In this document: positions 1-64,000 of the stretch, piece by piece
Layout of the letters: each line of letters starts with the position of its first letter
Numbering within the stretch: the stretch's first letter is position 1
Source: Hyaloperonospora brassicae
Taxonomy: Eukaryota > Oomycota > Peronosporomycetes > Peronosporales > Peronosporaceae
DNA: 64,000 nt
Reading direction: 5' to 3'
Assembly (NCBI GenBank): GCA_947650285.1
Contig: CANTFL010000535.1
Span: forward strand, 62,001-126,000
Notes under the pieces: model-generated
Told to the model about the DNA's origin: nothing
What the model saw: only the letters and a program-made list of their open reading frames with translations
The model's database searches: none
Program-made: the position numbers and the translations under genes

Positions 1-1777
1 TCGGTGGCCATCTAATTGAGGCGCCACGTACTGGTGAAAAATGGCACCAAGTGATATGGCGATCCGATGAGAGGCGGAAGGTGATCCCACGGAGATCGAC
101 GGACCGATCCAACGGTCGGCCAAAGGATGGACGTGGAACGGTCTGAGACGAGGCGCAGAAAGGGGTGATTTTCTTGGAACAATCTGGGACGAGTCGCAGA
201 CATCGATGATTTCCACGGTGCAATCTGGGACGAGGGACTAGATTGAACCAGAAGACCGTTCTGAACTGAGAAAGGTACTTCTGAGACCAAGCGATGCGAC
301 GTAACTCTTTGACAAAGTTGCAGCATCCAGGTGATCGAAGATACACATCACCGATCTCCAATGGGAGTACTGATTTAGGTTAATTATGGACCGATCTGGA
401 AGTGCGGATGTTTGTGGGAGTCCGTGGGACCGTTTTGAGAATTGTGGATGGTCCCATTGTGCGGCTAAACCCTTGAGGATGGTATCGGACCATGCACAAC
501 GAACGGAAGAACATATAGGGCCGGATCGCACTGTGTCGATCCTCAACGATCTCGAATTGGGCATCAGATCGGTCATGTTCCCTGCTGATTATGGATATAT
601 CGATGATGGAGCTATTGGATTGTGATATACATGCTTGTTGAAGGTCCATGAGTGATGTCGCAAAAGTTCAGACCGAAAGAGACAATGGAAGCCGGTTGAA
701 TTGACGTCGCAAAATGGATTTAGACACATTCGGCATTTGGATACTATTTTGGACTTTTCGGTACCAAAATTGGGTATTAGGTACCGCATTTGGAATTTGC
801 TCCCTTTTTGGTGTCTAGGTACGATATCGGGAGTATTGGCGCTATCTTTGGAGCACAGGTCACGAGATTTCGACACGTGTTCAAGGGGGCGGTCAAGCTT
901 AAAGGTGATATCGGTTTGGAGAGTGACCTACAGTTTGGAATAGGCTTAAGTATAGGATGGCTATTAATTTGGTTGGATAATAAAGCAGTTACCGTTTTTA
1001 CATATAAAGCACGTCGCAGACTTCTCTTCCGGGCAGGATATTTGGCCTCCCGTCGATCAAGAGACGTTGCACGCGCCGTGTTTCGTGTACTCACCTTGGA
1101 TTGTTTGGCCAAGGTGGGGTTAAGGTAACTCAACTCAACTCAAACTGCTAGGGTAGCAGCAAACAACGGTAAAGGAAAAGGATTTTGGTTACAAGATCGC
1201 GAGGCAGCTCAAGTGGTCAGAAGATCTGGACAAGGAGTTCAAGACAAGACCGAGCAAGACCGAAGCGATCTACAGGGCAGATCGGCACGTTTCATTTTGG
1301 CGAAACAAGCAACCGATCCACCCACATTGCGCACTTCCGGCAAGATTGGCCGATCTCGAGACCAGATCGGACCGATCCCAACGCAAGATCGACGCAAGAC
1401 AACTATTTGCTGAGTGAAGATTTCCGCACAGCGAAGACCCCGATCCCGAAGACAAATCGAGATCGGTGTGATTCAAGATCGAGATCGCGACATCGCCCAA
1501 GAGTGACTGCCGCGACTCAAGATCAAGATCGCAGAACCCCGTTCGTGGTGTGAAGATTTCCGCACCGGAAGCGAACGCTCAACCCAACCTCTCAGCGAGA
1601 TCGACATCTCCCAAGGCCGTTACGAAGAGCTCAAGCCAGCCCAACCGACGGGTACACAAGGTGAGCACAAGGTTATACAGCAAGGCACGGATCGGAGTAC
1701 CCCCTCCGTGAGTCGGCAAGTCTGGGCAAGTGGAAGATTGACACTCACTAAAGTAATTTTGTGAGATCGACTTCACC
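1..1777 (+). repeat. 5' LTR of element A, start cut by window edge
   Basis: Aligns along its length with the long LTRs of element B (33,578-35,770 and 46,456-48,648), but with many more differences, so A is an older copy. Position 1 corresponds to about 33,937 in B, so roughly 360 bp of the LTR lie outside the window. It ends in cttcaccaca, like the 3' LTR of B. GATC is very frequent. A TATA-like catataaagc lies near 999. Small open frames inside are shared only because the DNA is similar, and none is called as a gene. Confidence 0.8.
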
Positions 1778-2050
1778 ACACATATATGCATTCGTTAAAA
1801 GAAAAGTGATAAATTAAGAAGTTAACGATTATGCCGAGCCGATCGCTTATATACGTATAGATTCAACTTGTGTCCCGGCGATTGCAATTGTGCAACAAAT
1901 TGATGAATACACTCGATTATCCGTGAAGATGGAGCTCGATCTCGCACCAGGGGAATCACGGGGCATTGGAAATATCATACGCCTGGAAAATAGTTTACGC
2001 AGGCTAAAGCGTTTGGCAAGATCAACAATGAAAAATACACGATGCTGTTT
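1778..2050 (+). other. element A leader; gag missing
   Basis: Only about 270 bp separate the LTR end from the protease region, whereas element B has nearly 3 kb of leader plus gag at the same place. No primer-binding site (TGG just after the LTR) and no gag motif can be seen. I infer an internal deletion that removed gag. Confidence 0.55.
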
Positions 2051-2810
2051 GTTCCGGTGCTGAAGTGTCAATCATCGACACCACCTTTGCTCGTAAGTTA
2101 GGGTGCATGATCGACGAAATCCAGACTCAAGAATGTGTCGGTATAGAGGAAAACGCATACATGACAATACAGCGCACGAAGATCAAGATTACATTGGACA
2201 GCTCACTAGTGGTTTTTTTTCGACGTATGGGTTGGTGATCAAGTCGGTCAAGAGGCTATACTGGGTATGGAATTTATGGTTCCGGCGGGATTTCACTTAC
2301 ATCTAGCGTACGGAACGCTATGTCTACCTGATGAAGTCTGCATTGGGTCTAGCGTGACGTAAGCCACTTATTAGCCGACCTATCAAGCGATCAACCTGAA
2401 TGATCAACACGTGGTGATACCGATTGGCAAACCAAAAGAAGTGAGTATAGAAATCGCACCATCATGAGATAAACTTTGGGTAATACGAGACGTGGAGTGG
2501 GTACCAACTGTGACTACCGGGCCTGGTAAGATCAAATATCTACAGCTCACAAACCTATGTGATCGCGAGATGATTTTACGCTGAGGAAATCCATTAGAAA
2601 AGTGGGTGGTAGCGGACACGATACCCCGATCGCAGGGGTACGTGTATGTGAGGTCGCGACGTTTTAACGAGTGGCAGACATTAGCGTTTGAGGCTACAAC
2701 TGATAGAGAATAAATCTCGCCCGCAACGTATGAAGGGCCATTGGTTGATCAGCGATCATACCCTACACCGAGAAATATTTAAAACGCCAAGAAGTAAATA
2801 CAGAAAAAGA
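2051..2810 (+). pseudogene. retropepsin region of element A (decayed)
   Basis: Fragments in several frames match the protease region of element B (38,580-39,386): a segment reading GAEVSIID around 2,055-2,080, and GQEAILGMEFMVPAG around 2,245-2,290 (B has GQEAILGMDSMVSAG). In an active element the protease would cut the Gag-Pol polyprotein inside the particle. The motif before the catalytic Asp is blurred here, and frameshifts and stops occur every 100-200 bp, so this is a relic. Confidence 0.6.
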
Positions 2811-3423
2811 GGCGAACGACTGCAGTGCTGGCATGTTACAACCTGATCAAAACGTGATCGACGAGGATTTGATGCACTACATCGACAAGAGTAAAGGCAA
2901 TGATCGCGCTGTGAAGAGCGATGAAAGATCGATCAAGTTACTTGTGACGGAACATACCAATGACAAGACGCAAGACGATGAGCGTGTGCAAACCTTGTCA
3001 AAGGAATCTAGCAGAGTGGTGAAGCTGACCGTGACAAGGAGGATCGATTGCGAGGAGCCTGATCGGGGGCATAGAAGATCTATCCATTAGCCAGACGCGA
3101 TCACTACCATGGACGGTGATGGACCAACATTATATAGAAATTAGTCTGACAAGATCGCGAGGGACACAGAAGAGCGGTGTATGCAGCCCGAGGAAGATGT
3201 TTATCTACCAACAAAAGTTTCTTCGTCGATCTCTACGACCCAAGGGTGCAGGAGGGGTGATCATTCACAAGATCGGCATGAGGAGTCAAACCTTGAAGTA
3301 AAGATGGTCGACGCAAAGTATATCGGGCGAGGTATCAGTGATTTAATGTAAGGAGAATCCCGCTTTCAGGCAGACAGGAGTGCGATCAAAGATTGTGATT
3401 TACCGGAAAAGTCCAATCGTCTG
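2811..3423 (+). other. element A, protease-RT linker
   Basis: Charged, low-complexity coding-like sequence with short frames (for example 2,833-3,090). B has a similarly poorly conserved spacer at about 39,390-39,600. No domain is recognised. I regard it as decayed polyprotein linker and not as a separate gene. Confidence 0.4.
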
Positions 3424-4393
3424 GTGGAATTGACAAACATTGAAGTGATCGGTGAGGAAAATACGGAGGTAGAACCGCCTTCCGCGTCAACGTATCGTGA
3501 TGAAAGTGGAAAGATGTATGCTGAGGATGTCGATCAGCACATGCCGATCCTATCGAAAGTTGTTGCACCTACGGCCGAGATATATTTAGAGGACATTCAA
3601 GTGGGCGACTCAGGAGAGACATTGTCAAGTGATCAAGAGAAATTGCGACAACTAATATGGGCGAATCGTCATCTGCTAATTGGCAAAGGTAATGCCCTAC
3701 CCCGTGCGGCTCGTGAAGCGGTCTGTGATATTGATGTCGGAGGCGCTAACCCGATGTCGCAAAGAGTGCGACCGGTCGCTCCCAAATTTTGCGAGAATCT
3801 AGATGGTCTAAACAAGGGAATATTGACGGCGCAGATAATTAGCCCGTCCAATTCTCCGTGGGTATCACCAATCGTGGTGATCATAATGAAGAATGGAGAA
3901 GATATTTGATTATGCATCGACTATAGACGAGTGACTTAGCTGACGAGATTGATGGTCTACCCCATGCATTCAATCAGCGACTTGCTGCAGGATATGGATA
4001 AAGCCATGTGGTACTGTTCCTTAGACATGGCAAGTGTTTTTTTGGGTGGTGGATATGATATAGCGATCCAGAAATATTTCGGCGTTTACGAAACCTTCAG
4101 GCCTTTTTGAATGGCTAAGGATGCCGTTTGGGATGAATAACGAACCGCAGATTTACCAGCGACTGATTGACAATGCGTTATATGGACATTTGAAGATTGG
4201 TGTATGTCCAACTACGATCACTTCGGGATCACCAGATCTTATCGACGTGTTTATCGACTGGGAATTGGATTCTGACATGAAGACGTCGGTCCCTGGTCGA
4301 AGGTCATACATCGACGATACACCAAGACCGGCCCCGTCGTGGGAACTTCTCTACCGCAAAGTAGACAGATTGTTAAACGTGTTAAATCAATAA
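3424..4393 (+). pseudogene. reverse transcriptase of element A (broken)
   Basis: The 161-codon frame 3,424-3,909 carries the N-terminal part of a Ty3/Gypsy RT, including GKGNALPRAAR, CDIDVGGA and SPWVSPIVVII, all matched by B at about 39,870-40,070. After an in-frame stop at 3,907, fragments continue (LCID, then YCSLDMAS). The catalytic motif YIDD is seen at about 4,309-4,320 in the frame 4,121-4,393. RT copies element RNA to cDNA. At least three stops or frameshifts break the domain. Confidence 0.75.
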
Positions 4394-4504
4394 AATTTAA
4401 CAATCAGTCTGGCTAAGAGCTTCTGGGGACGACGCAAGGTCAACTAGCTGTTTCATCAAGTGTCTTTGGCTAGATAAGAAGCGGACTCAAATGATCCAGG
4501 ATCA

Positions 4505-5260
4505 TTGGTCAACATGCCATTTTCTCGCTCCTTACGGTCGATGCAAGCGTTTCTGGAGAGCCTCAACCATTACAGTCGATTCATCGAAGGCGTTTCAGTG
4601 TACGCCTCAGTACTGTACGAATTAGGAGAATCCGAGTTTTATGAGATCCGTCGAGCGTATGACGTCCCAAGGACAGTGGGGATTGCGGGGCAAAATCGGC
4701 TGAGTCATTATGTCCATAAAAGCGATCAGAAAGTGCTTCAATCTCTGAAGATGATCAGGAATTACATCCTACTGCTGGGGTCGATCAGGAATAAAACTTA
4801 ATTGTTGAATGCAATCAGGATCACACCCAACCAATCGCTGGGGGCGATCAGGAATCACACCCAATTGCTGGGGCGATCAGGATCCGGAAGGCAGGAGTGG
4901 CTGGGGAAAAAAGCAACGATCCCGTTTACTTTCTTGAAACAGAAGATAGAGACTACACCCATTTTAAAACACTCAGACCCGGATCGACCGCCAGTGATTG
5001 TGGTGTACGCCAGCAAGTGGGCTGTGTCGGCGGCATTGCTGAAGAAACATGAGGGGGTGTACTGGCCGGTCACTTTTTCAAGCCGTACGATGAAGCTCAA
5101 CGAAGTTAACTATGACATGGTGGAGAATGAGGTACTAGCATTGCTAAAGATGCTAGATATATGCTATACCATGCTAATGTCTCATGAGATCACCTTGCTG
5201 ACTCGTTATTCAACCTTAGTATGGTTGCTCCAATCTTTCGGTCTTAATTAGAGATTAGGA
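4505..5260 (+). pseudogene. RT thumb and first RNase H of element A (broken)
   Basis: The frame 4,505-4,801 begins with SMQAFLESLNHYSRFIE, the RT connection typical of Ty3/Gypsy. The frame 4,802-5,251 continues with PPVIVVYASKWAVSAALL and the LLTRYSTLVWLL motif of the retroelement RNase H. A 30-bp tandem repeat (4,753-4,881), absent from B, has been inserted or expanded between them. Native RNase H removes RNA from the RNA:DNA hybrid. Stops make the copy inactive. Confidence 0.7.
4753..4881 (+). repeat. about four copies of a 30-bp tandem repeat
   Basis: Units start with gatcaggaat or a variant and end near gctggggc. The last two units agree best. The tract lies inside the RNase H region of A and is not present in the homologous stretch of B. 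Confidence 0.7.
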
Positions 5261-5479
5261 CGATGGGATGCATTATTATCAATCTGAACACTGGAGATCC
5301 GTCGATGTGAGAAGGGTGAAGATGATATACTGGGTACTCTGGAAGCGAGTATAACTCCTCGACAGGAAGTGGATGAGATGTTTATCGCGATTGCGAAAAA
5401 GAAACAACCACGACAAACGATTAGTATTCATCCACCTAAGGTCAAAGAGAAAGAAAATCTCTGGGTTGCTAATTTTTAT

Positions 5480-6060
5480 ACGTCTGCTTGAGTGTAGAGA
5501 AAGTTTGGAGCATGTATCGCGATCGTATGGAGATTACCAGTTCGGAAGGTTGTGGCTGCCGCGTCTGAGTTTGTCCTTGATCAAACTATCAACGAAGCAG
5601 AATATAAAGGACTACTTTTAGTGATATTATTTTTCGACTGATCAGACCGAAAGAAGGGTAATCACATGTGGAGATTTAAATTTAGTGATCAGGCAATAGC
5701 GTGGAGAGATTGATAGCAAGGCGCCAGGTCTACAACTGCTGAGAAAAAGAGAGATAACTACTCTCCGATTCTGGCCTAAACATGAATTCTTACATGTGAA
5801 ACGCGATTGGATGCAAAGCGCAGATTGATTGGCAAGTGAAACTCTGCGGAAAGAGAAAGGTGGGATAGTGGTGGATGACCAAGATCGCCGAGACCTAGTG
5901 ACTCTTAATTGGCTAGATGAGTTAATGTTACCCCGCAAGACAAATCCGAGATTGCGAGTATCTGCGATCATCCTTGCTGCCGCACAACACCATTCGCCAC
6001 AAAATCTTCCAGAGGAGATCGTACAACAGATTCAAATCAAACGGATCAAATAAGCGCAGG
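5480..6060 (+). pseudogene. second, cellular-type RNase H of element A (remnant)
   Basis: Around 5,560-5,620 the sequence reads INEAEYKGLLL, the Glu-containing motif of cellular or archaeal-type RNase H. The B equivalent at 41,540-41,585 reads VNEAEYNGLLL. A dual RNase H of this kind is known from plant Tat and oomycete Chronos Gypsy lineages. The rest of the domain is spread over several frames. The frame 5,829-6,053 matches the tether between RNase H and integrase in B (PKHLDELLKPK there). Confidence 0.55.
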
Positions 6061-6083
6061 ATGATGAGAGTTGGATCTTTAAC

Positions 6084-7404
6084 TTGCAGATCTATTTGAC
6101 TGGAGACGTATCTACGATCGAATCAGCGGATGCAAAATCATGTGCCTTGATCGTGCCAGACAATGAGGTCGATGAAGACAAGTTGTTGCTCTTTTGTCCC
6201 AGATCAGCTACAAAGTCAGAAGATCGCGTAGAGCTGGGACGGTTGGTGATCCCGGAGCTATTGCAGCAGGATTTTTTACATCATTATCATACCAGTTTGG
6301 AAAGCGGCCATTACGGCATAGGTCGAACTTACCAGAGGATCAGGGTGAAGTTTTACTGGAGAGGTTTGTATCGAAGTGTGCAACGGTATGTGGGAGAGTG
6401 TGTGGATTGCGAGACAGGTATAGGCCGCTCCTGCGATCGAAGTGGATCGCCAGGCAACGTACAAGCGACGGACCCGTTTTAGATTCTAGCGATGGATCAT
6501 TTACATTCGTCGCCGCGATCGTTCTAAAGGAAAATAGAGTAGTTGATCTGGGTCGATCTGTTCTCTAGATATGTTGTTGCGAAGGCGAGTGCATCTCGAA
6601 CCGCACAAACAATAGCGGAAAATAACGAAGAATGTGTATTCAGAAGGTATAGCGCAATTGAAGCACTTCGTCACGATTGAAAGCCAGGATTCATGTTTGA
6701 TTTCTTTCGGGCGTTTAATTAGTTCGTGTGCCAGAAACAACGAGCTACTATGGCTTATAGGCTACGAGCAAACTGCAGAGCAGAGCGCATGGTACAGACG
6801 TAAACTAGAGCAATCAAGATGTATGTTTTGGACGAGAACCAGAGAGATTGGGATGAAAATGACGAACGATTGACAACGTGATCAACACCGCACGTGATCG
6901 GATTTGCGGTGACACCCCATTTTATTTGATCCACGGTTGGGACCCCCGATCAACGTTTGAATCCACGTTATCTCTAGGGAGTACTGCTTCGCGAGATCGA
7001 GATCCACGACGATGACGGTTTGACATACAACGCCATTAACAACGAGCGAGAGCGACGGTGAACAGTAGACTGAAGGAAGCAATTTAAGATCGCGCTGATA
7101 AGCATAAATAGGATCGCGATCTGCTGACTCATGCAGCGGATCGCAATTCTGGCTATTTCTGGATCGCGTCAAGGAGGGGTACGCTCGGAAATTGGCACAT
7201 ATGTGGCACGGACCGTTCCTAGTGATCGAAAACTGCGGGGATCACGCTGTGGGATTAAAAATAGCATGTACGCCCTACCAAGGCTTTGCAGTGGTTCACG
7301 TGTCAGAGATTAAACTTGTACGACTGTTTCCGGCTCGAACGATGGAAAAACTGATAATAAGCGAAGCGGATCGATTTATTTTTGACGAAGCTTTATTACC
7401 ATAA
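6084..7404 (+). pseudogene. integrase of element A (broken)
   Basis: The frame 6,084-6,482 holds the HHCC zinc-binding N-terminus: LQQDFLHHYHTSLESGHYG, then the WRGLYRSVQRYVGECVDC segment at about 6,357-6,410. Integrase would insert the cDNA into the chromosome. The catalytic core (6,480-6,960) is scattered over all frames. The C-terminal part is seen in 7,192-7,404 (MWHGPFLVIENCGDHAVGLK), a GPF/Y-like module also found in B at about 43,170-43,230. Confidence 0.7.
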
Positions 7405-7469
7405 GGCAGTTGGGTAGGCCATCTGGCAGAAGACGAGCTCAAAGTCGTAAGAATGACGAATATGCGATC

Positions 7470-7660
7470 AGGACGGTGGACACATTATGACAGGGGGCAC
7501 CGACAGTTCAACGTCGATTGGAAAGGATAAGGTTATTCGTCGTAAGTGGACGAAGCTGACTTGATATGTAGAGCGTTGATACAAGAATGGGACCGTAATC
7601 GTGTGCGGAAGAATCGGTTTGAAGTGATGCAGTCGCATGAAGAAGGGGATGCGGGTAAGT
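7470..7660 (+). pseudogene. chromodomain remnant of element A
   Basis: Reads HRQFNVDWKG, then VDEADL and NRFEVMQSHEEG, matching HRQFLVKWKGYPD, VDEADL and NRFEVMQSHEG in B (43,460-43,610). Chromodomains at the integrase C-terminus direct chromoviruses to methylated-histone chromatin. A TAA precedes VDEADL in both A and B. Confidence 0.55.
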
Positions 7661-8139
7661 GATGGTCAGGTATTGACTTGAGCGTACGTACAGGAAGGCT
7701 GTATGGGAAGGTAGAAAGGCGGTAGATATTGTGAGTATGGCAATCGAAGGTTTACCGACGTTATCGCGCAGGTGAAGATCTAGCAGTATTAATGATCGCC
7801 AGTGATCAGCATCGGTGGATCTTTGATCGCAAGCGATCTGGACGGAGGGTGACCTGATCGAGCTTGATGAAAGTGAAGAAGAAGCTTGGAGACGATTTCA
7901 ACAATGATTTACGAGGATGAAAACACAAGGGAAAATTGATATTGAACGAAGAGACTGACAAATCTTGGACGATCAACAAGAGAAGAATTTACCAGAGATA
8001 TGGGTGATCGACAATGCAGGATGTTTTGCGATCGCGGACCGATACTGGTTACTCCACGGATTGGCTAAGTCAGCTAGCGACAAGGCAGTGATCAAGTTTG
8101 GAATCTTCGTCGTCTTTCATCCTATACCAGGGCACCACA
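7661..8139 (+). other. element A, spacer between pol and antisense ORF3
   Basis: No domain recognised on either strand. GATC-rich sequence with short frames only. The corresponding B interval (43,640-43,990) is equally uninformative. Confidence 0.3.
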
Positions 8140-10649
8140 ATCTTTTTTCTGACGAGGCCGGGAAGTGTAAAAAGAAGGGGTCCAACAGAATGTACAAGTC
8201 GCAATGTCCGTCGATAATCCCTTGAAGGATAAAGCGGAGGACATATTTCCAACGAGGTCTCGATCGCGATCGGCGTTGCCGGCGCTCTTCACAAAACATG
8301 GCCAATCCCGGATATGCCTGGAGCTGCCGACTGGAGATGGGGAGAACGTGAGTCTATTCCCATAGCGCCTGTCGATGACGATCTCTAAACGCGCGATACG
8401 TTTCCATCAACTCTTTGAACCACCCAGTCACTATAAAGGAGATCAGCTCGATCGATTGATCGAGAATTTTCCATGGTTCTTGGCTGTAGAGAGACGTGGT
8501 CTTCGCTGAAGAAATTAACTAAGGAGCCCATTGATCGGCCCGGAGTGCTGATGGCCTCGGTGCTTTGTACGCGGGGAATGAAAAAAAATTCGGCTTGAGA
8601 AAAAAGTTTGACCGTGAACTTTACTTCCATCTCAGCGACACTGGTATAGATGACTTGACGCGACGACCAGGGGCTTACCTAAAAAGTTGACCGGGAAACG
8701 CGACAGCTGTAACCAGGGCTCCACTTATCGCGCGGTACACGAGTGGCTGGCAGCGCGATGTAATGGCCGGGAGACAAGATATTGTTCACGTCCTCACTAT
8801 CATCACTGGACATCCTGAGAGGGACAGACGAATCGCTCGAAGGCTCGCCCGGAAGATCGATTTTGGATACCTTTGATTTCTTATGAGTCGTCAATGGAGC
8901 CGGAGAAGAAGGTCGCGAGTTGGGCTGGATTCTTCAATGAAGATCGTGGATGCAGGTTGATCAAGTTTGGACGATCTAGCAGAAGTCGAAGCTCGTCTAG
9001 GGGAAGTAGATCGCGAATCGGATAGCGCGGCGCGGGTGGCATCCCCGAAGAACTGGACGAATAGCTCAAGTCGCATGACGAAGAATACCGATTCTCCGGA
9101 TTTGCTCGACTTCCCATCTCTTCTTGCGACGTCTTCGTGGAGATCACCGGAGCCCCCAATACCGGAGGAGGATTAGCAGGATTATTTGGGTATGCCCCTG
9201 GTAAACGCTCGGACGATACCGATCGCTTGGGCTTAGGTGATCGCGTTGACCTAGATGACCTCCCGTGAGAAGGCAATCGTGCGGAGCTGCTACCGGTGCA
9301 AATGCAGTAGACTTGGGAGGATCGACCGCTTGCAGCGACACCTTGGATTGTGCGGAATTTTCCACCGAAGCCGACCTAGCTGATCGCGTGAAAAAGGTCG
9401 ATCGCGGTAACGTAGTGGACTTGGTTGACTTTGTACGCGACGCAGGATTGCCCGATTGCTGGATCTTGTCTCGTAACTTAGAAGCATCCGTCAGCACCGT
9501 ATCAACTGATCGCGTGGATGGCGATGATCGTGTAGGTCCAGCGGAAGACTTCGAGCGGGCAGATCGCGTCGCAGACCTGGTCCGGGTCGGAGGGGAGGAG
9601 TCTTAGGAGACCTGAGAACTCTTGGACGGGAGGCCATGGTTACTGTCGCTCCGGTTACGCTTGTTGTCCGAAGAAGTTGGAACTAGCGCTGTAGAAAACG
9701 GACGACCAGATGCCAGCTGAGCCAGCTGAGCCCGAAGTTGGTCGCGATCATCTACAGCGAGATCACGATCGGCGATAGCGACATAACGAGCATTTTCCCC
9801 GGTCCTGGATCTTACGTTTAAGACACGCATTTTCGAAGTGAAAATTCGCCATCACCTTGCGCAGCCGATCCAGTTCGCGCTTTTTCATCCGTGATCTCCG
9901 CGCCATTTTGATCACGCAGCGTAGAAAATGACGTGATCTGTTTCTCGAGATCGGCTGTCTTCTGCTGATTGCGAGCAGAGGCGCCCTGGTGTTTCTTTGC
10001 GTCGGCGTCCCGAAGATCCCGGATCGACCGCAGCTGCGAAATCGGGTTTTTCAACTTAGATGAAGCGAGCTGTTCTCTTGCCGATACTGCTTTTCGAGAG
10101 ACGAACAAACAGCAATCTGGCCACGCCGACTCTAATCTAAGTGAGAGGAAACAGCTTCAGACAGGATATCTTCAAGCGCTCGATCTTGTTCTTCAAGTCG
10201 TGAATTCTCACCACCCGACCCTCCTTGTTGTTCAAGACGCCTTCGCATTCTTTGCTGCGCTGACGAGCCTTCTGTAAAGTGAAGGGCGAACGATCGAAGC
10301 GATGCTTGACATATATACGCAACTGGATCCCGAATATACGCAACGTGTTCAACTTCTGCTCCAGGCGATAGCCGCGGTGCTTCCCTTCTTTCAAGGCATC
10401 TTCAAGGGATCCGTAACGCCTCACGATCGCCTCGTAGCTCTCCATGTGGCCGTAAAGATCGGCGACCATTCCGGTCATCGTCGGTCGATCAACGTACGCA
10501 GCAGTCGTCACCTTGGTACTGGAAGGAAGCGGGTACTACCCGGCGTACGACTCATTGGGATCGCGGACGTGCGTCACCTGACCAAGACCAAGAGACGACT
10601 CGCCCGAATCGGAAGAAGAAGAGGTGCCAGAAGGTTTTGTCTTCGACAT
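8140..10649 (-). pseudogene. antisense ORF3 of element A (decayed)
   Basis: Reading leftward from an ATG at 10,649, the frame begins MSKTKPSGTSSSSDSGESS, has one stop, then shows a coiled-coil-like stretch (for example EGKHRGYRLEQKLNTL, and DLEKQITSF after a frameshift). A Ser/Pro/Arg-rich region follows at about 9,600-8,900. Near the C-terminal end (about 8,235-8,140) IIDGHCDLYILLDPFFL is almost the same as in B (44,180-44,130). Function unknown; not a known retroelement protein to me. It occupies the space between pol and the 3' LTR on the opposite strand. Agreement in the same reading frame despite strong DNA divergence argues for past coding function. Several frameshifts and stops make this copy dead. 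Confidence 0.6.
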
Positions 10650-10939
10650 GGCGTAAGCTAACACGAGGGACTGACCAATCAAAAAGACAAGTGCGCAGTC
10701 AGATCGACACTGTGTGGCGACTAACGGCGCAGGGGATGAATGTGGTAAAGCGACTATGGAAATTCGCTATAGAGGAACTAATCGCATTCCCGTTATGTCC
10801 GAGCCAGGTAACGGTTATCGGCCTAGTCCCACATCTGGTGAGATCGCGTCCATTGAACAGTCAGACTAAAAAGGATATCAGATCGGGCAGCCTGGGACCT
10901 GCTATCTTGGATCAAGGTATGAGGCGGAAGGTAATGTTG

Positions 10940-11205
10940 GCGATCAGTCGATAAAAAAGGGAACCGCGATCAGCAAGGCAATCTAGATCAAGGCAGCAAT
11001 CGAGATCAAGGAGGCAATCAAGATCGTGATCAGTGATTGAGATCGTGATCAGTGATCAGGTACACGATCGAGATCAAGTGTATGATCGAAATCAGGTTGG
11101 TGTGGAACACACCATGTGATCCGCGATCAGCAAGGCGATCACGATGAGGAAGCGATCAAGATCGTGATCAGTGACCAGGTATGTGATCGCGATCAGATAA
11201 GTATA
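10940..11205 (+). repeat. GATC-dense block
   Basis: I count about 20 GATC tetramers here, where about one is expected by chance. They occur mostly as agatca, tgatca and cgatc in an irregular, not strictly tandem pattern. It sits at the inner edge of the 3' LTR-like region of A. Confidence 0.8.
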
Positions 11206-11289
11206 TTAGGTGTGGGCCACGCAAGTACAAGATCGCTACCGTCTATAGAGAGCGTCATGTGGCAAACGATGTCCAAGAAATGAGGATAG

Positions 11290-11884
11290 GGATAGGGTTG
11301 TTGGGTTTGATTGGTTAACATTAAAAATAGTTCAATTTGCTTCAACACGTGTCGACTTCTCCTCCGGGTGGATCATTGGCCACCCGACGCCAACGAAAGA
11401 TTTATATACTTTTATCAAGTGATATACCTGGATTGTTTGGCCAGGGATCAAGATCTCTCAAACAACATCCCAACTGCGACTGGATGCAGGAAACCTTTTG
11501 TGGTTGAGAATTCAAGATCGCGAGACGGCTCAAGTGGTCAGAAGGCTCGCGAATTAAGGTCTATATTTGGACAAGGCGATCTGTTACAGATCAGGGTGAC
11601 TCATATCGAGCACCCCACAAGCATACAAGTGATCGCGTGACGAATTCCACGTGATCACACCGACCCCGATCGTGGTGTGAAGATTTCCACACCGTGATCG
11701 ACCCTCGACCCCATCGCAAACACGGTCAAGTTTTCCATTGACACGAGTCTACCTGGAAGATTGCAACCCGCCCCACTGACGGGTACACAAGGTAAGGAAG
11801 ACAATCAAGAACACGGAATCGGAGTACCCTCTCCGTTAGTCGGTCGTCCGGGCGCCATTAGAGAATTGGGACCGATTCTCATAA
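11290..11884 (+). repeat. 3' LTR-like end of element A (diverged)
   Basis: Shares ordered landmarks with the 3' part of the A/B LTR: a CTCCGGG-type tract (11,358), GATCGCGAGACGGCTCAAGT (about 11,516; AGATCGCGAGGCAGCTCAAG in the 5' LTR), gtgtgaagatttcc (11,678), gacgggtacacaagg (11,778) and gagtaccctctccgttagtc (11,823). It is far more diverged from the 5' LTR than the B pair are from each other, so it may belong to a different insertion. Confidence 0.55.
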
Positions 11885-12668
11885 GAACGATTACCACTCC
11901 ACCACATACCTATTCCAACCAAGTCTGGCCGACTTGAAGTTGTGCTCAGCATTTTAAACGATGCTAACAGCTCTCTCAAAAGTAGAGGGATAGATCCAAA
12001 AGACCGTGGTCCTGGAAACGCCATTACCGAAGACCTTCCATGAAGACATTCACACAGACTGTCTCAGGGAAAGGGTCAGACTGCATCGCAGTCATCAGAG
12101 TTCTCAACTCCTGGACATAGTCCGTAAACTCATTTTTACCCTGATGGGTAGACAAGAAGCGTAAGCGCACGCAATAAGCCTGGTTGGGCAGCGAGAAAAC
12201 TCGCAAAATGTCTAACCTGAGCGAATCCGAGGTGGAAAACTCCAAGTCGACCAACGTTCCACACGTTAAAGGCGTTCTCTAGCTCTTCCATCGAGCTTGA
12301 AGATAGCCAACGACACCCGCTGGTTGTCCAGTGAGATAAGGCCAGAGCTCATGGCCAATTCAATCTCACGGATCCTGAGGGTCAGGTTTTTCCCCTCCTT
12401 CCCGGAGTAATGTTTAACGTCGACCCTAAGGGGGCGAACTTAGCCTCTTCATTTGGCATCGCCACGTAGCGTGTTGGCATAGCCGACGCTTCTCGGTTCT
12501 GAACCTGCCCTAACTGGGCCGTTTTATACTGCATGAAGGTCTCGACTCGTGCATTGATCACATCGGGACCTTGTCCAGCTAGAAACTACACATTCTTTGG
12601 GCCTACGGCCGCGGTCATCTTATCAAGCGCGACCTTTTGGGCCTCAGAGAGGGGTGTGGATTGCTCCA
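11885..12668 (-). pseudogene. gag of minus-strand Gypsy element F1 (truncated)
   Basis: Starting at an ATG near 12,668 (MEQSTPLSEAQKVALDKM), the frame runs leftward with several stops and frameshifts. The capsid part is clear at 12,254-12,024: VRLRFLSTHQGKNEFTDYV and NVFMEGLR, the Ty3/Gypsy gag (retrotrans_gag-like) pattern, followed by STFERAVSI. Gag would form the particle. It ends abruptly where the LTR-like end of A begins, so A or a relative probably cut it. Upstream on its own strand are a primer-binding site and the F1 LTR. Confidence 0.7.
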
Positions 12669-12708
12669 TCCTCACAGAGGATCAGTCGTAGGGACTCAGG
12701 CGAAGATT

Positions 12709-12725
12709 GACTACTAGTGCTACCA
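12709..12725 (-). other. primer-binding site of F1
   Basis: On the minus strand, CT then TGGTAGCACTAGTAGTC follows the LTR end. TGGTAGCA is complementary to an initiator-Met-like tRNA 3' end (TGCTACCA). E and C use the same first bases. Confidence 0.6.
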
Positions 12726-12727
12726 AG

Positions 12728-12770
12728 TGTTGCGGAGCTACACAGCTTCTTAATTCAGAGGAAGACATAA
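12728..12770 (-). repeat. F1 LTR, end portion (split by E)
   Basis: This is the last 43 bp of a minus-strand LTR. The remainder lies at 20,477-20,911, on the other side of element E. The terminal cttccgcaaca-like end is degenerate compared with CCCCGTTACA of younger LTRs, so F1 is old. Confidence 0.65.
12766..12770. other. target-site duplication CATAA (left)
   Basis: CATAA directly precedes the E 5' LTR and is repeated directly after the 3' LTR at 20,472-20,476. Five base pairs is the usual Ty3/Gypsy duplication length. Confidence 0.9.
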
Positions 12771-13097
12771 TGTAATGGGCCACCCCGTTACATAAGTAGT
12801 TTCGATTAAGTTTACATGTTACTTAAGTAGGGGTGTTACTTTCGAAGTAGCGAAAGTAGCACGTCGTATATTTTAGCTGGTTTAATGGGCTCAGTACCAT
12901 TATTAGCCAGTAAGAAATAGACACGTAGATTGAGTGGTTCCCATGAGTCCAAGGGAACCATTCGTACTTAGGATGATTTTTAAAGACAAAATATAAACAG
13001 AGTTAAAAATACTTAACACCTAAGACTTGGGCTTTGAGCTTCCTCAAAGCGTTAGAAATAGTGTACACTGAGTACGGGTTATTCTAGCCCCGTTACA
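12771..13097 (+). repeat. 5' LTR of element E
   Basis: Starts TGTAATGGG, which pairs with CCC.GTTACA 22 bp further in, and ends GCCCCGTTACA. Contains hairpins such as ACTTTCG/CGAAAGT and GGTTCCC/GGGAACC. It differs from 20,145-20,471 only at aagaaat versus aagatat. Confidence 0.95.
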
Positions 13098-13099
13098 CC

Positions 13100-13116
13100 T
13101 GGTAGCACTTAGTAGT
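13100..13116 (+). other. primer-binding site of element E
   Basis: TGGTAGCACTTAGTAGT begins two bases after the LTR. The first eight bases complement an initiator-Met-like tRNA end. The gag ATG follows only 24 bases after its start. Confidence 0.7.
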
Positions 13117-13123
13117 CCTTCCC

Positions 13124-14173
13124 ATGCCCGAGTTTGGGATGAGCGATTCGTCGTACTTTGACGCTCCAGACGTGAGTCTGGAGCACGCGACTTTTCCCCA
13201 TCTCACTGGTGTTGAGTGGGATGCCCTAAATCGCCTCGCGGCGATATCGGGAGAGGCATTTGTTGTGTCGCTGATGAGATCAGCGACTCCTGATGAACAG
13301 CGTCTCGCCATACACGACTACATGGCTCGCGAGCTCGCCGAATTCCATCGGCGAGGTTTAACTCCCTCGCGGACTTCACGGAACGATGCCGTGAAGATGG
13401 AGACCTCCGCCTATTCTGGCGAAGGAAAAGAACGCTTGTCGTTGTCTCGTTGGTTTCGAGAGGTCGACATCGCTATCGCCTCGAGACTTCTCGAGGCTCC
13501 TCAAGCGAAGGTCAATTTCCTTCTTTCCCGTCTCACTGGGAAAGCCAAGGAGTGGGCCTTGGGAAAACTCGTTGTTGACGAGTTTGCGTTCCCCACTCTG
13601 GAAGCCATCCAGAGTGACCTTCGACTCGCCTTCGAGCCGCCCCAGGAAGAGAAGTTGGTGCGTTCAAGGTTCCTGTCCCTGCGACAGGGTAAGATGTCCA
13701 TGCGCGACTACGTGCAGATGGCTCGACATCTGGCGTCTTGCATTGTCACGCATCCCATGGACATGTATACACAAGTGAACGTGTTTGTCGATGGCATGCG
13801 TGAAGGGCAGACTCGCCTCTCGCTGGAACGAGCAGAGCCTGCCACGTTGGAGGAGGCTTTCGCTATCGCTCTCCGTGAGGATTTCAGAGTCACCAAGGCC
13901 TATACCAAGCCTTCAGTTGTTACCGCTGTCAGATCAGCGGGCCCGGAACCTATGGAGATCGATGCAATTGAGTCGTCGGGTGACCGACGACGCGCTACAG
14001 CCTACAAGGGCGACGTCCGAGGCGGACGTCAGATGATCTGCTTTCGATGCCGAAAGCCGGGACATCGCGCGGCTGAATGCCGCGCGCCAGCACCGATGTC
14101 GGTGCATGCGTCGGACACCCATCATGAGGGAAGTGCTCCGATCAGTCGTCCAAAAAACGGACGAGACCAGTAG
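13124..14173 (+). CDS. gag: Gag of element E
   Basis: 349 codons, uninterrupted. The ATG at 13,124 is the first after the primer-binding site. Residues about 105-270 have the Ty3/Gypsy capsid pattern ([17 protein letters not shown], then [20 protein letters not shown] and [13 protein letters not shown]). At about 305-320 lies a canonical CCHC zinc knuckle, [14 protein letters not shown], which binds element RNA. Gag would assemble the cytoplasmic particle in which reverse transcription occurs. The frame closes at a TAG and protease follows in another frame, so pol expression would need recoding or a separate start. Perfect hairpins crowd the last 250 bp. Confidence 0.9.
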
Positions 14174-14193
14174 GTGCAGGGCGCCCTACAGGT

Positions 14194-15288
14194 TTGAAGA
14201 GAGGTCCGGGTCCACCGGTGGCAGCCCGACCTCCCAGCCCATCTGTGCTGCGTGCACGGTCAAATGCCACCACTACGAGTGGTGATTCACGCCTGATTAT
14301 TGTTAATCTACATGTCGCCGGTATCCGGCGACCCCTACGAGCGCTCCTGGATTCAGGAGCGACAAACAATTTCTTCCGTGAATCTTGCGTGTCAATGCTG
14401 CCACCCAGCATCCAGGTCCACGAGGGACCTGGCCAAGTTGTTGTCAAGCTCGCTGACGGGAAACCACGCCGCGTCTCGCGGCGCGAAGTGTCGTTGCCGT
14501 ACACGTTTGACGGCTTTCGCAGTAACGACAACTTCTTGGTGATTGAAATGAATTATGCATTCGATTGCATCCTGGGCATGCCATGGTTGGCACGCTATAA
14601 GCCCCAGATCGACTGGTTAGCCAGATCAGTGAGACGTCGAAGCAAGTTCGACGTCAGCGAAGTGTTCACCCATCTCTTGGTGTCTCCAAGTGATTGGCCG
14701 AACGTTACAGTCGTGGATCGTACATCCACGACACTGGCGGTACACAGAGTGAGCGATGGCCCTCTCTGTACCGCTTGTTCCGTGCCCCTACGCACAAGTG
14801 ATGATGCCTCCTCGCTTTGCAGCGAGGAGTCCGACGTGGACGAGCAGTGGCTCCCACGTAATGACGACGCGGACGAGCAGTGGCTCCCGCGCAACGACGA
14901 CGCAGTCGAACAGCGGTTCCCGCACGAGAGAGCAGTGGTCGAACACGAACATGTGTTCCCACCTGTACCCATTGTGGTCGAGCAGAGGCTCCCACAAGGG
15001 CAAGACGTGGCCGAGTAGGGGCTCGCCACCGAGTGTGACGTGGATGGACAAGAGTCCCCACGTGCGAATATGATGGTCGAACAGGGGTTCCCATCATCGC
15101 CTACTGTGGTCGAACAGAGTTTCCCACATGAGCAAGACGTGGTCGAGCAGGGGCTCCCACACGAGTTTGTGGCGGTAGAGCAGGGGCTCCCGCATCATGC
15201 TTCGACGGACGAGTATGGAATACTCCCGTCGCGCGATTTCGACGTCCTGGATGAGGACATCCAGCGTCTAGAGGGGGTGCAGATTTAA
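14194..15288 (+). pseudogene. protease and repeat-rich linker of element E (one nonsense codon)
   Basis: The frame shows [17 protein letters not shown] at about 14,338-14,385, a retropepsin active site (DSGAT), followed by the flap and the [15 protein letters not shown] segment at 14,572-14,620. This region would cut Gag-Pol. From about 14,836 it becomes an acidic repeat with a recurring EQ..P core. A TAG at 15,016-15,018 replaces what the repeat pattern suggests was Gln, and the same frame then continues to 15,288. RT follows in a different frame. Confidence 0.85.
14836..15200 (+). repeat. degenerate tandem repeat coding VEQ.(L/F)P units
   Basis: Nine or so units of 33-60 bp with core gtcgagcaggggctccca and variants, coding [VD]EQ[WRGS][LF]P. 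It lies between protease and RT. The antisense frame over it is Arg/Pro-rich, which is only a shadow. Confidence 0.8.
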
Positions 15289-15302
15289 CACCTGACTGCG
15301 GT

Positions 15303-16217
15303 TTGCCAGCTTCGAGCATGGACTCGAGGCACGATGGGGACGCAAGCTACGAGAACTCAGCGTTGGAATGTGTTCACGCTATTGTGTACGTGGACGGGAG
15401 TCCACAAAGGCGCCAATACATTGAGGTCGCGAGTCCACCTCGCGACGCGTCATCTATTACGAGCCTTCCAGGACTCTCCTGGAAGCATTTTCTACGCGAC
15501 CTCAAGGGAGGCACGGTGGAACAAGTATGTCTGGTCACCAACGAGGTGACTCATGAGCCGAATGAGGAGCTAATGACGCGCCCTCGAAGCGCTGAAAAGA
15601 AATCAGCGCGCGAAGAAAGATTTGCGTCGCAATCTTGGGAGGCTCTGCGCGAGTCTGGTAACCCTGTTTACGACATTGCACGAGAGTACGCCGACGTGTT
15701 CCCGGACAAGATTCCGGCCGAACTCCCTGCCGATCGTGGCGTGCGGCACGAGATTGATCTCGTGCCAGGATCGAAATATTGTGTGACACGGCAGTGGCCG
15801 TTGCCTCGAGACCAAGTCGAGGCTATTGATGCATTCTTCGAAGGTCGTCGCAAGGCCGGTCATGTGCGTGAGAGTGTCTCTCCCCATTCCAGTCCAACCT
15901 TCTGCGTGAAGAAGGCTACGGGAGGCTGGCGTATAGTTCATGCGTTTAACAAGCTCAACGATGCCACTATTCCTGCCCAAACGCCTATCCCCAGGAAAGA
16001 CATGGTTCTAAACCTCTATGTCAGGTAGCGTCATCTTCAGCGCCATCGATCTGACCGATGGCTTCTACCAGATCTTGATGCGACAGAGTGACATACCACT
16101 CACTGCGGTGAGCACCCCGAGTGGTATGCTTTGGGAGTGGCTGGTGATGCCACAAGGATTGAAGAACGCACCAGCCACTTTCAATCGCATGGTATCTCAA
16201 GTGTTGAGACCGCTTCG
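15303..16217 (+). pseudogene. reverse transcriptase of element E, N-terminal part
   Basis: The frame 15,303-16,028 contains the linker and RT fingers: [38 protein letters not shown] and [20 protein letters not shown] single extra base near 16,013 shifts into the frame 16,018-16,239, which carries FSAIDLTDGFYQILM and WEWLVMPQGLKNAPATFNR. Removing one base aligns it with the RT of C (49,700-49,640). The domain is then cut by a telomeric tract just before the catalytic motif. RT makes cDNA in the particle. The two breaks mean this copy cannot make RT. Confidence 0.9.
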
Positions 16218-16245
16218 AACCCTAAACCCTAAACCCTAAACCCTA
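16218..16245 (+). repeat. interstitial telomeric tract, four AACCCTA units
   Basis: Exactly 28 bp of AACCCTA repeats (TTTAGGG on the other strand, the telomere repeat of oomycetes and plants). It lies inside the RT coding sequence just before the YFDD codons (about 16,247-16,260). Since 28 is not a multiple of 3 it breaks the frame. Deleting it restores a frame reading RFGYFDDIF, three to four residues shorter than in C. Confidence 0.97.
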
Positions 16246-17430
16246 GCTACTTCGATGACATCTTTGTCCACAGTCGCGCTGAGGGCAATCTCAGTGCTGT
16301 CCAAGTTCACCTTCAACACCTGAAGCAGGTGTTTCAAGTCATGCGAGATAACAAGTTATATGCAAACTTGAAGAAGTGTGTATTCTGTGCACCGGAGATT
16401 CCGGTGCTGGGCTGCTACGTGAGTAAATCGGGTGTTCGAGCCGATCCAGAGAAGGTGTCGTCAATCTGTTCTTGGACCACACCCAAGAACCCTACGGAGT
16501 TACGTCAATGGCTCGGTCTAGCTAATTACTTGCATAAGTACACAAAGGATTACGCCGGTTCTATACAGCCCCTGTCGTCTCTTCTGAAGAAAGACGCCAC
16601 GTGGTCGTGGCGTCCCGAACATCAAGCAGCCTTTGACGCAGTGAAGAAAAGCCTGGCGTCGGCGCCAGTGTTGATACTCCCTGACGACACCAAACCGTTT
16701 CACGTGGTGTGTGATGCAAGTGACTTTGCAATTGGTTGCGCCCTCATGCAGTTCGATCACGAGGGCCGTGAACGAGTCGTGAGCTATCAGTCACGACAGA
16801 TGAAGCCGGCAGAGAAGAACTATCCGGTTCACGATAAGGAACTGCTAGCGATGCGCTACGCACTCATCAAGTTTCGTGTCCACCTACTGGGCGAACGCAC
16901 GTTCGCCCTGTATACTGATCATGCATCGCTGCGGACAGCAATGAAGAGCCCACACCTGTCACAGCGGATGGCACGGTGGCTCTCTTTCTTCTCCGAGTAC
17001 AACTTCGTCGTGCACTACAAGCCAGGCAAGACCAACATTCTTGCTGACGCACTGTCACGACGCCCAGATTACAATCCTCGTATGGCACTGAGTCGTCAGG
17101 CAACTGACGACGACGATGAAGACGATCGATGTGCGACGTGTGTGTCGTTGAATCTAACTCGGGTCACACCCGAGTTATGCCTTTTCGATGAAATTGTCGC
17201 AGCTTACGCGAACGATACAGATTATGCGGACATTATTGCCTATCTGCGCGCTCCCAGCGATGCTGCACTGGGAGCTCTTTCGCGAACGAAGCGTGATCAC
17301 ATTCAACGATACAGTATGGACGGTGATTTGCTGTTATATAGCATCGACAAATTCGATGCGCCTCGAACTGTGATTGCGAATGACTTGGATTTGCGTGCTC
17401 GTATCATCCACGAGTACCATGATGCCCCAA
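16246..17430 (+). pseudogene. RT palm/thumb and RNase H of element E
   Basis: Starts at the catalytic YFDD and continues in one frame (16,329-17,603). RT thumb: YANLKKCVFCAPEIPVLGC and LRQWLGLANYLHKY. RNase H: FHVVCDASDFAIGCALMQF (first Asp), HDKELLAMRYAL (Glu), LYTDHASLRTAM (second Asp) and ILADALSRRPDY, all catalytic positions present. It would degrade the RNA template. One extra A near 17,428 shifts the frame at the start of integrase: the shared GGHLGRERTF reading is found only after skipping it. Confidence 0.92.
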
Positions 17431-19530
17431 ATTGGCGGTCATCTGGGCCGCGAAAGGACATTCGCGGCTGTCTCGCGCGACTTCTTCTGGCCCCACGTGT
17501 ACAAGTGGGTTCGCAACTGGGTTCGCACCTGCGAAGTATGTCAGCGCGTGAAGCCATCACCATCGTCGCAGGCACCCCTGCGACCCCTGCCAATTGCAGC
17601 TGAGGCTTGGAGCTCAGTCTCAATGGATTTTATCTTCGGGCTTGCACCAGATGGCCAAGACCGATCGGGTATTCTGGTCTTTGTCGACAGATTCAGCAAG
17701 ATGACACATCTGGTGCCTGTTCATGCAACGATCACCGCGGCTGAGACCGCGGTGCACTTCATTGACACTGTGTTTCGCCATCACGGTCTTCCAGACAACA
17801 TTGTCTCGGACCGTGATCCTCGTTTTACATCTGCTTTTTGGACGTCATTGTTCGAGTTGCTTGGCACAAAGCTGCAAATGTCGACAGCAGCCCATCCGGA
17901 AACGGATGGGCAAACAGAGAGAGTTAATCGGGTCCTCGAAGATGTTATTCGAAGTTACGCAACGTCCTTTACAAGTTGGAGTGCGTTTTTGCCACTCGCG
18001 GAGTTTGCACTCAACAACGCGGTTCACGCGTCAACGGGGTTGACGCCATTTTTTGCAAATTCGGCCCGTCATCCTCGTGTACCTACCCTTCTTGCCGTGG
18101 GTCAACCCACGGCTCTTCGTGGCTCCACTCTGGCGGGGGGTGATAACGATAAACAACGATCGAGTGAAGCTCACGGTATTCTGAGCGCGAATGTTGTCAA
18201 CCATTCCAAGGCGAAGTCTTCTGTTTCGACGCCACGTGACGTGGCGTCCCCGATAGCTCAATGGACTACACAGACGCTGATCGACCCTTCTTCGAGTATG
18301 CGAAACCCTAAAGCTAACTACGCGCCGATTGAATCGGCGCGACCAATTGATGACATGGCTGTGTCAGAGTTTATACTCCAACGTCAAGCCATCACGAGGT
18401 TTGTACGCGATACTCTTCGATCTGCAGTGGATAAACAGAAAGCGAATGCAGACAAACGTGGAAGAAAGAACACGAGTACATTCAAGAAAGGTGATCGTGT
18501 ATTGTTATCTACCGAAGGCCTACGAGATTCAGCAGTAACCAATCTAGGCGCGAGCAAACTCGCGCCACGTTTCATCGGACCATTCACGGTACTCAAGGCA
18601 ATCGGCGACGCATACACACTGGCCATCCCTTCGTCACTGCGACTTCACCCGACGTTTTACGTCGGGCGGCTCAAGGAGTACCGTCCAGCTACGCTTCACG
18701 GGTTGGCTCCGTCCTCGGAGTCAAAGGCTCATAGGTCGACCTTCCCTCTCGCCTTGCTCGACGCACCAGCGACATCGGACGCGGCTGCGTCCCAGCCTGC
18801 GCGTGCCCAAGAACCTGGCGTTCCAGGTTCCGCATCCGTTCAAGCAGCTCGCGGTTCGACTGTCGAATCTCGTTCGCTGTTCTCTCAGCCCGCGCAGCTC
18901 GGTCAAGGGCAGCTTCAGCCTCCAGCTGGGCATCGACAGCCTTGTTCACAGCCGCATCTACATCGTCCTGGGCAACCAGGACGCCAGCAGTACCATCGTG
19001 AGGGTCCACCACCGCTTGTGGACGCGGAAGGACAGAAGCGCTGGATTGTGGAGCGTTTACTGGGTCACGAGGACCCTCGTCGTGAAACGACATCGTCGCG
19101 ACACCATGAGCGCGCGGTTCCAACCGCGCGCAAGTATCGTGTACGTTGGCTCGGGTTTCCACCCGAGCAGGATACGTGGGAACCGCGCTCTTCGCTTCTT
19201 CGAGACGTTCCGGACCTCGTTCGGGCTTACGAGTCCCTGCACACGCTTGGTGTAGACTTGGTCGACGACCTGTGTGTTCTCGCGGTGAGCGAGAACGAGA
19301 TGCACGACGACGGTGTCGTGGTGAAGTGTCACCACGACTACGAGACCGAGAGCGATTGCGAGAACGTCGTGGTGACGTTTCACCACGACGACAAGATGAA
19401 GAGCGACGACGAGAACGTTGCGAAGAGCGTGTATCGCGACGATCACGCGAACGAGAACGTCGTGGCGATTGCACGGCACCACGACCTCGAGAACGCGAGT
19501 GGTGTCGCCAGCGTGACGCGCCACGATTAA
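17431..19530 (+). CDS. integrase with C-terminal chromodomain, element E
   Basis: The frame 17,374-19,530 is open for about 700 codons from the integrase start. HHCC finger: GGHLGRERTFAAVSRDF to TCEVCQRVKP. Catalytic core with all three acidic residues: SMDFIFG, VSDRDPRFTSAFW and HPETDGQTERVNRVLED. GPF/Y module: APRFIGPFTVLKAIGDAYTL at about 18,563-18,622. Chromodomain at about 19,060-19,240: KYRVRWLGFPPEQDTWEPRS. It joins cDNA ends to host DNA, and the chromodomain is known in this family to guide insertion to heterochromatin. After it comes an acidic His-rich tail of repeats. The 3' 840 bp also code for ORF3 on the other strand. It lacks its own start because of the upstream frameshift. Confidence 0.9.
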   Translation: MGGHLGRERTFAAVSRDFFWPHVYKWVRNWVRTCEVCQRVKPSPSSQAPLRPLPIAAEAWSSVSMDFIFGLAPDGQDRSGILVFVDRFSKMTHLVPVHATITAAETAVHFIDTVFRHHGLPDNIVSDRDPRFTSAFWTSLFELLGTKLQMSTAAHPETDGQTERVNRVLEDVIRSYATSFTSWSAFLPLAEFALNNAVHASTGLTPFFANSARHPRVPTLLAVGQPTALRGSTLAGGDNDKQRSSEAHGILSANVVNHSKAKSSVSTPRDVASPIAQWTTQTLIDPSSSMRNPKANYAPIESARPIDDMAVSEFILQRQAITRFVRDTLRSAVDKQKANADKRGRKNTSTFKKGDRVLLSTEGLRDSAVTNLGASKLAPRFIGPFTVLKAIGDAYTLAIPSSLRLHPTFYVGRLKEYRPATLHGLAPSSESKAHRSTFPLALLDAPATSDAAASQPARAQEPGVPGSASVQAARGSTVESRSLFSQPAQLGQGQLQPPAGHRQPCSQPHLHRPGQPGRQQYHREGPPPLVDAEGQKRWIVERLLGHEDPRRETTSSRHHERAVPTARKYRVRWLGFPPEQDTWEPRSSLLRDVPDLVRAYESLHTLGVDLVDDLCVLAVSENEMHDDGVVVKCHHDYETESDCENVVVTFHHDDKMKSDDENVAKSVYRDDHANENVVAIARHHDLENASGVASVTRHD

Positions 19531-20068
19531 CCGCAGTCTTGCGCTCCACCAAGCTGCGCTCGTACCGTCCTATCCAGAGCTGTTCATAATCGCTGAGTGG
19601 ATACTCAGCGACGTGTCGTTTCCAAGCTTCGCGAGTTGGACGAGGCACCGAGTCACAGGAGTAACAAGATCCGTGCACGTGAACGTAGCAGAGTCGATCT
19701 ACGTTCCAGGCGTTTTCACAGATCTTCTCGCGCAGTACACCGATGGAATGATCGGCGTGGATATCTTCGCGATTGGCCAGCCACTGCTGAAAGTTCCTTC
19801 CGTCTTCATGCATCCGGTTCCACCGCCGGATGAACGCACACCATGACCGCTGGAGTGACTCGTATGAGATTCCATCAAGTCTCTTTCCGCGCAACCCACG
19901 GAAACGACGGAAGTAGTCCTGCATCGTTTCGAGAGAGTCCGGAGACCGAGCTCTGGACAAGTCATACAGCGCCCAAGGGATCAGGTGCTGATCCATCACG
20001 CGGTCGACCAAACTCCCGCTGATTGTGCGCGGGAGTGCTGTTTTGTTGGCGTCTGCGTCTTCAGTCAT
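18689..20068 (-). CDS. antisense ORF3 of element E, 459 codons, intact
   Basis: Starts at an ATG (20,068), 77 bp inside the 3' LTR, and runs leftward into the integrase gene, overlapping it by about 840 bp. Residues 20-180 form a globular-looking part (LQRSWCAFIRRWNRMHEDGR). Residues about 184-272 are an Arg/Ser-rich basic region. Residues about 373-428 are a predicted coiled coil (AEAALDRAARAERTANEI, then NRELLERMRNLERQVL). No known domain is recognised. The arrangement of basic region and coiled coil, coded antisense from the 3' LTR side, recalls antisense regulatory proteins of other retroelements, but that is analogy only. The W.AF..N...GR..W spacing also occurs in the D-element ORF3, suggesting homology. 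The long open frame could partly reflect constraint from pol, but 540 bp lie outside pol and remain open. Confidence 0.65.
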   Translation of the reverse strand: MTEDADANKTALPRTISGSLVDRVMDQHLIPWALYDLSRARSPDSLETMQDYFRRFRGLRGKRLDGISYESLQRSWCAFIRRWNRMHEDGRNFQQWLANREDIHADHSIGVLREKICENAWNVDRLCYVHVHGSCYSCDSVPRPTREAWKRHVAEYPLSDYEQLWIGRYERSLVERKTAVNRGASRWRHHSRSRGRGAVQSPRRSRSRDRRDTRSSQRSRRRSSSCRRGETSPRRSRNRSRSRSRGDTSPRHRRRASRSRSPREHTGRRPSLHQACAGTRKPERGPERLEEAKSAVPTYPARVETRANVHDTCARLEPRAHGVATMSFHDEGPRDPVNAPQSSASVLPRPQAVVDPHDGTAGVLVAQDDVDAAVNKAVDAQLEAEAALDRAARAERTANEIRQSNRELLERMRNLERQVLGHAQAGTQPRPMSLVRRARREGRSTYEPLTPRTEPTREA

Positions 20069-20130
20069 CGTTCGGCTTGTGAGTCGTTAAAGTCTTGTGG
20101 TTGAGCACTCACGGTTGGTGAGTGCTGTCT

Positions 20131-20144
20131 TGAGAAGGGGGTGA
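20131..20144 (+). other. polypurine tract of element E
   Basis: tgagaagggggtga directly precedes the 3' LTR. Purine tracts of this kind prime plus-strand synthesis. D1 and D2 have the same ...gggg(g)tga form. Confidence 0.75.
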
Positions 20145-20471
20145 TGTAATGGGCCACCCCGTTACATAAGTAGTTTCGATTAAGTTTACATGTTACTTAA
20201 GTAGGGGTGTTACTTTCGAAGTAGCGAAAGTAGCACGTCGTATATTTTAGCTGGTTTAATGGGCTCAGTACCATTATTAGCCAGTAAGATATAGACACGT
20301 AGATTGAGTGGTTCCCATGAGTCCAAGGGAACCATTCGTACTTAGGATGATTTTTAAAGACAAAATATAAACAGAGTTAAAAATACTTAACACCTAAGAC
20401 TTGGGCTTTGAGCTTCCTCAAAGCGTTAGAAATAGTGTACACTGAGTACGGGTTATTCTAGCCCCGTTACA
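20145..20471 (+). repeat. 3' LTR of element E
   Basis: 327 bp, one mismatch to the 5' LTR. Followed by the CATAA duplication at 20,472-20,476. Confidence 0.95.
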
Positions 20472-20476
20472 CATAA
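20472..20476. other. target-site duplication CATAA (right)
   Basis: Identical to 12,766-12,770. Confidence 0.9.
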
Positions 20477-20911
20477 CGCTCTACGAGCAACTTTGGTTCA
20501 AAGAACCCGACTCAAAGAGTCAAAAAGCTTAGAGAGCTTACGGTCATTGTTCCAGGGGGACTCAAACGATTCAGAGGATCAACGCACAGAGTGCAAGGAG
20601 TAGCTGCCTTATCAAGTCATTGCTACCTCTTTAAAGATCACAAGATGCCTCAAAAGGCACGTGTCTATCGGATCGAAATGGGAACTAGATTTTATTTCTG
20701 TTTTTAACCTAAAAGAACACCTCAGAACAAAGTAATGAACCTACTCACTTATGTCCTAAATAAACCTATTAAAAGATCTCGTAATCAATGGTTGACAGAC
20801 ATCAGTCTTCAACAATTAATACTGTGTTCTGATATTACTCTAAAAGGGGATCCCATCCCTTGTGTGCACCACACGAATTGTCGACTACCAGTAGACGTGT
20901 AACCCCGTCAG
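20477..20911 (-). repeat. F1 LTR, main portion
   Basis: Shares order and many words with the F2 LTR (53,003-53,466), for example aaaagaacacctcaga, ggatcccatccc and gtgtaaccccgt near the end. In minus orientation it is the 5' LTR of F1. The terminal TGTAACGGGG is degenerate (tgacggggttaca). Confidence 0.7.
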
Positions 20912-21939
20912 AGTGGGTCTGCGCCTGATCGATGATAGCAGCCGTCTACAGATTTGACGACCAGCGTTGGAAAGAGACCGGCCTTTCAGTCAGACGTTTT
21001 GGCACCATTTGATTGTTGTCTCCGAATAAGTCTAATGCAGCAGCGCACGGGCTGACACTGGCGCAAGCTGTCGGCTCCCTAGTGACGGGTCGGTGTTCGT
21101 TAGAATAACTTGCGTCTATTGAACGTCGATTTCGTTGCTTGGAAAGGCAGAAGCTGATACAGAGCTGATCATGTGGTATCCCAGCTCCTTGTTGCTACGC
21201 AAACGAGCTCTTTAATGTAGCTACGATGAACCGATTCCTTGTATGATAGAATGCGTCCGCAAGTCTCAACGGTCTTTGCTGATCATGACACATGCACTTC
21301 GTGCAGTGACGTTCGTTTCGTCGGCCGCTGTTAGCTACACTACTACATACATTCGATGTCTTCCAGCAAAGCTAAACTAGCTGCTTGTGCACCTCGGTCA
21401 AACTGACACCATTGAACGCAGTTGATATCGTTGTACTGTGCGCTGCTAGGTCGTTCTCATACACATATGCTAGAGCCCTGTATATACTCATAGGCCCCCG
21501 GTCACGGACCTGCATCTCGAGAAGTGTCATTGTCAGCATATGTGCTAAATTCGTGCAGCCACAGCACAATCTTTTTGTGCTGCCGTCGACATAATTTGCG
21601 GATTAATTCGTTCAACTAAAACACAATGTCGTGGCATGGTGCGCATACAAAAAATCAAATATGACTACCCGGAAAATGTACGTGAACGACTCCAACGATC
21701 GCCGTTGGTACATTCACCTACGACATAATTCAGTGGGGTGTAGACAACGATATGGGAACGGACGACAGCAGGCATTTCCTTTGCTGGATGTGACATCAAT
21801 GATGCGTGATACTTAAATCAAGACGAATACGATGATGAATCTTTCACAAGGTCGACCGTCGATGTCTGTTGAAGAACAACCGCTGTCATTGACAGTAATG
21901 ACTTGTCTCTTACAAGTAAGTCGAATCCTGGTAGCTTGC
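20912..21939. other. no gene recognised
   Basis: About 1 kb without a convincing frame or repeat hit within the window. Short frames (21,385-21,594 and 21,631-21,816) have no motif. The interval is probably decayed intergenic or transposon sequence. Confidence 0.4.
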
Positions 21940-23365
21940 CCAAGTTCATTGTGGGCGGGGCAGGCAGTTGCTCGGCTATACGTATGACCGGATCGTACCA
22001 TGCACCATCTCGGACTTGCGTATTAGACGGACGGGGCCGTCCGAGTTTGTTTTCAGCATACCACTGTCCGGACAGCACGTCACCAATCATTCGCACCCCA
22101 AGCTACGACGCTGGGCAACTGCGATATTACTGGCATCCCCACCTTTTCGGATCGGAACTGATTTAGCGCTCCAGCCTCAGTTGACACTTCGGCACGCTCC
22201 TCCTTTTCGGTATGACTATGACTGGTCGTCCGAAAGCCGGGGTCGCATATCTGGAGTGAGAAGGGGACACAAGGTTCTAGAGGAAGCTCAGGTTCACCTG
22301 ACGCAGGCGGTCGACGGGTTTCGTTGGTTCTTTACAACAAGGCTTCCTGAACTAGCGACGGATCGTGAAGTGGAAAGGGCAACATGGCTTGAACAACTCC
22401 AGCAGCACGGCGTAGTGTTTGACGCTCATCCTCGACATCATCGATTTCCATGGGCGGTCGCAGATGAGGTGCCAAATGCATCCATTCGCACAACACTCTC
22501 CCGTCTGTCATTTAAGCTTCACAAACGTCAGCTTTCTGTGGCATTACGTCCACTGCTGCAGCGTCTGGAAGCTGCCACCAGAACGGACACATGGCAGCGA
22601 GCTGTAGCGCACCAGCGTCCGTCTCAAGTTTGGGACCATGCACATGGGCTCACAGAATACCAGGTGTGGACTTGCTATCGTATAGCAACCATGCAGCTCA
22701 ACCTTTACCATGAAAACCGCAAAGACGACAATAGTTGTCGCGTACATCAAGCATGTCGAGGGATTCAAGAAACACAGGCCCATATATTCTGGGATTGCCC
22801 GAAGGCGCGTGCGTGTTGGGCAAAATTAATCGGTCATTGGACCGGTGAAACTGCGGCAGACCGATTTGGTACTTGCCAATATCTTGGCAGTGCCAATCGT
22901 CAAGCCCCAGCTATCTCACCACGGTTGAGACAACGGTTGCTCAAACGGTTCATGGAAGACGTCGAGGCAGGAGTCCACGTCTGGAAACGGATTTGGTTTC
23001 TTATGAGTACCATGTGCCTCACCCACTTATGGCAGGAGCGAAACGATGCGGTATTCAGGGGAGTCCTGACTACGACATCGCAAAGTGTAACCCGTTTTTG
23101 GGAGTCAGGGATACGCCAACTCCTAGCGCTGGCCAAACGTGAACATCGCGGTATTAGTACTGTCGTGCAAGGGGCTCTCTTGCACGCCGGCATCGAACTT
23201 TTTACCCAAGCACCTCAAGACATCGAGGTTTCTCTGGGTCATAGTCACGAAACTCTTCCGGATCCGGACTTGATTTCCTGGCTCAGGAGCTTTCAGACAT
23301 CTTGTACATAATCACGTGTTAATAGACAGTCATGAAATCTCTCTCTCTCCAAGTTCATTGTGGGC
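21940..23365 (+). mobile_element. 5'-truncated LINE with 17-bp target duplication
   Basis: The 17-mer ccaagttcattgtgggc occurs at 21,940-21,956 and again at 23,349-23,365, on either side of a 1.39-kb block. The block ends in a (CT)n tail and carries the C-terminus of a non-LTR reverse transcriptase. Truncation at the 5' end, a simple-repeat tail and a duplication of this length are the normal outcome of target-primed reverse transcription. Confidence 0.8.
21968..23311 (+). CDS. LINE ORF2 C-terminus with zf-RVT-like domain (partial)
   Basis: 447 codons without a stop, and the first codon is not ATG because the 5' end is missing. At residues about 255-295 a zinc-ribbon-like zf-RVT module is seen: CRVHQACRGIQETQAHIFWDC followed by ACWAKLIGHW. 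Upstream VWTCYRIATMQLNLYH and downstream CLTHLWQERNDAVF are repeated in diverged form in the minus-strand remnant at 25,441-26,400, which confirms that this is a repeated element. The domain lies after RT in L1-like LINEs and helps nucleic-acid binding. The palm domain with FADD is absent. Confidence 0.8.
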   Translation: MLGYTYDRIVPCTISDLRIRRTGPSEFVFSIPLSGQHVTNHSHPKLRRWATAILLASPPFRIGTDLALQPQLTLRHAPPFRYDYDWSSESRGRISGVRRGHKVLEEAQVHLTQAVDGFRWFFTTRLPELATDREVERATWLEQLQQHGVVFDAHPRHHRFPWAVADEVPNASIRTTLSRLSFKLHKRQLSVALRPLLQRLEAATRTDTWQRAVAHQRPSQVWDHAHGLTEYQVWTCYRIATMQLNLYHENRKDDNSCRVHQACRGIQETQAHIFWDCPKARACWAKLIGHWTGETAADRFGTCQYLGSANRQAPAISPRLRQRLLKRFMEDVEAGVHVWKRIWFLMSTMCLTHLWQERNDAVFRGVLTTTSQSVTRFWESGIRQLLALAKREHRGISTVVQGALLHAGIELFTQAPQDIEVSLGHSHETLPDPDLISWLRSFQTSCT

Positions 23366-23648
23366 TGATATGCAATCACAACTTCCCACGTGGTGCCGTT
23401 AAACAAACAATGACATACAATTACGACTAATGCGCCAAATGCTAAGGTACGTGGGCAGACGCGCTTGTGTGCATCGAAAGTAAGACGTAACGCGCATGGT
23501 CATCATTCCATGACATTAGTGACGAGAGATAAGTCGTTACGTCTCTTTCGATAATATAGTGACATAGAAACAACAACCGTACGGACACAAGAATATTCGG
23601 TAAGCAATGTCAATTAATTGACCAAAAGACGAACTATGGTCCATCGTT
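23366..23648. other. no gene recognised
   Basis: Short spacer, no frame or motif seen. Confidence 0.4.
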
Positions 23649-23760
23649 TCAGCTACCGATTGGCCTGTGGATGATCGCAGTGGGTAACGAAGGCTGGACG
23701 AGACGCTCTTGCCCGCATCTTACGAATGAAGATCCAGCGTGGTAGCGCGTCGTGGGCTCG

Positions 23761-23952
23761 TTACATTCGGCGAATACCGTGACAATAGCGACAGCAGTTA
23801 GGCCTGTGATAACGGACGCAGTAATTGAAACTTTCAACATCTTCAGCGGCTATATAGCAAGGATCATTACAGATTTGGGCTTGCACATCTGCCAACGTGC
23901 AAATGATGGCGGCGGAGATCATGATGGTAGTGCCGACTTGTTTGATGTTCAT
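23761..23952 (-). CDS. small secreted cysteine-rich protein, effector candidate
   Basis: 63 codons. The ATG at 23,952 is in a good context (ccaccATGa). Residues 1-25 are a signal peptide: MNIKQ, a hydrophobic core TIMISAAIICTLA, and a V-Q-A cleavage site before Gln26. The mature part is only 38 residues with six cysteines spaced C-x3-C-x12-C-x7-C-C-x2-C, which could form three disulphides. That format (tiny, secreted, six Cys, alone among transposons) matches oomycete small cysteine-rich apoplastic effector candidates. I do not recognise a named family. A frame at 23,840-23,649 overlaps in a shifted register and also begins with a hydrophobic stretch. The 63-codon frame is preferred because of its cleavage site and paired Cys. 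Confidence 0.55.
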   Translation of the reverse strand: MNIKQVGTTIMISAAIICTLADVQAQICNDPCYIAAEDVESFNYCVRYHRPNCCRYCHGIRRM

Positions 23953-24132
23953 GGTGGTTAATGGACGGATTGATAAATGTTCTGTGCTCGGCTTGGCAAA
24001 AGGCAGAATGAACTACGAGCAAGCAGTGTTTGAGAGCGATAGACGCCGCGCACGCACTCGGGACCGAGCGACAGGATGGGGATGGTGGTATCGCGATTCT
24101 ACACAATGTTGACAGAAGCGCCACTCGTGTGA

Positions 24133-25235
24133 GCCTTTTCACACGCACGTGATGTACTGGGATTCTTTCAGAATTCCCAAAATACCACACTTGAGGTCAA
24201 ACCACTCATAACTTAATCCCTGTCGCGTAAAGGCCTTTCCGCACAAGCCATTCTGTGAAAAGCCCGACAGAATGGGGTTGTGCTTCGTGCATGCTGCGCT
24301 CGCAGCCGGAAGCCAGAGACGGGTACTACGTCCGGATGGCCCCCCAGCGCCCCGCGTCACTGCTTTGTCTCAGGTGGCCGCAAACGAGTCGCCAACCAGG
24401 GCTTGGCGTCCTGATTCGTCCCTCGGCACTTCTCCGCTGCATAAGGCACCGGTGCACAAAAAGTCCTTTTCGAGGCCACACGCATTCATCCAAAACGCAA
24501 TCGAGATCTTACACGCCAGTCATACAAGCACAGATAAACATGATGACATGCGCACAGGTGTGTCTAAATTTCTCTCATACACCCTCGGACTGGCGGCCGG
24601 ATTTCGGGCAACGCATTACGGGCAACTGATTACGGACGTTTGACTACTTGCGTCTAATTACGAATGCCTGATTGCGAGTGTTGGCTACGACAACTGAATA
24701 CGGGCACTTATTACGGGCAACGGGTTACGAGCAACTGATTTCGGTTGATTGATTACGGGCAACAAATTTTGGCTAAGAGCAACTGATTACGGGCAGCCGA
24801 TTATGGGTGACTGATTACGGGCAACAAATTTTTGCTACGAGCAACTGATACGGGCAACCGATTACGGGCAACCGAGTTCGGCCAATTGATTACGGGTTCC
24901 CCTGTTTTGCAAGAATCCTTCGTTGAGAAATCCTGAATCAGTGATGGTCTGCCTTTGCCATTCTTCTCGACCGGCCATAAGTTGCGCGGGAGTAGAGACG
25001 GGAATGTTTACGGTCGATGGCATCCTCGTGCCACGCGTCAAAGGCACGGTATGCGCACACGTTCGGTCGAGGGGAAAGAGTGTTGGGGTAGACAAGTCAC
25101 TAAGATATTATATAGTACGAGGGGAAAATGGAAAGTTTATTTACTCGTATAAAATCTGAATGTATGTAATCGGAAAATCATTTAACCTCGCGTGTCCCTG
25201 TGTTTGTGTTACTCGTGACAGTAACGATTGCATCA
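24133..25235 (+). repeat. repeat element G, copy 1
   Basis: Matches 62,780-64,000 in inverted orientation over its whole length, including the ends (gccttttcacacgcacgtga on the left, a block around gtgttactcgtgac on the right). Only short frames occur and they are broken in one copy or the other, so it looks non-coding and non-autonomous. A minisatellite fills 24,616-24,900. No terminal inverted repeats were found. Confidence 0.75.
24616..24900 (+). repeat. 14-bp minisatellite of element G (copy 1)
   Basis: Degenerate units of gggcaaccgattac (or gggcaactgattac) run with interruptions. The same unit in reverse orientation is more regular at 63,250-63,375. Confidence 0.85.
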
Positions 25236-25440
25236 GCCCTCCAGTGGCCCATCATTCGTGTCCCACCTTCAACAAAGCGGTCATCTCGGGGAATCAGCGC
25301 GGCACGTACGCTTGCTTTGGCATTTGCACACATTAAATATCCGACAGGCCTAGCGGCCGCGCCGGATTTAAAACGGTGCCTGTTCGTCACAAGGACACTG
25401 CAGTATAATTCGACAATTCCGAAAGTGTCGTCGACGGTAG

Positions 25441-26960
25441 TTAGCCCCGAGCAACCACCGTACTCGATTGAGCACCGGCATTTCCATCCGGGCTTAGGAA
25501 TATCAGATCAATACTATTTATAACTGTAACCGTGAATAAGACAGAGAGACATACTAGTTTGTTGTTCCATTTGGATACAAGGTGTCGGTTCATCCAAATT
25601 CCAGCTAGCAACGCCGGTATTATCGTTCGAGGCCGATAGTTGTACAGCACTGAGCACCTGAGGTGCTGACCCCAAAGATGTCCATTCGAGCTCGCTCTGG
25701 CATACCAGCAAGCGTGCACCCCATGTTTATGTTCGGAGTGTCGATACTCCCGCTTGGCAACACAGCGCGAAGTTGCCGTCAACCCATGTCCCACGCTGCC
25801 GGCGATCGTAGCGAGTTCATGTAAGAACGTGACCCTGTTTCGTTGGACCCATAAACAGGTAAGACAAGTACGGATACGAATATGCCACAAACGCTTACAG
25901 ACGGCGGCGTAGTCCTTCGTTTTGTCGGGATGGTCCCGACTAGGATGTCTAATTTTCACACTTAATAGTTTCGGCGCTCTATGGCTGGCGCTATGCGCAT
26001 GAAATCCGTGCAATGGGTGTATCTTCTACCGTTGACTGGTCCGATTACAAACAAACTTCGTCATGCAGGCTTGGGCACACGGGCAGGATCAAAAGGTGAT
26101 TTCCAATGTTTTCGTCACTTTGTAGCAGCACTGCTGCATGCCACATGATGGATCGAGTGCACGCCTAGAATGATGGATATTTAATTGTTTTGTCGCGACG
26201 CGATAACTGAACCAAACCTAGTCTATGAGATCGTAACCGTGCGTCCACAATGTAGCCAATGTCTATTGTAGGGTGGCAATTTGCCAGCCGCTACTTCGCG
26301 CTGCAACTTGTAGTTTACATTTCAGCGGAGTTGACGTGCCTCTATCATCTAATATCATACCGATACGGTTGTTTCTTTCATTCCAGAAGAGCATGTCGTT
26401 TTGCGATGATGTCGAGCACTTTCTATAGCATGCCTTGCAGTCGTGAATGTGTCGTAAATATTGTAAAATGTTTCAGCTGTCTTTCCTAAAGCAGTTGACA
26501 GTCGACCGCCGTCGGCTGATCTGGTATCGTATCCGCAGCTACATCCAATGAATGACAATAGTTGCTTCCTCCACGACGATGATGTTCGACTTTTCGAAAC
26601 TTAGGTCGTATAAAATCCTTTGACGCGGCCATTCGATGTGTGCGCCCAGGCGTTTACACGAGCCAGAGGTGGAGGGTTCCGTGATTGAATATGCCAGTGA
26701 ACGTGAAGCTGCGTGCCAATGGCAATCTCAGGTGAACTTGACAGGATTGCCAGTCTCCAGCGTCATAGATTGGCCTGCTGGTGCGCTTTTCCACCGACTG
26801 TAGGAAGAGCACATGAGCTAGTTGATACCCATATGCGCTGGATCTGGAGGTGCACAGGGCCGCAGTTCGTCATATTTACGTGGCTTTAACAGGCTCTCCC
26901 AGATGTAAATAATCCAAGGGCTGTCAGCCCACGGTTCATCGACCATGAGTCTACCTCTTC
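25441..26960 (-). pseudogene. decayed LINE 3' region
   Basis: Read leftward, VWFSYRVATKQLNIHHSRR, a Cys-rich stretch and CLTCLWVQRNRVTFLHELA align in order with VWTCYRIATMQLNLYHENR, the zf-RVT module and CLTHLWQERNDAVF of the LINE at 21,968-23,311. Stops and frameshifts are frequent. The frame 26,013-25,441 is the longest open piece. Further upstream (to about 26,960) the translation looks LINE-like but is too eroded to name. This is an older relative on the opposite strand. Confidence 0.65.
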
Positions 26961-27286
26961 ATGTGTCATTACATGAGTGCACCAAAAAAGCGAATGAGCG
27001 ATTGTGAACGTCCATTTATATGATCTGGTCCGACTGAGTGCGGTAAAGGAATTGTTGGTGAGCTTCGTAGAGTATATATGCCGCCGGTCGTCCTGATCAT
27101 GGATATACGGGGCTAGCCAAGGACTTAACTGCTTGAAAAGAGGGTTTCAAACTTTCGGTGACTATTGAAAAACTGCTGGCCCGAACGACGAGAGTCGATA
27201 TGCTTTCAAATGATGCTATTTCCGGAGTTTGAGACGCCCGCGTCCGTACGCTGAGCGAACTGCAGTATGGCGTATTTAACGCTCTG
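26961..27286. other. no gene recognised
   Basis: Flank left of composite element D1. Nothing supported. Confidence 0.4.
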
Positions 27287-27678
27287 TGTAACGAGGCACA
27301 CCCTTGCGTGAACTTAACGCAAGGTTATCGGTGCGCCGACAGACGTACACAAGGCAAGCGAGGAAGCGTAGGTAAGGTAAAAGCAGAACTGTTATATTAA
27401 TATAATCAAGTCTTTTAACTACTGTCTCTCTGTTTGACTTAACTTAATTATGCTAATATAACTGAGTGTATGGTGACGTCTCGTCACCACTCATTGCGCG
27501 CGTCTTGCGGCGATTGGTGGGTTGATATCATCAAGATATCAACCAATAAACAGCCTCTTTGGTCGACCCTTCAATATCACCACCATTGGTGATATTGTTC
27601 AAAGAATATTCAACTTAATATTCTTTATTGTCACTTTCCTTAAAGTGACAATTCCATGTAACGAGCTGACCCGTTACA
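27287..27678 (-). repeat. D1 left LTR (inverted 3' LTR)
   Basis: 392 bp, starts TGTAACGAGG and ends CCCGTTACA. The inner neighbour tcacccccttaa is the reverse complement of a polypurine tract, so this is a 3' LTR in reverse and not a 5' LTR. The half from 27,520 is a chain of perfect hairpins. Confidence 0.9.
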
Positions 27679-27714
27679 TCACCCCCTTAACTGATAGTCA
27701 CCGTGTGACTATCA
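27520..27714. repeat. chain of six perfect hairpins
   Basis: Stems/loops: 27,520-27,544 (10/5), 27,572-27,597 (10/6), 27,601-27,626 (10/6), 27,627-27,652 (11/4), 27,656-27,679 (8/8) and 27,692-27,714 (10/3). The third and fourth abut with no gap. The same chain recurs in the other D LTRs. Confidence 0.95.
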
Positions 27715-27807
27715 AAAATATGGCGGCCACCCGTTGGCCACCATTGGGACAGGGAGCACTTGTTGGGTCCGTTCCATTCACTTTCCGCTTTACCTCGCAT
27801 AGTTAAC

Positions 27808-28665
27808 ATGTCTATGCGAGGCGACTCAAGACCCACACAGCCCGGTGCTGTGCCAGCCTCTGCGGCAGACGATTCGTCGTCTGCTGCTCCTTCTTCGCCT
27901 GCAGCAACAGGTGCTGCAGGTGCACGCGGTACCACACCGCGTGCGCACGATGACCCCGACGTTGAAATCATCTACTCTGGCGAGTCAGAAGTGTCTGACT
28001 CGGGCAATACTCCAGAGGCGTCTCGCTCACCGGCGACGCCTCAGTATTCGCCATGGCCATTGCCGAACGAACGGATTCGTGATTTGCATCACAGTCTGTT
28101 CGGCAGTGATCATGGAGGCGATCAGGGTGGTGAGATGTAGTATTCCTTACCACCACCGACTCGTGCCTCTTCGCACGAGCGTGATGACGATGGCGCGAGC
28201 CGTCGTCAATCTGGGAGCCGTGGTACCGACAGAGGTACCACTGTGAAGCGTGATGAGCTGAAGCCGTGGCGTTTGCCCGAGCGGCTCATCAATAGCTTGT
28301 CTCACGATACAAGCCAACACCATCGAATAACTTTATTCGATGCGACTAAGCTTCACGGCTTGGATCCCAGCGCGAATAAATTTCGCGCTGAAGAAGAATT
28401 TTATCTCGATGTCTTCCTTAGACATCGATGGTACAATGGCAACCAAAAGCGTGACAAGGCCTCGCTTTTGGCTGCGTGGAACGCGTTCGTCCAAAACGTA
28501 AAGAATTTTGGACGAGAAGGGTGGCTCAAGAAAGTTGAGACGACAAGCCTCAGGTTCGAAAGGCGAACGCCAATCGGTGCTAGCTACCGGTTTTACTGTT
28601 TGTCGAGTGAGGCAGACATTCCTTGCCTCAAATGGGGAGACCCTTGTCTTAGATCGCACTGTTGA
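27808..28665 (+). pseudogene. ORF3, inverted copy at the left end of D1
   Basis: Begins MSMRGDSRPTQPG at 27,808. The ATG sits in the loop of a 10-bp hairpin (27,793-27,821). An acidic, disordered N-terminus is followed by a TAG at 28,138, shared by D1-left and both D2 arms. The frame 28,243-28,665 has the conserved core: LKPWRLPERLINSLSHDTS, LLAAWNAFVQNVKNFGREG and LSSEADIPCLKWGDPC. It is the antisense ORF3 of the element, here pointing inward on the plus strand because the end is inverted. The coiled-coil C-terminus is lost at the junction near 28,655. Function unknown. Confidence 0.7.
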
Positions 28666-28888
28666 AATCATCCCTTTCCGCGCCCCGTCCCAGATCGTTC
28701 CATACCCATCAATCTGACGGCAGTTGGATCAGATCGTCTTTCTCCGTTGGGATCGCCTCCCATCTCTTATTGGATCGCCAGGTCCCATGGTCTCATTTTC
28801 CACCAGTAAGTGAAACCTTAACTGGGTGGTCACCGATCCACTTCCCATCATTTAATTAGTGACTTTACCACACTACCACGTCGGCCCG
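28655..28888 (-). repeat. captured fragment of the A/B LTR in D1
   Basis: About 230 bp reverse-complementary to 33,900-34,130 of the B LTR with few differences, ending at gactttaccaca. It sits exactly between the inverted end and the integrase part. The same fragment, same ends, is at 56,325-56,560 in D2. Confidence 0.85.
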
Positions 28889-28953
28889 ACTTCGAGCAGA
28901 CAACACGCGCCAACTGTTAGGACTTTCCCACTGTTGCGGCACATTCAGTCAGT

Positions 28954-30090
28954 GTGATGTCATCGCCTTTACTCGATGACGTGCGGAAGGCACACGCAGG
29001 AAATATGATTCTTCTTCGTTTTATGGGTCACCTTGCGAACCCATCCCGGAAATCCTTGTCGGATTTGCCGGCTCTATACCGTTCTTCGTTGGATCGTTAT
29101 ACGACTCGCAATAGCCTGATGTACTACACAGCAGCTGCCGACGATACACCTCGTGGCGTCGTTCCCGATCATGACGATTTGCGTGTAAGCATCATGTTCG
29201 AATGTCACGATTAGCCATCAGGCAGGCATCGTGGTAGGGAAAAGACTCTCCTCACGGTAAGTCGTGACTTTTACTGGACCCGCCAGTATCAGTTCGTAAG
29301 CAAATACATTCGTTCTTGCGAAGTCTGTCAACGGGTGAAGCCTAGTCCTTCATCCCGTGCGCCACTACAACCTCTGCCGGTCCCGGCAGAGTGTTGGGAG
29401 TCCGTTTTCATGGACTTTGTCTTCGGGTTCCCCGAAGACTCTCACAAAAATAATGGTTTTCTTGTGTTTGTGGATCGTTTTCAGCAATATGGTGCATCTT
29501 GCTGCAGTATTTGAATCGATCACTGCACACGGCTCTGCGCGTGTCTTTATCGACACAGTGCTTCGACTTCACGGATTATTCCGTGAACCCGTGTCCGTTC
29601 GTGACCCTCGGTTTACGGCGGAGTTTTAGCAATCCGTGTTCCGAGTGAACGGAACACGATTAAAGATGTAGAAATGTGACCTACCCGAAACAGATGGTCA
29701 GACGGAACGTGCCACCCGTGTCCTTGAAATAATTCTTCGAGGATACGTCCACTCTTTTTCGAGTTGGAGTGAGTTCTTGCCGATGGTCGAATTTGCCATC
29801 AACAAATCCGTGCATGCGTCAACAACGCATACACCATTCTACGTGAATGACTTACGACACCCACTTATTCCCGCCCTTATACAAAGTAATTCTGGGTTTA
29901 GGGGGGGAGGGACTCGCTCGAGCAAAAACCGTTTAAACTCTTGATCATCACGTATCATCGCACATGTCGATACGTGCGATGTCGATGTCGATAATGTCGA
30001 CATCGAAGAAGTTGATCTTATCAGTAGCAATGACGCTGCTGCTACTCCAGACAATGATGACGACGCTGGGAATTTCAGTATCGTCAACGA
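28954..30090 (+). pseudogene. integrase of D1 (broken)
   Basis: Starts in the linker before integrase (LLDDVRKAHAGNMILLRFMG), reaches the finger region with a TAG at 29,212-29,214 where E has Ala, then reads TVSRDFYWTRQYQF and RSCEVCQRVKP. Core pieces ESVFMDFVFGF, REPVSVRDPRFTAEF and ETDGQTERATRVLE (with frameshifts) give the D, D and E positions. Many frameshifts after 29,350. It would have inserted cDNA but is now inactive. Confidence 0.8.
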
Positions 30091-31092
30091 TTATGCCAGC
30101 GAGGAAGAAGACAATCTTGCTAAAGAATAGAAGAAACTCTTAGCAGTGCGCACGAACCGCACTGAAAGACAAAACAACGAGTCAGCGGAGAACTTCCTGG
30201 TGACTCGAGAGGCGGTAGTCCGTTTCTTTCTGGACTCCATCTCAAACGCGGTGGACCACCAGAAATGGAACGCAGACAAGAATGGAAGAGCAAATGTTCT
30301 TTCATTTAAGGTTAACGACCTAGTACTACTGTCTACGGTAAACTTAACTAAACATGCAGTCACTAGTGTCGGCAGTAGTTTACTACTGCCGAAGTACATT
30401 GGGCCATTTCGTGTGTTGCACCGCAAGGGCAATGCATACTCGATCGAGTTGCCTCGCAGGATGCGCACGCATCCTACGTTCTATGTTAGTCGTCTCCGCC
30501 CGAACTCCAGTACGAGGCCTCTTGGGAGGACGGAGATAGCCAGCACGCTCAAGAATCCCCAACAGAATCTTGTGATCACGGACCAAACACTCAAATTGAT
30601 TATTTAGCGACGCAGTCTCGCGACGAGCCGCCTCTAGCGCGTTGCACAAACGGCGCTTCTCTTGTTTGCTTCTGAGTTAAAAGAACGCGAAATCCGATAG
30701 GTCTTTTTCCTGATTGATACGGAGACGTCGTACGGTCGCCAGCATGCCGTGCCGATAATCGTATTCGTGATCGACGTCCGCCCTCAGCTCGGTCAGGTAG
30801 CTCCAATGGTTACCCAAAGTCTCCTGCAGGACCGGCGGTTGAGCCGGGCCTTGTCTTTCCACCGCCACCAGAACCACTGGTTGATTCTCACGGTGGTCGA
30901 CGCTTTCACGTGAGGACTATCTTGAGCCACCGCGTGAAGAAGGGGGAGCGGACGAGTTACCTTGTCCGCTGGCGTGGGTACCCACCATCGTATGACAGCT
31001 GGGAACCTCGATTCCAGCTGATGGCTGACGTTGAAGGTCTCGTCCACCAGTATCACAAGACCCATCCGATAGTTCCTCGGACCCATCGGTAA
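30091..31092 (+). pseudogene. integrase C-terminus and chromodomain of D1
   Basis: GPF/Y module: LPKYIGPFRVLHRKGNAYSI at about 30,388-30,450. Chromodomain: RTSYLVRWRGYPPSYDSWEP at about 30,949-31,010, with the frame 30,910-31,092 open through it. The 300 bp between them code for the ORF3 coiled coil on the other strand, as in D2. Confidence 0.8.
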
Positions 31093-32088
31093 ACACGCGA
31101 TTTTGGCCCTTGTAGACGGATTGCAAGTTTTTAATCGCGTCCCGCATCTCAGCCGAGATGTGTGCCCTTTCCCAGGGCGAACTTAGGGATTACACGTCCC
31201 TATGTGCACGTCGCGAGTTGTCAACACAACTTGCATAAGGATATCCCCAAGTGAGGCATGGAATGCCGGCCTCACTTAACAGATTATGCAACAGGTACCT
31301 TGCACCGGTTGGCGTTCGCTTTTCAAACTTAACGCGTACCGCATCAAGTTTTTGAAGCCGTCTTTCTCGTCCAAAGTTTTTGACATTTTGGACGAACGCG
31401 TTACACGCCGCCAAAAGCGAGGTCTTGTCACGCTTTTGGTTGTCATTGTACCATCGATGCTTGAGGATAGCATCGACATAAAAGTCTTCTTCAGCGCGAA
31501 AGTTCTTCGCGTTGGAACTCAAGCCGTGAAGCTTAGTCGCATCGAATAAAGGCATTCGATGGTGTTGGTTTGTCTCGTGAGACAATCTATTGATGAGCTA
31601 TTCAGGCAAACGCCACGGCTTCAGCTCATCACGCTTCGAGGTGATTTCTTTGCCGGTACCACGATTGTCAGTATGATGACGGCTCACACCATCGTCGGAT
31701 CGCTCGTGCGAAGGCGCACGAGTTGATCGCGGTGATGAGTAATCATACGTCTCACCATAGAGTTCATCATCACTGCCGAACAGAATGTGACGCATGTCGC
31801 GAGTCCGTACGTTAGGCACGACTCTAGATGGACGAGGGACCGCAAGGGAACGTGATGAATCTAAAAGCTTTTCCGAGGAAGACACCCATCTGACTCTCCA
31901 GAGTAGCTGACCACTAACTTGGGGTCACTGTGTCCATGAGTTATGATACCACATGCGCCTGAATCGACATCTGCTGCAGGCTGAAAACGAGCAGCAGACG
32001 ACTCGTCGTCTGCGTCAGAAGCGGGCGCTGCAACAGGCTGTGTAATCTTTGAGTCACCCCACATGGACATGTTAACTATGCGAGGCAT
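30383..32088 (-). pseudogene. antisense ORF3 at the right end of D1 (normal position)
   Basis: Read leftward from about 32,065 (MSMWGDSKITQPV), then KRDELKPWRLPE, LHGLSSNAKNFRAEEDFY, NAFVQNVKNFGRERRLQKL (31,585-31,190), then 31,147-30,917 and a coiled-coil tail (30,649-30,383). Clearly homologous to the left copy but much diverged, and it lacks the TAG shared by D1-left and D2. Broken by frameshifts. Confidence 0.7.
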
Positions 32089-32200
32089 AGTCAGAATTCA
32101 TGAATCTGACCAACAAGTACTATCCTTCCCGTTGGCATCCAACGGGTGGCCACAAAAGTTTAGATAGTCACACGGTGGCTATCAGTTAAAAGAGGGGTGA

Positions 32201-32642
32201 TGAAACGGGGTATCCCGTTACATGATATTGTCACTAAGGATAAAATGACAATAAAGAATATCACGTTGAATATTCTTTCAACAATATCACAGAGCATGAT
32301 TATATTGTTGAAGATGACCGAAGGGTCTACTCCCCGGTTGATATCGTGATGATATCAACCCACCAATCGCTGCTAGACGCGCGCAATGGGTGGTGAGTAG
32401 ACTTCATCATACATTTAATTACATTAGTATAATTAAGTCAGGACAAACAGAGATACAAGAGTTATAGTACTTAATTGTATTAATAACAGTTTTACTTTTT
32501 CTACAACCAGAGTCTTTCACCTTAGTCGTTCTACCTTCCTCTGTGCAGTTCTACACCTAGCTGGGCACTGACTATTACTACACTCAGTGATAGTAAACTC
32601 CGTACTGGTTGACCAGTACGTAGTGGTCGGTGCCCCGTTACA
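32201..32642 (+). repeat. D1 right LTR (3' LTR, C subfamily)
   Basis: 442 bp, preceded by the purine tract aaaagaggggtga. Starts TGAAACGGGG and ends GCCCCGTTACA. It is the near match, in reverse orientation, of the C LTR at 52,177-52,618, also 442 bp. Confidence 0.9.
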
Positions 32643-33577
32643 CTCATGTCATTCTCGTGGTCACGCATGCATCGCAGCACGACAGTGACAGCTCAATCTT
32701 TATCAGTGAGGAACGAGAGCTATTCTGGTACGTGTTCTTCACCATCACGACTCGCTTCAGCTTTGTAGAACAGAAAGAAGTGAGACATTAGTCAAAGGCA
32801 TTGCAAAGGCACTCGCACGTGACTGCCGAAGCGGAGGTCAACACCGTATAATTTTTCCTTACGTCGACAAGTACGCTCGATGTAGCAATCATAGTAAATA
32901 GACGTTATTCGCTTGTTGCGAAAGAGGTAGAAAAGTAAAATGTATCGAGCGTTCACTTTGTTTCTCAGCACTGCAACAAACATGTATAACGGCACAACAC
33001 GTCGACTACGTCAAGTTGCATATCGTACTGTTTAGTTCGACATAATATCATATTATCATTTAGAAAGGGCTGCCTTAATAAACTTAATGAAGCAGACTGA
33101 CCAAGTTGACCAGGTATACTCTACTGAAATCATTCACGGAACAACATTCTTTTGTGATTTTTTGCTCACCGCCGTCCTATTGAGCCTGACCCCAAAACAT
33201 AGAAATTATTCACTAATATTCGGGTGAGCTCAGAGCGTGCACCGTTTCTACCAAAGAAATGTTATTAACTTTTAAATTAAACACCCAACAATTTCTGATC
33301 ATTGTATTCGACAAATTACGTTCGTGTACTTGTCGACGAATTCATTTTCACACGGTTTATTAGTGGTGCGTTAAGTCTCGCGCACTGATGAAGGCTAATT
33401 GGTCGATTTGCTAATGTTGCTTAAACACGGAAATCACAGACAATAACCACTACAATGAAGACAGGTTCCCATCCAGAAGCTCGACAGAAAGACACCCAAT
33501 TCCTATTTGGGAATCAGAGGTAACAATAACGTCAAAGAATATTGGCACGAAACACTATGTCAAATGGCGATTGGTAA
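32643..33577. other. no gene recognised
   Basis: About 0.9 kb of AT-rich sequence between D1 and B. Short frames only (for example 32,792-32,995). It is not the missing 3' half of C, although B interrupts C on its other side. Confidence 0.45.
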
Positions 33578-35770
33578 CCAACCCAGGCCGATGTGGAACG
33601 GCGGGAATACGTTTTTCTTGATCGGACGATCTGGGAAACGGAGGCGATCTGGCCGGACCGGAATGTCGTGGGGACCTAGGCCGATCCGAAATTGTGGTAG
33701 CATGCTCCCCGTGATCTGATGATCCGGACGGACGATCGCGACCCGGAGACAGAACCACAGTAAAGTTGTCCGAGGGAGGTTCGATGAAGTGAAGAGACGC
33801 GTCGGGGAGGTCATGGGATGGACTTGAGTGCTTAGAACGAAGTTGATGGATGACTGGACTGAAGCCGATCGCTGACCAAACGGACTTCAGTACAGGGGGC
33901 GGTTGTGGTAAAGTCACTAATCAAATGATGGGACGTGGATCGGTGACCACCCAGATAAGGAGTCACTTACTGGTGAAAAATGAGACCATGGGACCTGGCG
34001 ATCTAATAAGAGATGGGAGGCGATCCCAACGGAGAAAGACGATCTGATCCAACTGCCGTCAGATTGATGGGTATGTAACGATCTGGGACGGGGCGCGGAA
34101 AGGGATGATTTCCACGCTACAATCTGGGACAAGGAATGATTTCAACGGTGCGATCTGAGACAAGGGACTGGATTGCATCAAACAACCGATCTGAAGCAGA
34201 ATTATTCTGGGAAAGGTGCATCGGGACCAGGCGATGTGAGGTGACTCTGTGACAAAGGTGCCGAAATCCATCAGATCGGTGACACTTGTTACCGGTCTCC
34301 CGAAGGGAATACTGATTTGGGTTAATTATGGCCTGATCTGGAAGTGTGGATGTTTGCAAGAGCCCGTGGGACCGTTGTAAGAAATGCGGATGGTCCCATT
34401 GAGCAGACAAACCCGTGAGGATGGTATCGGAGTACGCTCAATGGACGTAAAACATATATGGCCGGATCGTACTGTTTCGGTCCTCAACAATCTCGAATTG
34501 GACCTCAGATCGGTCATGTTCCCTGCTGACTATGAATATATCGGTGATGGAGCTATTGTATTGTGATATACATGCTCGATGTAGGTCCATGAGTGATGGA
34601 ATAAAAGTTCACATCGAAAGAGCCAGTGGAAGCCGGTTGAATTGACGTCTTACAATGGATTTAGACACATCCGCATTTGGATACTATTTTGAGCTTTTCG
34701 GTGTCAAAATTGGGTATTTGGCACCGTATTTGGAATTTGGTCCCTTTTGGGTGCCTAGGTACGATATTGGGAGTATTGGCGCTATCTTTGGAGTACAGGT
34801 CACGAAATTTCGACACGTGTTCGAGGGAGCGGTCAAGCTGAAAGGTGATATCGACTTGGAGGGTGATCTATAGTTGGGACTAGGCTTAAGGATAGGTTGG
34901 ATATTAATTTGGTTGTTAATAAATAGACTTGAACTCTACTGCTTCTGCTCGCGACACACGTTCTCCTCCCCTCTTCTCCGGGCAAGATTGATTTGGCTTC
35001 CCCGGCGGGTCAAGGCACGCGTGTTATAGGAACACAGAAGACCGATCTTGGATTGTCTGCCAAGATCGAGAAGAGCGATCTCGGGATATCTGGCCCGGAT
35101 CGATCAAGTACTCACACTCAACTCAACTGCTAGGGTAGCAGCAAGCAACAACACAAGGAAAAGGAAAAGGATTTTGGTTACAAGATCGCAAGGTGGCTCA
35201 AGTGGTCAGAAGATCTGGACAAGGAGTTCAAGACAAGACCGAGCAAGACCGAGAAGATCTACCGGACAGATCGGCGTGTTTCCTTTTGGCGAAACAAGAC
35301 ACCGATCTGCCCAAATTGCACACTTCCAGCAAGATCAGCCGATTCTAAGACCAGATCGGACCGATCCCAAGGCAAGATCGACGCAAGATTATTTTTTGCT
35401 GAGTGAAGATTTCCGCACAGCAAAGACCCCGATCCCGAAGACGAATCGAGATCGGTGTGATTCAAGATCGAGATCGAGACATCTCCAAATATAGATCGCC
35501 GCGACTTTAGATCAAGATCGCAGAACTCCCATTCGTGGTATGAAGATTCCCACGCCGGAAGCAAACTCTCAACCCAACCTTTCAGCGAGATCGACATCTC
35601 CCAAGGACGTTACGAAGAGCTCAAGCCAGCCCAACCGACGGGTACACAAGGTGAGCACAAGGCTATACAACAAGGCACGGATCAGAGTACCCCCTCCGTA
35701 AGTCGGCAAGTCTGGGCAAGTGTAAGATCGACACTCACACAAGCGATTTTGTGAGATCGACTTCACCTCA
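33578..35770 (+). repeat. 5' LTR of element B
   Basis: Homology to 46,456-48,648 begins at aacccaggccgat. Both are 2,193 bp. The first 70 bp differ at about seven positions, but the remaining 2.1 kb differ at only about ten. The exact TG start is uncertain. GATC-rich throughout. Confidence 0.88.
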
Positions 35771-38250
35771 ATGGTGCGCATGCCCGGATCTTCTAAGGCC
35801 TCTGGATTTCACCGTGAGTCCACTAGCGAAGATGTCAAGATCAATCAAGAACCTGGGATTGAAGTGTCAGCGACAGAGGGATCGAAGCAGACACGCGGAA
35901 GCACAAGATCCTTAGATCATCAGATTTTTGGGAGGGGCTCTGATGGAATGAAAATGAAAGACAAAGATCGAGCGACTATCTGGAAGATAAACCTCAATTA
36001 CCTCCTAGGGTCCTTTCAGGGGCTACCACAGATTGCTCTGCAAAGAGCGATCTGCTGGACGAAAATCCAATGATGAAAACCAAACCGGCGAAAGCCAAAC
36101 CCTATTTTCTCGTCGATAGATCCTTCGACCTCGAGCCGAGGAACACGATCATGATATCGACCAAACCAAAACGATCCACGTTGAGATCGGTGGGATTTGA
36201 AGGCAAAGATCGCTAGATCGACCAAACTGTGCAATCGAAGATCGGAGCTAAGGAGAAAACGATCAAGAACAGGACGAGATCGCGATGCAAAATGCCGAAT
36301 ATGATCAAAAGAAGATCGTGTCCATGGAGAATAAAAAGACAGGCAAGTCGTGGGGGCATGGAAAATGGCAGCGCTATTATATTCATTTATAGACAATGCT
36401 CAAGACCGACCCGGAGCTCAAGATATTACGGCCCAAGTTGATCGGCCCTCTAAATAAGCGGATCTCGGTCTCACCTCCAGGGACCGACAAACTCGACGCG
36501 ATTAACTTGATTTTTGCGGATGTTAGACGACATGGTTTTCTGCGCTAAGGCTGTTGATGGAGATGAAGTGCTGAGTTGCAGCTTAGAACAGTTGGAGGAC
36601 GCAAGGAGCAAGGTTGGTGGGGATCATGACACTTATGGTTGGCGAAGGCACTAAGCCTAAAGAAAAGATTGCTATACACTCGGACTCACTCCGTGAGCAC
36701 TTAACAGGATTCCCCCACAATGCCTCAGATGACTCTGAGATCGAGTTAGAAGAATCCATCAGCATTCGCCGGATTCCTCTAGAACCGTCAGGAGGATCGT
36801 TCCTACAGGACTAGATCGGCAAGGCCAAGACCGAATCCTTAAAGGAGCAAACCAAGATCGACATTTAACCACGGCCGACCGTTGCACCTATGAGGTTGGG
36901 AGATCAGGAAGAGAAAGATCTAAGTCGATATTTCAATATTGCGATGAAGAAGCACGAAGCAGAACAATGAGCAGCCCAACAAATGAACCGACAGCCGAGC
37001 CGTGATCCAGATCGCCGTACTTTTACCCAACCCTCGCAAGAGATCTATGACAAGCCGGATGTGGATATGGAATCGGTGGAGTCCTACACTTACGATCAAA
37101 TCCATCAGGAGGCAGAATATGATCCGGACGATCTGTGCATGGCCGAACCAAGGCGATCTCAAGTTGCCGCGACCGGTGTGACTAACGGGGACCAAATACG
37201 TCATTTAAAGGATCATAACCTCAGCGATCTCCGAGCTGAAAGAGTTCTCGACAACCTCATCGATAAGTGAACAAAGCACAGACCTGTATCGGCAAAATTA
37301 AATCAGCGTTCCTCCGTGACCAAGCACTGGACGAAGAGAGATGTCTGGTTTTCGGTAATCTCCTGGTAGGCTTAGCCCGCTACTGGTACCGACACCTGCG
37401 CAGATCGACGAAATCCAATTGGAAAGAATTGATGAACAGCTTCGTCTTGGAATATGCGGGACACGGGATGTCAGCGAGCCGGTAATATTACCATGCGAAG
37501 AAGCGGTCGAAAGAAAACTCTGTGCATTACTTGCATCGGCTTATCGTGATGGGAATGTTGGCGACGGTACCGGTGAAGTATGGAGCGCTAGATGCACGCA
37601 AGGAACATGTCAACCATTTCATTTACACCCTTGATGATCCCGATCTCTCCGACCAGCTGCTACTGCTTAATGTAGTAGATGCGGATGCCATGCAGGAGAC
37701 ATTGCATGGATACCAGCAGGGGAGATCGCGTCAAGGGAAAGTGATGAAGGGATCGTCCAAGTTCAGACAAAAGGGGACGACTGGTCCAGCACTTTCTAAG
37801 CATGCACGTGCGGTGAGGATGGTCCGTACCGAGGATATCAGCAGTGAGTCAGGATCGGATACCAACGGATCGGATTCGGAAGATCGATTGAGATCGATCC
37901 ATATGGCTGCCGCTACGGATCGGCGAACACCATCTCGCGACGCTTCAGCGAATATGAGATCGGTCGATCCGAATACTCGTCGGGACTACCAAGATCGTAG
38001 TATGCCATCGAAGCCTTATACCCATTGCCAATCGACCAAGCATGGAGATCTCGATTGTTGGAAGCGGCTCACGTGCCAGAAATGTGGGCGTAAAGGACGC
38101 CCCTAGGACAATTGTTTTTTCGTGTGTCGTGCCTGCGGTGAGATGCATGACCCGGGGAAGTGTCCCATGGAAGAGTTCTACAACATGATCTGACAGTGGT
38201 ACATCCCGAAAAAGCATGCAGGGATGCTGCCAGAGAAGGCCGAGAAGATG
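35771..38250 (+). pseudogene. Gag of element B (broken)
   Basis: A first frame (35,771-36,073) starts with an ATG that overlaps the primer-binding site. Then stops are dense until 36,983. Capsid-like segments: 36,983-37,270, 37,267-37,485 (CLVFGNLLVGLARYWYRHL) and 37,522-38,106 (ARKEHVNHFIYTLDD). Near 38,010-38,165 come Cys/His knuckles, CQKCGRKGRP and CRACGEMHDPGKC, with a TAG between them. Gag would package element RNA. The breaks rule out a functional product from this copy. Confidence 0.75.
35772..35788 (+). other. primer-binding site of element B
   Basis: TGGTGCGCATGCCCGGA starts one base after the LTR. It is different from the initiator-Met-like site of C, E and F. I cannot name the tRNA. 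Confidence 0.6.
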
Positions 38251-38559
38251 TTAAACTAGGACGCTCGCCAGGTTTGAATCTGGTACGAGCCGAGCGTTCT
38301 GGGCTCTGCATTATTGCATACGTAGAAAAAAAGAAGACAGATCGCGATAGTAAGCAGGATACAGATATGGAAACAAATATATCTCGTTCGAAGTCGAAAC
38401 GTTTCTCTTCCGTCTCCAGTATGAAGAGGATCGACATGTACTCGAGATCCGAACCAACTATGGAAATTGAGCTCACTTATGGGAAACCTCGCGGGTATTG
38501 GAAACATCACTCGCCCGGGAAGTGATTTAAACAGTCGAAAGCTGTAGGCACGATCAACA

Positions 38560-39386
38560 ACGTGGAAGCTACTCCGCTATTTGATTTCGGTGCTTAAGTG
38601 TCGATTATTGACACCACCTTTGCTCGTAAGGCCGGTTGTCACATTGACGAAAGTCAACGACAAGAATGTATCGGGATCGGAGAAACCCCATACATGACGA
38701 TGAGACATACCAATATCAAGGTCACCTTAGCGGAATCGCTGGTATATTACTTCAATGTGTTAGTAGGCGATCTAGCAGGACAAGAAGCGATTCTAGGAAT
38801 GGACTCAATGGTATCTGCCGGAGTGCGGCTCAATCTAGCTGATGGCGCGCTATGTCTACTAGAAATATTCCGTATTCATCTCGCAGGACGTCGCCCCGCG
38901 TACGGATCGAAGATACATCACGTAACGGCGAAACACCAACATGTAGTGATCCCGGTCGGAGAGTCAAGAGAAGTGAAGATCGGGATCGGTGGGGCTAAGA
39001 TGAAGTTGTGGGTCACTAGAGGAGCAGACTGGGTCCCCACGGTGATCTCGGGGTTGGGTAAGACGTAATATCCGCAGATGACCAACATTGGCTACCGTGA
39101 GATCATACTGCTCACCCACACTATACCAGGCTTGTGGACGGAAGTCGATGTGGTACCACGGACTCAAGGTTTTATGACGGTCGGATCGGGGAAGTTCAAG
39201 AAGTGGCAAACTCTAGCAAACGAAGCTGCGACGGATAGTGTGGATGTGCTTCCAGAAGAGCAGATCGGACCATTGGTAGATCGCCCTGAATACGTCACCC
39301 CTAAACGTATCATGAAACGACAATCTGATCCGCTAAAAGATGTATATCCAGCGGTCTCTACGGTGACGCGGCAGGCCGGAAACTAG
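38560..39386 (+). pseudogene. retropepsin of element B (broken)
   Basis: At 38,580 the frame reads LFDFGA, a TAA, then VSIIDTTFARKAG. This is the active-site loop with DFGA in place of the usual DSGA or DTGA. The 156-codon frame 38,598-39,068 continues through GQEAILGMDSMVSAGVRLN. A region of about 100 codons follows (39,078-39,386) that is also conserved in A. The TAA next to the catalytic Asp inactivates it. Confidence 0.75.
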
Positions 39387-39596
39387 AAATTGCACAGGTA
39401 ATTTCGCGGTTGTGGGGAAGGAAGAGGCAATGGAGCTGAACTAACTTCACACAACGAAGCAGAGCTATTGCGGAGGGATAACGATCATGAGATCAAAATC
39501 CAACATGCAACGAAGGAGGGTCGCGATACCGATCAAGAATGGCCACGTGATAGACCGTCCTTATCGAAGGATGATCCTACTGACAAACTGTAGGAA

Positions 39597-40663
39597 TTGA
39601 GATGGCCTGGAAAGACGCAAGAGCCTGAGGAAGAGATATTGCCAAAGACTGAAGATGCTGAGATCGCGGAAACACCAGTTTACTACCACAAGAGCGGAGA
39701 TTTGTTTGATGAAGATATCAAGCAGCACACGGAAGTGCTACCAGAGATGTTGGCGACTACGGAAGAAGTTACGATTGAGGACTATCAGATCGGCGATCCC
39801 AATGTGCCTCTCACCACAGATCAACAGCGGCTCAGATCGCTGATCTGGAAGAGCCGTCACCTTCTCATGGGTAAAGGTAATGCTCTACCACCGGCAGCAC
39901 GAGGCGCGATCTGTGATATCGATGTCGGTGGGGCAGCACCGATAGCGCAAAGATTCCGTCCGGTCGCACTCAAATATCGGGAGAAGCTGTCAGATATCAT
40001 CAAAGGGCTGTTAGCGGCCAAGATCGTTCAGCCATCCACGTCACCTTGGGCGTCCCCGATAGTGGTGATCATCCAGAAGATTGGAGTGGATATTCGCCTT
40101 TGTATAGATTATCGAATGGTGAATCAGCTGACAAGCCTAATGGTTTACCCCATGCCGTTGATCAGCTATCTGCTGGAGGATTTGAATTAAGCCCTATTGT
40201 ACTGCTCGTTAGATATGACCAGTAGATTTTGGGTTGTTGAGATGACTGAACGAGCAAAACTGATTTCAGCGTTTGTCACGCCGTTTGGTCTTTTCGAGTG
40301 GCTCTGAATGTCCTTTGGGCTAAAAAAACGCACCTCAGATTTACCAACGTCTGGTGGACAATGCGCTCTATGGATATCTCAAGATCGGCCAGAGATCAGC
40401 TTCAGATGGCCCGATCGACGTTTTCAAAAATGGAGAACCTGGGACAGACCGAAGACTCAATACTGGGACGCCAATCTTATATTGACGATATTCTTATACC
40501 AGCCACGTCATGGGAATCTTTGTACGCAAAAGTGGAACGACTTTTAGAAGCCTGTGATAAGTGGAACCTGTCTATCAGTCTCACGAAGAGTTTTTGGGGG
40601 TGCCGTCAGGTCGAATATTTGGGACATCGAGTGTCGATGGATGGTCTGGAGGCTCAGCCCTAG
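39597..40663 (+). pseudogene. reverse transcriptase of element B (broken)
   Basis: The frame 39,597-40,190 carries LLMGKGNALPPAARGAICD, PSTSPWASPIVVIIQKIG and LCIDYRMVNQLTSLMVYPM. After a TAA, YCSLDMTSRFWVVEM and AFVTPFGLFEWL are seen, with a stop and frameshifts. The frame 40,298-40,663 has the catalytic SYIDDILIPATSWESLYAK at about 40,479-40,535 and the thumb VEYLGHRVSMDGLEAQP. Confidence 0.85.
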
Positions 40664-40666
40664 AAC

Positions 40667-41282
40667 TTGAAAACGCTGGTCAACATCTTAAGTTGTAGCA
40701 CGCTGCGAGCTATGCAAGCTTTCCTCGGGAGCCTGAATTATTACCGCCGTTTTGTTGAGGATTTTGCAGTGTACGCCGCTGTGTTATATGAGCTAAGGGA
40801 AACGAATTTCTTCGAGATCGGCCGATCTCAGCTCGCAGCAGGAGACAAATGGTCGAATGAAAAACGATGGAAGGAGGCTAAGGTTGCGTTCACGATGCTT
40901 AAAGCTAAGATAGCTACAGCTCTCATGCTTAAACATTTCGACCCAGATCTTCTTCCCGTAATCGTGGTTTATGATAGTAAGTGGGATGTCTCAGCGGCCC
41001 TGATACAGGAGTATGATGGCGTGTATCATCCCCGTGACGTTTACTAGCCGCACGTTGAATCCCAATGAACTTAACTAGGGAACGGTGGAAAAGGAAGTGC
41101 TGTCGTTACTTCGTGTTTCGGACGTATGCTACACTACACTAGCCTCACGAGAGATCACGGTGTTGACTCGACACTCCACTTTAGCGTGGTTGATGCAATC
41201 TCGAGGGCTCAACGGGAGATTAGGACGGTGGGCTGCTTTGTTGTCGAACTGGACTATGGAGGTGGAGAAATGCGAAAAATGA
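40667..41282 (+). pseudogene. RT connection and first RNase H of element B
   Basis: STLRAMQAFLGSLNYYRRFVE (start of the connection), then LLPVIVVYDSKWDVSAAL with the first catalytic Asp, a frameshift near 41,045, and MEKEVLSLLRVSDVCYTTL with Glu and LTRHSTLAWLM. It ends with GRLGRWAALLSNW. Confidence 0.8.
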
Positions 41283-41399
41283 GATAGAAAGATCTTGGGG
41301 ATGCTGGCAGCGAGTATCACCCCGAGAGAGGAGATGGAAGAGATGCTGATCGCAATAACCCCGCGAAAGGACTGCCGACTCAAGATATCAATGCCACCA

Positions 41400-41984
41400 C
41401 CCACGGTGGAAGCGGATGAGGAACTGCTAGTGGCTAGCTTCGATGGATCGGCGAGGATAAAGAAGAAAGGAGGTTCGTACAGTGCTGTCATATGGAGGTT
41501 GCCGGAGTAGACGATCGTGGCAGCAGAATCCAGATGCGTATTCTACCTCACCGTGAACGAAGCTGAGTATAATGGCTTGCTATTATGCTTCGAGTTACTT
41601 GCCGATCTGGATAGGGGGCGAGCGATTTTTTGTGGAGACTCTAATTTGGTGATCCGCCAGATGCGCGGCGAGATCGACTGTAAGGCACCGGGCCTTCAAC
41701 TGTTGATACATAAAGCGTTGGACTTATTGCGATCGTGGCCAAATCATGGGTCCCTACACATGAAGAGAGAATGGAACCAAAGCGCGGGTCGACTATCCAG
41801 CACAGCATTGCAGAAAGAAAACGGAAGAACGGTGGTAGCAGAAGAAGATCGTCAAGATCTGATTACTCCGAAACATCTCGATGAATTGTTGAAGCCCAAG
41901 CAGGATAGGCAGCTGGCTCGAATAACTTTAGTAGCAAGGTCAGCCGCGAGGATACTCCATCAGCCCGAAGTGATACAGGAGTAG
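41400..41984 (+). pseudogene. second, cellular-type RNase H of element B
   Basis: LVASFDGSARIKKKGGSYSA (Asp of the DGS motif) at about 41,430-41,490, a TAG, then VNEAEYNGLLLCFELL (Glu), IFCGDSNLVIRQMRGEI (second Asp) and REWNQSAGRLS, where a final Asp or Asn is expected. This fold differs from the native RNase H before it. Dual RNase H elements are known from plant Tat and oomycete Chronos lineages. The single TAG is the main break. Confidence 0.75.
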
Positions 41985-41999
41985 ATAGTACAGAGGATT

Positions 42000-43380
42000 A
42001 GGATTCGACGAATTGTACAAGCTCAGGATGAAGATTGTTGGATCGTCAACCTCAAGAGTTATCTGAATGGCGATATATCAAGCCTGGACGCTGAAAAGTG
42101 AAGGTGTACACAAAACTAGCACCTGAGTACGAGATCGATGCGAACAAACTGCTATTCTTCTGCCCCATGGCGAAAAGAGAGTCAGAAGATTGCGATGATT
42201 TGATGCGTCTAGTGATCCAATAGACGCTGCAACAGGGCTTTTTGCATCACTATCATACGAGTCTAGAGGGAGGACACCAATGTATTGGTAAGAAGTACCA
42301 GAAGATCAGATCGCGATTCCACTGGAGAGGGCTGTACCGGAGTGCGCAACGATATGTGGGCGAATGTACTGACTGAGAAACTGAAAAAGGAAGCCCGATG
42401 GATTCTGAAAGATCCCCGGGCAACTTACAAGCAAACTAACCATTCCAGATCATTGCAATGGATCATATACCGTCGTTGCCCAATTCGCTCAAGGAGAATA
42501 CAGAGCTTCTCATTTGGTTCGATCTTTTCTCGGGGTTGTGATCGCAATTGCTAGCTCGTCACGGACAGCGCAGACGATTGCGGAGAATTTCGAAGAATGC
42601 GTGTTCCGACGTTTCGGAGCTAGCGAGGCTATCAGGCAAGATCGGGAACCGGGCTTAATGTTCGATTTCTTCCAGCTTTTAGCCAAATCGTGGGGCAAAA
42701 GCAGCGTGCTACCATGGACTATAGACTACAAGCAAAATGGAACGGCCGAACGAATGGTGCAAACGCTGACGAGAGCGCTCAAGATGTATGTGGCTGATGT
42801 CAACCAACAGGATTGGGATAAGTATGCTGATCGGCTCATATTTGCGATAAACACCGCGCAAGATCGGATCCGGGGGGATACCCCATTCTAACTAATTTAA
42901 GAAGTGGGACCCACGATCGACATTGGAAGCTACGTTATCAGTAGGGAACACGGTAACACGAGGTCGCGACCCAAAGAGGTGGAGAGACAAGATCCAAAGG
43001 CAATAACATCGATCTCGATTTGCAGTGAACGATCACTTACGAGTCGCGATCCAGGAGAGAGCAGATCGACACAATAATGACCTGGACTCATATGAAGTCG
43101 AAGTGGGAACACAAGTATAGCTATACTTGGATCGAGTTAAAGAAAGCTACGCGAAAAACTAGCGCACATGTGGCATGGCCCATTCCGAGTGGCGGATATT
43201 CGCGGAGATCACGCGGTTAAATTGGAGATCGCTGGGGCCCCATATTGACTATTTTCGATTGTACATCTATCGAATCTAAAGAAGGTAAAGACGTTCCCTG
43301 AACAGACGAAGCATCAGCTTACGATGGATGAAGCCGATCGCTTGGATTTTGATGAAGCTCTGCTACTAGAAGACAGTTGA
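42000..43380 (+). pseudogene. integrase of element B (broken)
   Basis: HHCC region: FLHHYHTSLEGGHQC at about 42,241-42,285, then WRGLYRSAQRYVGEC. Core: frame 42,514-42,891 with FEECVFRRFGASEAIRQDREP (Asp) and QNGTAERMVQTLTRALK (Glu), then INTAQDRIRGDTPF. C-terminal GPF/Y-like: HMWHGPFRVADIRGDHAVK at about 43,168-43,220. Several stops and frameshifts. Confidence 0.8.
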
Positions 43381-43389
43381 AAGAGCGAT

Positions 43390-43630
43390 CTTGAGGAGGG
43401 AGAATATGAAGTGGAAGAGGTACTGGACGTGCGATCTGATCGGAAAAACCGTTATGGGCGAGTACATCGTCAATTTCTGGTGAAATGGAAGGGATATCCC
43501 GACCTTAGTTAAGTGGACGAGGCCGATCTGAGTTGTGGAGCAATCTTGCAAGAGTTTGAGCGGAGCCGAGTGAGTCGAAACCGTTTCGAAGTGATGCAGT
43601 CTCACGAAGGCAAGTCGGACGAACATTAAC
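43390..43630 (+). pseudogene. chromodomain of element B
   Basis: HRQFLVKWKGYPD at about 43,468-43,506, then a TAA where an aromatic residue would be expected, VDEADL and SRNRFEVMQSHEG. The TAA is at the same place in element A. Confidence 0.7.
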
Positions 43631-43985
43631 AGTTCGAACAAGTCTGCGGGAGGTAGCATTGCGGAAGGTAGCATATGCGGAAGGAGGTGTTGAAAGATGT
43701 GCTAGACGGTAGCACATGATGGTGGATGAGGTTGCAAGATGTGCTTATAGGTAGCACATGCTGATGGATGTTTTATTGTGTGAGTATGGAGACAGTCAAT
43801 TGAAATACGTAACTGAATGATATGGATCGAGAGCGAATAGAAGTTGTGAAGGTTGCGAAGAATAAATTACCAACGAAAACGATTGAAAGACGTACGCAAA
43901 TCTGAAAGACGATCGAACTCGAACACCGATTTTAATCTAAGACAATGGATCAGGATTGAACGCGTTTTGAAGACCACGGATCTGC
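43631..43985 (+). other. element B, spacer
   Basis: Contains direct repeats around gtagcac/atgcggaagg and no domain. Confidence 0.35.
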
Positions 43986-43989
43986 GATC

Positions 43990-46792
43990 CGGGGTGATCT
44001 CAGTGGGCGTTACGGAACTGGTTGCGCCAAGGATATTCTTGGTCGGCCATGTTCAACGCCTCTACCAGGTCGGCTGGGTCGGCAGTATGCCCGAATCCGG
44101 AATACCAAACTCGTTCTTCACGCATGCGCGGGTAATCCAAAAAGAAGGGATCGAGCAAGATATTCAGATCGCAGTGGCCGTCTATCATGCCGCGGAGTAT
44201 CGTCGTCAGAAAATTCTTCTAACGCGCTCCAAAACGAGATCGACACTGTTTACGCTGACACCAAAACGTTAGCAGGAACCGATCAGATCTTCGTTTGGCC
44301 GGAGAGATGGGAATCGCGTGCGTAGACTCCCACAGCGCATAGAGATGACTGGACTCCAATTCCAAATAACGAGTGCCCATGTCCTGATACCATCCGTTAA
44401 GGGAAAACGAGATCGGGATCATGGGAATCAAGATGTTGTCCCAGGGAGATAGGGCGTATAGGGCCGCAATGTGTCGCCGCGAGACAAGCCAGACGCTTAA
44501 GTCCCCGTAGGTGGAGCCCGCCCGTGAGATTAATGAGGAAATAAGAAATTTCGGGGCTTGGAATAGTGATGGAACAACAACTCGATCGGTATCGTCTTCA
44601 CGCAAACTATCGCAATCCGCGAGACTGACCAAGGAGCGATCTCAGAAGCTGCCCGGCGGCTAGGTGCCAAATAATTGGGTATCCGCCGATCCCAAGGTTG
44701 CTGAAGTGGTGGGAGATCGTCAAAGTCGGCAGCCGCGAGGGCTCGGTTAGCCACTGGGCGTACCGGAATGGTGATGCTGTTGTCTCTATCGTACAGACGG
44801 GTGGACGGGAGTGCAGTAAAGTCACGGGGCGAACTAGCAGAGCCGATCTCGCTGGGTGCATCTTCCGGCAACGACATATTCGCATCTCCAGAACCACCAC
44901 CATCATCCTGAATGTCGATCACGGGAGTAGTCGCAACCGAAGAAGTCGAATAGGAAAGATAGCGAGGCTCCGGCTCGTTCGATGAAGACGGACGCGACGA
45001 CTTTTGGCCGGACATAGTTGTCACGGACCGAACGAAATTTGTTGGAGTGGCCGCCGAGGAGTACGAAGTTTCGGATCGATCGTCCGATTTTGGGTGGCGA
45101 CGATTGGCCGATCTGGATTGGGATATTACAGACCGAGTTAGATCATCCGAGCTAGAGGCAGACCCGGTCGAATCTTCACTTTCCGATCCACCCCTAGGAG
45201 ATGCAGGCGGAGACGGAGAAGTAGAATCGGAGGAAGACGCGGGTGTAGCCGATCTTGGAAGTCTCTTGGAGGATGTTGATGGGTTCAACGATACTAGGCG
45301 GGTGTCACCGCTCGATTATGGGAGAATCGCTGGACCGTGATCGTGGCTGAACACGCTGGCGCTTGGCAAGCGGAGCAGGCGATCTCGGTCGGGTCTTACG
45401 GACGCGCGATTCCGTGATCCGATTGGTAGAAGTAGGAGTCGATCCCACCGGAGTAGCATCTCTGGGGGTCGGATTGAGAGTCGGATTGGGGGTCGGATTT
45501 GAGTCGGATTGGGGGTCACCGCAGACGACTGATAGCCGAGTATGGCACAGTTCAATGTGTCAAGAAGCGCGCGATGATCTATCACGGCCCGATCCCGATC
45601 TAGCTCCGCCGCTGCCAAGAGGTCGTAATTCGCAAGATGTACTTTAAGTTGACGACAGAAGTTGACATTCTCAGCCTGCGAGTGCGCCAGCTTACCTTCC
45701 AAATGACCCAAGTAATCCACTTGCTGTATGATATCGCTTATGGAAGCTAAACTCTCTTCGATCTCCGCTTCAGAACGACCCAACTCTGTTTTCCACTAGG
45801 AAAATTCCGCGCTGAGGAGGTACTTTTCATAGGCCAACTGGTCACCTGATGTCGGAGGGTGTTGCGATCCGCTCGGAGGAGCGGACCTGCACGTTCACGG
45901 TCCTCATCTGCTGTTCTAAGCGGGTCAGGTCTTGATCGCTGGCGCGTAACAACTCATTCACCCGAAGAATCGTCGCCGACTGATCACGACGGGTCCGCAG
46001 CGCCAGCCGACAGTCTCTTGAAGAATGATCGGCGTCGACATACCGGAATTGCATCAAGTCGTAACGACACTGAACGAAAGAGACAAATGGGGCAGTCGAT
46101 CGGTACAGATAATCGATCTCTTCTTGTATACGATCTCCGCGCGCGACAGCGTCTCGGTGTGACTGCCGAAGCGCGTATAGAGTATCCTCTTGGCTGCGGA
46201 AAGTGGACTTTCGGTCCCATAACTATGAGATCGTCGCCAACGAAAGATGAACGTCGTCGGCGGAAACTCTCGGGACGTGCTCGTTGGTATCCACAATTGG
46301 AGTGGACCCACGAAGAAGCACACTAGTGGCGAGTGTGTCGGACCCAAATGCGTCAAGAAGAGCTGACGAGGTGAAAGTGGCGATCGACTCCAGCGGGCAG
46401 TATGGCGATCTTACGAGAATCGGTAACGATCCGGCCGGATCGAGATGACTGGGGAACCCAGGCCGATCCGGAACGGCAGGAATACGTTTCCCTTGATCGG
46501 GCGATCTGGGAAACGGAGGCGATCCGGCCGGACCGGAATGTCGTGGGGACCTAGGCCGATCCGAAATTGTGGTAGCATGCTCCCCGTGATCTGATGATCC
46601 GGACGGACGATCGCGACCCGGAGACAGAACCACAGTAAAGTTGTCCGAGGGAGGTTCGATGAAGTGAAGAGACGCGTCGGGGAGGTCTTGGGATGGACTT
46701 GAGTGCTTAGAACGAAGTTGATGGATGACTGGACTGAAGCCGATCGCTGACCAAACGGACTTCAGTACAGGGGGCGGTTGTGGTAAAGTCAC
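43990..46792 (-). pseudogene. antisense ORF3 of element B
   Basis: Read leftward. An open stretch of 189 codons (46,792-46,223) begins inside the 3' LTR (no ATG seen) and is rich in Pro/Ser. After one TAG the same frame continues as a coiled coil: SQEDTLYALRQSHRDAVARG, then LRASDQDLTRLEQQMRTVN. A second coiled-coil piece is at 45,783-45,316. A Ser-rich, disordered frame of 252 codons follows (45,288-44,530). The C-terminal part has IDGHCDLNILLDPFFLDYP, conserved in A. No family recognised. Homology to A ORF3 over different regions supports a real, now broken, element gene. Confidence 0.65.
45466..45515 (-). repeat. short tandem repeat in ORF3 of B
   Basis: Four units of about 12 bp (gtcggattgggg type), coding Asn-Pro-Thr repeats on the minus strand. 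Confidence 0.75.
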
Positions 46793-48648
46793 TAATCAAA
46801 TGATGGGACGTGGATCGGTGACCACCCAGATAAGGAGTCACTTACTGGTGAAAAATGAGACCATGGGACCTGGCGATCTAATAAGAGATGGGAGGCGATC
46901 CCAACGGAGAAAGACGATACGATCCAACTGCCGTCAGATTGATGGGTATGTAACGATCTGGGACGGGGCGCGGAAAGGGATGATTTCCACGCTACAATCT
47001 GGGACAAGGAATGATTTCAACGGTGCGATCTGAGACAAGGGACTGGATTGCATCAAACAACCGATCTGAAGCAGAATTATTCTGGGAAAGGTGCATCGGG
47101 ACCAGGCGATGTGAGGTGACTCTGTGACAAAGGTGCCGAAATCCATCAGATCGGTGACACTTGTTACCGGTCTCCCGAAGGGAATACTGATTTGGGTTAA
47201 TTATGGCCTGATCTGGAAGTGTGGATGTTTGCAAGAGCCCGTGGGACCGTTGTAAGAAATGCGGATGGTCCCATTGAGCAGACAAACCCGTGAGGATGGT
47301 ATCGGAGTACGCTCAATGGACGTAAAAACATATATGGCCGGATCGTACTGTTTCGGTCCTCAACAATCTCGAATTGGACCTCAGATCGGTCATGTTCCCT
47401 GCTGACTATGAATATATCGGTGATGGAGCTATTGTATTGTGATATACATGCTCGATGTAGGTCCATGAGTGATGGAATAAAAGTTCACATCGAAAGAGCC
47501 AGTGGAAGCCGGTTGAATTGACGTCTTACAATGGATTTAGACACATCCGCATTTGGATACTATTTTGAGCTTTTCGGTGTCAAAATTGGGTATTTGGCAC
47601 CGTATTTGGAATTTGGTCCCTTTTGGGTGCCTAGGTACGATATTGGGAGTATTGGCGCTATCTTTGGAGTACAGGTCACGAAATTTCGACACGTGTTCGA
47701 GGGAGCGGTCAAGCTGAAAGGTGATATCGACTTGGAGGGTGATCTATAGTTGGGACTAGGCTTAAGGATAGGTTGGATATTAATTTGGTTGTTAATAAAT
47801 AGACTTGAACTCTACTGCTTCTGCTCGCGACACACGTTCTCCTCCCCTCTTCTCCGGGCAAGATTGATTTGGCTTCCCCGGCGGGTCAAGGCACGCGTGT
47901 TATAGGAACACAGAAGACCGATCTTGGATTGTCGGCCAAGATCGAGAAGAGCGATCTCGGGATATCTGGCCCGGATCGATCAAGTACTCACACTCAACTC
48001 AACTGCTAGGGTAGCAGCAAGCAACAACACAAGGAAAAGGAAAAGGATTTTGGTTACAAGATCGCAAGGTGGCTCAAGTGGTCAGAAGATCTGGACAAGG
48101 AGTTCAAGACAAGACCGAGCAAGACCGAGAAGATCTACCGGACAGATCGGCGTGTTTCCTTTTGGCGAAACAAGACACCGATCTGCCCAAATTGCACACT
48201 TCCAGCAAGATCAGCCGATTCTAAGACCAGATCGGACCGATCCCAAGGCAAGATCGACGCAAGATTATTTTTTGCTGAGTGAAGATTTCCGCACAGCAAA
48301 GACCCCGATCCCGAAGACTAATCGAGATCGGTGTGATTCAAGATCGAGATCGCGACATCTCCAAATATAGATCGCCGCGACTTTAGATCAAGATCGCAGA
48401 ACTCCCATTCGTGGTATGAAGATTCCCACGCCGGAAGCAAACTCTCAACCCAACCTTTCAGCGAGATCGACATCTCCCAAGGACGTTACGAAGAGCTCAA
48501 GCCAGCCCAACCGACGGGTACACAAGGTGAGCACAAGGCTATACAACGAAGGCACGAATCAGAGTACCCCCTCCGTAAGTCGGCAAGTCTGGGCAAGTGT
48601 AAGATCGACACTCACACAAGCGATTTTGTGAGATCGACTTCACCACAA
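46456..48648 (+). repeat. 3' LTR of element B
   Basis: 2,193 bp, nearly identical to 33,578-35,770. It ends cttcaccaca, and the adjacent sequence is pol of element C on the minus strand. Confidence 0.9.
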
Positions 48649-49925
48649 TAGCGCATCAGCGACGACGTTAAGTCTTCCTGGTTTGTATTCCACGAAGAAG
48701 TTGTACTCCGCAAAGAAAGGCAGCCACCTCTCCATTCGTTGCGAGAGATGCATACTATTCACGGCCGTGAGTAGTGACGCATGGTGTGTATATACGATGA
48801 CCGGTCCATCTCCGAAAAGATAGACGCGGAACATAGCCAGTGCGTACTTCATGGCAAGGAGTTCGTTGTCATGCACTGGGTGATTGCGCTCAGCTGCCTG
48901 CAGCTGACGCGACTGATAACAGATGACGCGCTCCGCGCCATCTGCATCGAACTGCATTAACGCATAGCCGATTGAAAAATCACTGGCGTCACAGACCACA
49001 TGAAATGGTCTGTCCTGATCTGCAATCGCCAATATCGGCGACTGCATAAGCTTGTCTCGATGCTTTCTATGGAACACTGACATTCAGCGTTCCATGACCA
49101 CTTGACATCTTTCTTGAGCAAGCAAGAAAGATGAACAGTCATCTCGGCGTAGTTGCGCGAGTACTTGTGCAAGTACGCCGCTAGCCCAAGGAACTTTCTT
49201 AGTCCCATGAAATCGACTGGCACTGGCCAGTAGGTGATCGCCTTGATCTTTTCGGGATCAGGGCGTACGCCGTGTTTACCCACGATGCACCCAAGAAGTG
49301 GTATTTCGCTAGCCGCGAATACACACTTCTTAAGATTAGCATACATCTTGTGCTTGCGCATACGATGAAGAACTTGACGAACATGAGTTCTACAAACCTC
49401 AACGTCCGTCTTTCCGTCCATAGCCCGGCTATAGTCGAACACATCGTCGAAGTAGATCGGTGCGAAGTCTCGCACCGGTCTCACTAGATTTGTAACACAT
49501 CTGTTGAATGTTGCAGGGGCATTACTCAGCCCCTGTGGCATCACTAGCCACTCCCACAGCATACCGCTGGAGGTGATCACTGCTGTGTATGGTATGTCCC
49601 GTTCACGCATGAGGATCTGATAGAATCCATCCATCAGATCCATGGACGAGAAGATGGTACTCTTTGACATACCATCTAGGATTACGTCCTTCCTCGGTAT
49701 CGGCGTCTGAGCCGGTACCGTTGCAGCATTCAACTTGTTGAATGCGTGCACTATCCGCCACCCTCCTGTGGCCTTTCGCACACAGAAGGTAGGAGAGCTG
49801 TGAGGGGAAGTTGATTCCCTCACATGGCACGATGCTAAGCGATCGGCAAAGAACTTGTCGATCTCTAGTACTTGTTCACGAGGCAGTGGCCACTGCTTCA
49901 TGACACAGTACTTCGATCCCGGTTA
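48649..49925 (-). pseudogene. RT and RNase H of element C, cut by B
   Basis: The frame 49,901-48,957 is an RT with [48 protein letters not shown] (catalytic motif complete) and thumb FLGLAAYLHKYSRNY. A frameshift near 49,050 leads to RNase H (49,083-48,649): FHVVCDASDFSIGYALMQF, HDNELLAMKYAL and YTHHASLLTAV, where the second catalytic Asp is His. It ends at VVADAL, where E has LADALSRR, because B is inserted there. Integrase and 3' LTR of C are absent from the window. Confidence 0.9.
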
Positions 49926-50442
49926 GAGCTCGATCTCGTGTCGAGTGCCTTTGTCCTTAGGCAACTCGCAAGGTACGGATTCAGGGAATACGTCCTTAAA
50001 TTCGATCAAATCCTTATACAAAGGATTTGCCTGACGTGACTCCCAGGATTAAGACGTGTATCTCTCAATCCGAGTCTTCTTACCGATGGCGCTTTCGTCC
50101 ATCGATCAATTGCTGAGAAAATTCTCGGTATCAGTAAACACCGTTGCCGACCGAATATCGGCCACATACTCGTCCTCCGCGAAGAGTGCACAGATCTGCT
50201 TGACTTTGCCACTGCGCAGATCACGCAAGAACCGTTTCGGTTCTAGCGTTGGCAACTGAGTTATCTCCGAAGTCAACTTCGGAGGCACAATCAGATCAAG
50301 CGTGTAAGCGCCTACGCTTGATCCGTCATAAACCAAGACATCCAATGTCTCGATTACTTCCTGGTAAATCACTTGCACAGAGTCCAGGAGAGCTTTCTCC
50401 ACAATGTAGTGATCAACTACACTGTGTTCTTGTACAGTCGTG
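49926..50442 (-). pseudogene. protease-RT linker of element C
   Basis: The frame 50,492-50,106 and fragments upstream correspond to the E linker at 15,303-15,740 (LEPKRFLRDLRSGKVKQIC versus [18 protein letters not shown]). Perfect hairpins are dense, for example 50,294-50,323 with a 10-bp stem. Confidence 0.7.
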
Positions 50443-51252
50443 CTAACGACCGTACACGAGTGAGTCCATCGCACTCGCTCGTATACACCCACGTAAATGT
50501 GGACGTTTCAAGACATTCTTCAGGTCGTCATCTGAGGAACAAGTAGCAGGTATCGTAACTGATCGATGCTGCCAGCTCACTCTAGGCTCATATCTCCTGA
50601 GCCAAGGTAGTCCTAGGATGACATCAAACTTGTCATCCAGGTCGAGTACGATGAAACCATCATTGGACTGTTCGCCTTTTAACGTGTAGTGGATTCCGAC
50701 TACACGTTTCTTCACAGTGATCGATGCGCCTGTCGCTAGGCGCACCGTCATCTTCGTTGGAGGGATCTCCCGCTCCACGAAGTTAAAACTTCCTGCCTCT
50801 AGCGGCTGGCGACGAACAAAATTGTTCGACGACCCACAGTCAACTAGGGCGCAACGTGACAAGTCCTTTGTCATTTCCAATATCATGGCGATGACAGACT
50901 CCTCATCACCAAGTGCAGAGACACACAAGGACTGCGTGTCGAGAGCAACCTTCGTCAAGAGATTTGCAAATTCTCTCGATGTTGCTGGATCAGTAGGGCG
51001 CTCCGCCCCTACTGACCCCGACCATTTTTTGATCTTTGGTACTCGCTGTTGCAGCTTTAAAACAGCATCGGACCCTCGCCCTCCAGTTTTTCTTGCTGGT
51101 GGACGATTACTGCGCTCAGCACAGCGAGGTTCTGAGCGGGGGCTACTGCATTCATATGCGTAGTCTCCCAGTTTATGGCAGCGATGGCATCTCACCGATT
51201 GCTTGTCATTCTCAGGGCGAGTTTTCTCGCCCTCGACATTACAGAGGTCCAT
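50443..51252 (-). pseudogene. zinc knuckle and protease of element C
   Basis: A 269-codon frame. Near the start is CHRCHKLGDYAYEC, a zinc knuckle in which the His is Asp. At about 50,860-50,820 is ALVDCGSSNNFVRRQ, a retropepsin active site with DCGSS in place of DSGAT as in E, then VILGLPWLRRYEPRVSW. The frame is open, but gag upstream is broken and pol is cut, so the copy is not functional. Confidence 0.8.
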
Positions 51253-51484
51253 TGGCTCTGGACCTCCGACCGCTGATCGTCTCTGCGGACGAAACGGGGT
51301 CAGCGTAGTATGAGCCTGTCTTACACAAAAGTCTTCCTGCTCCGCAGCGAAGATTGCTTTGGAGAGCGTCTTTAGCTCTCCGCAGAATAGGTGGTCCCTG
51401 ACGGGACTATTGGACAGACCTTGAATCGAATATTGTGATCAACACAAATTCACTCACAGAGTTCACTACCATGCAGCTTGCAAG

Positions 51485-52030
51485 TTAGCGTACATGCTGA
51501 TCGTAAGCGTTAACCTTACGCTTACCCTGTTTGATTCCGAGGAGCTCAGATATTGTCCTGAACTCTGCCCTGTGAGGCTCAAACTTCTCGCTGAGCAGGG
51601 TCTTGAAGATCCCCAATGACCCAAACACGTTTGGGTCGTGCAACTTGAGATTCAGGGCCCAATTCCTGGCGTCCCCTGCCAAGTACGCCTGTGCAAGTGT
51701 AACTTGCGTTCACTCGTCGTCGATGCGACGGGCCTCGATGGCATCGTCGACTTCGACGAACCATCTTAACAGAAAGTCGTCCTCGGCTCCGTGATACTTG
51801 GAGATCTCTAGCTATATAGACCCCGGTCAACGCTCCCGTGTCGACTGCGCGGACTGAGACTGTCTCAGTTCTTCGTTCCGCTGGTAATCTCGTTGTTGCA
51901 ACAAGGTCACCTGCGCTCGCGACTCATCAAGTTCTCGTTGAAAGAACTTGCTAATGACCGAATGCTGCTGGTCTTCATCTCTTGTGGATAGCATAGTCCA
52001 GATAGCTTTTTCGCTAACGGTCGAACTCAT
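51485..52030 (-). pseudogene. Gag of element C (broken)
   Basis: Starts at an ATG (52,030) about 125 bp after the primer-binding site. The first 65 codons are a Gln-rich coiled-coil-like stretch (FFQRELDESRAQVTLLQQRD). Frameshifts follow. Capsid: FLLRWFVEVDDAIEARRID, then LAGDARNWALNLKLHDP and EKFEPHRAEFRTISELLGIK, matching E ([14 protein letters not shown]). Between 51,484 and 51,253 the gag end is in other frames. Confidence 0.75.
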
Positions 52031-52155
52031 TCATTCGATCGCACTCCATTCAATATCGCTCGAATGGGAGTAGCTTTCACAGGTTCCGTGAAATCTGTCG
52101 CCTTCAAATTCGTCCAACATGTTCATGTTGGGCGATGCGAGTGTGGTCCTTGGAA

Positions 52156-52174
52156 GGATCACAAAGTGCTACCA
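52156..52174 (-). other. primer-binding site of element C
   Basis: On the minus strand, TGGTAGCACTTTGTGATCC begins two bases after the LTR end, with the same TGGTAGCACT start as in E. Confidence 0.7.
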
Positions 52175-52176
52175 AG

Positions 52177-52618
52177 TGTAACGGGGCACCGACGACTACG
52201 TACTGGTCAACCGGTACGGAGTTTACTATCACTGAGTGTAGTAATAGTCAGTGCCCAGCTAGGTGTAGAACTACACAGAGGAAGGTAGAACGACTAAGGT
52301 GAAAGACTCTGGTCGTAGAAAAAGTAAAACTGTTATTAATACAATTAAGTACTATAACTATTGTATCTCTGTTTGTCCTGACTTAATTATACTAATGTAA
52401 TTAAATGTATGATGACGTCTACTCACCACCCATTGGGCGCGTCTAGCAGCGATTGGTGGGTTGATATCATCACGATATCAACCAATGAGTAGACCCTTCG
52501 GTCATCTTCAACAATATAACCATGCTCTGTGATATTGTTGAAAGAATATTCAACGTAATATTCTTTATTGTCATTTTATCCTTAGTGACAATTTCATGTA
52601 ACGGGCTACCCCGTTACA
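52177..52618 (-). repeat. 5' LTR of element C
   Basis: 442 bp. In gene orientation it starts TGTAACGGG, which pairs with CCCGTTACA 22 bp in, and ends GCCCCGTTACA. It is the same subfamily as the D1 right LTR. Confidence 0.92.
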
Positions 52619-53002
52619 TAAGGTCTATATCGACCTAACAGATAAAGAGGCTCAAGATCTCTTATTCTTTCCTGGAGTATGATTTAAAGTCCAACTGAAC
52701 TGGCTGAGGCTAAGCCCCATCGTCTGAAATAGACACAAAGCGTGTGGACATAGTCACTACTATTTGGGCTTGTACCTGCCCTTTTGGGCTTCAATTAGTG
52801 TTCTTATATAGCTCTCGAGACGCGCGCTCAATAAGTCCGGGCCTAGCTACACACGTAAGTTTTACATACTCCGGGCCCACACGCGTGACCAGCTAAATAA
52901 GAATGACATTTTGAGGTCAGAAACAGAAGTGGATTGTTTCATTCTCAAAGTGAATCAGTCTCTTACACAATCAGGCGTAGATTGACTATGATTGCTACCA
53001 AG
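52619..53002 (-). other. 5' leader of element F2, interrupted by C
   Basis: Follows the F2 LTR on the minus strand, starting with a primer-binding site TGGTAGCAATCATAGTC. No gag frame is reached before the C LTR cuts it at 52,618. Confidence 0.55.
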
Positions 53003-53466
53003 TGTACCGAAGCTGGTAGATTTCCTGGTCAAAGGAAGGCTTTCTGTCAAGCGAACAAGGTAGTCCTTTCTAAGAACTCGACTTTACGAGTCATCGAGCT
53101 TACAGCACTGTCCCTTGTTTAAGTGGTCTTGACGATCGACTGCACAGTGTGCTGGCGAGTCTATATCTAAACAAGTAGCGACTTTCTGATAACCTGAGAC
53201 GCCTTAAGTAGGCACGTGTCTTACGAGGATAAAAAGGGGAACTAAACTTTATCTATTTTATCCAAAAGAACACCTCAGACTAAACGTACTTAATCTCGAC
53301 CAAATGCTCTGATTCATACCCTTACAAGATTTCGTATTCGGTCCCTGACACACGTCAACCCCCAACAACTGATACGGTGTTCAAATGTCGTTTATAATGG
53401 GATCCCATCCCTGTTATGAACTTCACCTGTACTGTCGGTTACCACCCAAAGTGTAACCCCGTTACA
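53003..53466 (-). repeat. 5' LTR of element F2
   Basis: 464 bp, related to the F1 LTR. In minus orientation it starts TGTAACGGGGTTACAC, a 15-bp hairpin. The plus-strand neighbour to the right is a host gene remnant. Confidence 0.7.
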
Positions 53467-54259
53467 GAATGACCAGGCCGAGATCGTTATCATCGCGATG
53501 ATATCTCTTCCCTTGGGGGCGATGCGGAAGAATTGTGCTGGACCGTTGACCGTAACGGACGTGAGAAGGTATCACCGCTTCCTTTGACCGAGGCATTGGT
53601 GGATTAGCCAGCACTCGCACAAATCGATCTCACCCCCAGACCATCAGAATTTCATCCAGCACCTTTTGCCTCGAGGAGCTCCAACCACGGGCACATCATT
53701 ACCGGATCATCTCAAACACACGCGTCCTGGGTGTAGTGCAGCGTTGGATGTAGACGGTAAACAATCGTGTCGACAGCAAGAGCACGACAAACCTGTTCCA
53801 ATGACGGAAATAGACTCGACAGCAACCGCATCGGTGTTCTTACCGCCTTCTCTCAACGCACCGTTGGCACCTGTGGCGGGCAGCACTGGCATTAGTGGCG
53901 GCCGTATTAGTTTGCATCGCATGCCACCCGGATATGAAGGAGGTGAAGCACTTACCACTTCACCTTTTCCTGTCACTGCTACCTTCACAACTTTAGTGCA
54001 GTCCGACGCCTTCGTATAAGACACGGCGAGGGAGAAGTCTACGACAAAAGACTCGAGTGCTATCAACAGTGACGACCTCCCTCTTCTTCAGCCGAAGGGA
54101 GGACAGGCCAAGCGAGACGGTCTTGCTCTCGATCGAGCTACATCTGATGTCTCGGCAGCAAGTTCGGTGACTGATTCCAGCGTCTCGATGGACTACGAAA
54201 ACATGGACAGCTTTCTAGACAGCGTAGCACTCAAACTCGACGACATCATGGAGTGAAGA
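53467..54259 (+). pseudogene. host gene remnant, unknown protein C-terminus
   Basis: Starts directly at the F2 LTR end, so the upstream part is lost or displaced. One frame (53,478-53,607) reads DAEELCWTVDRNGREKVSPL, then a TAG. Another frame runs 53,590-54,253 with a single TAA at 54,017-54,019 and ends in an acidic tail (SMDYENMDSFLDSVALKLDD). Composition is Ser/Thr/Pro-rich and no domain is recognised. It is convergent with the kelch gene and shows neither hairpins nor GATC excess, so it is probably an ordinary host gene that has decayed. Confidence 0.5.
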
Positions 54260-54439
54260 GCTCTAGTTCTATTCCACTGATATCCCTTGTTCCTGTCCAC
54301 GTGATCGATGTTGCACCTCTACTATGCACATTCTTGTCTTTCTGGAAAACTCCACCTAAAGACACAAAAGCATATCCACAATAATCGTTGCATACGTGTA
54401 TTCTCGTCCATTCCTCCAACGTCGATGCCAGCAGTCAGT
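54260..54439. other. intergenic between two convergent gene remnants
   Basis: No feature seen. Confidence 0.4.
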
Positions 54440-54958
54440 AGCATGTACTGCATAACAACACTGGCTCATAGAATGCTTTCAGTCGTAGCCGAATCGATCT
54501 CCATCATCACTTGTCTGGTCTTCCAGCTCTTTGCGACATCGTAACGATGCAAACATCCTTGAGACGGCGTTCGGCGCCATCCTGGCCACCGAAAAAGTAT
54601 ATACGTCCATCGCTGTGCATCGTAGCGCCATGTCCAACACGTCCTCGTGGCAATGCATCAGTATTCCCATCGTCTGGGTTGCAGATAGCACCGGACTGCC
54701 ACTTCCATGACTTCGTGTCTCAGATGAACGAATCGCTGAACACACTTGTTAATGCACTTGCATCATCCCGCTGTGGATCCCAACCGCCAAAGATGAAATG
54801 CAGCCGTCATCCAAAAGCGTCGTCGAGTGACCTGTGGGATCTCGTGGAGGCGTACCAACCATAGGGGTTAAAACTACGTCCGCACTGGATCACTTGACGT
54901 CTCTTCTACTTTCCTTTGCAACACGTGCACCTCGTTGGAGCTTTTGGAAAAGCTATTG
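54440..54958 (-). pseudogene. kelch-repeat gene, C-terminal part (left of D2)
   Basis: Read leftward from 54,958: NSFSKSSNEVHVLQRKVEE, then after frameshifts RDPTGHSTTLLDDG, LHFIFGGWDPQRDD, a TGA, KSWKWQSGAI, GRVGHGATMHSDGRIYFFGG and RRLKDVCIV. The GH.......IY.FGG pattern repeats as in kelch/galactose-oxidase beta-propellers, which serve in protein binding. Two in-frame stops and at least one frameshift show decay. The N-terminal part is at 60,305-60,810, beyond D2. Confidence 0.75.
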
Positions 54959-55350
54959 TGTAACGAGGCACACCGTTACGTAAACTTAACGCAAGGTTAT
55001 CGGTGCGCCGACAGACGTACACAAGGCAAGCGAGGAAGCGTAGGTAAGGTAAAAGCAGAACTGTTATATTAATATAATCAAGTCTTTTAACTACTGTCTC
55101 TCTGTTTGACTTACCTTAATTATGCTAATATAACTGAGTGTATGGTGACGTCTCGTCACCACTCATTGCGCGCGTCTTGCGGCGATTGGTGGGTTGATAT
55201 CATCAAGATATCAACCAATAAACAGCCTCTTTGGTCGACCCTTCAATATCACCACCATTGGTGATATTGTTCAAAGAATATTCAACTTAATATTCTTTAT
55301 TGTCACTTTCCTTAAAGTGACAATTCCATGTAACGAGCTGACCCGTTACA
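54959..55350 (-). repeat. D2 left LTR (inverted 3' LTR)
   Basis: 392 bp. The inner neighbour tcaccccc is an inverted polypurine tract. Confidence 0.92.
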
Positions 55351-55480
55351 TCACCCCCCTGAACTGATAGTCACCGTGTGACTATCGAAAATATGGCGGC
55401 CACCCGTTGGCCACCATTGGGACAGGGAGCACTTGTTGGGTCCGTTCCATTCACTTTCCGCTTGACCTCGCATAGTTAAC

Positions 55481-56330
55481 ATGTCTATGCGAGGTGACTC
55501 AAGACCCACACAGCCAGGTGCTGTGCCAGCCTCTGCGGCAGACGATTCGTCGTCTGCTGCTCCTTCTTCGCCTGCAGCAACAGGTGCTACAGGTGCACGT
55601 GGCACCTCACCGCGTGCGCACGATGACCCCGACGTTGAGGTCATCTACTCTGGAGAGTCAGAAGTGTCTGACTCGGGCAATACTCCAGAGGCGTCTCGCT
55701 CACCGGCGAAGCCTCAGTATTCGCCATGGCCATTGCCGAACGAACGGATTCGTGATTTGCATCACAGTCTGTTCGGCAGTGATCATGGAGGCGATCAGGG
55801 TGGTGAGATGTAGTATTCCTTACCACCACCGACTCGTGCCTCTTCGCACGAGCGTGATGACGATGGCGTAGGCCGTCGTCAATCTGGGAGCCGTGGTACC
55901 GACAGAGGTACCACTGTGAAGCGTGATGATCTGAAGCCGTGGCGTTTGCCCGAGCGGCTCATCAATAGCTTGTCTCACGATACAAGCCAAAACCATCGAA
56001 TAACTTTATTCGATGCGACTGAGCTTCACGGCTTGGATCCCAGCGCGAATAAATTTCGCGCTGAAGAAGAATTTTATCTCGATGTCTTTCTTAGACATCG
56101 ACGGTACAACGGCAACCAAAAGCGTGAAAAAGCCTCGTTTTTGGCTGCGTGGAACGCGTTCGTCCAAAACGTAAAGAATTTTGGACGAGAAGGGTGGCTC
56201 AAGAAAGTTGAGACGACAAGCCTCAGGTTCGAAAGGCGAACGCCAATCGGTGCTAGCTACCGGTTTTACTGTTTGTCGAGTGAGGCAGACATTCCTTGCC
56301 TCAAATGGGGAGACCCTTGTCTTAGATCGC
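55481..56330 (+). pseudogene. ORF3, inverted copy at the left end of D2
   Basis: About 98 percent like D1-left, with the same N-terminus (MSMRGDSRPTQPG), the same TAG (55,811-55,813), then the frame 55,916-56,389 with LKPWRLPERLINSLSHDTS and LAAWNAFVQNVKNFGREG. The coiled-coil end is replaced by the A/B LTR fragment from about 56,325. Confidence 0.7.
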
Positions 56331-56560
56331 CTGTTGAAATCATCCCTTACCGCGCCCCGTCCCAGATCGTTCCATACCCATCAATCTGACGGCAGTTGGA
56401 TCAGATCGTCTTTCTCCGTTGGGATCGCCTCCCATCTCTTATTGGATCGCCAGGTCCCATGGTCTCATTTTCCACCAGTAAGTGAAACCTTAACTGGGTG
56501 GCCACCGATCCACTTCCCATCATTTAATTAGTGACTTTACCACACTACCACGTCGGCCCG
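56325..56560 (-). repeat. captured fragment of the A/B LTR in D2
   Basis: Same fragment and same ends as 28,655-28,888 in D1. Confidence 0.85.
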
Positions 56561-56625
56561 ACTTCGAGCAGACAACACGCGCCAACTGTTAGGACTTTCC
56601 CACTGTTGCGGCACTTTCAGTCAGT

Positions 56626-57960
56626 GTGATGTCATCGCCTTTACTCGATGACGTGCGGAAGGCACACGCAGGAAATATGATTCTTCTTCGTTTTATGGGT
56701 CACCTTGCGAACCCATCCCGGAAATCCTTGTCGGATTTGCCGGCTCTATACCGTACTTCGTTGGATCGTTATACGACTCGCAATAGCCTGATGTACTACA
56801 CAGCAGCTGCCGACGATACACCTCGTGGCGTCGTTCCCGATCATGACGATTTGCGTGTAAGCATCATGTTCGAATGTCACGATTAGCCATCAGGCAGGCA
56901 TCGTGGTAGGGAAAAGACTCTCCTCACGGTAAGTCGTGACTTTTACTGGACCCGCCAGTATCAGTTCGTAAGCAAATACATTCGTTCTTGCGAAGTCTGT
57001 CAACGGGTGAAGCCTAGTCCTTCACCCCGTGCGCCATTGCAGCCTCTGCCTGTTCCGGCAGAGTGCTGGCAGTCCGTTTTCATGGACTTCGTCTTCGGTT
57101 TTCCCGAAGACGCTCACAAGAATAATGGGATTCTTGTGTTTGTTGACCGTTTCAGCAAGATGGTCCATCTTGCTGCTGTACCTGAGTCGATCAAGGCTCA
57201 AGGTTTGCTCGCGTCTTTCTAGACACGGTCTTTCGACTCCACGGGTTACCCCGTGAACTCGTATCCGACCGTAACCCTCGGTTCACGGCGGCATTTTGGC
57301 AAACCGTGTTCTGTTCTCTCGGAACACGATTGAAGATGTCTACTTCTGACCATCCCGAAACATATGGTCAGACGGAACGTGCGAATCGTGTCCTCGAAGA
57401 GATCCTTCGAGGATATTTCCACTCGTTTCCGAGTTGGAGCAAATTCCTACCCATGGTGGAATTTGCCATCAATAATTCGGTGCATGCTTCCACACAGCAC
57501 ACACCGTTTTACGTGAATGGCTTACGCCATCCACGTGTGCCCGCCTTTCTAGAGTGTGACTCTTGGATAGGGGGGGAGGGACTCGCTCGAGCAAAAACCG
57601 TTTTGGCTCTTGCTCATCACGTGTCGACGCTAGCGTCGTCACGTATGATGCCGATGTCGATCAAATCGACATCGATGAAGAAGATCACCTCAATAATAGA
57701 GGCGACGATATTATTGACTCGGATGATGATGACGATGCTGGTATATTCAGCATCGTCAACGATTATGCCAGCGAGGAAGAAGACAACCTCGCTGAAGAAG
57801 AGAACAGTCTCTTAGCAGTGCGCACGAAGCGCACTGAAAAGACAAAACGACGAGTCAGCAGAGAACTTCCTGCTGACTCGAGAAGCGGTAGTCCGTTTCT
57901 TTCAGGACTCCATCGCAAATGCGGTGGACCGCTAGAAACGGAACGCAGATAAGAATGGAA
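56626..57960 (+). pseudogene. integrase of D2 (broken)
   Basis: The linker and finger are nearly identical to D1, including the TAG at 56,884-56,886. Then SRDFYWTRQYQF and CEVCQRVKPSPSPRAPLQP; core SVFMDFVFGFPEDAHKNNG; a frameshift near 57,205; LVSDRNPRFTAAFW-like; and HPETYGQTERANRVLEEIL (E: HPETDGQTER). An acidic segment (57,640-57,790) follows. Less damaged than D1 but still broken. Confidence 0.82.
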
Positions 57961-57999
57961 GAGCAAATGTTCTTTCATTTAAGGTTAACGACCTAGTAC

Positions 58000-58799
58000 T
58001 ACTGTCTACAGTAAACTTACATGGACATGCAGTCACTAGTGTCGGCTGTAGTAAACTACTGCCGAAGTACATTGGGCCATTTCGAGTGTTGCATCGCAAG
58101 GGCAATGCATACACGATCGAATTGCCTCGTAAGATGCGCACACATCCCACGTTTTACGTGGGGCGACTCAGACCGTACTGTCGGTACGAGCCTTCTTCTT
58201 CCGATGAAGATAGCCCCCACGTTCAAGAACCGCATCCATCAAGTTCTTGCGTTCGCGCTCCAGACGATCCGTCTGGTCGCGCAGATTTGATACCTCGGAA
58301 CTCAACCGAGATATATCCCCGCGAGCTGTTGCCAGCTCGCCGAAAAGGGAGCGGACATCCCGCTCGACCTGAAGCTGCGCTGTGGCATAATCGACGCGAT
58401 CTCTCGCCCGATCAGCCTCGTGATCCTTGCAGTTCTTCCGCACGGTATCAGTCAAAGCGTAGCGCCGGTCGCGCTCTTGCTTCAAGTCATCGCGCAATGC
58501 ATCGATTGCACGATCCATCTCGTAAGGGTCGAGAAGGTGAACCGAATCATCTGGAGGAGATCTTTCCTCCTCCACCACATCATTTGGTGGATGCTCACGG
58601 TGATCAACGCTTTCTAGTGGAGCGTATCTTAAATTACTGTGACGATTTAGGATCAAGGACGAGCTACCTGGTCCAGTGGCGGGGGTATCCACCCTCTTGG
58701 AACAGCTGGGAGCCCCGCTCTCAGCTGTTGATGGATGTTGAGGGTCTCGTCCACCAGTATGACGAGACTCATCCGATTGGTCCTGTGGTTCATCGATAA
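58000..58799 (+). pseudogene. integrase C-terminus and chromodomain of D2
   Basis: The frame 58,086-58,799 is open for 237 codons: MLHRKGNAYTIELPRKMRTH (GPF/Y end), then a segment antisense to the ORF3 coiled coil, and the chromodomain SRTSYLVQWRGYPPSWNSW with WEPRSQLLMDVEGLVHQYDE at the end. Confidence 0.8.
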
Positions 58800-59782
58800 A
58801 CACGCGCCCTACGCGCTTGTAGACGGATTGCAAGTTTGAAATAGCGTCATGCATCTCAGCCGAGATGTGTGCCCTTCCCCAGGGCTAAATTAGGGGATAC
58901 ACGCTCATATGTACACGCTACGAGTTGTCAACACAACTTGCACAAGGTTCTCCTTATGTGAGGCAAGGAATGCCTGCCTCTCTCGATAAACAGTGCAACC
59001 GGTATACCTAGCACCGGTTAGCGTTCGCCTTTCGAACCTGAGGCGTGTCGCCTCAAGTTTCTTGAGTCACCCATCTCGTCCAAAATTCTTTACGTTTTGG
59101 ACGAACGCGTTCCACGCAGCCAAAAACGAGGCTTTTTCACGCTTTTGGTTGCCGTTGTACCATCGATGTCTAAGAAAGACATCGAGATAATTTCTTCTTC
59201 AGCTCGAAAGTTCTTTGCGCTGGAACTTAAGCCGTGAAGCTCAGTCGCATCGAATAAAGTTATTCGATGGTTTTGGCTTGTATCGTGAGACAAGCTATTG
59301 ATGAGCCGCTCGGGCAAACGCCACGGCTTCAGATCATCACGCTTCACAGTGGTACCTCTGTCGGTACCACGGCTCCCAGATTGACGACGGCTCGCGCCAT
59401 CGTCATCACGCTCGTGCGAAGAGGCACGAGTCGGTGGTGGTAAGGAATACTACACCTCACCACCCTGATCGCCTCCATGATCACTGCCGAACAGACTGTG
59501 ATGCAAATCACGAGTCCGTTCGTTCGGCAATGGCCTTGGCGAATACTGAGGCGTCGCCGGTGAGCGAGACGCCTCTGGAGTATTGCCCGAGTCAGACACT
59601 TCTGACTCTCCAGAGTAGATGACCTCAACGTCGGGGTCATCGTGCGCACGCGGTGAGGTGCCACGTGCACCTGTAGCACCTGTTGCTGCAGGCGAAGAAG
59701 GAGCAGCAGACGACGAATCGTCTGCCGCAGAGGCTGGCACAGCACCTGGCTGTGTGGGTCTTGAGCCACCTCGCATAGACAT
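58168..59782 (-). pseudogene. antisense ORF3 at the right end of D2 (normal position)
   Basis: Read leftward from 59,782: MSMRGGSRPTQPG, a TAG, the frame 59,347-59,090 (LKPWRLPERLINSLSHDTS), a frameshift at about 59,190, then a 228-codon open frame, 58,854-58,168, ending in a strong coiled coil (ARDRVDYATAQLQVERDV, ISRLSSEVSNLRDQTDRL). The arrangement of globular part then coiled coil, overlapping the end of pol, is the same as in E ORF3. It shows what the left copies lost. Function unknown. Confidence 0.72.
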
Positions 59783-59912
59783 GTTAACTATGCGAGGTCA
59801 AGCGGAAAGTGAATGGAACGGACCCAACAAGTGCTCCCTGTCCCAATGGTGGCCAACGGGTGGCCGCCATATTTTCGATAGTCACACGGTGACTATCAGT
59901 TCAGGGGGGTGA

Positions 59913-60304
59913 TGTAACGGGTCAGCTCGTTACATGGAATTGTCACTTTAAAGAAAGTGACAATAAAGAATATTAAGTTGAATATTCTTTGAACAATATC
60001 ACCAATGGTGGTGATATTGAAGGGTCGACCAAAGAGGCTGTTTATTGGTTGATATCTTGATGATATCAACCCACCAATCGCCGCAAGACGCGCGCAATGA
60101 GTGGTGACGAGACGTCACCATACACTCAGTTATATTAGCATAATTAAGTTAAGTCAAACAGAGAGACAGTAGTTAAAAGACTTGATTATATTAATATAAC
60201 AGTTCTGCTTTTACCTTACCTACGCTTCCTCGCTTGCCTTGTGTACGTCTGTCGGGGCACCGAAACCCTTGCGTTAAGTTCACGCAAGGGTGTGCCCCGT
60301 TACA
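59913..60304 (+). repeat. D2 right LTR (3' LTR)
   Basis: 392 bp, preceded by the purine tract caggggggtga. Starts TGTAACGGG and ends GCCCCGTTACA. Confidence 0.92.
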
Positions 60305-60810
60305 TTGGCCGTCATTTCTTGCTCACCAGTGTCCAGAATGTGTGCCGTGCTCCGCCAATTCCGTCCTGTTCTTCCACCAACACCACGGTTTCGTTCCCAA
60401 TAGCAGTGCAAGTGTAACCGCTTCTTGCCGACGGAGGTGGCCCACGAATGGCCGGTGGAAACCACAGGAAGCACTCGGTGTCCAGTACCATAACGTCGGA
60501 AAGAACGGCAAGCTCACCATCACCGCTTTCCGTGCGCTCGCCCCCAAACACAAGCACTACATTCTTGAGAGGCAGGTGCACGGCGTCGTGCCACGTTCGC
60601 GGGATCGTTTCGCAGTTGATTGGAGTCTTCCAGCGGTGTGTTTGCATGTCAAACACGTGCAAGTCCCCTAGTGTTCGCTCCTCGTCATCGATTCCACCGT
60701 AGGCCACCACGCGGTCGTTCGAGATCTTGGTAGCAGTATGGCCCCAGCGCTCAGTCGGGGCGTTTCCTATCGACTCGATCGTCTCCCACGCTGTGTCCTC
60801 AGCCACACGC
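60305..60810 (-). pseudogene. kelch-repeat gene, N-terminal part (right of D2)
   Basis: An open stretch of 164 codons: TERWGHTATKISNDRVVAYG, LGDLHVFDMQTHRWKTP, RTWHDAVHLPLKNVVLVFGG, VLDTECFLWFPPAI and SARSGYTCTAIGNETVVLV. Two to three kelch blades are seen. No ATG starts this stretch (the in-frame codon is GTG, with a stop two codons before), so an upstream exon is likely. GTGAGC near 60,320 could be a donor. The coding sequence runs into the D2 LTR. Confidence 0.75.
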
Positions 60811-61221
60811 AGTCACGACTAACTTGCAAGACTACACCAAGGACACTCGCATTTAGTTCTCCTTTACCTAACAAAAAACAAACAACAAACAAACACACGG
60901 TCCATCAGACCTGCTGCTGCCTTTGACATTGACACGCCTCTGACCCGTTCCTTGACGCATTTGCTCGGCGAAGTTTCAGGTTGCACCTCGCGCCTATTGT
61001 GTCGCTCTGTGCTGGAAGCACGTGCTGCTGTGCGAGCGCTCGCCTGCTTCAGATCACGTGACGCCGACAAGCGATCCACCACACTGTCCGTCAGTGACCT
61101 TTGTGTCTGCTTCTTCTCCGTCGTCTTCTCCGTCGCCACGCATCACTACCGGTCGTTTCCCCAGCTGCATCCGATCCTTCTTCTAGTCCATTCTTCAGCC
61201 CTCTCCAGTAGCACCAAAACA
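60811..61221 (-). other. possible upstream exon or promoter of the kelch gene
   Basis: A frame at 61,139-60,864 (Lys/Glu/Arg-rich) lies upstream on the same strand without an ATG at its first codon. A GT- and T-rich stretch ending TTTGTTAG near 60,870 resembles an intron 3' end. Not enough to call an exon. Confidence 0.3.
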
Positions 61222-61324
61222 AGCAAATCCAGAAACCAGCAGTAGATTCGTGCGAAAGTCCTGAAATCAGCACCAGTTCTGAGACGAGCCAACATAGAGC
61301 ACAGTTGATGTTAGCCACACCATT
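61222..61324 (+). repeat. 103-bp inverted repeat, left arm
   Basis: Reverse complement of 62,628-62,730 with one mismatch. Begins agcaaatccagaaaccagca. Confidence 0.9.
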
Positions 61325-61712
61325 CCCAACTGCCTCAGTGATTGAAACTGCGTGATTGGTTGCGATCCTTGCCATTTTTAGAAATTGTTGGTGTGATCTC
61401 ATTGGGCAGACATTATTGGGCAAATGGACGACTCATTGTTCATTTTGCGACCCACGAGCGCCTACGAAAAAGGTAAAAGGCCTCTGCTTTGCTGACTATG
61501 GCACTATCATCCTTGCATGGAAGCAAGCCATGCGCTGAGAAGGTACTAAATGGTAATTCATCTGCACGTTCTATTAGAAACGGTTGCTGAGTTTATGTTT
61601 GTTTCTATGCACGTGAGAGAGGAGGGGACGCAGCGCGTGATCAGCAGACTGTAGACAACCCACCAGACTGTGCGTAGGTACGAAGATCGACGTACTCCGC
61701 AATTATATATGT

Positions 61713-62108
61713 TTAAACACAATTTAAAGTCCTTTTTATCCTGTTTGTTCCATGCTTGAAACGTGTTATAGGTTGGACGTTGTCAAGATCGTTAAACTCT
61801 CGTTTAATACTTTGCAGGTCGATTGCGAACAGTCGGCGCCAGTCCAGATGTACGTAAAACGTGGGACTGACGTCGTCGCTCTGTGATTTGCCACCAGGTA
61901 TCGGATAGAAGGGCTGATCAAGTCGCGAAACAAGGGGAGGGCGTTGAAATTGCTTAATGCCGGCGCAATAAGTGAGCACCGAGCTCAGACGGAAGGTCCG
62001 ATTCACAAAGTACGTGCTTAAAACGTCTACGATGCTCATGATTGAAGCAAGGGATGTCCGCAAGTGGAGGGAGAGGGGATTGTCATTGTAGAGCCGGCAA
62101 GTTTGCAC
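61713..62108 (-). CDS. hypothetical protein between the 103-bp inverted repeats
   Basis: 131 codons, no recognised domain, no signal peptide. Moderately basic, with a segment DVLSTYFVNRTFRLSSVL. It may be chance or a relic of whatever the 103-bp repeats bound. Confidence 0.25.
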   Translation of the reverse strand: MQTCRLYNDNPLSLHLRTSLASIMSIVDVLSTYFVNRTFRLSSVLTYCAGIKQFQRPPLVSRLDQPFYPIPGGKSQSDDVSPTFYVHLDWRRLFAIDLQSIKREFNDLDNVQPITRFKHGTNRIKRTLNCV

Positions 62109-62164
62109 TCGTGATGTTTTGCATATTGTGATTCCTGTACATGAAAGCTATGATGGTCGACATA

Positions 62165-62523
62165 TTAAAAGTGTATAGCAAGCATGTTTAAAGCAACGTC
62201 ATTGGCAATTTTTTTATTGTATTCATTCATTACAACAGCTATGCGTAGCATGTTCAATTGAGTATGAAGGCAACAGACCCACGCGGAAAGCATTCGTCTA
62301 TAGCACTGTCGGACATCACTGCATTCATCACGAATACTGACGCCCCACGGGCACCCGTATTGTGGGCACACATAAGTTGTGCTCCCACCACTACACCTCT
62401 TGACCTTGCCCTGTCGATTTTGATTAAAATAGTAGTCCTGTATAAACACTGTTGCAGCAGATGTCCGTCTGGAAAATGTGTTTCTTCAACAGTACATTGG
62501 TACCGTAGTCTCTTCCATATCAA
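62165..62523 (-). pseudogene. possible zinc-binding protein fragment
   Basis: Two overlapping frames. One reads TTYVCPQYGCPWGVSIRDE with C..(4)C spacing, resembling the N-terminal zinc motif of some MULE-type transposase-associated proteins. Too short and frameshifted to assign. Confidence 0.25.
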
Positions 62524-62627
62524 TCATCGCCATTTTGTTTGAAACCGTGGTGTATTAATTTATGTTTCTACATAATTCTTACTTTACCAGTACACCACAC
62601 AAATAAATTGAGTGGTCTTCATTAATA

Positions 62628-62730
62628 AATGGTGTGGCTAACATCAACTGTGCTCTATGTTGGCTCGTCTCAGAACTGGTGCTGGTTTCAGGACTTTCGC
62701 ACGAATCTACTGCTGGTTTCTGGATTTGCT
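62628..62730 (-). repeat. 103-bp inverted repeat, right arm
   Basis: See 61,222-61,324. The outer ends are 1.51 kb apart. No matching target duplication outside the arms. Confidence 0.9.
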
Positions 62731-62779
62731 CGACACAAACCGCGCTCCACGAAACGTGTAATTGCGCCAAGCTGGGGCT

Positions 62780-64000
62780 GATACGATTGTCACGGTCACG
62801 AGTAACACAAACAAACATAGGGACACGAGGTTAAATGATTTTTACCAATTATATACATTCGGATTTATCAATATAAATAAACTTTTTATTTTCTTCTCGT
62901 ACTGGATAATATCTTAGTGACTTGTCTACCCCAACACTCTTTCCTTTTAATCGAACGTGTGCGCATACCGTACTTTTGACGCGTGGCATGAGAATGCCGT
63001 CGACCGTGAAAATTCACGTCTCTACTCCCGCGCAACCTATGGCCGAGCAAGAAGAATGCTCGAGGCAGACCCTCACTTATTCTGGATTCCGCAATGGAGG
63101 ATTCTTGCCAAACAAAGGAGTCCGTAATCAATTGCCCGAAATCGTTTGCCCGTGATTATTTGCCCGTGATCAATCGCGCATAATCAGTTACCCGTTGCCA
63201 AACACTCGCAATCAGGTATTCGTATTTTGACGCATGTAGTCAGATGTCCATAAATCATTTGCCCGTAATCGGTTGCCCGTAATCGGTTGCCCGTAATCGG
63301 TTGCCCGTAATCGGCTGCCCGTAATCGGTTGCCCGTAATCGGTTGCTCGTAATCGGTAGCCCGTAATCAGTTGCCCGTAATCAATCGTCCGTAATCAGTT
63401 GATCGTAACCAGTTGCCCGTAATAGATGCCCGTATTCAGTTATCGTAGCCAACACTCGCAATTAGGCATTCGTAATTAGACGCAAGTAGTCAGACGTCCG
63501 TAATTAGTTGCCCGTAATCGGTTGCCCAAAATCCGGCCGCCAGTCCGAGGGTGTATGAGAGAGATTTAGACTCTCCTGTGCGCATGTCATCATGTTTATC
63601 TGTGATCATAGAACTGGCGTGTAAGAGCTCGATTGCGTTTTATATCAATGCGTGTGGCCCCGGAAAGGACTTTCTGTGCACCGCTGCCTTATGCAGCGGA
63701 GAAGTGCAGGGCGACAAATCAGGACGCCCAGCTCGAGGTGGCGACTCGTTTGCGGCCACTTGAGACAAAGCGGTGACACGTGGCGCTGGGGGGCCATCCG
63801 GTCGTAGTACCCGTCTATGGCTTCCGGCTGCGAGCGCAGCATACACGACGCACAACCGCACCCTGTTGAGCTTTTCACAGAAAGGCTTTCGCTGAAGGGC
63901 TTTTACGCGACAGGGATTAATTTTTGACTGGTTTGACCTTAACTGTGAAATTTTGGGAATTCTGAAAGAATCTCAGTACATTACGTTCGTGTGGAAAGGC
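62780..64000 (-). repeat. repeat element G, copy 2 (cut by window end)
   Basis: Inverted relative to copy 1 at 24,133-25,235. Ends near 62,780 (aatcgtatcagcc-like, reversed) and runs past 64,000. About 85 percent similar by eye in the non-repeat parts, for example around 63,660-63,950. Confidence 0.75.
63130..63535 (-). repeat. 14-bp minisatellite of element G (copy 2)
   Basis: The unit ttgcccgtaatcgg is nearly perfect for six or more copies at 63,250-63,345, and degenerate outside. A longer block (caacactcgcaat, then gacgcaagtagtcagacgt) recurs at about 63,209 and 63,450, giving a higher-order repeat of about 240 bp. Confidence 0.92.

Follow-up and report, generated by a model that had tools for sequence, protein, structure and literature searches.

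A group of retroelements of Hyaloperonospora brassicae has both strands capable of folding into perfect hairpins spaced about 65 to 140 nt apart, protein genes included. We confirmed this hairpin saturation in a stretch of 64,000 nt (the whole of the DNA analysed, hereafter the window), and the same hairpins recur in dozens of copies on separate contigs. Our best, though tentative, explanation is that selection favours strands that both fold locally, which might hinder sense-antisense duplexes and silencing, and that template switching plays a helping part; from the sequence comparisons we give this reading a probability of roughly 0.45.

Hairpin excess and its carriers

All 21 hairpins listed in the initial annotation are present with stems of at least the reported length. 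Seven of them can be counted longer, i.e., those at 14,711, 17,156 and 19,366 by one more pair outward, that at 16,593 by one more inward, and those at 16,889, 18,321 and 55,994 by extending inward to remaining loops of 2, 1 and 2 nt. The accompanying estimate that chance would give about 0.5 such hairpins in 14,066-19,389 agrees with a mean of 0.47 (maximum 4) in 200 dinucleotide shuffles, against 34 observed. With stems of at least 7 bp and loops of 3-10 nt (30 shuffles), element E has 66 hairpins versus 3.8 expected, and C and D indeed resemble it, as does C2 (30 shuffles each; Table 1). Synonymous-codon shuffling (n = 100), a control that the annotation had proposed, leaves the excess in place in the pol of E (copy L013; 30 versus 2.5, maximum 9), in its gag (12 with stems of at least 7 bp versus 0.9, maximum 3) and in the related family F outside the window (49 versus 2.0, maximum 8), where density reaches 15 hairpins per kb. 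The excess thus spans whole elements, in E, C, C2 and D by shuffles and in E and F by codon shuffles, and ranges across these five from 12- to 70-fold above dinucleotide and codon shuffles.

Regions A (1-12,600; 9 versus 5.2) and B (33,580-48,649; 9 versus 7.1) are free of such an excess, as had been claimed. Positions 20,600-24,100 hold 3 hairpins versus 1.3 expected, ten arbitrarily chosen 3-kb stretches elsewhere total 19 versus 15.9 (one of them, L072, with 5 versus 1.2), and seven other retroelement stretches are near expectation. Controls therefore lie slightly above their shuffles, far from the 16- to 25-fold excess of E, C, C2 and D; equality with shuffles or with A, B and host DNA, which was to speak against the observation, was not found. 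A copia counterpart (L094-L097, 7 to 11 hairpins versus about 1.4) was rejected, since a good part of its hairpins comes from a TGACGTCA array close to the end of the element.

E is a Ty3/gypsy LTR retrotransposon, to judge from its paired LTRs, the 5-bp repeat CATAA that flanks it as a target duplication (12766-12770 and 20472-20476) and its Pfam domain order of gag, protease, RT-RNase H and then integrase and chromodomain, with RT recognised via tblastn to a relative of E and the other domains via Pfam. Three perfect 8-bp hairpins lie in its left LTR at 12837, 12935 and 13031. C carries mutually inverted LTR-gag arms at both ends, and the LTR-gag arms of D are likewise inverted (1,116 nt, 98% complementary). 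By sequence, the carriers that we found belong to a single clade of oomycete Ty3/gypsy chromodomain elements with protein relatives in Peronospora and Phytophthora, in a tree that is weak, with four of six inner branches open and L098 represented by 89 residues only. Within the same genome, L061 has a weaker excess (20 hairpins versus 2.9 expected), and L098, with 64% amino-acid identity to E, is without hairpins in the 1.5 kb seen. That L098 and other retroelement families manage hairpin-free in the same host is an observation against our best reading. No DNA relative was found among viral contigs, where 58 stretches matched a pattern and none was confirmed. The window has no tRNA genes, and known structured RNAs were rejected on the lack of any Rfam match in 12,700-20,600.

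Table 1. Features of the hairpin-rich retroelements, in positions of the window
Feature	Position	Strand	Remarks
Left LTR of E	12771..13097	+	start TGTAATGGG, end CCCGTTACA; sequence comparison
gag ORF of E	13124..14173	+	retrotransposon gag, Ty3 capsid, zinc knuckle
Hairpin stretch of E named in the initial annotation	14066..19389	+	stem at least 8 bp, loop 3-8 nt: 34 hairpins, 0.47 expected
Aspartic protease ORF of E	14194..15018	+	many hairpins
RT and RNase H part of E	15861..17603	+	disrupted in the window copy
Integrase ORF of E	17374..19530	+	zinc domain, rve, SH3-like, chromodomain
11-bp hairpin of E	19365..19390	+	its ACGTTT inverted in seven older E copies
Right LTR of E	20145..20471	+	99.7% identity with left LTR, 329-nt match
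Element C	27285..32644		42 perfect hairpins, 2.0 expected (stem at least 7 bp, loop 3-10 nt)
C2	48643..52619	-	F-type Ty3/gypsy pol and LTR; 28 perfect hairpins, 1.8 expected
Element D	54957..60304		59 perfect hairpins, 2.4 expected
LTR and border of D	55143..55386	+	7 perfect hairpins in 244 nt, some common to the LTR at 52,175-52,619

Constraint and template switching at the stems

The stems of family F are under lineage-level constraint. At third codon positions, shared variants per site number 0.077 in stems versus 0.192 outside (0.40 times, p = 2.2e-6) and private variants 0.249 versus 0.344 (shared:private contrast, p = 0.023), while interior paired sites have a shared:private ratio of 35:170 versus 281:645 outside (p = 1e-4), with the proviso that stem sites were chosen for being paired in the majority of copies, a choice that may depress their variation somewhat. 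Loops carry 0.119 shared variants per site and stems 0.053. In E, third codon positions show no stem constraint (0.90 times, p = 0.77), and the overall shared:private effect at interior paired sites is weak (p = 0.098). The F tests leave out L032, L037 and some of L056-L058 (the stem-versus-loop count also L033 and L043) and the E tests L061 and L062 (one mismatch count also L025-L030).

Stem length has its mode at 8-10 bp and a cut-off at 11-12 bp, such that perfect stems are almost never longer than 12 bp, and at 33 of the 70 widest stem sites of F, 95% or more of the copies have an imperfect stem. Spacing is irregular in F (CV 1.14) and more regular in E (CV 0.59). Under selection for stability, stem length and GC content would be expected to trade off against each other. 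Such a trade-off is seen in pooled data (rho = -0.28, p = 4e-6) and is also significant in C and D; its absence within E (-0.02) and F (-0.09) counts against our best reading. The earlier claim that the stems lie in conserved protein motifs needs correcting, since in E and F they show no preference for the best-conserved protein sequence: amino-acid identity between the two is 0.43-0.45 in E stem codons versus 0.62 outside and 0.53-0.55 in F stem codons versus 0.63 outside. Stems of L061 behave in the opposite way (identity to E 0.79 and 0.67 versus 0.67), and E and L061 have six hairpins at matching places where chance would give 0.22, with paired changes in three of the six. E and F have three hairpin centres in common among 18 and 41 alignable hairpins, with 0.45 expected by chance.

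Template switching is a process that acts on these hairpins, as loops have been inverted in place at least twice. In L048, the loop TCATC was replaced by GATGA, with five of five loop bases exchanged and a 19-nt reverse-complement match; the E family has subfamilies in which ACGTTT stands against AAACGT or a near-variant, found in seven older copies with intact arms; and in L046 a loop TT became AA. These inversions testify to a mutational process on the very hairpins that we discuss as selected, an observation against our best reading.

The same inversions would be expected from a mutational ratchet in which RT or host polymerases fold back and copy arm onto arm, turning near-hairpins into perfect ones without any benefit. 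Switching by which hairpins are created and repaired and loops inverted has precedents in yeast genes and RNA genes, according to the accessible text of two reports (PMC8604942, PMC8794818), and this explanation would also fit the strand symmetry of mismatches (see below), the turnover of hairpin places between E and F, the greater amino-acid change of their stems compared with the remainder and the lack of third-position constraint in E. Several results argue against it. Pairs of F that are mismatched in most copies (12 G-U, 12 A-C) change at background or below: in shared lineages, there are 4 changes at 24 sites, all to Watson-Crick pairs, around the background of 0.19 per pair, and among 9 private changes, below background, 5 are to Watson-Crick pairs. 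One-way overwriting of arms was not found either, with left:right changes of 83:83, 37:45, 135:144, 60:59 and 208:203 and no significant asymmetry in these five comparisons (three slightly above control, two below; p_hi at least 0.34), a test of limited power at this divergence. Among the private clusters of at least three substitutions that were listed (14 of 16 for F, 16 of 17 for E), two were flagged; the one in L030, an E copy, has a forward match of 38 nt, which suggests a shifted alignment, leaving L048 as one clear switch. The annotation had also proposed a search for compensatory substitutions, and changed LTR stem pairs turned out to be mostly mismatched and rarely compensated: stems of LTR Y are identical in LTR X in 55 cases, mismatched in 16, compensated in 2 and unclear in 2, and stems of LTR X in LTR Y are identical in 52, mismatched in 14, compensated in 1 and unclear in 29. 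Together with the third-position constraint in F, this makes the ratchet a doubtful explanation overall. The snap-back switching that the annotation had considered is partly supported by the in-place loop inversions, but template switching does not look like the force now keeping the stems perfect, given repair at around background, few clusters and rare compensation.

Folding of both strands

Compared to 40 codon shuffles in 300-nt windows, the folding energy of F is equally low on the plus strand (z = -26.1) and the minus strand (z = -26.2), and that of E is low on both as well (z = -8.3 and -6.7). Mismatches are similarly symmetric in F. Counted in element orientation, as all F and E counts cited here are (contig-oriented labels are mixed), interior stem pairs of F whose commonest state is a mismatch comprise 12 G-U, 12 A-C and 14 others, and shared mismatches at paired sites are 9 G-U and 15 A-C in F and 6 of each in E. 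Low energy of both strands along with equal avoidance of G-U and A-C is thus what F displays. E is less clear, and its single-mismatch stems lean toward G-U (8 versus 2 A-C, p = 0.11). The G-U:A-C counts for such stems are 11:10 in C2, and 5:2 in C and 8:9 in D, the latter two not strand-pure because of the inverted arms. This lean of E and its lack of third-position constraint both speak against our best reading.

According to that reading, this Ty3/gypsy chromodomain clade would have been shaped such that both element strands collapse into short local hairpins, and copies with better-folding strands would leave more offspring. Two self-folded strands, whether transcripts of opposite sense or an RNA and its first-strand cDNA, would anneal poorly with each other and may thereby form less of the long duplex that could feed RNA silencing, while stems of 8-11 bp would combine stability with too short a length for cutting by Dicer. 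Template switching at hairpins probably supplies part of the perfect stems, and selection would keep them. In favour of this reading are the parity of the two strands in folding, the parity of G-U and A-C mismatches and the third-position constraint in F, the hairpins that E and L061 have at matching places, the mode and cut-off of stem length and the balanced change of the two arms. We consider it unlikely, going by sequence, that folding extends to an element-long hairpin armour on both strands, achieved via synonymous codons, that would keep nearly all of both strands pre-folded and leave no long duplexes for RNA silencing; if true, such an armour would give a mobile element a counter-defence that spans its sequence and needs no protein. 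Dicer substrates have a length requirement, the basis on which we judge short stems to be poor sources of small RNAs, and small-RNA formation, earlier suggested as a purpose of the stems, is unlikely because they are too short for this enzyme. The genome does encode Argonaute-like proteins (three Piwi-domain matches, two of them with identical score on one contig), and small RNAs of Phytophthora infestans are described, in the accessible text of PMC3522703, as mapping mostly to transposable elements, LTR retrotransposons foremost, with the 21-nt class depending on Dicer.

That selection acts solely on how the plus-strand genomic RNA is structured, for packaging, compaction, protection or translation control, is improbable. 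The very low plus-strand folding energy, the stem constraint in F and the G-U lean of single-mismatch stems in E are consistent with it, but G-U pairs are harmless in RNA, and yet in F stems they are not commoner than A-C and at the outer flanking pair, pooled over six elements, they number 40 versus 59 (p = 0.07). Ancestral mismatches of F that later became paired were A-C in 9 cases, G-U in 3 and others in 10 (A-C versus G-U, p = 0.15), folding is as good on the minus strand as on the plus strand, and there is neither a clear preference for GNRA or UNCG loops nor, as noted above, any Rfam match in 12,700-20,600. We rejected plus-strand RNA structure alone on the equality of G-U and A-C in F and the equal folding of both strands. 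Of the RNA-structure selection that the initial annotation had raised, support thus comes from the constraint on F stems, while its sense-RNA uses alone (packaging, protection) fit poorly for the same two reasons and a folding of both strands agrees with the data.

Hairpins might instead protect or compact the single-stranded minus-strand cDNA or aid strand transfer, which we regard as more improbable still. A plus-strand A-C mismatch is a minus-strand G-T, and A-C is ahead at the flanks, among the ancestral mismatches and among shared F variants (15 versus 9), but no such lean is significant by itself and the single-mismatch stems of E lean the opposite way. An origin by chance, through base composition or codon usage, or as an assembly artefact can practically be dismissed: hairpins in E, C, C2, D and F far outnumber those in dinucleotide and codon shuffles, the background and most other elements have near-expected counts, and identical hairpins occur on different contigs in dozens of copies.

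Comparison with known systems

In the literature searched, which hardly covered subscription papers and preprints, we found no prior report of hairpin-saturated retrotransposons. If selected, the hairpins would amount to a folding code running through the coding sequence of a retrotransposon and might serve to evade silencing; if of mutational origin, they would be a natural example of genes rewritten by template switching to an unusual extent. As this one genome contains many copies, both young and old, along with a hairpin-poor relative, the origin and upkeep of perfect stems are directly testable.

One likeness in form is with mitochondrial genes of Nematomorpha, which, in the accessible part of PMC6649704, contain perfect inverted repeats within coding sequence that exploit synonymous freedom, favour some codon phases and are gained and lost between species, with a conversion mechanism weighed against function. 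These repeats reach 284 bp and the long ones are nearly all perfect, whereas the elements described here lack long, all-or-none perfect arms and have stems of 7-12 bp, about one per 65-140 nt, that are often flanked by mismatches, belong to a nuclear retrotransposon and are constrained in F. Template switches in yeast and RNA genes invert loops between intact arms as in L048 and the E subfamilies, but are scattered according to the available text (PMC8604942, PMC8794818), unlike the element-wide hairpins seen here with mismatch repair not above background. RNA viruses with genome-wide ordered RNA structure share the coding-wide structure and an energy far below codon shuffles, and Qbeta replicase templates, as far as PMC5362092 is accessible, need strong structure throughout because their strands otherwise hybridise, a dead end that structure averts; in contrast to both, we describe discrete, short and strand-symmetric hairpins in a DNA-integrated retroelement. 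The elements resemble other oomycete Ty3/gypsy chromodomain elements in having Gag, protease, RT, RNase H, integrase, a chromodomain and LTRs, and differ from yeast Ty3, whose RNA, in the accessible text of PMC11381356, has a folded core and not the hairpin saturation found here.

The elements of the window

Element E, a Ty3/gypsy chromodomain element in a genome of 100.6 Mb, has LTRs that are 99.7% alike across a 329-nt match and is flanked on both sides by CATAA. Its ORFs match gag with Ty3 capsid and zinc knuckle, aspartic protease, RNase H, and integrase with SH3-like domain and chromodomain, and the proteins closest to the RNase H ORF belong to several Phytophthora species as well as to Peronospora effusa and P. 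matthiolae, which points to an oomycete host, probably Peronospora or something close to it. The hairpin-rich C and D are relatives of E with inversely oriented LTR-gag arms, so that a transcript of either could fold as a very long hairpin, possibly a silencing trigger inside hairpin-rich elements. Other E copies have a different short stretch at the place of the AACCCTA repeats in the window copy, which are possibly a repair scar. Long antisense ORFs may be a by-product of self-complementary codons.

Features of the window, with their positions
Feature	Position	Strand	Description
Diverged relatives of B	parts of 1-7,006
E, LTRs	12,771-13,097 and 20,145-20,471		327 nt each, read from sequence
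E, four perfect AACCCTA (telomere-type repeat)	16,218-16,245		in RT, directly before the YFDD motif
Antisense ORF	18,689-20,068	minus	459 codons, opposite E integrase and chromodomain; no Pfam match
E, tandem duplication	19,315-19,418		51 bp
C	27,285-32,644		arms inverted as in D
B	33,580-48,649		few long ORFs
B, end repeats	33,580-35,772 and 46,455-48,649		2.2 kb, 99% alike
C2	48,643-52,619	minus	fourth related element, near family F (RT 90% amino-acid identity)
D	54,957-60,304		inverted LTR-gag arms, 1.1 kb, 98% complementary
Degenerate tandem arrays	63,259-63,434 and 24,717-24,896		14-bp unit TTGCCCGTAATCGG and its complement; mutually inverted

Extent and shape of the hairpin excess

All 21 hairpins listed by the initial annotation were found, and the saturation that it described across 14,066-19,389 holds, with 34 hairpins against 0.47 expected (its own estimate was about 0.5). 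When stems of at least 7 bp with loops of 3 to 10 nt were counted against 30 dinucleotide shuffles, a comparison it had called for, E (66 against 3.8), C (42 against 2.0), C2 (28 against 1.8) and D (59 against 2.4) all lay far above the shuffles. The excess also outlasts 100 synonymous-codon shuffles in E pol of copy L013 (30 against 2.5) and E gag (12 against 0.9), as well as in F, a large related family outside the window (49 against 2.0), and in locus L061 (20 against 2.9); six control ORFs in the window hold 0 to 2 hairpins against 0.08 to 0.60. The two longest hairpins in the coding part of E (19,315 and 19,365) represent the two units of a tandem duplication and are thus not independent. 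Thirty F loci around RNase H (L031-L060) carry 6.9 to 15.4 hairpins per kb, 24 young E loci including the window copy 7.3 to 8.5 and six older E copies 5.0 to 6.3, a drop with age that is expected if hairpins belong to active elements and decay after insertion.

The stretches A and B are, as first reported, without saturation (9 against 5.2 and 9 against 7.1), and four more window stretches show no marked excess (1 to 3 each against 1.2 to 1.4). Ten arbitrarily picked 3-kb stretches hold 19 hairpins in sum against 15.9, L072 alone having 5 against 1.2, and among other RT families seven stretches of 1.5 kb (L098-L102, L105, L106) hold 0 to 2 against 0.4 to 0.8; L107 has 3 against 1.35, and L103, a member of F, 21 against 0.9. 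The hairpin-poor L098, with one hairpin in 1.5 kb of one copy, shares 64% identity with E across 308 residues and 67% with F across 345. Five copia loci hold 4 to 11 against about 1.4, a large share coming from an array of TGACGTCA close to where the element ends (about 3078-3198 in L094-L096, copia-strand orientation), whose palindromes resemble ATF/CREB sites.

Stems do not follow a geometric length distribution: those of 7 to 11 bp number 13, 33, 16, 4 and 1 in E, and those of 7 to 12 bp number 10, 13, 14, 11, 3 and 1 in F copy L055; chance numbers drop about fourfold per added pair. None of 270 non-overlapping tabulated stems exceeds 12 bp, and a single 13-bp stem occurs in L033. In the pool, stems rich in AT tend to be longer (n = 262, rho -0.28, p = 4e-6), as they do within C and D, a relation absent inside E and inside F. 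Loops are mainly 2 to 10 nt, with no clear tetraloop preference. The codon phase pairing third with third positions is rarest in F (8 of 52; the other two phases have 24 and 20), which is what one would expect if synonymous freedom goes to matching constrained bases; this bias is not seen in E (9, 11, 11) or L061 (7, 9, 8).

Selection, copying and chance

We lean towards selection on both strands (probability about 0.45) over a copying ratchet, given lasting mismatches, scarce compensation and the constraint in F. Compensated pairs do occur, and 26 F copies show 16 of them in 623 pairs. At F third codon positions, shared variants per site are 0.077 in stems against 0.192 outside (p = 2.2e-6), part of which may reflect the choice of stem sites as paired in most copies; the gap is smaller for private variants (0.249 against 0.344; shared-private contrast, p = 0.023). 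Across all paired sites, p is 1e-4 in F and 0.098 in E, and E third codon positions show no stem effect (0.089 against 0.099), a weak result that leaves the choice between selection and copying less settled. Hairpin places turn over, yet some persist: 3 centres are common to E and F (among 18 and 41 alignable; chance 0.45) and 6 to E and L061 (among 28 and 18; chance 0.22); visual inspection of the latter six finds 4 paired changes, spread over three of the hairpins.

That a copying ratchet makes and keeps the hairpins by template switching appears less probable, even though loop inversion between intact arms, the mark of this process, occurs in F copies L048 (TCATC to GATGA) and L046 (TT to AA). 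It also distinguishes E subfamilies, of which 22 copies and L017 carry ACGTTT and seven others AAACGT or a near-variant. CA/TG at a fourth loop proves nothing, as TA intermediates exist. At 24 majority-mismatched G-U or A-C sites of F, all 4 shared-lineage changes and 5 of 9 private ones went to Watson-Crick, majority-mismatched F pairs change at background rates or lower, and private-change clusters seldom look copied. Hairpins absent from a relative show equal change in both arms, at a divergence that limits power. Y-family LTR stems are represented in family X by 55 identical, 16 mismatched, 2 compensated and 2 unclear pairs (30% difference outside stems), and X-family stems in Y by 52, 14, 1 and 29 (28% outside). 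Together, these observations argue against a dominant role of template switching at present. In F copy L049, a private cluster (alignment columns 3382-3390) converts a 6-bp hairpin to a palindrome of 8 bp around a single central base, and a simple local copy does not account for it.

Selection on plus-strand structure only fits poorly. A selected plus-strand RNA helix should tolerate G-U and not A-C, and single-mismatch stems of E do tilt this way (8 against 2, p = 0.11), but the two are about equal in F stems. G-U, A-C and other mismatches number 12, 12 and 14 in F and 4, 2 and 15 in E for stem-interior pairs mismatched in their commonest state, 16, 17 and 19 and 3, 5 and 10 under a second definition, and 9, 15 and 9 and 6, 6 and 2 among shared variants at paired sites. 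Both strands also fold alike in 300-nt windows against 40 codon shuffles, with plus/minus z of -26.1/-26.2 for F, -8.3/-6.7 for E, -2.8/-4.1 for L061, -4.1/-3.2 for L098 (843 nt), -2.5/-2.7 for copia L095 and -0.4/0.0 for L101 of another RT family. Chance as the origin of the hairpins is rejected by the data.

Possible silencing escape and the nearest precedent

As the reason for selection on both strands, we prefer that hairpins would let the elements escape sense-antisense duplexes and hence silencing, given that Piwi-domain genes are present in this genome and that LTR retrotransposons are the main source of Phytophthora infestans small RNAs (PMC3522703). No description of retrotransposons saturated with hairpins was found in the literature searched, in which subscription papers and preprints were hardly covered, and the closest precedent comes from the mitochondria of nematomorphs (PMC6649704).
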